IMG/VR virus record: IMGVR_UViG_3300009149_000118
Coordinates: 1-36,931 of that record
Source: a virus
Strand: one strand, 5' to 3'
DNA: 36,931 bases
Both the position numbers and the translations under genes were made by a program. A model generated the notes under the pieces. The model did no database searches, was not told the origin of the DNA, and saw only the letters and a list, made by a program, of their open reading frames with translations. Each line of letters starts with the position of its first letter. The first letter of the stretch is position 1. Shown here one piece after another: positions 1 to 36,931 of this stretch.

Positions 1-1
1 A

Positions 2-136
2 GAAGTTTTTTATTATTATTTTAATCACAGTATCCTCTGGAATAAAGAATATTGTACTCATCTATCTGATGAAGCGTATCAAGCCTTTTTAGACTATTTT
101 GTAAATATAAAAGGTGAGGTAATATCCCGTGATTAA
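2..136 (+). CDS. 3' end of an unidentified protein (5' end outside window)
   Basis: A plus-strand frame is open from the window edge to a TAA at 134-136, giving 44 residues with no start codon inside. The visible tail is rich in aromatic residues (a YYY run, then LWNKEY and AFLDYF) and ends GEVISRD. I do not recognise the family. It runs in the same direction as the small genes that follow and is probably the preceding member of that cluster. The open frame is short, so it could be chance, but its composition is protein-like and its stop lies about 60 bases before the next ribosome site. Confidence 0.4.
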   Translation, partial: EVFYYYFNHSILWNKEYCTHLSDEAYQAFLDYFVNIKGEVISRD

Positions 137-194
137 TAAAAGTTTTTGTCCTGAGTGTGGGAAATTATAAACAGAGCGTTAAAGGATGATTAAA

Positions 195-395
195 ATGACT
201 AATAAAGAAAAACTATTGAAGATATCAGCTATGTACGCTGAAGCTGCTGAGAATGGGAATGGGTTTATTTACAAAGGTGGTACTAATGCTACTGACGGAT
301 ATCCAACTCTAGCTTCACATTTACTTGATTGGAGAGTAGCACCTCCATCTAAATCTAAAGTGGATATGCTTTTTACTCAAGATAGTAATGAATAA
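195..395 (+). CDS. Small hypothetical protein, 66 aa
   Basis: I choose the ATG at 195 over an in-frame ATG at 186, because the AAAGGA at 181-186 sits 8 bases before 195 but directly abuts 186. The product begins MTNKEKLLKISAMYAEAAEN and has a short N-terminal helix followed by a Gly/Thr-rich segment and the motif SHLLDWRVAPPSK. No membrane segment or cysteine is present. It is soluble, acidic to neutral, and of unknown function. It stands apart from the next gene by about 47 bases, so it is the least tightly coupled gene of the plus-strand group. Confidence 0.6.
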   Translation: MTNKEKLLKISAMYAEAAENGNGFIYKGGTNATDGYPTLASHLLDWRVAPPSKSKVDMLFTQDSNE

Positions 396-442
396 CAAAG
401 AAAAATCATGCATAGCATGTGCTATATATTGGAGGATATGTA

Positions 443-1042
443 ATGGATAACAAAGAAATAGATATAAATAAGCGCATAGAATTGCATGGTTTATGGTTAA
501 ATTTATGCGAAGATGGGGAAAAGTTAGTACTTATTGGAGCTGATTTACAAGGAATTAATTTAAGCAAAGCTGATTTAAGAGAAGCTAATCTAATAAGAAC
601 TGAGTTAAGCGACGCTAATCTATGTGGAGCTAATCTATGTAGGGCTGATTTAACAGGAGCTGATTTAAGAAGAACTAAATTACAAGGAACTAATTTAAGA
701 GGAGCTAATTTAAGAGAAGCTGATTTAACAGGAGCTGATTTAAGAGAAGCTAATCTATATGGAGCTAATTTAAGAAGAACTAATTTAACAGGAGCTGATT
801 TAAAAGAAGCTAATTTATGTGAAACCCTTGGAAACTCGAAAGAAATCAAAACAATACAAACCAATCGGTACTTAATTAATTACACAAATCAAGTCATGCA
901 GATTGGATGTGAAAATCACCTGATAGAAGATTGGTTTAATTTCGATGACGAGGTTATATTAAGAATGGAGGGAGAAGCTGCTCTAAGTTGGTGGAAACAC
1001 TGGAAACCTATTTTAAAACAAATTATCGATGGTGGAGAATAA
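443..1042 (+). CDS. Pentapeptide-repeat protein
   Basis: The start at 443 has a near-perfect GGAGGA six bases upstream (431-436); the longer frame from 419 would put that site inside the gene. Residues about 31-126 are an unbroken series of roughly 19 A(D/N)LxX pentapeptides (GADLQ, KADLR, GANLC and so on), which fold into a right-handed quadrilateral beta-helix. A short N-terminal lead-in (NKRIELHGLWL) precedes them, as is usual in phage members. The C-terminal part (about 137-196) is a helical Trp-rich segment with QIGC and WWKHW that I recall from other phage pentapeptide proteins. Some relatives mimic DNA and bind gyrase, but nothing here proves that role. The repeats make the DNA itself a 15-base periodic tandem repeat. 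Confidence 0.85.
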   Translation: MDNKEIDINKRIELHGLWLNLCEDGEKLVLIGADLQGINLSKADLREANLIRTELSDANLCGANLCRADLTGADLRRTKLQGTNLRGANLREADLTGADLREANLYGANLRRTNLTGADLKEANLCETLGNSKEIKTIQTNRYLINYTNQVMQIGCENHLIEDWFNFDDEVILRMEGEAALSWWKHWKPILKQIIDGGE

Positions 1043-1045
1043 ATA

Positions 1046-1216
1046 ATGTGGCGAATACAATTCTGGCTATTAGCATGGATTGAGTTAGCTGAAACCCTAA
1101 TTAAAATATTTACTTTTTATACTGTAGTACCAAATTGGTATTTTAAAATAATGAGTATTATTACAATAAGAAAAGTTAAAAAAAGGATAAATAATGAAAG
1201 AAGTACAGTGCGCTAA
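1046..1216 (+). CDS. Small hydrophobic protein, 56 aa, probably membrane-associated
   Basis: This short gene starts at an ATG three bases after the pentapeptide gene stop. The Shine-Dalgarno GGTGGAG (1031-1037) lies inside the end of that gene, eight bases before the ATG, so translation is probably coupled. The product begins MWRIQFWLLAWIELAETLIK and is hydrophobic and aromatic for its first 40 residues, then ends in a basic tail (RKVKKRINNERSTVR). This looks like one amphipathic or membrane helix with a positive cytoplasmic tail. Its last 23 bases overlap the next gene. I do not recognise a family. Placement, ribosome site and composition support a real gene. Confidence 0.55.
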   Translation: MWRIQFWLLAWIELAETLIKIFTFYTVVPNWYFKIMSIITIRKVKKRINNERSTVR

Positions 1217-1727
1217 TTGCAGCAATAAAATGACGGCACTAAGTGAAAATAATAAACCTATTAGTGTTTGCCGTTATAAAGAGACAGTACCACCGTTATC
1301 CACATTGCATAACTGTGAGCATTTTAAAGCCCGAAATGAGTATGTCTTGTCTAAAATAGCAAAGTGTCTTAAACAAAGACATCAGCAGAAAAATATAGAT
1401 AAAGAAAAAGTTAGAGATATAGCAAAAAGAGTTATAGAAGCTCATGATGAACCATTTAAAGCTAAAACAGCACAAGATTTTCTCACTAAATCCAAAGAAA
1501 CAATGGATGAAAGGGGTAAATCTTGGACTACTCAAGAGGACGGAAATCATTATAAAGATATGGTTATACAACCAATGCAGTTAAGCATGGAAAATAAATT
1601 AAATGCTTTACAACATACTATTATTAAATATGTGCTCCGCTATGACAAAAAACATAAAGATAAAACAATTGATTTAAAAAAAGCAAAACATTGTTTAGAA
1701 ATGTTAATCGAGTGGGAAGAAAAATAA
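1194..1727 (+). CDS. DUF3310-like protein with N-terminal Cys cluster
   Basis: The C-terminal 62 residues (about 116-177) match the pattern of DUF3310 (SaV-type) phage proteins: DGNHYKDMVIQPMQ, then a helix ending IIKYVLRYDKK, then DLKKAKHCLEMLIEW. These are common phage proteins of unsettled function, sometimes annotated as nucleotide kinase-like without firm evidence. The N-terminal part carries C6, C9, C26 and C41, spaced as a possible metal site. The middle is a charged linker. AAGGA at 1183-1187 lies six bases before the ATG, and the gene overlaps the small membrane ORF before it. The DUF3310 call is fairly secure; metal binding is inferred. Confidence 0.75.
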   Translation: MKEVQCANCSNKMTALSENNKPISVCRYKETVPPLSTLHNCEHFKARNEYVLSKIAKCLKQRHQQKNIDKEKVRDIAKRVIEAHDEPFKAKTAQDFLTKSKETMDERGKSWTTQEDGNHYKDMVIQPMQLSMENKLNALQHTIIKYVLRYDKKHKDKTIDLKKAKHCLEMLIEWEEK

Positions 1728-1778
1728 TGTTTAAAGAGATTGAATGTGATGCTAGGTCATTAAGCAAAAGGTTAAATA

Positions 1779-2012
1779 ATGAAATATAAAAAGATAAAAG
1801 AACTGCCTCAAGGTGTATATAAGATCCATTATGAAAATGGACAAATAGAATTTAGTTTTTTATGGAAATCCAAATTTGGTGATACCCTAATATTTCCTAT
1901 TTGCAATGAGAGTTTTGTAGATGAATTAGATAAAAAATTTGCTAAAACAATAATAGGCATACAAAGTGTTAGCTATATTACAAAAAATGTAGGATCTCAT
2001 AATGCCACATAG
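1779..2012 (+). CDS. Hypothetical protein, 77 aa
   Basis: The ATG at 1779 follows AAAAGG (1766-1771) with a seven-base spacer. The product has alternating hydrophobic and polar residues (GVYKIHYENGQIEFSFLW, then TIIGIQSVSYI), which suggests a small mostly beta fold. There are no cysteine pairs or membrane segments. It overlaps the next gene by 11 bases. A 20-codon frame (1727-1789) bridges it to the DUF3310 gene through a TAATG overlap and may simply serve ribosome re-initiation. I do not recognise the family. Confidence 0.6.
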   Translation: MKYKKIKELPQGVYKIHYENGQIEFSFLWKSKFGDTLIFPICNESFVDELDKKFAKTIIGIQSVSYITKNVGSHNAT

Positions 2013-2190
2013 AGAATATCCAGTAACAGCATGCAGTAAGTCCAACTGCCTTAAACATAATTGTCCAAACAATATAGGCAATTCAAATCATGACAAGAAA
2101 ACATTCGACTTTAGTAGCTGTATGTATTACATACCAAATGAGCCTATATTACCCAAACGCAAAGAAAAAATAAGAAGGAACAATAGATAA
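2002..2190 (+). CDS. Four-cysteine small protein, possible metal-binding
   Basis: The product has 62 residues with C11, C16, C21 and C40 and a strongly basic C-terminus (LPKRKEKIRRNNR). The cysteine layout, followed by an aromatic pair (CMYY), resembles the N-terminal cluster of the DUF3310-like protein two genes upstream and is compatible with one zinc site. TAGGA at 1990-1994 lies seven bases before the ATG. It overlaps its upstream neighbour by 11 bases and its downstream neighbour by one (TAATG). A nucleic-acid binding role is possible given the basic tail, but this is inference only. Confidence 0.6.
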   Translation: MPHREYPVTACSKSNCLKHNCPNNIGNSNHDKKTFDFSSCMYYIPNEPILPKRKEKIRRNNR

Positions 2191-2381
2191 TGAAAATACC
2201 ATTTAGCAAAAAAGAATTATTTAGAGATAATTGTAAATTACAAAAAGAATTGGATGAATTAATTCGAGTAAATATGCATTTGCGATTAGCAGTGGAAATG
2301 CAAAAGAAAGATTTGAAGGATGCTAATGATAGAATCCAAAAAGCCAATGAAATAATCAGTAGGGATAATAGTAATGGCTAA
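2190..2381 (+). CDS. Small coiled-coil protein, 63 aa
   Basis: The start overlaps the previous stop as TAATG, with AAGGAA at 2175-2180 nine bases upstream. Nearly the whole product is one charged helix with heptad-like hydrophobics (LQKELDELIRVNMHLRLAVE, then MQKKDLKDANDRIQKANEII). It is probably a dimeric coiled coil. No catalytic motif is seen, and similar mini-proteins in phage early regions are usually uncharacterised. It overlaps the next gene by eight bases. Confidence 0.6.
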   Translation: MKIPFSKKELFRDNCKLQKELDELIRVNMHLRLAVEMQKKDLKDANDRIQKANEIISRDNSNG

Positions 2382-2568
2382 GTACAAAACAGGGGAATAC
2401 CAAATAATTTATTTCGATAAATATGGTACAAAACAAGAAACTGATACTGAAATAAATTTTACTAATTCAGTAGAAAAAGCTAAATTATACATTCGAGAAC
2501 ACCCTGATAGGAGCAGTGTAGTAGGGAGAATATTGTATAACTCTATTGACGATAAGGGTAAGCAATGA
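2374..2568 (+). CDS. Hypothetical protein, 64 aa
   Basis: The ATG at 2374 has AGGGA shortly upstream, inside the previous gene, and the gene ends in a four-base overlap with the next one (2565-2568). The sequence starts MAKYKTGEYQIIYFDKYGTK and contains a likely beta hairpin followed by a helix (NSVEKAKLYIREHPDRSS). The N-S-V-E-K-A pattern is seen in small phage beta-alpha-beta proteins. No function can be assigned. Confidence 0.6.
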   Translation: MAKYKTGEYQIIYFDKYGTKQETDTEINFTNSVEKAKLYIREHPDRSSVVGRILYNSIDDKGKQ

Positions 2569-2954
2569 ATAAAGAAAATATAAAAAAATTAAGAAAGAAA
2601 TTAAAAAAAGAGGCTACTGATGTATTAAAAATATTGTTGAAATATCATACTAAATTAGCTATCCAAAAAAGAGCTAAATTAGAACCCTGTTATGTATATT
2701 CACATATAGGTTCTACAAAAGAAATGAAACCCTATAAAATAGAAAAAGGAAATGAGTTAAATAAATATTATGAGGAATTAAATCGTATAGTAGATGATGG
2801 GAGAAAATTACATAGAGGAGTCTACAATTTATCTAATAGAACTCAAGAAGAAATAGCTGCTGATAAGGCAGTGGTTATTCCCACAAACATGAGCAATATA
2901 GAACATCTATTAGATATACATAAAAATACTTTTGCTACCAAACCCTGGAGATAA
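2565..2954 (+). CDS. Paralogue A: HTH-like small protein with shared C-terminal motif
   Basis: The product has 129 residues and aligns end to end with the next gene product. A segment at residues about 24-49 (LLKYHTKLAIQKRAKL, then PCYVYSHIG) has the shape of an XRE-type helix-turn-helix: a Thr-led helix, a hydrophobic turn, then a presumed recognition helix. The last 24 residues carry PTNMSNIEHLL and HKNTFATKPW, which the paralogue repeats nearly exactly. The N-terminus is very basic (KKLRKKLKKEA), fitting nucleic-acid contact. A regulatory DNA-binding role is inference; the paralogy is seen directly. Two bases separate it from its partner. Confidence 0.6.
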   Translation: MNKENIKKLRKKLKKEATDVLKILLKYHTKLAIQKRAKLEPCYVYSHIGSTKEMKPYKIEKGNELNKYYEELNRIVDDGRKLHRGVYNLSNRTQEEIAADKAVVIPTNMSNIEHLLDIHKNTFATKPWR

Positions 2955-2956
2955 AA

Positions 2957-3340
2957 ATGGAAGAAATATTAGATAGGAAAGTAATAAAAATAGGGATCGA
3001 GGCTATTCTTTGGAAATTATTAGCGCATTACACTAAAAAAGAAATAGAAGAAAAAGCGCATCTTACGCCTAGTTTTATTTATAAAAATATTGGTAAAACA
3101 GGAAAGGATATACGTATTAAAACAGGCGTTAAAATAGGGGAGCATGAGCATTTATTTAAAGAGTTAAAAAGATTAATATCAGCAAGGGAACGGATACTTA
3201 CTGGTGAATACAAACGGGCATCTAAAAGAAAGGACAACAGGAAAAGGGATAAAGCAGAACGGTTACCTACGGGCATGAGTAACATAGAGTTTTTAGTGGC
3301 GACTCATAAGAACAGTTTCGCCACTAAAAAATGGTGTTAA
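2957..3340 (+). CDS. Paralogue B: HTH-like small protein, last gene of the plus-strand group
   Basis: The product has 127 residues and is a diverged duplicate of the preceding gene. The HTH-like segment at about 21-46 (LLAHYTKKEIEEKAHL, then PSFIYKNIG) is a better fit to the XRE pattern than that of its paralogue. It is followed by a basic stretch (KRASKRKDNRKRDKAERL) and the shared ending GMSNIEFLVATHKNSFATKKW. Its stop codon overlaps the stop of the convergent late operon by three bases in the string TTAA. Codons for VAT and FAT near the end form the arms of a perfect inverted repeat (3290-3330). Confidence 0.6.
   Translation: MEEILDRKVIKIGIEAILWKLLAHYTKKEIEEKAHLTPSFIYKNIGKTGKDIRIKTGVKIGEHEHLFKELKRLISARERILTGEYKRASKRKDNRKRDKAERLPTGMSNIEFLVATHKNSFATKKWC
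3290..3330. repeat. Perfect 12-bp inverted repeat at the convergent junction
   Basis: The left arm TTTTTAGTGGCG (3290-3301) and right arm CGCCACTAAAAA (3319-3330) are exact reverse complements around a 17-base loop. The hairpin lies in the last codons of the plus-strand group and 7 bases beyond the last stop of the minus-strand operon. The arms begin with T5 and end with A5, the reverse of a classical A-stem-T bidirectional terminator, so no free U tract follows the stem in either direction. It may act as an RNA 3'-end structure, a processing site or a protein-binding palindrome. Confidence 0.6.
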
Positions 3341-3630
3341 TAAACAGTAATGCTAAATTTCTGTTTATTAGTCTGTGTTTTAGTCCCTTCTATAGATGTG
3401 ATCGTAGCAGTGACTAGATAAGTACCCACGTTAGAGGTGCTTATCTTAACATAAGCAATATTGTTGATAGCGTCTAATACCTCGTCCTCATTTGTAATCC
3501 CGTTTCCCAGTGTCCATGTAACGCTACTTAATGTATCATTCTCATTAGTGAGCCAAGCATCGCAGTCAATCCCGTAATATTTAGACTCACCTACAACAGC
3601 ATCAGGAAAACCAACTATTGTTTCAGCCAT
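3337..3630 (-). CDS. Ig-like small phage structural protein (fibre/tail adaptor type)
   Basis: The ATG at 3630 has AGGAG seven bases upstream. The 97-residue product follows a pattern I know from many phages: a short lead, a GESKYYGIDCDAWL segment, a V-T-W-T-L strand, then alternating beta strands ending in TYLVTATITSIEGTKTQTNK. This suggests an Ig-like beta sandwich, often annotated as a fibre-tail adaptor or minor structural protein. It is the final gene of the minus-strand late operon and shares its stop position with the convergent plus-strand gene. Confidence 0.6.
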   Translation of the reverse strand: MAETIVGFPDAVVGESKYYGIDCDAWLTNENDTLSSVTWTLGNGITNEDEVLDAINNIAYVKISTSNVGTYLVTATITSIEGTKTQTNKQKFSITVY

Positions 3631-3647
3631 GTTAGACTCCTATGAAG

Positions 3648-4059
3648 TTAAGTTAAGTCAAATATTCCACTAGCATTAGGGGATACCGTAAAAGTATTAC
3701 CTGTTGTTGCCGTCACATCAGCGGGTGAATTATCTAACAGCGAATAACCTATTAGGCCTCCAGTAGTTGAGTTATATATCACCGCATAACGAGCCGTAAT
3801 ACTACCCCCTGATGCTGTCCACACCGCTGGCAACAACATTGGTTGTTGATGCTACTGTTGCACCGGCTGTTGTATAGCCGTTAGCATTAGCGTGTTCGTT
3901 AACCCCTGCAATACCTGCGTAAGTAGCATCACTACTAACTGAAGGCGTATATGTTGATAGGAACAATGCTATTTTTATAACATCAGTGGTTAAGTCGTGT
4001 GTTTTATCAAGTAACTCTTCCTTGAATGAATCGTAATAAACCCAAGCGTCTGCTGCCAT
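3648..4059 (-). pseudogene. Small structural protein gene split by a frameshift
   Basis: Two overlapping minus-strand frames (4059-3802 and 3839-3648) encode consecutive parts of one familiar phage protein. The first has a good ribosome site (GAGGAT before the ATG at 4059) and the opening WVYYDSFKEELLDKTHDL, then IKIALFLSTYTPS. The second carries the conserved end VWTASGGSITARYAVIYN followed by a Gly/Val-rich tail, but its apparent start has no ribosome site. A +1 shift within the 38-base overlap would rejoin them. Intact relatives, as I recall them, have a few extra residues at the joint, so a small deletion is likely. A sequencing error or programmed shift remains possible. Confidence 0.55.
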
Positions 4060-4071
4060 TTTAAAATCCTC

Positions 4072-4638
4072 TTATAATATGTAAACTCTGTTTTCTATCG
4101 GTAAAGTATAAGTTCTATTTTCTATTGGTAAAGTATAAACCCTATTAGGGTGTACCGCTATAGTGCTTCCATCACTAACTGTTGGAATATAACTGGTTAA
4201 AGTTAGATCGGCTTTAGGTGTTGAAATAGATACACTGCCCGCTATATTTATGGTGGGTGTGTAACTGGTTAAAGTTAAATCCGCTTTAGCTACTGATACA
4301 CTTATTGTATCAGTAACATCGGCTGTAGGCGCATAACCTACTAAAGATAATGTACCTAGTCCTACTATCAGTAACACATCGTTACTTACTGAGACACTAG
4401 GTGCGTAGCCATTAATAGATATTGAACCTGTAGGTATTTCTAGATTCACATCATTGGATACTGATACACTAGGTACTAAGCCAGTTATGGATAAGCTACC
4501 TGTTGGTATCTCTAAAGATATATGATTACTTATAGCTATATCAGGGACTAAGCCTGTTAAAGTTAAAGAACTAACAGGCACTTCCAATGAAATATTACCA
4601 CTTACTACATATTCAAAAGCTCCAATTTCCCATGCCAT
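4072..4638 (-). CDS. Repeat-containing structural protein, C-terminal half of a split beta-helix gene
   Basis: The product begins MAWEIGAFEYVVSG. The W-x-IGAFEY motif normally closes the C-terminus of phage parallel beta-helix proteins such as the one encoded immediately upstream. After it come six tandem repeats of about 24 residues (pattern ISLEIPTGSLSITGLVPSVS), which probably form a beta-rich stalk. The last 24 residues hold three copies of an NR-x-Y-x-L segment (NRVYTLPIE, NRTYTLPIE, NRVYIL). Two bases separate the upstream stop from this ATG and no strong Shine-Dalgarno is seen, so it may depend on re-initiation or be a product of gene fission. Confidence 0.6.
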   Translation of the reverse strand: MAWEIGAFEYVVSGNISLEVPVSSLTLTGLVPDIAISNHISLEIPTGSLSITGLVPSVSVSNDVNLEIPTGSISINGYAPSVSVSNDVLLIVGLGTLSLVGYAPTADVTDTISVSVAKADLTLTSYTPTINIAGSVSISTPKADLTLTSYIPTVSDGSTIAVHPNRVYTLPIENRTYTLPIENRVYIL

Positions 4639-4640
4639 AA

Positions 4641-5543
4641 TTAACCCCTTGTTATCCCTGTTATGTCAGTGGTGAATGTTGCTGATAAATCGGTTCCTGC
4701 ATCTATTAAAACTGAACCAGAGGGTATTGAATAGTCACCTGTAGAAGGTGCTGTGAAATCTACCCCGTCAGTCATTGATACACCCGTAACACTTACAAAT
4801 GAATGAGAAGTAGTCCCCTCATGGGTAGCATTAGTAATACTGCCTGTTCTAGGTGTTGTTGAGTAATCAGTAGTAAAATTTACACTAACATTATTTTTCA
4901 AATAATGAGTGTTATTTACATTAAAACCATACAATCCTGTATCACAGACTGCTGTAGAATTATAGATACTTGACCACAAATCAAGCAATCTAAACCCGTA
5001 TCCCACAGATGTTATAGCTATGCAATTCATATAAGCACAGTATGTCGCACCAGAATAACTATAAAAAGACGCACAATTGGTTCCTGTTGAAATAGATATA
5101 ACTGAATCTATAGTCGTATAATCCCCTAATGCTTTCAAAGTAAAAGAAAGCCCTCCAGTGGTCGTTGATTCTACTTGAATATATGATACTTCTGTGTATG
5201 GGCAATCAACTTTAAAGGGAAATGTTGTGGCAGTTTTAATTCTGAAACCACCATCTACTACACCGTTATGTCTTTCACTTGCTAAAGCAGTAACAATGAT
5301 ATTTCTTGTTGCATCAGTAGTATGTCCTGCAATATCTACAGTATCAGCTAGTCCTGTAGGGAAATCGTTATAACATTCAGCAACCCATTGCTCATCTGCT
5401 GCTACTAAATCAGCAGGTATAGCAGCCTCCCATGAGGTTAATGTAGTGTAATAACCACCTACTCCATAGATAGCCTCCATTGCTGTCTGGTTAGCTGTCC
5501 ATCCTGCTGTTGAGCGAATAGCTTTTTTGACTATGGTAGCCAT
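4641..5543 (-). CDS. Parallel beta-helix structural protein (N-terminal part of a split gene)
   Basis: The 300-residue product opens with a short helical region (IRSTAGWTANQTAMEAIYGV) and then becomes a long Ser/Thr/Gly-rich series of short beta strands, typical of right-handed beta-helix proteins. It ends SVLIDAGTDLSATFTTDITG and ITRG, the usual closing signature of this fold in phage and environmental sequences, where it normally runs on into W-x-IGAFEY. That continuation is encoded by the next ORF. A role in surface decoration or carbohydrate binding is plausible; a specific enzymatic activity is not evident. Confidence 0.6.
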   Translation of the reverse strand: MATIVKKAIRSTAGWTANQTAMEAIYGVGGYYTTLTSWEAAIPADLVAADEQWVAECYNDFPTGLADTVDIAGHTTDATRNIIVTALASERHNGVVDGGFRIKTATTFPFKVDCPYTEVSYIQVESTTTGGLSFTLKALGDYTTIDSVISISTGTNCASFYSYSGATYCAYMNCIAITSVGYGFRLLDLWSSIYNSTAVCDTGLYGFNVNNTHYLKNNVSVNFTTDYSTTPRTGSITNATHEGTTSHSFVSVTGVSMTDGVDFTAPSTGDYSIPSGSVLIDAGTDLSATFTTDITGITRG

Positions 5544-5553
5544 AATACTACTC

Positions 5554-5835
5554 CTAGCTAATTACAGCATTTCCGGGCAAGGCTTCATATAACGCTTGTT
5601 TAATCGCTGCTCTTACATTAGTCCCTGCAATCGTGCTAGCTCTGGTAATAACATCAGCTACTTCAACACCTGTCAATGTATGTGTGGCATTCTTTTGAAT
5701 AATAGAGCTATCAGCCGCCATACGGTCATATTTAATAAAGATAATATTATTCTCTTCATCAACGCCAAAAGCAGTAATTAATTCATCTTCTACAGTAGCA
5801 TTAATCAATTCAGGTGTTTCTAATTTACGAGGCAT
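5554..5835 (-). CDS. Hypothetical protein, 93 aa
   Basis: I place the start at the ATG of MPRKLETPELINATVEDELI because GGAG lies eight bases upstream; the longer frame to 5853 lacks such a site. The product has an N-terminal acidic beta region (VDEENNIIFIKYDRM) and a helical C-terminus. It overlaps the preceding gene by 11 bases and lies between the lysin and the beta-helix gene. A structural accessory role is suggested only by position. I do not recognise the family. Confidence 0.55.
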   Translation of the reverse strand: MPRKLETPELINATVEDELITAFGVDEENNIIFIKYDRMAADSSIIQKNATHTLTGVEVADVITRASTIAGTNVRAAIKQALYEALPGNAVIS

Positions 5836-6097
5836 ACTTATTCTCCAATCCATTCAATTCTGTGTATTTATATTTTCTTCTACGGTTCATTTTAGTATTT
5901 ATAATACCTAAATCCAAACCAATAAGATTGATTCTCTCATCACTATGTAATGCATAATCAGTATCGACATTAATATTTAATACCTCTTTATACACTGTTT
6001 TTTCATGCTCGTTAAATTCGTGTGAATCAGGCGTTAGTACCAGTATATCATCTACATCATAAATATGAGTTTTATTCTTAACTACTAGTGCTTTCAC
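5825..6097 (-). CDS. Hypothetical protein, 90 aa
   Basis: The start is a GTG at 6097 preceded by GGAGAG about nine bases upstream. The product begins MKALVVKNKTHIYDVDDILV, has an acidic middle and ends with a basic stretch (MNRRRKYKYTE). It overlaps the next gene and lies just downstream of the endolysin. No motif points to a function. Confidence 0.5.
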   Translation of the reverse strand: MKALVVKNKTHIYDVDDILVLTPDSHEFNEHEKTVYKEVLNINVDTDYALHSDERINLIGLDLGIINTKMNRRRKYKYTELNGLENKYAS

Positions 6098-6126
6098 GGT
6101 TATACACTCTCCACTGTGTGGTGTCC

Positions 6127-6540
6127 TTAGGGTTTAAATGTTATTATTCTATCACAATTACGCACATCAAAGTGTAACCATGTAACGTCTAATTCTATAC
6201 CTCTAATATATTTGAATATATCAGCATCTGGATTAGCTTGTATATGTTTTCTTATTGTTTCTGCTGTATGACTATGAAATATACAATCAAAAGCTCTCCC
6301 AAATGAGTGCTGAGATGTAGGACTGTAATAAGGACTATTGTGTGTTCTTAAACCAGACCATTCCCTATCACCTCCCCAGAAGTAATTATTAACAGTAATG
6401 GCTCCATATTTGTCTCTAAGAGCATCTAATGTCCATAATGCTCTATCATCTAATAACTGCCATGCTTTCTCACCTCTGGATTTATATATGTCAGGGGAAA
6501 CTAGCTCATGTATTTTAAAATTACGGCATTGATAACTCAT
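6127..6540 (-). CDS. Peptidase M15-type endolysin
   Basis: The 137-residue product matches small phage M15A-like peptidases: FKIHELVSP near the N-terminus, WQLLDDRALWTLDALRDKYG, a SGLRTH segment, and the metal-site motifs QHSFGRAFD (H78, D85) and WLHFDVRN (H123). These residues bind zinc in the M15 family, which cleaves peptide bonds in the peptidoglycan stem or cross-bridge. It has no signal peptide or binding domain, so it needs a holin or similar to cross the inner membrane. Its ATG overlaps the upstream stop by four bases (ATGA). This is the best-supported lysis gene in the window. Confidence 0.85.
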   Translation of the reverse strand: MSYQCRNFKIHELVSPDIYKSRGEKAWQLLDDRALWTLDALRDKYGAITVNNYFWGGDREWSGLRTHNSPYYSPTSQHSFGRAFDCIFHSHTAETIRKHIQANPDADIFKYIRGIELDVTWLHFDVRNCDRIITFKP

Positions 6541-7016
6541 TGTTTTTTCCTATTCTCTTTCCATGCTTTATCACCGTACCACTTTAAAGCAAGCCATGCC
6601 GCTTTATCTAAAATAATCATACCATTCACTTGTTTAGCAACTTCTAAAAACAATGCATCCCAATGGTCTTTACCATATCCTTCACAACATCTATGTGAGT
6701 AAGTTTTATCATTAATGATATGAACGCCATCAGCCACCACTACAATAATGTGATCGTACCGATAAGCATAATCGTGAATGAGTCCAGGAATTAACAATAT
6801 ACCTGTTGGACTTAAAAACCACCAAAGTTGTCTAGGGACGCTTGCACCGTCAAAGACGAACCCTTTAGGAATTTTAATAATTGAACCATTATTTAAGGTA
6901 AAATAAAAGTCTTCTATTAATTCCCATTTACGGGTAGTATTCCACCAGACTTTTATCCTTGCCCAAAAATTACTATTTTTTGTTCCGATCTTTATCGGTT
7001 TTAATATAGGGTACAT
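6537..7016 (-). CDS. DUF1353 family protein
   Basis: The 159-residue product contains the DUF1353 signature IPKGFVFDGASVPRQLWW (residues about 49-66) followed by HDYAYR at 81-86. These proteins are widespread in phages of Gram-negative bacteria and often sit beside lysins or tail genes; their function is not settled. The conserved His-Asp pair has suggested a hydrolase-like site, but that is not established. The C-terminus is rich in Trp and Lys. It overlaps the endolysin start by four bases, so the two are probably translated together. Confidence 0.8.
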   Translation of the reverse strand: MYPILKPIKIGTKNSNFWARIKVWWNTTRKWELIEDFYFTLNNGSIIKIPKGFVFDGASVPRQLWWFLSPTGILLIPGLIHDYAYRYDHIIVVVADGVHIINDKTYSHRCCEGYGKDHWDALFLEVAKQVNGMIILDKAAWLALKWYGDKAWKENRKKQ

Positions 7017-7080
7017 TTATTTTATCCATACTATTAACTGTAAATTGATAATTGTTCTATTAACGGTTTCCGAATTTTTA

Positions 7081-7650
7081 TCATTTGACTTTACCCTTAT
7101 GTGTGTGTGATATGGTGGGCGTACTCTTTTGAGGTTTATTTACAAACTGTACAAAGTTATACAAATACATAATAGAAGCCCCACCTAACACAAATATACT
7201 GCCCCATATCTGAAACTTCTTTATTAAACCATTCTTCCACGCATCCAGATCTTTATGTCTATCAACAGTATGCTGATTAAGTAATATTGTTATATCTGAA
7301 AACGTAGTATATTTTGTAAACTGTGCTTGTATGCTAGTGTTTAGCTTATCTATTAACAAAGTGTTACTATCAATTTTATTTTCAAGATTATCTAATTTGT
7401 TATTTATTTTTTCTTCTACTACTTTTAATTTAAAATCACTCTCTTTCTGTATGTCACCCCTACCTTCAATAATAGCAGTTTGTTTGGCTGACATTAAATT
7501 AACAGTACCCTGCAATGTTTGAAAAGCATCTTTCAACTCATCCACATTATCCATCAACTTATCCCTGTTACCTGCCGCACGTCTATCAAGCAAGCCGTCT
7601 GACTCTTTTAGTCGCTCTCTCAATTCAGCAATTATATCTTTGTCGGTCAT
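7081..7650 (-). CDS. Coiled-coil protein with C-terminal membrane segment (XhlA-like layout)
   Basis: The 189-residue product has a long charged coiled coil (about 1-115, for example KLKVVEEKINNKLDNLENKI) and one hydrophobic segment at 149-170 (IWGSIFVLGGASIMYLYNFV) followed by a short basic tail. This tail-anchored layout resembles haemolysin XhlA-type proteins that accompany phage holins, but it is longer than typical XhlA. A role in membrane targeting during lysis is inferred from topology and from the DUF1353 and endolysin genes downstream. It overlaps the preceding lipoprotein gene by four bases. Confidence 0.55.
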   Translation of the reverse strand: MTDKDIIAELRERLKESDGLLDRRAAGNRDKLMDNVDELKDAFQTLQGTVNLMSAKQTAIIEGRGDIQKESDFKLKVVEEKINNKLDNLENKIDSNTLLIDKLNTSIQAQFTKYTTFSDITILLNQHTVDRHKDLDAWKNGLIKKFQIWGSIFVLGGASIMYLYNFVQFVNKPQKSTPTISHTHKGKVK

Positions 7651-8261
7651 TTACTTAGAACCTGTGGATACGTTACCTCAGAGTCATTATCATACGTTTG
7701 TACTGAGTTATCATTATTTTCTGTATTAGTAGTCACAGTATCTTGAGTCTCAGTAGATTGAGTATTATTAGTTATACTAGTATTTTGGTTTGAGCTTGTG
7801 CTTACATCACTAGACTCTGACTTACTACTACTAGTTGATGCTGTATTGCTATCCCCGTTTATTACATTAGTATTAGATGTAGTCGTATTGCCTGTGCCCA
7901 TATTGTTACTAAACGATTTTAATATTCTAGTCACACCTATGGCACCTGCTACATATCCAACCCCTGTAATTACATCAGGTATACTTGCTTTAACTACATC
8001 GTTACGATTAGTAACGGTAGGTACAATAACCCGTCTATCACGAGGGTCAGTATAGCTGACTTTAGCATTTCCACATCCTTGACTGCAATCCACTGTTAAA
8101 GTTTCTTTGACTTCTATTTTTGATTGAGCTTCAACTATTCTGGCTTGAGCTTCATACCCCATCCTCATCTCGTTCTCAGATGCACACGAAGTAATAAATA
8201 TAATGATTAAGACTAATAACGTTGTCCATAAAATTACTGCAAACGCATCAAATTCTTTCAT
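7647..8261 (-). CDS. Predicted lipoprotein with Ser/Thr/Asn-rich tail
   Basis: The N-terminus has a hydrophobic stretch ending LVLIIIFITSC, which fits a signal peptidase II lipobox with Cys26 as the lipidated residue. The mature part has a helical segment, two further cysteines (DCSQGCG) and a second hydrophobic patch near the middle (VITGVGYVAGAIGV). The last 80 residues are a low-complexity Ser/Thr/Asn/Asp tail. A lipoprotein among membrane genes near a lysin could be an outer-membrane spanin or an exclusion lipoprotein, but it is longer than usual o-spanins. The lipobox supports a Gram-negative host. Confidence 0.6.
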   Translation of the reverse strand: MKEFDAFAVILWTTLLVLIIIFITSCASENEMRMGYEAQARIVEAQSKIEVKETLTVDCSQGCGNAKVSYTDPRDRRVIVPTVTNRNDVVKASIPDVITGVGYVAGAIGVTRILKSFSNNMGTGNTTTSNTNVINGDSNTASTSSSKSESSDVSTSSNQNTSITNNTQSTETQDTVTTNTENNDNSVQTYDNDSEVTYPQVLSK

Positions 8262-8267
8262 CAGATT

Positions 8268-8302
8268 AATTGTCCTCTTTTTTTTATACTTTCAATTGTC
8301 CT
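8268..8302 (-). repeat. Direct repeat carrying AGGACAATT twice upstream of the lipoprotein gene
   Basis: On the minus strand the nonamer AGGACAATT occurs at 8302-8294 and again at 8276-8268, 26 bases apart. The second copy supplies the AGAGGA ribosome site for the ATG at 8261, with a somewhat long spacer of about 11 bases. The first copy has no start codon at a useful distance. It may be a small duplication or a second ribosome standby site. Confidence 0.35.
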
Positions 8303-8303
8303 A

Positions 8304-8537
8304 TTATTTTAATGGAATTTCTGATTTTAATCTAGCTTGTTCTGCTTCATCTTGTTTTTTATGATATTCTTTCCATGTAATACCCATTGTTTTCCTTATA
8401 CTGTTCTCATTCATATAACTTATAATTACAGCTAACACATTCATTACAGGTAACAAAGTGACATAAAGGATACAAAATAATACATTCTCAAATGTGCTAT
8501 CAAAGGGTAATATTTTTTTAATTCTATCACCCATCAT
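8304..8537 (-). CDS. Single-pass membrane protein, 77 aa
   Basis: A hydrophobic segment at residues about 18-41 (NVLFCILYVTLLPVMNVLAV and the following residues) is followed by a charged helical tail (WKEYHKKQDEAEQARLKSEI). This N-terminal anchor plus coiled tail is compatible with an inner-membrane spanin or a holin accessory. Its start overlaps the previous gene by 11 bases. The assignment rests on topology and neighbourhood only. Confidence 0.5.
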   Translation of the reverse strand: MMGDRIKKILPFDSTFENVLFCILYVTLLPVMNVLAVIISYMNENSIRKTMGITWKEYHKKQDEAEQARLKSEIPLK

Positions 8538-8727
8538 GGCTGATTCTAAAAATATTTTTAATATAACGAATCACAGGGGACACATCTCTAACAAATCGAC
8601 TAAAATCACTAGATTGTGATTCAACATCACCTTTAAGTTGTATCAATTCACTCTGTAAATTCATCACTTCAATTTTTAAGGCTTTAAATTCATCAATGTC
8701 TGCACGGTAATCATTTATTTCAGGCAC
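8527..8727 (-). CDS. Small coiled-coil protein, 66 aa
   Basis: The start is a GTG at 8727 that overlaps the preceding TAG (TAGTG), with AAGGTGA about six bases upstream. The product is a charged helix with heptads (FKALKIEVMNLQSELIQLKG) and a basic C-terminal end (PVIRYIKNIFRI). It probably forms a coiled-coil oligomer. There is no membrane segment. It lies within the membrane-protein cluster preceding the endolysin. Confidence 0.5.
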   Translation of the reverse strand: MPEINDYRADIDEFKALKIEVMNLQSELIQLKGDVESQSSDFSRFVRDVSPVIRYIKNIFRISHDG

Positions 8728-8854
8728 TATTTTTCACCTTTATCATTTTTTTTACGATCAACACATATGTCCACATCAAACACTAATGAAGCAGTCAACA
8801 ATAATAATGGAAAAGTTGCCACACCGACAACAAACCCTACCCAAAAAATTCCAT
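8727..8854 (-). pseudogene. Small membrane protein, apparent frameshift in a T6 run
   Basis: An ATG at 8854 with a fine GAGGT ribosome site opens a frame that stops after five codons (MEFFG). A one-base shift at the T6 run right after the start would continue as a hydrophobic protein (WVGFVVGVATFPLLLLTASL) ending in a charged tail (DRKKNDKGEK). The same downstream frame is also contiguous with the preceding mini-ORF across its TAG stop. The locus therefore looks like a holin-sized membrane protein broken by a homopolymer indel, or one made by slippage or readthrough. Confidence 0.4.
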
Positions 8855-8861
8855 TATCAGA

Positions 8862-8960
8862 CTACCTCATAAACTTATCCATATTAAAAATAGGATAAAG
8901 AAGAACCGAAAGTATCACCACAACAATAGTAACAATTACTCCCAAAAAGAAATTAAACAT
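8862..8960 (-). CDS. Very small membrane protein, 32 aa
   Basis: The ATG overlaps the last codons of the Gp49-like gene (string ATGTTTAA), so its translation is probably coupled to that gene. The product MFNFFLGVIVTIVVVILSVL plus YPIFNMDKFMR is a single membrane helix. It stops at TAG, after which the same frame remains open for 44 more codons that encode a second hydrophobic segment. It may be a lysis-cassette mini-protein or the first half of a two-helix protein. Confidence 0.4.
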   Translation of the reverse strand: MFNFFLGVIVTIVVVILSVLLYPIFNMDKFMR

Positions 8961-9279
8961 CGCTCATCTTATCTTTAAGTAAGTAACCTTCTAATGCCCA
9001 TATTTTATCTCTGGCATTTCGATAAGCAATCTTTTCACCTATCTCTTTATTAAAATTTTCAGGACTTGCACAAGCAGATTCACCGGTAACAGTAAATCCA
9101 TTTTGTAATGTCAAACAACAAACAGTTAATTGTGATCCATCAAAGATATGGAAAGCACTATCTTTAATAGCAGCATCAATTGATTCAGGTGTTAACCTGG
9201 GAGCAGTCAATCCTTTATCTTGGATCTCTTGTTCTATCTCTTTCTCATTATTTAATACAAATGCGTCTCTATTATTCAT
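8953..9279 (-). CDS. Gp49/Gp66 family phage protein (N4 gp49 / Sf6 gp66 type)
   Basis: The 108-residue product shows the family pattern: SAFHIFDGSQLTVCCLTLQN, then GFTVTGESACASPENFN, then a helix with GEKIAYRNARDKIWALEGY. These proteins are common in phages of Gram-negative bacteria and have no established function. The ribosome site TAGGAG is strong, with eight bases to the ATG. It heads the lysis-like cluster, downstream of the lectin gene. Confidence 0.8.
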   Translation of the reverse strand: MNNRDAFVLNNEKEIEQEIQDKGLTAPRLTPESIDAAIKDSAFHIFDGSQLTVCCLTLQNGFTVTGESACASPENFNKEIGEKIAYRNARDKIWALEGYLLKDKMSDV

Positions 9280-9316
9280 TTTATTTCTCCTAACCTTGTC
9301 TTACTATTTGTCATCT

Positions 9317-11968
9317 TTAATAAATCATACCTGCACCCTGATAACCTACGGGTAAGTATGTAAGTGTTGAATTAATAGTCTTAATTGTGCCTCCTGAAAG
9401 ATTATAGTACGGAGAGTATCCTGGAACCGCTGGATTAACAAATGGACCACATTTAGCACCACAATTACCTACAAAAGTGGTAAAAGTAGCATCACTATAT
9501 ACTCTGTTATTAGAAATATCTTCTTGACAATCTACAGCAGCTTGAAAATTACCGTTCCAATAAAATATTAATCTGCCTAGATTATAATCAATAGACATTC
9601 CTAAAATATCATTAACTGCAAGGTTTCTTGATGTGCCTACACCTACTGCGGATCCACTAGAATATACACTAGCATTCTCGGCATCATACCCTATTCCTTG
9701 TGCGATTGCTCCTATATTATTTGATGCAAATAATAAAGGATCACGAACACTAATACCTTGAATATGCCAATATCCTCCAGATATATCATCAATCACTATT
9801 TCAAAATAAGATTTTTGATAAGGTAAAATAGAGCAAGCTGCAAAGGCTGTTTGCCAACCATTAGCTGTTCTATTTGCTGTCAAGTCACTATTAGTTAAAG
9901 TAATATTACTGCCCGTTACCAAAGGATCGAATCCAGGCTCAACTACAGGTTCTGTAATAACAGGTACGGGTGGTGTATAAACACCTGCTTGACCATATAA
10001 AGTGGTTATTTCAACTGCACTTAATTCATAGTCGAATATAGCCATATCCTGCATTCTACCATCTAACATTTCTCCTGCGGTAGAGTCTCCCCCTATATAA
10101 TGGTATAACTGTGGTGTTGTATATGAGGTTGTTGTAACGCCTATATAAACTCCGTCAATATATAATTTAGAAAATCCACCGGTTTTGGTCACTACTATAT
10201 GATAAACTGGTCCTGTAGTTAATGGTATATTTGCAGGTGTAAAACCTCCACCACCACTTCCCATCTCTAATATCCCATTTACTGACCTTAACCCAACAGA
10301 TATAGTTGCTGCAAAATAGCTGTCGTAATTAACATCAATAACATGATGTCTTAAAAAGAAAGATATTGAATAATCATCACCCATCCGTACATTTGTACTT
10401 ATAGTTCCTGTCTTAAAAGTTACAGAGGTTCTAGTAGTATCAAACATCGGTAATTTCTCATATGACGGTGTTCCATTATATTTACCGTTATGACCCCCTT
10501 GCATATTATCTATAGCTAAATCCCCGCTCTGATCATTAAGCTGCCAATAAGCAACTGGATTCAAAGCATATACTGCTGCTGAATAATCATCAGTACTTGC
10601 AGGAATAGCAGGAGACATTAAATAATGCATTAATGTTACTGTATCAGAAGGGAAAGCTCCTTGAAATATTGCAACTTCATCTACATCCCCATTAAAAGCG
10701 TCAGAACCCGTACTTGTTGCGCCAATTCTGTAAAATTCACAATTCCTTCTATCACTAACATAGGTATAAACTAGTTCACCATTTACATAGACATATGTGT
10801 TAGCGGTATCCATTACTAATACAAGATGATATGTAACGCCTACCTCTAATAAGAAGTCAGTGTTTCTCCAGGTTCCTGCATATAACTGTAGTTTTCCAGA
10901 ATAATTATAAAACCGTAAACCAGTTGTTTGATTAAGAACTGAAATACAACCTAATACATTGGCATTTACTTTAATTGTTGCTGTATAAGTATACTCTCCT
11001 GTAAATGTAGGAAGAGTGGTATCTACTGTCATATAGTCATTTGGTACAAAAGTCACACACGTATCAGAACTTCCTTGGATTAATGAAGTAGCCCCTAAAA
11101 TAGGTGATCCAGTATATGTTCCGTTATACAATCCCATTTCATCTACAGCAACTACACCTGAAGGTTCTCCTAATCTCCAATAGGCTACAGGTCCAAGGCT
11201 TGTTAATAACCCTGAATAATCTAAATCGTCAGATAAAGGTACACTTCCAGAAGGTGTACAAGTACCTAATCCATAATTATATAATTGATCTATATTAGCT
11301 TGAGTAAATATTTTACTCTGCCAAATCGCTATATTATCTAAATATCCGTCAGTTATACCTCCTCCTAAAGTAAGTCCAACGGAAGTTGCCCACAGAGGAA
11401 CTGATGGAGGAGGAAAACTACTAATTTTTAAAACTTTATTTATATAAAGCCTTAATTCGTCACTTTTAACTATAACAGCTATATGAAACCATGTATCCTT
11501 AGGATAGTCTGTAGTCTGTATTGATTGTAGTCCTAAATCTGCTAATCTTGCAAGTTGTAATATATCACCAGATATAATCTTTAAGTATACCCCTCCAACA
11601 CCACTTTCATATTGGTCAAATAAGGACAAGTCTGTTGAATCTCTAGTAGGCAGTTTTGCCCACATAGAAATACTAAAACCAAATACTGATAATAAATTAT
11701 CAGTATTTAATCCAATACTAATATTTTGATCAGAGTTTTCAAAGCATACCGAAGTACCTTGATCTTTATGAGGACTCAATTGTCCTAACAAAACACCATT
11801 ATTGTATACTCCAGATTGGTTTCCCATTGCGTCTATTACAGCTGTTCCAGATAATTCATCTAATTTCCATAAATAATCTGGATTCATATCTGAAGTGCAA
11901 GTTTGCGATAAACTTGATGAAAGTTCAGTATTAAACCAAGTATTTCCAGATCCTACTATTGAACCCAT
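9317..11968 (-). CDS. Large lectin-like tail protein: three LamG-like domains and a SPRY-like end
   Basis: I choose the ATG at 11968 (MGSIVGSGNTWF), which has AGGTG nine bases upstream and lies four bases after the upstream stop; a GTG at 11980 would overlap. The 883 residues hold three concanavalin A-like LamG modules at about 25-245, 255-455 and 470-675. Each opens with WxL or YWxL plus a D-x-MG segment and contains the HIAV/HLVLV and LYINKVLK/VYVNGELV strands typical of LamG_3. A SPRY-like C-terminal module (about 690-880) includes GISVRDPLLF and LGMSIDYNLGRLIFYWNG. It is probably a distal tail or side-fibre adhesin that binds surface glycans. It follows a related larger gene. Confidence 0.75.
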   Translation of the reverse strand: MGSIVGSGNTWFNTELSSSLSQTCTSDMNPDYLWKLDELSGTAVIDAMGNQSGVYNNGVLLGQLSPHKDQGTSVCFENSDQNISIGLNTDNLLSVFGFSISMWAKLPTRDSTDLSLFDQYESGVGGVYLKIISGDILQLARLADLGLQSIQTTDYPKDTWFHIAVIVKSDELRLYINKVLKISSFPPPSVPLWATSVGLTLGGGITDGYLDNIAIWQSKIFTQANIDQLYNYGLGTCTPSGSVPLSDDLDYSGLLTSLGPVAYWRLGEPSGVVAVDEMGLYNGTYTGSPILGATSLIQGSSDTCVTFVPNDYMTVDTTLPTFTGEYTYTATIKVNANVLGCISVLNQTTGLRFYNYSGKLQLYAGTWRNTDFLLEVGVTYHLVLVMDTANTYVYVNGELVYTYVSDRRNCEFYRIGATSTGSDAFNGDVDEVAIFQGAFPSDTVTLMHYLMSPAIPASTDDYSAAVYALNPVAYWQLNDQSGDLAIDNMQGGHNGKYNGTPSYEKLPMFDTTRTSVTFKTGTISTNVRMGDDYSISFFLRHHVIDVNYDSYFAATISVGLRSVNGILEMGSGGGGFTPANIPLTTGPVYHIVVTKTGGFSKLYIDGVYIGVTTTSYTTPQLYHYIGGDSTAGEMLDGRMQDMAIFDYELSAVEITTLYGQAGVYTPPVPVITEPVVEPGFDPLVTGSNITLTNSDLTANRTANGWQTAFAACSILPYQKSYFEIVIDDISGGYWHIQGISVRDPLLFASNNIGAIAQGIGYDAENASVYSSGSAVGVGTSRNLAVNDILGMSIDYNLGRLIFYWNGNFQAAVDCQEDISNNRVYSDATFTTFVGNCGAKCGPFVNPAVPGYSPYYNLSGGTIKTINSTLTYLPVGYQGAGMIY

Positions 11969-11972
11969 AGCT

Positions 11973-14900
11973 TTAAACACCTATCATATTTATTTTTGTT
12001 AGTAAAACTTCAATCTCGTCATCAGCATTACTAAAATGAGTTAGAAAGTGAAAATTATTAGTAGTTGCCTTTGTTATTCCTGTCTCCCAAGAAAGTCCAG
12101 ATGGTTTCTTATACCAAGTTATTTGTGTAGCTTCAATATATATAGCGACAGTATCTCCTGCTACAAAAGAAAACCCAGTAGAAGTTATACCTTCATCATA
12201 AAAATCTCCATCTGATCTTAATCCAAATTCATTAGTATTTGAACCTATACTATTTGTTAGATTTTTTAATGGATCATTAGTAAAACCTAAAGATACATTT
12301 CCAACTAAAGTTATTATTTTAACTTCTATATAAGCGTCTGCTGTATTAAAATATCTATACGCAGGTATCCTTGTATTTGCGTTTGTTGGTATTACACTTT
12401 CTCCAGAATAAGTAACTGGAACTTCTAACATCTTATACATTCCCGGAGAGGTATATTTTTCATATAACACATCTACTTCAGCAGATGTTAATACCGCTTG
12501 AGTTATGGCTATATCAGAGATTGTACTAACTACAGAATCCCCTAAAGTAATAGCTGTACCTGCTGTTACTGTATTGAAACTTACAGAAATTGTTTCTGTT
12601 TGTCCATTAATATAGAAAGTAACATCAGTTGTGTCATAAGTAATACAGAAAAATAATGATGATAATAATGTTGGATCTGCTAACGTACAAGTAGTGGTAG
12701 TTGTCCCATCACTAATTTCAAAGAATCCTCCTGAAACTCTGATAACAAATAAAGTACCCACTCTAATGATGTTTTGATTTACTCTACTAATAACCCCATA
12801 AACACTAAAACTTCCTGTTGGTAATGTTGATGGTAATGTTCCAACCATTGTTGAGGATAACCCTTGAAGGTAGCCTTTTAAATCATACTCACTACCGTGA
12901 CCCGGATCTACCTCAAAAGTAGTTATACTAGTTAATGTTAAAGGTGTACCAGTAGCACTATCAATCGCTTCAGTTGATAGTGTCGGTTCTTCTAGCTTCC
13001 AATGGTAAAGCAATCCATCATTTACATCTGATAAATCTAATAGTCTTGCTGCATATAAAGAATCAACATCAGTTTGTTCAAATAGTCCATTAAATAAAGC
13101 AACTTCATCTACAGCTCCTATTAAAAATGAATCAGCAACTAAAACTGGTAAACCTAAAGCAAGTGCTGCAGGACTGTCTAGGCTAGACATCCCAACAAAG
13201 TGCCCATAACTTGATAAAGCTCCTGGAGGATTTGTTGCTGTTGTTTGCTCACCTATTAATACACTATCAATCCATAATCTATAAGTGACCCCAGCTGTTG
13301 CACTATCATAACTAGCTACAATATGATAGACAGTATCTACAACTGCTAATGCAGGGCTATCTATAATAGCAACTGGTAAACTTGCGAATGTCGCATAAAA
13401 ACCTATAGATCCATCATATAAACATACTTCTATTCCTGCTGCTTTACTACCGTCTACAAAAATAGATTGATGTCCTGTTACTGTATCAAATTTAACAAAG
13501 CAACTAAAAGTTCCTGTACGATACTTTAAATAATTAATGAACTTATACTCAAACCCTAAAAGACCTGATATTCCTACTGGACTTAATGCACCAAATCCAG
13601 TACCGTCTAATACCAAAGATTTTCCTGATGGATCTGTTGAAGCACCTAACAAGCTAGTAGCAAAAGTTGGAAATGTAGTTTCGTTTGTTCCATTATACCT
13701 ATTTGCTATTCTATGTTGAGAAGAACTCATAGCTAGCATATGCTTATTAGTTAATGTTTGATCAAATATTCTATTATTTTCTTCATCAAATTTATAAAAT
13801 ACTTTTACACCTAACTGTCGACATATTTTATCATAGTAAGTTGAATATGTTGAATAATGCCTTCCACGATAGTATATTTCATCCATTTCAGGACTGCTCA
13901 ACTCTCTATCCCATACAACAACATTAGACACATGCCCAAATACACCTAAAGTACTGTCATTTTTAATACCGATATAAATAGGTGCCGATGTATGTGTTCC
14001 TGTTAATGAATGCCCACTTCTTGACCCTATATCAATTAAACATTCTGGGGAATAGTGATCTGAAAAATAATACCATCCAGCCTTAGTTTTAAAAACTATA
14101 ATCGTATCACCGTGCGCTATACCATACTTATTATTTACAATACCTGTTCCACTTATATACCCAAAAGGAGTACCAAATTGAGACCCTGCAGAATACGAAG
14201 CAGAAAAAGCTGTTGTTAGATTTTCAACATCTAAAGCTGTCATTGATGTTGTCTTAGGTGCATTAATGAAAGTCAATACAATCATTATAGTAAAATCAGA
14301 TTCACGATATTCTTTCCCAACTAAAAAGTCACTAGGAAAAGAAAAGCCACTAGAACCATCTAACAAGGCACTACCTAATGCATCTCTAACTTGAGCTAAA
14401 TTTTCAAAAGAAGGTGTTCCTATAGTAGTCATATTTGGATGAGAATAATCACCAAATGTAGAAATATCTCTTGTGTCTACGTCTAATGGGAAATATTTTA
14501 TTGGTTTTGTAAATCTTAAAATATAATTCTGCATAGTACTTGGTAATACTATTGTATCACTATGATTATCTTGTGTTTCATCTCCCCAAATATCGTAATC
14601 ATTATATTCATTTTGTTCACCAATTACAGTTTTTGGGTTTTTTAATATTTGTGGATAGTTTTGTAATTTTTTTGGTATAATTAATTTGTGCGCACCATAT
14701 GTTTTATTCATATAAATGTAATATGTACTCAAAGGCACAGGTAAAGAAAATACCATATCTCCATTTACAAAGTAAGTTACCTTTCTTTTTACCATATCTA
14801 AAGCAACACCAATAATAACTTCTTGATTATTGCTTAGAACAGCCCAAGGATATATCTTCCCTAATGATGCAGTAAATACAAACCCTTGAAGAGGTTCAGT

Positions 14901-16967
14901 ATTTCTACTATAAAAATATGTTGAATTAATTCTTGTATTTGTTAACCCCCAACCACTATTACCGTTAGAAGCATAAGTTGTAGAGTAATTATTAAAGTTA
15001 AAATTATATTGATTAGAACCAGGATCAAAAACTCTATCAGAAGCTATAGCCAAATGAACATCGAACCATAGTGCTGAATCACCTCTTGTAGTTACTACAA
15101 ATTCAAAGTATCTTTTACCAGAACTATAACCATGAGAAGTTTTAAACCATTCTAAATTAGAACCACCAGTTGCTACTCTATTTGAATTATAATATGCACC
15201 TGTATTAAGATCAAAAGATGAATCCCAAGTTTCATAACTATTATTTGTAGTTATAGTATTATCATATTCTTCTAACTCTACAGCATTATAGTGTGTAGTT
15301 ATCCTAGCATCTGTTAACCTATGATCTACCCCATAAAACGCTAAGTTTTTAATAGAGCCTTCACACCCTGATAATACAGTAGTTAGATTAGTATTAGCAA
15401 GAGCATACATCCCATAACCAATATATAGATTCTTAGTCTCTGTAAATTTTAAGCTTACCCCGTTATACGGGCCACCAATAGTATTAGTAAAAGTAACAGC
15501 ACAAGCAACATCATTAATAGTGATAGTAAAGTCACTATCAATATCATCTGATCTAATAACAACATGATTCCAAGTACTACTGTCTAATACACAAGGATTA
15601 GTTGTTGATACCGCATGATGTCTATAGTTAAGAAAGTTCTGTTTTGTGCTGACTGAAACATGACCTGTGCTTAATACAGCAACACTATTTTCACCATCAA
15701 TAACACTATCATTTTTTTCAAATATAACTGCATCTGCTGTACCTGCACCTTTGTACCAAAATTCTATAGTAGCTAGTTGTGCAGTTTTAACTAAGTTATA
15801 ACTTGAAGCTTCATAGTTTTGTGGTTTTCCTGTATAAGCATAATGTGTACTAGCACACTTTAAACCATTACCGTTAGGTTCAAAAGCTTGATCGCCTAAG
15901 TTATCATCTAATATTGATGTATAAATATGTGTATTATTACCTGCTAAATCAAAACCATCTTGCTTACCATCAATACCATTTAATTTATTATAATAACAAG
16001 GTTGATCGTCTAATACTACACTATCATAGTCAGTTTTAGTTACATTTAATAATTCTAATCTTTCCTTTAACACACATAAATTTACTAATAAACTATTATC
16101 ATCATCAGTTGGAGCTGCACTAAACCTTAATCTACTGATATAAAATGAATTATATACATTTTTTATAACACTTTTAGGGTAGGGAGTATTATTACTGGTT
16201 AAAGTTGCTGCACCAATAGTAACAGTATCAAATCTAGTATCAGGATAATCAGTTATTTTTCCATCTGAAGGGCTTGCATCACTATCTCCAGCATCTTGTG
16301 ATCTTGATTTTTGTAACTTTCCATCAAAATACAAGCCTTGCCCCTGAGAACTAAAATCTAACATTATATGATGCCATGTATTATTCTCTAATACAGCTTC
16401 AGTATAATGCAATGAACCATACACAGTATTTGGTCCATTTACATACCATACTAAATGATTTCCAGTATCGCTTATGCCTATAAAATTCGAGAAGCCTGTA
16501 CCGCTAGTTTCTAAGCTATTATTAAAGCATATTATTGATTGTGAAACCCCTGAAGGGCCAAGGCTATAACTTCCAAATCTATAAGCTGCTATATCTGCCG
16601 CTGGATGCCTATTAGAAATTAAATCTATATCTGGATTAGAAGAATAAAACCAAAAATCAATAATCATTCTTTCAGTTAGTTTTGCCTGCAGAGTGCCTAA
16701 ATTATTTGCAGTTAAATAAGAGCCATCACCTAGTTTGACAGAACCATTTGAGCTATTAGGTCCAGTTTGTCCGTATAAAGGTGTTCCTACAGCAGTAAGT
16801 GTAAGAGCATTATCTTCATCAGTTAGAGCAGCAGCTTCAATACCACTTGTAAAATACCAAAACCCAAGTCTAGTAGTAGATAAATTACAAGATAATGGAG
16901 GGTCTAATGGTCCAGTAGGGGTTTTATATTCATCTGTTAAAAAATTTAGTAGTTTAAAGTGGTGCAT
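11973..16967 (-). CDS. Giant lectin-like tail protein: five LamG-like and two SPRY-like domains
   Basis: The 1,664-residue protein has a strong ribosome site (GAGGAG seven bases before the ATG). I read LamG-like modules at roughly 35-285, 310-560, 815-1040, 1055-1300 and 1310-1500, recognised by repeated elements such as NTWHHIMLDFS, STWNHVVIRSD, VYHIVASYDS, and the terminal SRLRF / VALFNGLFEQTDVDSLYAARL type helices. A SPRY-like domain lies at about 575-775 (GKRYFEFVVTT, VIIGVALDMVKRKVTYFVNG) and a second one at 1510-1664. Such domains bind carbohydrates or surface proteins. The upstream gene encodes a fibre-chaperone-like protein, which supports a receptor-binding role at the tail tip. Confidence 0.75.
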   Translation of the reverse strand: MHHFKLLNFLTDEYKTPTGPLDPPLSCNLSTTRLGFWYFTSGIEAAALTDEDNALTLTAVGTPLYGQTGPNSSNGSVKLGDGSYLTANNLGTLQAKLTERMIIDFWFYSSNPDIDLISNRHPAADIAAYRFGSYSLGPSGVSQSIICFNNSLETSGTGFSNFIGISDTGNHLVWYVNGPNTVYGSLHYTEAVLENNTWHHIMLDFSSQGQGLYFDGKLQKSRSQDAGDSDASPSDGKITDYPDTRFDTVTIGAATLTSNNTPYPKSVIKNVYNSFYISRLRFSAAPTDDDNSLLVNLCVLKERLELLNVTKTDYDSVVLDDQPCYYNKLNGIDGKQDGFDLAGNNTHIYTSILDDNLGDQAFEPNGNGLKCASTHYAYTGKPQNYEASSYNLVKTAQLATIEFWYKGAGTADAVIFEKNDSVIDGENSVAVLSTGHVSVSTKQNFLNYRHHAVSTTNPCVLDSSTWNHVVIRSDDIDSDFTITINDVACAVTFTNTIGGPYNGVSLKFTETKNLYIGYGMYALANTNLTTVLSGCEGSIKNLAFYGVDHRLTDARITTHYNAVELEEYDNTITTNNSYETWDSSFDLNTGAYYNSNRVATGGSNLEWFKTSHGYSSGKRYFEFVVTTRGDSALWFDVHLAIASDRVFDPGSNQYNFNFNNYSTTYASNGNSGWGLTNTRINSTYFYSRNTEPLQGFVFTASLGKIYPWAVLSNNQEVIIGVALDMVKRKVTYFVNGDMVFSLPVPLSTYYIYMNKTYGAHKLIIPKKLQNYPQILKNPKTVIGEQNEYNDYDIWGDETQDNHSDTIVLPSTMQNYILRFTKPIKYFPLDVDTRDISTFGDYSHPNMTTIGTPSFENLAQVRDALGSALLDGSSGFSFPSDFLVGKEYRESDFTIMIVLTFINAPKTTSMTALDVENLTTAFSASYSAGSQFGTPFGYISGTGIVNNKYGIAHGDTIIVFKTKAGWYYFSDHYSPECLIDIGSRSGHSLTGTHTSAPIYIGIKNDSTLGVFGHVSNVVVWDRELSSPEMDEIYYRGRHYSTYSTYYDKICRQLGVKVFYKFDEENNRIFDQTLTNKHMLAMSSSQHRIANRYNGTNETTFPTFATSLLGASTDPSGKSLVLDGTGFGALSPVGISGLLGFEYKFINYLKYRTGTFSCFVKFDTVTGHQSIFVDGSKAAGIEVCLYDGSIGFYATFASLPVAIIDSPALAVVDTVYHIVASYDSATAGVTYRLWIDSVLIGEQTTATNPPGALSSYGHFVGMSSLDSPAALALGLPVLVADSFLIGAVDEVALFNGLFEQTDVDSLYAARLLDLSDVNDGLLYHWKLEEPTLSTEAIDSATGTPLTLTSITTFEVDPGHGSEYDLKGYLQGLSSTMVGTLPSTLPTGSFSVYGVISRVNQNIIRVGTLFVIRVSGGFFEISDGTTTTTCTLADPTLLSSLFFCITYDTTDVTFYINGQTETISVSFNTVTAGTAITLGDSVVSTISDIAITQAVLTSAEVDVLYEKYTSPGMYKMLEVPVTYSGESVIPTNANTRIPAYRYFNTADAYIEVKIITLVGNVSLGFTNDPLKNLTNSIGSNTNEFGLRSDGDFYDEGITSTGFSFVAGDTVAIYIEATQITWYKKPSGLSWETGITKATTNNFHFLTHFSNADDEIEVLLTKINMIGV

Positions 16968-17562
16968 TTCTGAACTCCTCTATCAATACCAATGCTTCTT
17001 TAACATTTAAAGAGTCTGATATGTTCTTTTTAGTACTCAATCTTAAATTTTCTATAGTTCCAGCTACACCTCTCCAGGAAGTTGCAATAGTAATTATTTC
17101 ATTTGCTGCGGTTAATAAATCAATTACTCCATCATTAACTCCAATGCCAGCAGCAACTAAAGGATATTTCTCAACTGTCCTTGTTTCATCTAATAAACAC
17201 TCTTGTGCTTGCTGCATTTTATCAGCATAAACTAATTCTTGACCTGGCGTGGTAGTAATATATTTTTGTCTGGCAAAACCACAAGCATCGTCAATCTCTT
17301 TTAGAAAAGCATCTTTAACTACAGATAAATCTTTATCTAGTATCTCAAAACTTTTTAATACTTCTTGACCTTGAATAACATAAGATACTGCACCGTATTC
17401 ATGTATTTCAGAGTTAAAGTTAGGGTATGTGTTATTTACAACAGGATACCAGCCTTCTGCTAAATACTTTGTTAAAGGTGGTATTCCTAAATAAGCCAAT
17501 GATAATTTTGGTCTTTTAACTGGATCACCTGTTATAACCCCATTTTCTACTTTAACGTACAT
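16954..17562 (-). CDS. Tail fibre assembly chaperone-like protein
   Basis: The 202-residue product opens MYVKVENGVITGDPVKRP and has the KYLAEGWYPVVNN and GQEVLKSFEIL segments common to the short N-terminal beta domain of phage fibre-assembly proteins. The C-terminal part (from about 80) is helical, with QELVYADKMQQAQECL and VIDLLTAANEIITIATSW. It has AGGAGATATTA just before the ATG, and its last 14 bases overlap the start of the 1,664-residue adhesin, the classic arrangement for a chaperone co-made with its fibre. Family assignment is by pattern, not by search. Confidence 0.6.
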   Translation of the reverse strand: MYVKVENGVITGDPVKRPKLSLAYLGIPPLTKYLAEGWYPVVNNTYPNFNSEIHEYGAVSYVIQGQEVLKSFEILDKDLSVVKDAFLKEIDDACGFARQKYITTTPGQELVYADKMQQAQECLLDETRTVEKYPLVAAGIGVNDGVIDLLTAANEIITIATSWRGVAGTIENLRLSTKKNISDSLNVKEALVLIEEFRNAPL

Positions 17563-17571
17563 TAATATCTC

Positions 17572-18741
17572 CTAAAGCGTAGTATAATTGGAACCTATGA
17601 CGTTACCATAACTCTTCACACTACCAGTATTATCTTTTGTTATATAATAGGTAATAATATGAATACCGTCTAAAGGTGTTAATTCAAAAGGATAATTTCT
17701 TAATTGATCTGATACCAATAAAGACTGTCCTCCTGTTGAGTTCCAACCTGTACCATAGGTGATACCAGGCCAAACAGCAGTACCAGAATATATTATATGA
17801 ATGTAAGCAGCTGTGGTACTATTTGGCATAGCACTGGTATCTAGATTATAAGTTACTCCACCCGTTATACTGCTGAAAATATCATTACCTGTTACATTAA
17901 CTTCTATAGTGGCTGGAGTCCCACCTAATACCTCAAAACCTTCCAAATATTTTTCAATGGTATGTCTTTTTAATCTTCTGGTCCATTTGTAATCGTCTGT
18001 TGTAACTCTTGCAAAAGTAGCATCTACAAAGTTAGCATCAACACCTGATGCTTCATCTGATACCGTTCCTCTCCAATCGTATGTTGTTCCAGAATCATCA
18101 GCAACTATAATTTTTTTATTATCAATACCTTCTTCTACAACTAAACCACCACCATCTCCACCACCAGTTATCTCTACCCAAACAGCGGTAGCAGCGGTAT
18201 TATCAACACATATAAATGCTGTGTCTGCGGTAGTATTAACCCAAGTTGTACCTACATCATAAGAATCATCAGACGCATCAGGATCCGTAGTGGTCACAAC
18301 ATTAGGTAAATTATTAGTTTGTTTCCATACCGCTAATCTAACATTTGCATCAACACAAATAAAACTGTTATTTGCAGTAGTATCTATCCAAACACTTCCT
18401 ACGCTATATCCACTTGATGAATCATCTGTAGTAATAGGCGATGCTGATGCAGATAAATTATCCTGTATACCAGATCCACCACTAATCTCTGACCAATAAA
18501 GAGGACTTGTGGACGGTGTGTCGCCTGTACTTATTTGAATACAAACATATACAGAAGTTCCTTCTGTTGCAATATCACCGACAGCGTAAGTTTTTCCTAC
18601 ATCCCAAACCTTACCTCTAATCTCATTATTTATTCTATTATCTAAATAAGTAAAATTGGTATTGCAAGTATTTCCTGTAGTCCATAATGTATCTGCTCCA
18701 GGATCATCAGGTATTCCTACAGTAATAGGTATAAGTGGCAT
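17572..18741 (-). CDS. Fibre-like tail protein with carbohydrate-binding-type repeats
   Basis: The 389-residue product has a small module at about 44-86 (VWDVGKTYAVGDIATEGTSV and YWSEI) resembling the CBM5/12 chitin-binding-like fold found in phage tails. Two repeated segments follow at about 111-140 and 160-190 (YSVGSVWIDTTANNSFICVD; YDVGTTWVNTTADTAFICVD). A Gly-rich hinge (GGGDGGG) separates these from a beta-rich C-terminus. It has the strongest Shine-Dalgarno of the region, GGAGGT eight bases before the ATG. It sits between the tip proteins and the adhesin chaperone, and probably links or extends the tail tip. Confidence 0.65.
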   Translation of the reverse strand: MPLIPITVGIPDDPGADTLWTTGNTCNTNFTYLDNRINNEIRGKVWDVGKTYAVGDIATEGTSVYVCIQISTGDTPSTSPLYWSEISGGSGIQDNLSASASPITTDDSSSGYSVGSVWIDTTANNSFICVDANVRLAVWKQTNNLPNVVTTTDPDASDDSYDVGTTWVNTTADTAFICVDNTAATAVWVEITGGGDGGGLVVEEGIDNKKIIVADDSGTTYDWRGTVSDEASGVDANFVDATFARVTTDDYKWTRRLKRHTIEKYLEGFEVLGGTPATIEVNVTGNDIFSSITGGVTYNLDTSAMPNSTTAAYIHIIYSGTAVWPGITYGTGWNSTGGQSLLVSDQLRNYPFELTPLDGIHIITYYITKDNTGSVKSYGNVIGSNYTTL

Positions 18742-18742
18742 T

Positions 18743-19522
18743 TTAAACGACCTCCGTTAAAGCAAAACCAATATCATTAAGATTAAATAAAGGATAATCC
18801 AACGGATTTATTACTTTATTTCTTCCAAGAAATGTGTGGATACCATTAGCTTTATCATCTGGATCAAACTCATATAATATACTTTCAGCAATACCTAATT
18901 CCAACTGCATTTTATAATAACTTTCACCAAGAGCGTATGATACATGTTTGTTTGTAAATATTGCACCACGTAATCTAACATTCTGGATCACCGATTCAAT
19001 ACCTACAGTACTTTTTTCAATAATAGTATTTGATGTGTCCATATCATGTTTCAATCCGTAATTCATATTATCAACAGTGATAAATCGTCTACCGATAAAC
19101 AAACGTCCTATTTTAATGAATCCATCTGAATTAGTATCATTAATGGTTAACCGCCAATAGGGATCAGTTACAGCCGTGTCTATTGTGTCACATGTTGTTT
19201 GATGCAGGATTGAACCATCATAGGTATAGGGTGTAATTACACCACTATCATAAACACTTACTGTTCTTCCAGCATCACTAAAACACTCCCACTGATAAGA
19301 ACCTAAAGTGGTTATATTGTGATTGCAGATACCTAATACTTGAACATCTTTAAGATCAGTTAGTGTTATGTCCAAAGCTAATTCAGTCAAATCTAATGTC
19401 TTGGCTGCTGCGGTAAGTAGTTTTCTATTTAACATGGTTGTATCAAGATTATTTCTCCATACACCACCTGAATATGTTGCTGTGATACTTGAATCACTAT
19501 AACCTAATACAAAATTACCCAC
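18743..19522 (-). CDS. Minor tail / distal tail protein candidate
   Basis: The start is a GTG at 19522 with TAGGTAA upstream. The 259-residue product is mostly beta, with a VQVLGICNHNITTLGSYQWE segment, YWRLTINDTNSDGFIKIGRL and FIGRRFIT. I have seen this arrangement in phage minor tail proteins encoded just after the tape-measure block; the N-terminal half may be a jelly-roll or discoidin-like module. It lies third after the tape measure, so a distal-tail or tip role is likely, but the precise equivalent is uncertain. Confidence 0.55.
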   Translation of the reverse strand: MGNFVLGYSDSSITATYSGGVWRNNLDTTMLNRKLLTAAAKTLDLTELALDITLTDLKDVQVLGICNHNITTLGSYQWECFSDAGRTVSVYDSGVITPYTYDGSILHQTTCDTIDTAVTDPYWRLTINDTNSDGFIKIGRLFIGRRFITVDNMNYGLKHDMDTSNTIIEKSTVGIESVIQNVRLRGAIFTNKHVSYALGESYYKMQLELGIAESILYEFDPDDKANGIHTFLGRNKVINPLDYPLFNLNDIGFALTEVV

Positions 19523-19537
19523 ATTAATTACCTATAT

Positions 19538-21196
19538 TTAAGGACAAGCGGTTATAGGTCTAAAACCTAATAACTTATATGTCACTAACATTCTCTTAGT
19601 ATTAACATTAATACCAATCACAACAAATTTATCATCATCTATTTCAAAATATTCACTGTTTATAGTTACTGTATCACCTAAATCTAAAGCATCATGTTGG
19701 TCACAAGTACTATCATTATTACTTATCAAATAATTGGTATCTGATATCAATACAGTTGTACTTGATATTCTTACACCGGTACAATTATTAGTCATTACAC
19801 CCAATACTATACCTGTGTTAGATGCTAAGATTGGACAAGTTACTTCAAAAATATCATTTATTTGATTCCTATGTGCTAACCATGCCGCTGTTTCTGTAAC
19901 AGCATCAGCAGAATAACGAATATTACTATCAATATCAACTGTTTCTAAATCATTATACAATGCCACATTACATGTTAAAAGAGCAGAAGTTTTTAAGTAT
20001 TCATTCTTATAAACTTCTATATCTTTTACATTAACTAAACCACTTAAATCACCAGTATTTTGAATGGTGTAATTTTTTTGATAACCTAAATTTATTTGTT
20101 TAGGTGGAAATTCATATTCTACCTTTTCAACTTTAAAAGCGATAATATCTGTATTATCAATAAAATCTTGCCCCGCATCTAAAAATCTAACTAAAGGTGT
20201 ATTAAGTTCATATCCTCTCACAGTATTCACATTTAGATCACCTACTGCATCAAACCAGTAAATAACATCTAAATTATCAATGATTGATTTAAATAATTTT
20301 ACATAAGTAGTGGATGATGTTTGATAAAGTCCAAAAGTATAACTAGGTGCAAAATGAATCACTGAACCATTCAATGATAATTCTGAAACAAGAAAATTTA
20401 CAAAATCAGTAACAGTTTTTGTTACCTGCTTTACATCAATTGTAATATCGTATACAGGTTTTGAACCTAACTTAATAGTACCTTCAGCTAAACAAGTATG
20501 ATAATTACCTGATATAGGAGCAGTAGCGGCATCCATTAAAGCAGTAGTAGCATAATCTGCTGTAAATGTTAATGCTCCACCTCCATCTTTGACAGCATCA
20601 ATACTAGCAACTGCGGCTCTTGCACCAGCGTAATCCCAATTACAACCATAAACCAACGTATTAGATTTTAAAAGTACAGGCGTAATATTAAATACATCAC
20701 CAAATAATCTTGGTTTAGTTTTATCTTTTAGTTCTATTTCGCCCTCGAAATTAGCCGGAACACCGGTAAATACTTCAGGATTAATAACTTTAGTCAGCAC
20801 ATCAAAATGAGATTTAGCTTTAATTTCAACTGTTTTTCTTTTTACTAATAATGTATCGCACTCACCTATAAATAACGGATACCATACATTAGATGACGGA
20901 GCGAAATTAGATTTAACATATATTTTCATACTACGATCATGAAATAAATAGTCGTTTAAATAGTTTTGATCTTTATTTATCAAACGAACATTCATACTAT
21001 CATTCGTATTACCTAATTTTCTTTGTAATAATATTGAATCTTTAAGTAAAGGCTCATAAAATCTTTCTTCTGTATCACCTGCAATAAAAGCTGTAAATCC
21101 TGAGTTAGAAAAATAAAATGTAGATTCCAATCCTGTATCAAATGATACACCCGTTATTTGTAGAGCAATTTGAAGTTGCTCTCTTTGAACACTCAC
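19538..21196 (-). CDS. Baseplate hub / tail tip protein candidate
   Basis: The 552-residue product starts at a GTG that overlaps the tape-measure stop by four bases (GTGA). The first 130 residues are beta-rich (FYFSNSGFTAFIAGD, LLQRKLGNTNDSMNVRLIN, LFIGECDTLLVKRKTVEIKA). They are followed by a segment, EIELKDKTKPRLFGDVFNIT, whose KPRLFG-x-x-N-I pattern I associate with phage hub and tail-tip proteins. The C-terminus carries a long domain with repeated short strands. Direct placement after the tape measure fits a protein that closes the distal end of the tube. Confidence 0.6.
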   Translation of the reverse strand: MSVQREQLQIALQITGVSFDTGLESTFYFSNSGFTAFIAGDTEERFYEPLLKDSILLQRKLGNTNDSMNVRLINKDQNYLNDYLFHDRSMKIYVKSNFAPSSNVWYPLFIGECDTLLVKRKTVEIKAKSHFDVLTKVINPEVFTGVPANFEGEIELKDKTKPRLFGDVFNITPVLLKSNTLVYGCNWDYAGARAAVASIDAVKDGGGALTFTADYATTALMDAATAPISGNYHTCLAEGTIKLGSKPVYDITIDVKQVTKTVTDFVNFLVSELSLNGSVIHFAPSYTFGLYQTSSTTYVKLFKSIIDNLDVIYWFDAVGDLNVNTVRGYELNTPLVRFLDAGQDFIDNTDIIAFKVEKVEYEFPPKQINLGYQKNYTIQNTGDLSGLVNVKDIEVYKNEYLKTSALLTCNVALYNDLETVDIDSNIRYSADAVTETAAWLAHRNQINDIFEVTCPILASNTGIVLGVMTNNCTGVRISSTTVLISDTNYLISNNDSTCDQHDALDLGDTVTINSEYFEIDDDKFVVIGINVNTKRMLVTYKLLGFRPITACP

Positions 21197-24100
21197 TTTA
21201 AACGCTCCATATTAACAACATCTTCTTGAGCATCAGCTTGTCTTTTTTGATGCTCGATGGTTTCTTTAAATCCAAATGAGTTAATCTGTCTTAAATTTGA
21301 TACTTCTTCTCTCAATTGCCTTAATTCTTCAATGATTTCATCATTATCTTGAACTGGTGTACCAGATATACCGTATTGTCTTAATTGTTGTGAAGTACTA
21401 GGGTCAATAACCATCTCACCTTGATGCAGGTAAGCGTATTGATTTTCAGGAACAAAATCTGTACCGTTCAAATAAGAAGGAACATTTAATCCAGTATTTA
21501 ACGCTCTTGAATTTTGCAACATTAACCAAATACCTTCGTTTCTTAATGCTCCGTCTGCTCTAATTGCTATTGTTTCCTGTAACAAATTAAAAATATTTTC
21601 ACCGATAAATTGAAGCATTTGATTATCAGTGAATTGCCCACCATAACCATTAATTGAGGTAGATGAATCAGTTCTTATACCTATCAATTCAGTTAACATT
21701 AAATTATTACGTTCAGCAATAAAATGAAGTAATTGATTATCAGAATATTGTCCACCATAACCTAAATCAACTGCTTGTCTGGATGCTTCTGATTCAATAT
21801 TATTTAATGTTCCGTCAATATTAGATAATATTCTATTTCCTAATTGATTCTCTTGAGCGACAGCTTCATTCCAAGCGTTTATATCGTCCATAGTGAACCC
21901 TAATTCATTTTTAAGGTAATCAGTAACCACTTCATTAGAAGTTCCTATAACGTGCGCTAATTTGTTTGTAGACCATAAATTATCACCGGCAATCTCTAGT
22001 AATATTTTAACTAAAGCATCATCACCATTATTTAAATTTTCAGTCAATTTAACTAAATCAATATCATTAGATGCAGCGAGTTCTAAAATTGATACATCTT
22101 TTGCCAAAGATGAATCAACAAGAACATTAGCTAATTTTTCAGAATTAAGTTGATTCTTATTTATCTCTTCTTGTGCTGAAATTGAATCTTCTAACAACTT
22201 AATTTGATAATCAATATCAGTTATCGACCAACCTTTAAATTCAGAATCAATATCTTTAGGATCTTCAGTAAGAATTGAACTAGGATCAACAATCATACTT
22301 TCTAATTTTGACGTTACATCATCAAAGATTGAAGAATATTGTTGTGTGGACGCATAAAATTTTTGAGAAAAATCTAAGTAATCTTTAGCATATCCTGCTG
22401 CTTTATCAACATCACCTAATGCGACACTTTCGTTGAATAATTTTCCAGCAGCTTGCATTTGTTCTAAAGGAGATTGATTTTTAAGATCGGATATTTTTAA
22501 CTCATCCAACAGATCCATAATTGTTTTATTAGCATCAATGGCTGCTTGATATCTTTCTAAATCAGTTAAAAGAGCTTCACCGGCTAAATCAGCATTAAAT
22601 AGCATTAACTCACGTTGCTCTCTTAAAAATTCCAAACGAGCCTCATCACCTGTTGGAAATAAATCAGCTTTTAATGAATCTAACTCTGATTGCAATGATT
22701 TAATGATATCTTTCAATCTGATCATTGCACTACCTAATTTTTGCAACGAAGGCAAAGCATCTCTTGTAGCTTCATCAGAACCATCTAATGTCTTTATGTA
22801 TTTGGCTAAATCTTTTGTAGTGTAACTGGTATGATCAGCAAGTACACCAAACTCATTATATACTTCTTGAATTTCTCTAATTGATGTTTCAAGATCAGAA
22901 TTATCGTATAAAGAATTAAATAATTTTTCAATGGAAGTATTAAACTCTTCAATAGCTTCTAAATTTTCCTTAATAGCATCATCTTGATCTTTATATGCGT
23001 CATTTAATAATTTTAAATCATCAATTAAAACTAGTAATGTAGGATCAGTTTCATCTAATGATTTAGCATATTCCTGCAAAGCATCTACATCAAATAATGA
23101 CAAATCTATATCATATTTTTCTGACAAATTATCAATTGTATTGGATGCTTTTTCTAATGGGGTTAAGTTTGAGTTTACTAAATCCTGTATTGATTCTTTG
23201 ATTTTTCCAAAATGATCTCTCATGAAAACAATAGCATCAGTCAATTCATAAATTGACTGTATATGGTCAATATCTGCTTGACGCCTTAAATTAACTGAAT
23301 CAATATATTTCACCACATCTTCAGCAGTTCTACCGAATTGTCCACCTAAATTATCAATTACTCTAAGAGCTTTTTCATAATCTTCAACACCTAATAATCT
23401 GTCTTTAGCATCTTGTAGTTTAACAAATTCATCAATCATTGAAGCGGTTAATTCTTCCTTTAAATCTCTCTCATCGGTGATGGTTTGTTTATAGGCGTCT
23501 TGTGCTGATATGAAATCTGTAAATACACCTTCTAATGCTGCTACCTGTCCCCATAATTTTTGACCTTCTTCATCAACAGTATCTATACTTGCTAATAGAT
23601 TTAAAAATCCTTGAGCAGTACTAGGTAAAGTAAATCCTAATGCTTCAAATGCTTTTGTGGCTCTGTCAGTGGCTATTTGAAATTGTTTGCCTTCACCTAA
23701 TAAACCGATAATACCATCCAACGATCCTTGTAGATTATCTAATCCACCTGCACCAAATAATGTAGAAGATGTTAGTGTCCCACTTCCTAGCGCATTAATT
23801 TGTAAACGGACATCTTCCATCGTTCTATAAGCATTATATATATCTTCTGCACTACCTGTTAATGTCCTCATTATGTCGAGAACACCATCACCCATACCGC
23901 CTACAAGTTCTTCAGCATTAATAATGGTCTGCTTAATAATTTCAGCACCCACATCTCCTTGTTTATTTACAACATCGGTGAATTTTATAGTAACATCTTC
24001 AAATCGCTGACCTAGTTTAGAAACATAATAATCAGAAACTTGAACATCTCTGGACACTCTAACTAATGTTTCAAATAATCCTTCACCTATTTTTTGGAAA

Positions 24101-27100
24101 GGTACTATAAATGATCCTGCAACGCTATTTACTATCATATCAGCTTGTGCGCTAAAGAAATTGGATAATTCTTCTTGTATCTCATCCCCTGTTTTACCAA
24201 CAAAAGATATCTTCATTTCCTCTAAGATGACATCACTTAATAACCCTTCAACAATGCCTAGCTCTGCTCCAAGTCCAACTAATGAATCAGTAATTACACT
24301 TCCTATCTCACCAAAAACTAATGAAAATTGATTAGCTACTTCATCAGACACATCACTAAAATTATCTTCAACATCTGATGATGAACTAAACCAACTTTTT
24401 GTTGTTTCTTCAACAGTCTGAAATGAAACTGCATCCACACCGGATATAGCTGAATCTAATAATTGTTTATTGAATTTAATACCATAATCAATCATTTCTT
24501 TTTTGGTTTTACCAAATAATCCACCAGCTATGAAATTAGTAATACCCCCTAATACAGGTACATCTTCAAGTATGGTAAAAATTTTTGCCATACCTGTTAA
24601 TTCAGGTAATTGCTCTTCAAATCCTTCACCAAAAGCAAACCCACCTTGACGCATTAATATCGATGCAACGCCACCTAACTTACCATCAATGGATATCAAA
24701 CTAGCGGTCATTTGAGACATTAGTTCAAATTCAGGTTTAGCATATTCTTCTAATGTTTCTAAAGAATTACTAAGAGACTCACTTTTAGCACTTGCATCAC
24801 CTAATACAGTACTGGTGTTACTTGCGTTCGTTGATGTGTTTACATTTGAAGATAATCCAGTAGATGCTCCGCTTCCACCTAAATCACCCACATCTCCTAC
24901 GAAACTTGCAACCATTGCTGCCATTGCTATCATTCTAGGAATAGCTGTATAAGGATCACCCATTCCTTGATTCATGATGGCTGTTATACCTTTAGCTATT
25001 GCAAATGCTTGTTCAGCTATCATTGCTGCCTTAGCACCATCACTTCCTTCCTTAAACATTTTTGATGCTGCACCGGCTAAATTCCCATACATATCAAGTT
25101 GCTTTTGCTGATATTCAAATTTATCAGCATCAGTTTTATTAGTTTGTGCAGAATAGGTTGCTTCTAATGTAGCGATATCTTCAAAAGCATTTTTAACATC
25201 AAACATACCTGAAACAACACGTTTTAAATCACTATCTAAACCTTTGGTGAAGTTTGTTTTCTCTTGTGCTCGACCTACACTTTTATATTCTTGAGTTAAC
25301 TTCATCATAGACTTTGCAGCTAAAATAGCAGAAATAGCTTGTTTATCCATCAAAAAACTAATCTCTGCTATTCCATTGGCAAATCTTTTCTGAGCACCAA
25401 TTGTACTATCATATTGTTCTTTTAAATTCTCAATATAGTTATCGCTTAATATATCTTTACGATCTAAAAATGCTTGGTTAGTTTCTATAATACGTTGAGC
25501 ATATTCTGTTTCAGATATGACTCCTTTATTCAAATCTTTAATATAATCTTTAATACTATCTGTCATAAAATCTTCAGCCGATGAAAAGTCAGGACCAATA
25601 ACATCTGAATTTTTCATCCGATTAGATTCTTTATTAAAGTCACTCAAATTATCCGTGTATTTTTCTAAAGATTTTGCTGCTTTTTTTATTTGTTTTTCAT
25701 TATCAGCAGTAGCTTTTTTAAAAGCTTTAGATTTTTGAGTATAAATCCCCATTCCTTTAGTATATTGTTCCAAGGTCACTTTCAACTTACTTGTACCTAA
25801 TATGTAATCCACATAAAGTTTTGTAAGTTTACGTGCTTTATCAATCATCGGATCCATTCCTTTATCCAGATCTGACATTAATCTTTTATGATCTTTTTCC
25901 GCTTGTGTTAATTTTTCAGTAGATGTGGTAATACCTAATAATTCATTTTTAGCGTCTAATAACGCTTTGGTATATTCTTTCTCTTGAGCAGCAGCACCTT
26001 TAGTCATTTCAGCTTTAGTAAGCTGCATTTTAGACAACATTTGCATATTTTCAGAATATGTTTTTGTTGCTTCTTTCAATCCTGGTACTTCATAAACATT
26101 AGAGGGTGGTTTAATTAAATCAAAAGCTTTTTGCAATGCTTTGATTGCTTCTTCAAATGCGTTTACTTTTTTCTTAGCTTCGATTAAAACTGGATTAGTT
26201 TCTTCATTTGATTTTTTAAATTTATTTAATGCGGTTGTGGCTTTTTCAACTGAACCTGAACTTTTAAGAACAATATCATAAATTATCTTACCTTGTGCAA
26301 TACTTTTATCTTGTTCTAAAGTTAACTGTTTTTGTGCTTCAGTTAATCTTTTAGTTTGTTCAACAATAAGATTGCTAATATTTGATTTTGCTTCTTCACG
26401 TCTAGCTGGTGCTTCAATACGGGATAAATGTTGTCTTAATCTTAATTCTTCTGCAAGTACCTTGTTCGCTTCTTCTGTTTTTATTCTTTCTTCTTCTTTT
26501 TGTTTTGCCAACAAACTACCAGTTTCAGCAGCCAATTCACTTTCTCTTCTAGCGTCTTCTACACCAGAAGTATAGGTGTAAAAACTCCCTACGACTAAAC
26601 CAATAGTAGTTAACAATAATCCCCAAGGTCCTAATAAAAAACGCATAGCAAAAGCTAATGCTCTTGTTGCCCATGATGCTGCTTGAAGTGCTTTAACATA
26701 TAACCAAGCAGCTACCGTTGAACCGCCTAATGCTACTGATAATTGGGCACTGGCAACCCCTGCAACATATTGACTACGTGTCCAGACAGCTAATCCTTGA
26801 GTAGACAGTAATATACCTGTTGTTAAACGGGAGAAAAATCCCGTCATAACCGCTAATTGAGTATTAACAAATGCTGTGGCACTTCCTACTCCGAATAAGT
26901 TACCGGTAAAATTTGCAACTGCTAAAATAAGACTTGCAAGTTTTAATGATGCAAATGCTATTCCTAAATTTAAAACAAAATTAGCTAAATCTTTTACATA
27001 AACCGTATTATCTTTTAGCCAAAGCGTTAAATCTGATAAATTTTGAATAAATCTTGTGATAAAGTTATCAGATGATCCTAATATTTCATTAAGAGCTAAT

Positions 27101-27840
27101 GACCAATTGTTACCCAAACGAGCAACGGAAGCAGAAACCGTATCGGTTAAACCAGGTAAATCTTTGGTACGATCATATAGTTTCTCCATCGCACTAGCCA
27201 TGACTTCACCGGTAATTTTACCTTCTGAACCTAACTGTTTTAAAGATTTTGTTGTACCGACAAATTCATCATGAAGTGCCCTTGCTAAAAGAGGTAAATT
27301 TTCCATCACAGAACGTAATTCATCACCCATCAGACCACCACCAGTAGCCGCACTAGCCATACCTTGAGATAATTGGTGCATGCCTGCTTGTAGCTCTTTT
27401 AATGTCCCACCTGCTAATCGTCCACTTAATACAACACCAGAAATCCATTTTTGCATGGTATCAACTGAAAAAGCATTCTTAGTAGCAACAGAAAAACGAC
27501 CTAATACACCAGCCACATCTTCAAATGCGATACCTAAATTATTAGCCATCGCAATTGTTTTTTCCATTGATTTAGTATCACCGGTTAAAGTGACCATTTT
27601 TTTACTAAGGAGATCGAATTTTTCAGCGGTTAGAGCCAGTTCTAAACCGACTCTTGCAAAGTTATCAGCGAGGGATAATACAGCGAGGGATGCTCCTATG
27701 GTTTGTATTCTAGTAAGTGCATCGGCTGTTCGATTAGAACTATTGGTTATTGCGGCTAGTGACTGGTTTGTTCGTCTTGCTGATTGTTCTAAATCTGAAG
27801 CATCAAGTACAAGTCTAATCGTTCTTGTATTACCAGACAT
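21193..27840 (-). CDS. Tape measure protein, 2,215 aa
   Basis: This is the longest gene of the window. Residues about 75-260 are the tape-measure N-terminal domain: VAGVLGRFSVATKNAF, then LKELQAGMHQLSQGMAS, GGLMGDELRSVMENLPLLAR, and GEVMASAMEKLYDRT. A hydrophobic block follows at about 285-425, then long helical coiled-coil stretches, another hydrophobic block near 950-1000 (AIPRMIAMAAMVASFV), and a C-terminal YAYLHQGEMVI motif near 2130 as in many tape measures. AAGGTGA seven bases before the ATG is a good ribosome site. The protein sets tail length and helps deliver DNA across the envelope; by the usual 0.15 nm per residue the tail would be about 330 nm, an inference. Confidence 0.92.
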   Translation of the reverse strand: MSGNTRTIRLVLDASDLEQSARRTNQSLAAITNSSNRTADALTRIQTIGASLAVLSLADNFARVGLELALTAEKFDLLSKKMVTLTGDTKSMEKTIAMANNLGIAFEDVAGVLGRFSVATKNAFSVDTMQKWISGVVLSGRLAGGTLKELQAGMHQLSQGMASAATGGGLMGDELRSVMENLPLLARALHDEFVGTTKSLKQLGSEGKITGEVMASAMEKLYDRTKDLPGLTDTVSASVARLGNNWSLALNEILGSSDNFITRFIQNLSDLTLWLKDNTVYVKDLANFVLNLGIAFASLKLASLILAVANFTGNLFGVGSATAFVNTQLAVMTGFFSRLTTGILLSTQGLAVWTRSQYVAGVASAQLSVALGGSTVAAWLYVKALQAASWATRALAFAMRFLLGPWGLLLTTIGLVVGSFYTYTSGVEDARRESELAAETGSLLAKQKEEERIKTEEANKVLAEELRLRQHLSRIEAPARREEAKSNISNLIVEQTKRLTEAQKQLTLEQDKSIAQGKIIYDIVLKSSGSVEKATTALNKFKKSNEETNPVLIEAKKKVNAFEEAIKALQKAFDLIKPPSNVYEVPGLKEATKTYSENMQMLSKMQLTKAEMTKGAAAQEKEYTKALLDAKNELLGITTSTEKLTQAEKDHKRLMSDLDKGMDPMIDKARKLTKLYVDYILGTSKLKVTLEQYTKGMGIYTQKSKAFKKATADNEKQIKKAAKSLEKYTDNLSDFNKESNRMKNSDVIGPDFSSAEDFMTDSIKDYIKDLNKGVISETEYAQRIIETNQAFLDRKDILSDNYIENLKEQYDSTIGAQKRFANGIAEISFLMDKQAISAILAAKSMMKLTQEYKSVGRAQEKTNFTKGLDSDLKRVVSGMFDVKNAFEDIATLEATYSAQTNKTDADKFEYQQKQLDMYGNLAGAASKMFKEGSDGAKAAMIAEQAFAIAKGITAIMNQGMGDPYTAIPRMIAMAAMVASFVGDVGDLGGSGASTGLSSNVNTSTNASNTSTVLGDASAKSESLSNSLETLEEYAKPEFELMSQMTASLISIDGKLGGVASILMRQGGFAFGEGFEEQLPELTGMAKIFTILEDVPVLGGITNFIAGGLFGKTKKEMIDYGIKFNKQLLDSAISGVDAVSFQTVEETTKSWFSSSSDVEDNFSDVSDEVANQFSLVFGEIGSVITDSLVGLGAELGIVEGLLSDVILEEMKISFVGKTGDEIQEELSNFFSAQADMIVNSVAGSFIVPFQKIGEGLFETLVRVSRDVQVSDYYVSKLGQRFEDVTIKFTDVVNKQGDVGAEIIKQTIINAEELVGGMGDGVLDIMRTLTGSAEDIYNAYRTMEDVRLQINALGSGTLTSSTLFGAGGLDNLQGSLDGIIGLLGEGKQFQIATDRATKAFEALGFTLPSTAQGFLNLLASIDTVDEEGQKLWGQVAALEGVFTDFISAQDAYKQTITDERDLKEELTASMIDEFVKLQDAKDRLLGVEDYEKALRVIDNLGGQFGRTAEDVVKYIDSVNLRRQADIDHIQSIYELTDAIVFMRDHFGKIKESIQDLVNSNLTPLEKASNTIDNLSEKYDIDLSLFDVDALQEYAKSLDETDPTLLVLIDDLKLLNDAYKDQDDAIKENLEAIEEFNTSIEKLFNSLYDNSDLETSIREIQEVYNEFGVLADHTSYTTKDLAKYIKTLDGSDEATRDALPSLQKLGSAMIRLKDIIKSLQSELDSLKADLFPTGDEARLEFLREQRELMLFNADLAGEALLTDLERYQAAIDANKTIMDLLDELKISDLKNQSPLEQMQAAGKLFNESVALGDVDKAAGYAKDYLDFSQKFYASTQQYSSIFDDVTSKLESMIVDPSSILTEDPKDIDSEFKGWSITDIDYQIKLLEDSISAQEEINKNQLNSEKLANVLVDSSLAKDVSILELAASNDIDLVKLTENLNNGDDALVKILLEIAGDNLWSTNKLAHVIGTSNEVVTDYLKNELGFTMDDINAWNEAVAQENQLGNRILSNIDGTLNNIESEASRQAVDLGYGGQYSDNQLLHFIAERNNLMLTELIGIRTDSSTSINGYGGQFTDNQMLQFIGENIFNLLQETIAIRADGALRNEGIWLMLQNSRALNTGLNVPSYLNGTDFVPENQYAYLHQGEMVIDPSTSQQLRQYGISGTPVQDNDEIIEELRQLREEVSNLRQINSFGFKETIEHQKRQADAQEDVVNMERLK

Positions 27841-27861
27841 AATAAAATCACCTTAAATTAA

Positions 27862-28610
27862 TCATCGTTTTTTTCTTGGTTTACTGGCTGATTTTTTCTG
27901 TTTGGCTTTTTGATCATCAGCAACCAGGCGTAGATAACAACGATCCATTTCAAGAATTACATTTTTAAACAATTCTATATTATGGATCTTTTCTAATAGA
28001 GCATATTGAATAATGCTTGTAATAGGAATAGCACCAACACTCATGCTATTTAATCGTTCCGTTCCTAATACATTAAAGTCATTATAATAAATGCTTTCAT
28101 CTAAAGTCAACAAAGGCATTTCGTCAAAAGGTGATGGTCTACCTTCATCATGCAACTTTTTAAAGAAATCGTATTTATCACCATATTTAAACGACCATTT
28201 AAGGTAGCTTATTAGTTTTTTACTATTTCCTTTTTCACCTCTTCAAACTCAGATTCATCTCTTGAACAATCTTGAATAAACTCTTTAATACTTTTATAAG
28301 CAGGATTAGTGATAATAGTTAAAGCTGATTCCTCAGAAAATGGTAAATCAGCTTTGACTCCTTCTTCACGAATACCTTTCCAATCTTTTAAAATATTTTT
28401 ACAAGTAATTTGGTCGTGGATATACATCGCTCTGGCATAATCACCTTTATCTTGCAACTTTTGAATTTGTTTAAGTTTTGATTGTAATGATCTGGTATGG
28501 GATGGATTACCGTCTTGAGCTACTTTAAATGAAATATCATCAGTAAATTGAAACCATTTTCCATCTATAGCTAAGTCAATATCTGTTCTAGGTAAGTTTA
28601 AATTAAGCAT
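27862..28610 (-). CDS. GT-type tail assembly chaperone made by -1 frameshift (G-T fusion)
   Basis: The frame ending at 27862 has no credible start of its own; its first in-frame candidate is a TTG at 28155 without a ribosome site. It is open upstream through the stop of the G-like gene. A -1 slip at A AAA AAC (28221-28215) joins residue 132 of the G-like product to 117 residues in the new frame, starting LISYLKW, then GDKYDFFKKLHDEGRP and ending in a basic tail (KQKKSASKPRKKR). The predicted fusion is 249 residues. This matches the lambda G/GT arrangement, in which the rarer long form binds the tape measure during tail assembly. Confidence 0.8.
28212..28610 (-). CDS. G-type tail assembly chaperone
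   Basis: The start is set at the ATG of MLNLNLPRTDIDLAIDGKWF (28610), with AGGAAA about seven bases upstream; the frame extends to 28661 but that part lacks a ribosome site. The 132-residue product has a beta-rich N-terminus and a helical acidic C-terminus ending SEFEEVKKEIVKN. Its placement between tube protein and tape measure, its size, and the slippery site at its 3' end identify it as the short chaperone, comparable to lambda gpG. The helical part begins at about residue 40 (RSLQSKLKQIQKLQDK). Confidence 0.75.
   Translation of the reverse strand: MLNLNLPRTDIDLAIDGKWFQFTDDISFKVAQDGNPSHTRSLQSKLKQIQKLQDKGDYARAMYIHDQITCKNILKDWKGIREEGVKADLPFSEESALTIITNPAYKSIKEFIQDCSRDESEFEEVKKEIVKN
28215..28221 (-). 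other. -1 ribosomal frameshift site A AAA AAC
   Basis: In the reading frame of the G-like gene the mRNA reads GTA AAA AAC TAA, so the seven bases form a canonical X XXY YYZ heptamer directly before the stop codon. Shifting -1 re-reads the C at 28215 as the first base of CTA and enters the T-like frame, which is open for 117 codons. I did not find a convincing downstream stem-loop; the stop codon immediately after the heptamer may itself slow the ribosome. Confidence 0.85.
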
Positions 28611-28701
28611 TGTTGATTTCCTGTGTTTTGTAAAAAATAAAAATAATCGTAAAAATAACATAAAGTATTATAGATTATTAAGTTACAAAACACAATAAAT
28701 C

Positions 28702-28752
28702 AAAAAAGGGTGACTCTCTTATACTCCACAGGAAGTAAGTATAAGAGAGTCA
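28702..28752 (-). terminator. Intrinsic terminator after the major tail tube gene
   Basis: A perfect 14-bp inverted repeat (28711-28724 with 28739-28752; arm TGACTCTCTTATAC) encloses a 14-base loop. Read on the minus strand, the stem starts 7 bases after the tube stop codon and is followed after three bases by T6 (28707-28702), the standard layout of a Rho-independent terminator. Its strength would separate abundant tube transcripts from the less needed chaperone and tape-measure transcripts. Confidence 0.85.
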
Positions 28753-28759
28753 TATTAGG

Positions 28760-29968
28760 TTATGGCAATTCACCAATCTTAGAAATTCTAATTACTTCAC
28801 CAGTAGTCGCATCAGGAATACCAGTACCACTTAAATCGAGCATAGCCTGAGCATCTTGACCCGTACTGTCAGGGTCATCACCACTTAATTGACAATAAAC
28901 CATTAAATTATAACCAAATCCATCTTCATTTATTACAGGGAAAATCACCTGAACAATGGTTTGATCCAATATTTTCTGCAACAATCCAAAATTAGCATCA
29001 GAAAAATGAGCAGTCGTTGAAACAGTTACATTAGCTGTTCCCAAGTCAAATGCTGTTTTAGCACGTTTGCCAACACATGAACGACTAGTTAAACCGTTGT
29101 CGTTACCAATTGATAAAGATTCAATACAATATAATACCGCTACACCATCTATAATGATGTAAGGAATACCAGTTACTGCACTGAAGAATTTTTCACTTGG
29201 AATAGCAAGTAAGGTTCTTGCACCACCTGGTTGAACAATAGGTGTACCATTCAGAATATCTTTATCTGAACCCATCAAACTGTATTCAATGGTAGGAATA
29301 GACCCATATTCAAATGTAGCGTTAAATGAACTGAACACTTCACCAGTATACATAATGGCTTTGTTGGTCATATCCAAATATTGCTTTTCAAATGAAAAAC
29401 TGCGTAAAGTTGAACCAATATTGATATAAGGTGAAACCTGTGTACTTGCACCAGCACCAGCGGTTGCATCCCAATCAGCAACCGTGTCAGATGTGATAAC
29501 ACCTAAAACCGTAGCGGTAACACTCGTTACATAAAAAACAATACCGTTATAAACATCAGCAGGAGCAACTAGGCCAGAAATTTGAACCGTATCACCGACA
29601 TTAACAACAGTGGTTAAATCTGTACCACCAGTAGTCGTTAAAGTATCTGCTGTACCGTCATAAGCCATATCTTGAACAATGGCTGCTGCAAATGCAGGCC
29701 ATGTGTCCATCATTGTTGCTTCGATGAAATCATCATGAATGACGGTTCTTGAAAATTCGTTTGAAATACTGGCATTAACATCTAAACCAGTAACAGTTTG
29801 ACCGGAAGGTTTACGATCAGAACGTACCGTAGTGCTACTTGATATTTCAGGGGTTGCTGTAAATGCAGCAGAGGTTTTTGAGATTGCTTGAAAGTCACCA
29901 ACCGGATTAACTTCAGCAAATGTTGCTTCTTCCAGATAAGAATGCTGGATAAGATTACCACTGGACAT
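28760..29968 (-). CDS. Major tail tube protein
   Basis: The 402-residue product begins MSSGNLIQHSYLEEATFAEV and has the tube-protein layout I know from Phage_tube_2-type families: an R-S-D-R-K motif (TTVRSDRKPSGQTVTG), then LDVNASISNEFSRTVIHDDF and IEATMMDTW, with a C-terminal region of long beta strands. A segment at about 105-165 (DTVQISGL, VYNGIVFYVTSVT) looks like an inserted beta domain that could decorate the tube surface. Gene order (tail terminator, tube, chaperones, tape measure) supports the call. A promoter and a hairpin precede it and a terminator follows, so it is probably expressed as its own strong transcript. Confidence 0.85.
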   Translation of the reverse strand: MSSGNLIQHSYLEEATFAEVNPVGDFQAISKTSAAFTATPEISSSTTVRSDRKPSGQTVTGLDVNASISNEFSRTVIHDDFIEATMMDTWPAFAAAIVQDMAYDGTADTLTTTGGTDLTTVVNVGDTVQISGLVAPADVYNGIVFYVTSVTATVLGVITSDTVADWDATAGAGASTQVSPYINIGSTLRSFSFEKQYLDMTNKAIMYTGEVFSSFNATFEYGSIPTIEYSLMGSDKDILNGTPIVQPGGARTLLAIPSEKFFSAVTGIPYIIIDGVAVLYCIESLSIGNDNGLTSRSCVGKRAKTAFDLGTANVTVSTTAHFSDANFGLLQKILDQTIVQVIFPVINEDGFGYNLMVYCQLSGDDPDSTGQDAQAMLDLSGTGIPDATTGEVIRISKIGELP

Positions 29969-29972
29969 AGTT

Positions 29973-30014
29973 ATATCTCCTAATAAATTATTAAGTGTTA
30001 TGATTAGGAGATAT
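29973..30014 (-). promoter_or_regulatory. Hairpin enclosing the tube gene Shine-Dalgarno
   Basis: The arm ATATCTCCTAAT (read on the plus strand at 29973-29984) pairs perfectly with 30003-30014 around an 18-base loop. On the tube mRNA the 3' arm contains AGGAG (29981-29977), placed eight bases before the ATG, so the fold would hide the ribosome site inside a 12-bp stem with 8 A-T pairs. The stem is weak enough to open in response to ribosome loading, temperature or a binding factor, which suggests translational control of tail tube synthesis. Alternatively the palindrome could stabilise the 5' end. Confidence 0.6.
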
Positions 30015-30071
30015 TTTTACATATAGAGTCAATAAATGGTGTATATGTTAGAGTCCTATTTTTGAACTAAA

Positions 30072-30100
30072 ATTATAAACAAAGTATTAAATTTAATCAA
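30072..30100 (-). promoter_or_regulatory. Sigma70-like promoter for the tube gene
   Basis: On the minus strand TTGATT (30100-30095) and TATAAT (30077-30072) are separated by exactly 17 bases. The -10 box is a full consensus match and the -35 box matches four of six. The expected start point is near 30065, giving an untranslated leader of about 97 bases that contains the hairpin. In AT-rich DNA such boxes arise by chance, but the position before a highly expressed structural gene and the terminator after it add weight. Confidence 0.55.
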
Positions 30101-30212
30101 TAGAATCATTTATTTGTTTTTCTTTAGCTTTTACATATTGCTCAAATGCCGATAAACAACCTTTCAACAATCTTATTAATTGTTTATAAAATGTTATTTC
30201 TAAATTGGTCAT
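30093..30212 (-). CDS. Small hypothetical protein, 39 aa
   Basis: The ATG overlaps the stop of the tail terminator gene (TGATG), so ribosomes could re-initiate here. The product MTNLEITFYKQLIRLLKGCL and SAFEQYVKAKEKQINDSID is an amphipathic helix with a charged tail. No independent ribosome site is seen. Its last codons overlap the -35 element of the tube promoter. It may be a real small virion or assembly factor, or a chance frame. Confidence 0.4.
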   Translation of the reverse strand: MTNLEITFYKQLIRLLKGCLSAFEQYVKAKEKQINDSID

Positions 30213-30637
30213 CATTGTTTGAAATATCTATGTTCGATGGCAAAGTTTAATTCAGATTTAAAAAATTTTCCTGAAAAACGATCATCTGGTTTATTTCCAA
30301 ACATAGGACCTTCCGAATCAAAAATTTCTATATTTTCAGGCAATCGTTCACCTTGTAAAAAATCTTTTAATATTTCAGACAATTGAATGGCTCGATCCAC
30401 ACCGGTCATGCTTGGTACAAATATACCAAAAGTAATTCCTATTTGGGTCAAAATACAGTGTGGACCTTGCGATATTGAATTAGTACTATCTCCAATATAG
30501 GATGGATAATAAGAAATAAATTCAGTCCCTAATGAAGGGTTGTTATCTGCTCGATTTAAATAATCATAAATTGGGGTTTCCGTCCAATTCGTTAACATAA
30601 ATAAATCAAATTCTCGTTTAAAATCAGAATATGCCAT
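30212..30637 (-). CDS. Tail terminator protein candidate
   Basis: The 141-residue product fits the tail-terminator (lambda gpU / DUF4128) pattern: an N-terminal helix FKREFDLFMLTNWTETPIYD, a strand region, ITFGIFVPSMTGVDRAIQLS, a helix ILKDFLQGERLP, then FDSEGPMFGNKPDDRFSGKF and ELNFAIEHRYF. It lies between the neck protein and the tube gene, the usual position. Terminator proteins cap the tail tube and join it to the head. The ribosome site GAGAGA is moderate. Confidence 0.7.
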   Translation of the reverse strand: MAYSDFKREFDLFMLTNWTETPIYDYLNRADNNPSLGTEFISYYPSYIGDSTNSISQGPHCILTQIGITFGIFVPSMTGVDRAIQLSEILKDFLQGERLPENIEIFDSEGPMFGNKPDDRFSGKFFKSELNFAIEHRYFKQ

Positions 30638-30649
30638 TATTATCTCTCA

Positions 30650-31336
30650 TTAATAAAACTTAACATTACGTTTTTGAACTATTTTAATTGCAGGAAATGA
30701 ATTTTTCCACCGCTCTTCATAATACGCTGGACTGTACTGCCAATTTTTTCGTCTACCAGTATGTCTTAGTCCAAATGTATATTTAGGTTTAAACGATGCT
30801 CCTAGCATAAAATGATGACTTATAATAAATGCTCGTCCAAATCTACGACTTGCTGATCTTGCCGCTTTACGATACATCCATTTTGCTTTGTTATTAACTG
30901 TACCTGCTTCTTGATATTTAGCGTACCGGATCATACCTGCTGTTACTAATTGATCACCTGGTTTAACTATATCTGGTACTTGTGTATCTCTAGTTAACTT
31001 ACCATTAAAATACCAAGATTGAGAAAATTCTAAATTACCTGTCTTACGTGGTGTAAATTCTCTTAATTTTTTATCAATGTAATCCATCACTTCTTGTAAT
31101 GAAAAAATTTCATCATAAGTAATTCTACCAGCAAATTTAACGTGGTCAATTCTACCTGATGGTGATATTTTATTATCGACAAAGACATTAGGATTTCTTA
31201 AATTACCTTTACCTTGCTCTTCTCTTATGGCACGTTTCGCCATTGCAATATGGTAATCAACAGAATCATCTAATTCAGCCCTAGTTAGACTAAATCTAGT
31301 AGTTCGTCTTCCATTCTCAAAAAGTTCAACAGTCAT
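30650..31336 (-). CDS. Neck / tail-completion protein (HK97 gp10-like)
   Basis: The 228-residue product has the gp10-like core: a helix ending DYIDKKLREFTPRKTGNLEF followed by SQSWYFNG, a beta hairpin and IRYAKYQEAGTVNN. A C-terminal extension of basic and aromatic residues (RKAARSASRRFGRAFIISHH, then YYEERWKNSFPAIK) is longer than in many relatives. The ATG overlaps the preceding stop by four bases. It lies directly before the tail terminator gene, as expected. Confidence 0.7.
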   Translation of the reverse strand: MTVELFENGRRTTRFSLTRAELDDSVDYHIAMAKRAIREEQGKGNLRNPNVFVDNKISPSGRIDHVKFAGRITYDEIFSLQEVMDYIDKKLREFTPRKTGNLEFSQSWYFNGKLTRDTQVPDIVKPGDQLVTAGMIRYAKYQEAGTVNNKAKWMYRKAARSASRRFGRAFIISHHFMLGASFKPKYTFGLRHTGRRKNWQYSPAYYEERWKNSFPAIKIVQKRNVKFY

Positions 31337-31569
31337 AATTGATATTCTATCTCATTAACCGTTAATTCATAACGCTTAGATATTTCTTCAAAACCTGTTC
31401 TATCTTCATTAATTTCACCTTGATAGAGACAATCAACAGTGAGTATAGTATTCACTTCAATTGTAATCGTTGCCCGAATCAAATTATGAACACTCACATT
31501 TAATAATTTTAATATGTCCACACCCACTTTTTCACTTAATGCAATTTGACTAACGGGTTCTTCACGCAT
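31333..31569 (-). CDS. Small protein in the head-tail region, 78 aa
   Basis: The product MREEPVSQIALSEKVGVDIL has a helical start and a beta-rich second half (ATITIEVNTILTVDCLYQGE, then YELTVNEIEYQL). AGGTT precedes the ATG. It lies between the endonuclease and the neck protein gene, and its stop overlaps the next start by four bases. By position it could be part of the head-tail interface, but I do not recognise the family. Confidence 0.5.
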   Translation of the reverse strand: MREEPVSQIALSEKVGVDILKLLNVSVHNLIRATITIEVNTILTVDCLYQGEINEDRTGFEEISKRYELTVNEIEYQL

Positions 31570-31573
31570 AATT

Positions 31574-32398
31574 TTAACCTATTCGCAAAACATTCATATT
31601 AAATAATTCAGTATTACCAGAAGATAGTATATCATAACCTTTATATTTTTCATGAACAAATGCTCGTAATATTGCTTGCTCCGTTATAAAAGCATATTGA
31701 CCCTCTTCAAAATCCCAAGTCTTCACCACATCAAATTTTAACCTATCATCAACTGACCATCGTTGTTCTATAGTTTTATTGGTAATACCTATCTTATGAA
31801 TCTCGGTATCTTTAATTTTTAAATAATAAAGAATAGCAGGTTTATTGGGATCGAAACCTCCACCAGTTGAACACGTTGGACATCCTTTACCTTGATTAAC
31901 GTCAGTAAATTTAGCAAACCACCTGTGACCATGCTCACACATAAATTCTGTTTTAGTTTGACTATTAATGTACTTACCAACTAACCATATACCACGATGA
32001 TTAATTCTTTTATTTATTTCTTCTTTTGTCAATGTTCTGTTATTAACATCACAAGTCGGGCAACCAGTACCTTTATTAACGATGTGACTAGAATCAGTAA
32101 ACCACCTGTGACCATGCTCGCACATAAATTCTGTTTTAGTTCGACTATTAATGTACTTACCAACTAACCATATACCACGATGATTAATTCTTTTATTTAT
32201 TTCTTCTTTAGTTAGTTTTGTGTCAGAACAAGTTGGACATCCACATCCACGATTGACACTGTTAGAATCAGTAAACCACCTGTGACCATACTCACACATA
32301 AATTCTGTTTTAGTTCGACTATTAATGTACTTACCAACTAACCATATACCACGATGATTAATTCTTTTATTTATTTCTTCTTTAGTTAGTTTCTTCAT
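31574..32398 (-). CDS. GIY-YIG-like endonuclease with three tandem zinc modules
   Basis: I take the ATG of MKKLTKEEINKRIN (32398); a TTG at 32413 would add five residues. Three almost identical modules of 58-61 residues follow, each with LTKEEINKRINHRGIWLVGK, an MCE-x-GH motif and a G-x-G-CPTC or GCPTC motif. The pattern C-x3-H, then C-x2-C, suggests one zinc per module and DNA binding. The C-terminal 92 residues look like a GIY-YIG or T5orf172 nuclease: PAILYYLKI, HKIGITNKTIEQRW (Arg218 in the 279-residue numbering from 32413) and FITEQAILRAF with a candidate catalytic Glu245. It is probably a free-standing mobile endonuclease between virion genes. Confidence 0.75.
   Translation of the reverse strand: MKKLTKEEINKRINHRGIWLVGKYINSRTKTEFMCEYGHRWFTDSNSVNRGCGCPTCSDTKLTKEEINKRINHRGIWLVGKYINSRTKTEFMCEHGHRWFTDSSHIVNKGTGCPTCDVNNRTLTKEEINKRINHRGIWLVGKYINSQTKTEFMCEHGHRWFAKFTDVNQGKGCPTCSTGGGFDPNKPAILYYLKIKDTEIHKIGITNKTIEQRWSVDDRLKFDVVKTWDFEEGQYAFITEQAILRAFVHEKYKGYDILSSGNTELFNMNVLRIG
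31918..32389 (-). repeat. Three near-identical DNA repeats within the endonuclease gene
   Basis: Blocks of about 110 bases beginning at 31918, 32101 and 32275 are nearly the same; by eye I see about three differences across the shared part (for example GCTCACAC, GCTCGCAC and ACTCACAC). The spacings are 183 and 174 bases. The segment between blocks, which encodes the CPTC end of each module, is more divergent. The near-identity at DNA level points to a recent or homogenised duplication. Confidence 0.8.
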
Positions 32399-32495
32399 AT
32401 CGCTAATTTCCAATCAAAAATTATCAATCGTTTAGGATTGTAGCAGAGAAGTGATTGAATCTTCTTTTTCAGGAGCAACCCCTAGCTACAAAATT

Positions 32496-32504
32496 AGTAT
32501 AACA
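32496..32504 (-). promoter_or_regulatory. Possible extended -10 promoter before the endonuclease gene
   Basis: On the minus strand TGTTATACT (TG-N-TATACT) matches an extended -10 element with five of six bases of TATAAT. It lies in the 108-base gap between the stop of the upstream gene and the endonuclease ATG. The best -35 candidate, TTGATA, is 20 bases upstream, too far for a normal promoter, but extended -10 promoters can do without one. Confidence 0.3.
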
Positions 32505-32506
32505 TT

Positions 32507-32827
32507 TTAACCTCTAATTACTATCAACCATCCCCAAGATTCGTGAGATGGGCCGAACTTAGGTAATACTTTTTGAATAACGTATTGTTCAGTTCCTGAC
32601 ACTAAATAATCACCATTTTCAGGTTTAGTAAATAATTGTCCATCAAAATCTAAACGACATACCATTGCTTGTAAATCATCTTGTGATGCTTCGTTAACTA
32701 ATGCTTGTTCTCTAACGGCACCAGGTGTTCCCATCCATACAAGAAAATTATCACCGGTTGCAGGTCGAGTAATGGTAAATTGTGCGCCAGCAACTTTAAT
32801 AACATTATAAAACCGATTAATGTCCAT
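32507..32827 (-). CDS. Head closure / head-tail joining protein candidate
   Basis: The 106-residue product is beta-rich: QFTITRPATGDNFLVWMGTP, a helical loop, MVCRLDFDGQLF, then NGDYLVSGTEQYVIQKVLPK and WGWLIVIRG. The size and the D-Y-L-V-x-G-x-x-Q-Y-x-I pattern are like small stopper proteins of siphophages. It follows the connector gene, the usual site. The identity depends on order and fold pattern only. Confidence 0.5.
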   Translation of the reverse strand: MDINRFYNVIKVAGAQFTITRPATGDNFLVWMGTPGAVREQALVNEASQDDLQAMVCRLDFDGQLFTKPENGDYLVSGTEQYVIQKVLPKFGPSHESWGWLIVIRG

Positions 32828-32836
32828 GTTGACCTT

Positions 32837-33481
32837 TTAAATAAATGTTGATTTGAACCTATCTAATGTGGAAGAATATTCCATAGGAGATGTTCTGTTA
32901 TAACCTGTTGCATTTTCTTCAGTATTATAATATTCAATACTATAAACTCCAGGTATTGCTTCCTTTTTTATCGGTCCATTACTTAAAGATCCAGTTGCAG
33001 GATTCATTGACCAACGAATAGCCATAATTTGATAAAATACACCTAATATTTCAGCAGGTATAGGACAATATCCACCATAATATCTCACTTCGAGCTTATT
33101 ATAATTATAAAAATAACCTCCTATACCTTTATCATCTCTAGTATAAGCAATTTCAGCATCATCACCTAAAACACAAACAACCGATTCAACAGGATTAGAT
33201 CCTAAAGGTAATCTTACAACAAAACCAGGATCAAAATTTGACTTACGATAATACTCCACTCTATATTGTAGAGGTATTTTTTGATTAAGATAATTCTCAA
33301 TAGAACCACTGGTCGCATCAATTGAAGATTGAATAAAAGGATCTTGTGTTAAATCGGTGATACCTAGATAATCTTTAACTTCTTGAACAGTGGGCCAATC
33401 ACATAATGCAAAAGGGTGAATTGCTAGTTTTGTACCACTTTCAGTCGTTAATGTGTCTCCACCCTCTGTTAACAAATACAT
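32837..33481 (-). CDS. Head-tail connector (gp6-like)
   Basis: The central part has the connector signature: WPTVQEVKDYLGIT, DPFIQSSIDATSGSIENYLN, a strand region LQYRVEYYRKSNFDPGFVVR, then the helix IPAEILGVFYQIMAIRW and a C-terminal YSIEYYNTEENATG segment. This matches gp6-like head-tail connectors, which form a ring beneath the portal. The first 22 residues (MYLLTEGGDTLTTESGTKLA) form a short Thr/Gly hairpin of a kind found in many phage proteins and not part of the core domain. AGGAAC precedes the ATG. Confidence 0.75.
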   Translation of the reverse strand: MYLLTEGGDTLTTESGTKLAIHPFALCDWPTVQEVKDYLGITDLTQDPFIQSSIDATSGSIENYLNQKIPLQYRVEYYRKSNFDPGFVVRLPLGSNPVESVVCVLGDDAEIAYTRDDKGIGGYFYNYNKLEVRYYGGYCPIPAEILGVFYQIMAIRWSMNPATGSLSNGPIKKEAIPGVYSIEYYNTEENATGYNRTSPMEYSSTLDRFKSTFI

Positions 33482-33483
33482 AA

Positions 33484-33717
33484 TTAAGTTCCTATGACGT
33501 TAGCTGCTCTTAAAGATGCTAATAAAGTATTATAATCTGCAACCAATGTTGCCACATCTAATGCAACTGAATCTGGCACTGGTGTAGCCATCGCTTTAAG
33601 ATCAACGATATCTTGAGTCGTTGTTTTAACGGTTGATGAACTTTGAACAATCGCTACTTCTTCAGCACCCGTTAAGGCTGCTGCTGCTGGTAAATTTGAT
33701 ATACTGGTATCTGCCAT
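33484..33717 (-). CDS. Small fibre-like structural protein (possible head fibre type)
   Basis: The 77-residue product starts MADTSISNLPAAAALTGAEE, VAIVQSSSTVKTTTQDIVDL: the ISNLPAA-ALTGAE-VQ-TVKTT pattern is the trimeric lead seen in many phage fibres. The C-terminal half, LDVATLVADYNTLLASLRAA, is a helical segment of a kind I recall in small head-decoration proteins. GGAGAG precedes the ATG. It sits just before the connector, on the head side of the gene order, which fits a decoration or head fibre better than a tail part. Confidence 0.55.
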   Translation of the reverse strand: MADTSISNLPAAAALTGAEEVAIVQSSSTVKTTTQDIVDLKAMATPVPDSVALDVATLVADYNTLLASLRAANVIGT

Positions 33718-33761
33718 TTTCTACTCTCCTATCTTCAATTGTGTATTATTCTTCATAAACA

Positions 33762-34427
33762 TTACCAAGTCACCGCATTGATACAATCAATATTGGTGCA
33801 AGCATTTATTTCTGCTATTTTTACTGCTTCATGCTGAAATTGAGCATTGATAAATACTCCTAGATGTATACCAATTTCTTTTAATTCACCGTAAGTAACT
33901 ACTTGATAAGTGTTATCACCCATCTTCCAATTTACTGTATCTGCATCAGTTAATCCAGCATTGGCTGAATTAGTTACTGCTTGGTGCATCGTTGAGCGGT
34001 TTCTAATATTGACATCAACAATGAAAGTGTTTGCTAAAGAAGTCGTTACTTCCGTTGTGCTGTTAACTAACTCATCCCGTTTTTCTTTCATTTCAGAAAG
34101 TTTAGCGTCTTTAGCCTCTTGCAGTAAAATAGCTAAATACTCAGCTTCTTGAGTCGCTTGTGTAACAACTACACCTTCTTCATCAGTGTAATCACTAAAC
34201 ATGGACACTTCTTTATACGTCTCTACATATACCCCATTTTCCTTAACTGGTGTATCTTTGACTACTTGATTAAGTGCATTAGAAGCTACAGGTTTAGGAG
34301 TCTTATTAATGAAAAACCAAATATCCAGTAACACAGGTTGTTTATTTCTAGGGAATGAAATACTAGGATTGTCAGCCTTTAATTGGCTGAAACTTTTTAT
34401 TTCTTTTGTTGTGTCGTTTATATACAT
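33762..34427 (-). CDS. DUF4376-like fibre accessory / assembly protein
   Basis: The N-terminal half is a small beta region (SFSQLKADNPSISFPRNKQP) with a linker. The C-terminal half fits DUF4376: AKLSEMKEKRDELVNS, TFIVDVNIRNRSTMHQAVTN, VNWKMGDNTYQVVTYGELKE and IGIHLGVFINAQFQHEAVKI. Proteins of this type accompany fibre genes and may help folding or attach to the fibre end. AAGGAAAATAATA just before the ATG is a good ribosome site. It directly follows the DUF7483-like fibre gene. Confidence 0.65.
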   Translation of the reverse strand: MYINDTTKEIKSFSQLKADNPSISFPRNKQPVLLDIWFFINKTPKPVASNALNQVVKDTPVKENGVYVETYKEVSMFSDYTDEEGVVVTQATQEAEYLAILLQEAKDAKLSEMKEKRDELVNSTTEVTTSLANTFIVDVNIRNRSTMHQAVTNSANAGLTDADTVNWKMGDNTYQVVTYGELKEIGIHLGVFINAQFQHEAVKIAEINACTNIDCINAVTW

Positions 34428-34439
34428 TATTATTTTCCT

Positions 34440-36317
34440 TTATACCGCTATAGCATAGTAAATATAGGTTGCTGTATTTACATTCAGGTTAGCTGTTGCT
34501 TCTTGTGTCACTGCAAATCCTAAGTTATCAGCTACAATAGCTGTAATTGTTTGTTCTGCTGAGGTGGTATTTAATTGAAGCATCTTAGTAAAGCCCCTCA
34601 TAGTATCTACAAACCACCAATCACCTGCTTCGTCAGTGCGCTTAATCAATACAAATTTACTGCCTACCGAGAACCCACAATCTATGATATTACTACTGTC
34701 TGTTGTACCGTCACCTATGTATGAGCCTACTTTAGATATACCTGCCAAGGTTGCGAATAGGTAGGCTACATTTGCTGCATTAAGTGTATTAGAACCTGAT
34801 GTATCTCTTATTGTAAATTGAGTGCTTGTAGCCGCTGTAGAATTAAACCAGGTTATAGGTGGTGGTGCTTTATTTGTCGAATCTAGTATTAAGCCTGTTG
34901 TCGCGCTGGTATATACAATCCAGTTAGCTACCCCATCTCTATTCTTAAACCATATCATTTCAGGGATCACACCTAGGCTATGATCAAATAAACCCGTACC
35001 CCCTGTACCTGTATAAGTAACTACATCAAAGAAGCCTTGTGCACGTTTCCACATCCATGAATAAAAGGTGGTATCTGTTCCTGCATCTTTATTGAACCCA
35101 TTCATATAATCAAATGTCCAATCAGGTGCTGTCGCTTCTGCACCTGTACTGTTCATTTGCAATAGACCAGTACCTGCTAATCTAGTAGACGTATAATTAT
35201 TTGTAACTGAATCAATATTTCTGGTTATACTCGCATCAGTCACAAAACCACTTTTATAGGCAGGGAGCGTAGAGCCATCTTTTGTATCAATAGCAAACAC
35301 CTCACCAGCACTCGTAGGTGTTTTCATGGGTCTGCGGATTGCCATGTAGATGTAGTCACCGCTTGCTGACAGCTTTTGAATGAAGCCTGTTGGCGTAATA
35401 TCAACGATATCTACAGTATTATAATCTATAGCATTCGTATTTGGAATCAACCAACCATCGAACCCTCCAGTAGTTATACCTCTCATTATGTCTGCTTGCT
35501 CCCAATTCCCTATAGCTGAGGTTTTCTTAACCAAAACATATTGAGGTTCCCATCCAATGGTTATTTCTTGAGGATTACTTACTGCTGTATAACCTCCACA
35601 AGCAATCATCCCATCACTACCATCACCACTTGGACCTAGTGGGTCATCTGCGAATAGGTAGGCTATGTATGTATTGAAATTATTATTAGTCTGTGATCCA
35701 GAGCCAAGTGAAAATACACTATCTGTTGGTTCAGTATTATTCCAATATAAGCTACCTCCAGAAGAAGCTGCTATTGTATTTAATAATAAAGCGTCTGTAG
35801 CAGTTGTGCTTTTATGATAAACAAACCAATCATTAATAGTACTAGTGACTTTAGTTATAATCATCCCAGGAGCAACACCTAAGTCATGCGCTATCTCTCT
35901 ACCTGCTACACCATTGCCAGTGTAAGTAACTACATCAAAAAAACGTGGGGCTTTTCGGAATGTCCATGATGCGTAAGCTTCAGTATTGGTATTAACTTTA
36001 ACATCAGCTCCCAGGGTAAAACCTGTTGTACCAAAAGCTGTTATTGTATCTGCATCTGATACTTCTGCTGCGTCAGTCTCACTAGTTAATGTATTTCCTG
36101 CACCCCTAATGGTATCTGTTATAACATGCGTATCTGCGGCATCACGATTTTTAATCCAAACCATGCCATCTTCAGTAGACAGGTCAATATCATTAACTAT
36201 GCCTAAGGCTGCACCAGTACCAGTGTATAAATAAGTGCTAAACACATCTTCAACAGTTAAAACTACATCACCTTGTCCACCTTGTTCAACACCTTGTAAT
36301 GCTTTCAATAGATTCAT
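34440..36317 (-). CDS. Duplicated DUF7483-like fibre or virion surface protein
   Basis: The start is set at MNLLKALQGVEQGGQGD (36317), four bases after the upstream stop; the frame from 36350 would overlap that gene. The protein holds two copies of a long unit. Copy 1 has FFDVVTYTGNGVAGREIAHD, LGVAPGMIITKV, NDWFVYH and YVLVKKTSAIGNWEQADIMR; copy 2 has FFDVVTYTGTGGTGLFDHSL, GVIPEMIWFKNRDG and FVLIKRTDEAGDWWFVDTMR. This matches the DUF7483-type proteins I recall from marine phages. It is probably a receptor-binding or virion-surface fibre. No catalytic motif is seen. Confidence 0.65.
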   Translation of the reverse strand: MNLLKALQGVEQGGQGDVVLTVEDVFSTYLYTGTGAALGIVNDIDLSTEDGMVWIKNRDAADTHVITDTIRGAGNTLTSETDAAEVSDADTITAFGTTGFTLGADVKVNTNTEAYASWTFRKAPRFFDVVTYTGNGVAGREIAHDLGVAPGMIITKVTSTINDWFVYHKSTTATDALLLNTIAASSGGSLYWNNTEPTDSVFSLGSGSQTNNNFNTYIAYLFADDPLGPSGDGSDGMIACGGYTAVSNPQEITIGWEPQYVLVKKTSAIGNWEQADIMRGITTGGFDGWLIPNTNAIDYNTVDIVDITPTGFIQKLSASGDYIYMAIRRPMKTPTSAGEVFAIDTKDGSTLPAYKSGFVTDASITRNIDSVTNNYTSTRLAGTGLLQMNSTGAEATAPDWTFDYMNGFNKDAGTDTTFYSWMWKRAQGFFDVVTYTGTGGTGLFDHSLGVIPEMIWFKNRDGVANWIVYTSATTGLILDSTNKAPPPITWFNSTAATSTQFTIRDTSGSNTLNAANVAYLFATLAGISKVGSYIGDGTTDSSNIIDCGFSVGSKFVLIKRTDEAGDWWFVDTMRGFTKMLQLNTTSAEQTITAIVADNLGFAVTQEATANLNVNTATYIYYAIAV

Positions 36318-36321
36318 ATCA

Positions 36322-36931
36322 TTACACCGTCTTAATATCTGTACCAACAACTGTTAGCGTATAGACATCATCCTTATCTTTAGTTACTAACAATCTATCT
36401 GTACCTGCTACTGTTAGCGTAGGGGCAACACCTCCCGCAAATAGCATGGCAGCTGGCCAAGTGATTGTACAATTACCTCCATTAACAATATCAAAAATAT
36501 AAGCACACACATTGCTGGCTACAAAATTACTAAAAGCAATCGTTAATGTACCAGCAGCAGGTGCGGTTATTTGCTGCATATCTCCTGCTGAATAATCAAA
36601 CGTATGCGTGGTGGTAGTTGCTGGTGTTGCGTCTGCTGCTTGAAGATAACTACTATCTGTTATCTGATTGCCGTTACAGTCTAAATTACCCCCTAACTGA
36701 GGTGTAGTGTCTCCTACAACATCAGCTAATTTTTCAGTATCTAATTCATTCAATGCAGCTTGTACATCAGTTGCAGTTATAGTACCTGCGGGTGTATTAG
36801 CTACTTCAGCAGCAATTTGGTCTGCCTGTGCTCCTGCTTCAATACCGTCCAGCTTGCTTTCATCTGCAGTTAAAAATGACGCTGTTGTTGCGTCTAATAC
36901 AGCTTTATTAGTGTGCGTATGTACGTCTGCT
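36322..36931 (-). CDS. Tail-fibre-type protein, 3' part (5' end outside window)
   Basis: The frame is open to the window edge, so the gene starts beyond 36931; a TTG at 36753 sometimes suggested as a start lies in the middle. The upstream part contains the fibre signature HTHTNKAVLDATTASFLTAD, ESKLDGIEAGAQADQIAAEV, NTPAGTITATDVQAALNELD, which is very common in trimeric phage fibres. The C-terminal 130 residues are beta-rich (GGNLDCNGNQITD, CAYIFDIVNGGNCTITWPAA), a pattern of phage fibre tip domains. It is the first visible gene of the late operon here. Confidence 0.8.
   Translation of the reverse strand, partial: ADVHTHTNKAVLDATTASFLTADESKLDGIEAGAQADQIAAEVANTPAGTITATDVQAALNELDTEKLADVVGDTTPQLGGNLDCNGNQITDSSYLQAADATPATTTTHTFDYSAGDMQQITAPAAGTLTIAFSNFVASNVCAYIFDIVNGGNCTITWPAAMLFAGGVAPTLTVAGTDRLLVTKDKDDVYTLTVVGTDIKTV

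Follow-up and report, generated by a model that had tools for sequence, protein, structure and literature searches.

A tandem pair of paralogous genes in a siphovirus encodes small basic proteins that may be DNA-binding regulators

We analyzed the whole of a 36,931-base virus record, IMGVR_UViG_3300009149_000118 (hereafter, the window), which comes from a little-sampled siphovirus. The open reading frames (ORFs) that we took as genes form a + strand set spanning 186 to 3340 and a - strand set running from 3337 to the right end. In the - strand set, PHROG matches identify ORF 21193-27840 as a tape measure protein and 28760-29968 as a tail protein. The genes of interest, P0001 and P0002, are the final two of the + strand set, presumably an early or middle operon, and they face the structural operon on the - strand; at 3337-3340 the convergent genes have overlapping stop codons. 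Spacing is close throughout: the P0001 ATG shares bases with the stop codon of ORF 2374-2568 just upstream (ATGA), P0002 begins 2 nt past the P0001 stop, and a GGAG lies inside the P0001 coding sequence (Table 1). This placement of the GGAG, together with the close spacing and the ATGA overlap, suggests that the two genes may be translationally coupled.

Neither an Rfam family nor a tRNA was found anywhere in the window. The + strand operon also encodes a 207-aa pentapeptide-repeat protein at 419-1042 (Pfam, 1.9e-46). Two very large ORFs of 887 and 1664 aa at 9317-16967 carry repeated domains that by eye resemble LamG. Within the - strand structural operon by position, an ORF at 31574-32413 contains three treble-clef-like repeats (CapR, 5.5e-11; DUF4379, 5.7e-10) and has a match to MUG113 below threshold (E 0.0042); it looks like a mobile endonuclease-type insertion.

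Table 1. Positions of features in and around the P0001/P0002 pair, numbered along the window.
Feature	Positions	Strand	Basis
P0001, first paralogue, 129 aa	2565-2954	+	ORF coordinates, identical to those of the sequence-only reading
P0001 putative HTH helices 2 and 3, residues 30-48	2652-2708	+	AlphaFold2 helices 30-37 and 43-48
P0001 tail, residues 106-128	2880-2948	+	alignment, 16/23 identical
GGAG, Shine-Dalgarno-like, 6 nt 5' of P0002 ATG, within last P0001 codons	2947-2950	+	sequence
P0002, second paralogue, 127 aa	2957-3340	+	ORF coordinates, identical to those of the sequence-only reading
P0002 putative HTH helices 2 and 3, residues 27-48	3035-3100	+	AlphaFold2 helices 27-33 and 40-48
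P0002 tail, residues 104-126	3266-3334	+	alignment, 16/23 identical
13-bp perfect inverted repeat with 15-nt loop (arms 3290-3302 and 3318-3330), in P0002 tail codons	3290-3330	unassigned	
Second hairpin, 14-nt arms, 93% complementary (3338-3351 and 3357-3370), at convergent junction	3338-3370	unassigned	

A sequence-only reading of this locus had described the neighboring genes as related, and they are indeed tandem paralogues. BLASTP aligned them at 35% identity over 122 aa (43/122 identical, 73/122 positive, E 1e-22), and their local alignment score of 194 far exceeded the best of 5,000 shuffles (66). When the proteins were divided into pieces, the N-terminal piece alone scored 75 (shuffle maximum 62) and the tail piece 99 (shuffle maximum 50), with none of 5,000 shuffles reaching either value; the middle piece alone was weak, as its score of 36 was reached by 32 of 5,000 shuffles. 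Identity with P0001 was 13/32 over residues 17-48 of P0002, the putative helix-turn-helix (HTH) segment, and 8/48 over residues 49-97. A blastn comparison of the two genes as DNA, with a word size of 7, found no alignment longer than 17 bases. Among 126 aligned codons, 46 residues were identical but just 20 of these used the same codon, and identities at codon positions 1, 2, and 3 numbered 69, 77, and 51. From these codon-position identities and the absence of a long DNA alignment we infer that the duplication is probably old and that both copies have been kept as proteins. No third copy was found within the window at E 10.

The best conserved part of the pair is the C-terminal tail, with the consensus PTxMSNIExLxxxHKNxFATKxW. 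The near-identical ending noted earlier is present in both proteins, as PTnMSNIEhLldiHKNtFATKpW in P0001 and PTgMSNIEfLvatHKNsFATKkW in P0002. Since 11 of the 16 identical tail residues are encoded by different codons and only five by the same codon, the tail is conserved at the level of protein. Both paralogues are small and basic, with net charges of +12 and +14. A basic segment was also said to be shared, which did not hold up: the charge is N-terminal in P0001 (+10 in residues 1-50, +1 in residues 51-98), whereas in P0002 it sits just before the tail (+8, versus +3 in the N-terminal part).

We modeled both proteins with AlphaFold2 using a two-row alignment, that is, only the two sequences themselves. 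For P0002 (mean pLDDT 71.6, pTM 0.53), helices were predicted at residues 7-22, 27-33, 40-48, 64-82, 84-100, and 109-122; for P0001 (mean pLDDT 69.0, pTM 0.52), they were predicted at 3-25, 30-37, 43-48, 62-83, 94-101, and 111-123. The confident part comprised residues 11-40, with block pLDDT of 86-91 in P0002 and 84-87 in P0001, followed by 74 and 73, respectively, for the third-helix block (41-50). Blocks from residue 81 onward fell to 50-64 in both proteins, including 50-61 for the tail. Of the XRE-like HTH proposed from sequence, three N-terminal helices in the right order were recovered in the models, while the structural and profile searches described below returned no significant match. 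An XRE-like HTH in this pair is plausible on these models rather than established.

When the P0002 model was compared to the PDB with Foldseek, none of the 39 matches reached E 0.001. The XRE regulator 5woq held the top two rows (E 2.7 and 3.4). XRE or controller proteins made up 6 of the 39 rows, and 19 were myosin entries, including a dynamin-myosin fusion. With VIA-align, 12 of 43 rows for P0002 were XRE, controller, or ClgR chains (Z 2.4 to 3.1; labels partly putative), and these ranked under ESCRT-III and other helical rows (Z up to 5.1). The 44 rows for P0001 were headed by helical chains, those of Mediator and gyrase among them (Z up to 6.1), and C.Esp1396I was the single XRE or controller row (Z 2.1). 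No chain had a Z of at least 8 among the 111 compared with P0002 and the 64 compared with P0001, and against a viral structure library Foldseek gave 63 and 60 matches, all of them weaker than E 0.001. The absence of a notable fold match excludes no known fold.

One point of comparison is the XRE/Cro-C1 group, whose members C.Esp1396I and 5woq resemble the pair in having a small helical N-terminal domain. C.Esp1396I aligned weakly with residues 7-69 of the P0002 model (47 residues, Z 2.9, rmsd 3.0). Unlike these proteins, the pair has no sequence-family match to the group, and the XRE chains matched by Foldseek are 76-94 residues long, with neither the linker nor the conserved tail. An XRE-type HTH profile match was absent from Pfam and PHROGs, and in NCBIfam was limited to the conjugal transfer regulator TrbA (NF010465), which touches the HTH stretch of P0002 at residues 24-42; at E 0.14 and 12.3 bits versus a cut-off of 96, P0002 is not a member of that family.

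We searched broadly for relatives of the pair. No HTH family appeared in Pfam or PHROGs output at E 10, where filters drop most weak matches. Profiles from Pfam, PHROGs, NCBIfam, and PADLOC gave weak matches only, none of which was common to both paralogues. For P0002 these were Pfam PRTase-CE at residues 43-119 (E 0.0079, 16.5 bits) and PADLOC PprPIWI at residues 36-114 (E 0.0022, 14.6 bits), neither of which matched P0001. For P0001 they included phrog_37325 at residues 62-98 (E 0.0066, 17.5 bits) and NCBIfam yteA, a 'regulatory protein', at residues 5-114 (E 0.0027, 17.8 bits versus a cut-off of 134.4). Pfam FapA (E 0.62) and phrog_27983 (E 0.053) were likewise set aside as too weak. PDB sequences yielded no relative; the best E was 0.4 with P0002 as query and 0.44 with the profile built from both proteins. 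Across 50,697 INPHARED records, neither protein had a match at E 1; at E 10, P0001 still had none and P0002 had 13 records (E 3-9), which we took as chance, as we did the four PLSDB records (E 2-7) found with P0002 among 72,556 plasmids.

Pattern searches also failed to find the relatives that a C-terminal motif might have revealed in IMG/VR or GTDB. Scanning IMG/VR with each single protein gave 12 and 22 pattern stretches, and scanning with the two-row alignment gave 147 stretches in IMG/VR and 34 in GTDB, among which no relative was confirmed. Two IMG/VR scans with tail patterns gave no stretch and a third gave one, a chance PTNMTNIEAF (L009) in an unrelated open-ended ORF (7816-8061) that follows what by eye is a capsid-like ORF. 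The single tail-pattern stretch from GTDB (L005) was also due to chance, as it lies on the opposite strand of a 465-aa ORF that by eye is protease-like. In 395 genomes from a single phylum, an alignment search gave two matches (E 9.6e-4 and 0.0033), neither with HKNxFATKxW; about four are expected by chance at E 0.01 per genome, and both were rejected. At E 10, the pair's profile had no match in one genome or in three phage records of distant relationship; among the other loci compared, it matched the pair itself and, at E 4.2, L004. Pattern scans require exact short motifs and can miss diverged relatives, and records close to the window may be absent from these collections. The tail strings had no match in the literature, and such a pair was not described in titles or abstract openings among the matches listed. 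These outcomes fit the proposal that the family is undescribed. Orphan small proteins are common in phages. The pair matches nothing in the libraries searched and, judged from sequence, is new but probably ordinary in kind.

We consider that P0001 and P0002, both small and basic, may be paired phage transcription regulators that bind DNA, a reading to which we assign a probability of roughly 45%. In this scenario, an ancestral small basic DNA-binding protein would have duplicated in tandem, giving two proteins with an HTH-like three-helix N-terminus, a long central helix for dimerization, a variable linker, and the conserved tail. As coupled genes closing the + strand operon, they would supply regulators that act as heterodimers or homodimers, with diverged HTH segments selecting DNA sites and the kept tail contacting a common partner, which could be the other subunit, the host's RNA polymerase, or some further protein of the phage. 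They may thereby take part in switching to late gene expression. We counted in favor of such regulators their paralogy, protein-level selection, predicted AlphaFold2 helices, charge, weak C.Esp1396I match, and operon position, along with the comparable meeting of + and - strand modules in three distantly related phage records. Against them we counted the lack of a significant structural match or HTH family model, the reliance on two-sequence models, the outranking of XRE rows by other helical chains, the absence of a repeated operator-like motif in a crude test, and upstream ORFs without family matches in a setting equally suited to accessory genes. A bolder proposal is that PTxMSNIExLxxxHKNxFATKxW defines a new family in which an obligate co-translated heterodimer would recognize an asymmetric operator through its two diverged HTH halves, dock by the common tail on one machine of host or phage, and govern an early-to-late switch in transcription, which we hold to be decidedly doubtful. 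Should the reading of the pair as regulators hold, the tail would serve as a search marker for a class of phage regulators that current family models miss, and the pair would offer a compact system for learning how duplicated phage regulators divide targets. At present, it is one orphan pair on one phage fragment without a relative found, and the evidence here shows no unusual mechanism.

The pair could instead be accessory host-takeover proteins, with the tail binding a host factor (a polymerase, nucleoid, or defense protein), the helical N-terminus serving as a protein or DNA contact, and the duplication reflecting two targets. For the four ORFs upstream (1779-2568), PHROGs gave nothing at E 0.1 and no Pfam hit fell below E 0.04, as is typical of variable accessory stretches, and the tail is kept better than the HTH segment (16/23 versus 13/32), both of which point toward host takeover. 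The yteA match along P0001 leans the same way but is too weak to use. However, no PADLOC family covers the pair and host takeover alone does not explain the XRE-like order of helices, leaving it somewhat unlikely. A small terminase-like (TerS-like) role is very improbable. The review PMC9611059 describes TerS protomers of about 15-21 kDa, built from an N-terminal HTH, a helical core for oligomerization, and a C-terminal moiety; in lambda and P22 this last part binds TerL. By analogy, the pair would form a mixed ring with an HTH for the packaging site, a helical ring core, and a TerL-binding tail. The size range given there is near that of P0001 and P0002, and the order of parts is similar in the low-confidence models, with P0002 helices 64-82 and 84-100 following the HTH and 109-122 in the tail. 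Yet the second core helix is short in P0001 (94-101), Pfam, PHROGs, and NCBIfam gave no TerS family match, and the genes are two tandem copies that follow small early ORFs and adjoin the downstream end of the - strand structural operon, away from its upstream end.

It is also conceivable that the conserved tail is the by-product of a DNA or RNA element rather than a protein feature. P0002 tail codons contain a perfect inverted repeat next to a second hairpin at the junction (Table 1). Folding of RNA from 3275-3380 gave z-scores of -5.5 on the + strand and -6.3 on the - strand, with 0 of 200 shuffles as stable on each strand, and perfect inverted repeats of at least 13 bp with loops of 3-20 occurred twice in the window and never in 40 shuffles. 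Nevertheless, the hairpin does not account for conservation of the tail because no inverted repeat of at least 9 bp was listed in the tail of P0001. The codon differences described above largely refute this explanation, and we give it almost no weight. A likelier role for the hairpin is in ending or processing the two converging transcripts.

Scans for promoter-like and terminator-like sites gave counts near or under the shuffle mean, except that terminator-like sites were slightly in excess. The second of the window's perfect inverted repeats of at least 13 bp (15 bp, 28711-28752) has CCCTTTTTT after it on the - strand, with a T run, and looks like an intrinsic terminator just past the tail protein gene; its loop exceeds the length allowed by our terminator scan, which omitted it. 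The same gene is closely preceded by a 12-bp repeat (29973-30014). In late-strand stretches, several of which contain small ORFs, a crude comparison of common 15-mers (up to 2 mismatches) gave 12 matches, counted with overlapping registers and without a shuffle control, and no repeated operator-like motif.

The remainder of the genome offered some context. INPHARED matches to the 552-aa tail-region protein, the tail protein, and the DUF1353 protein were at 21.9-36.9% identity only among the matches listed, which include EBPR siphovirus 2 and Vibrio, Dinoroseobacter, Pelagibacter, and Methylophilales phages. A scan for relatives using the lysis gene found none. Judged by such matches, the phage is poorly sampled, with distant relatives by tail and lysis genes. 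In three distantly related phage records, one viewed over its first 50,000 bases, a + strand module meets a - strand structural module. The contig L004 encodes an identical 552-aa tail protein and, from its range, would stop about 12 kb short of the pair if collinear. The DUF1353 protein at 6537-7016 is 36.3% identical to that of Pelagibacter phage HTVC008M and 36.9% identical to that of Methylophilales phage Melnitz, which hints at an aquatic origin of the phage.
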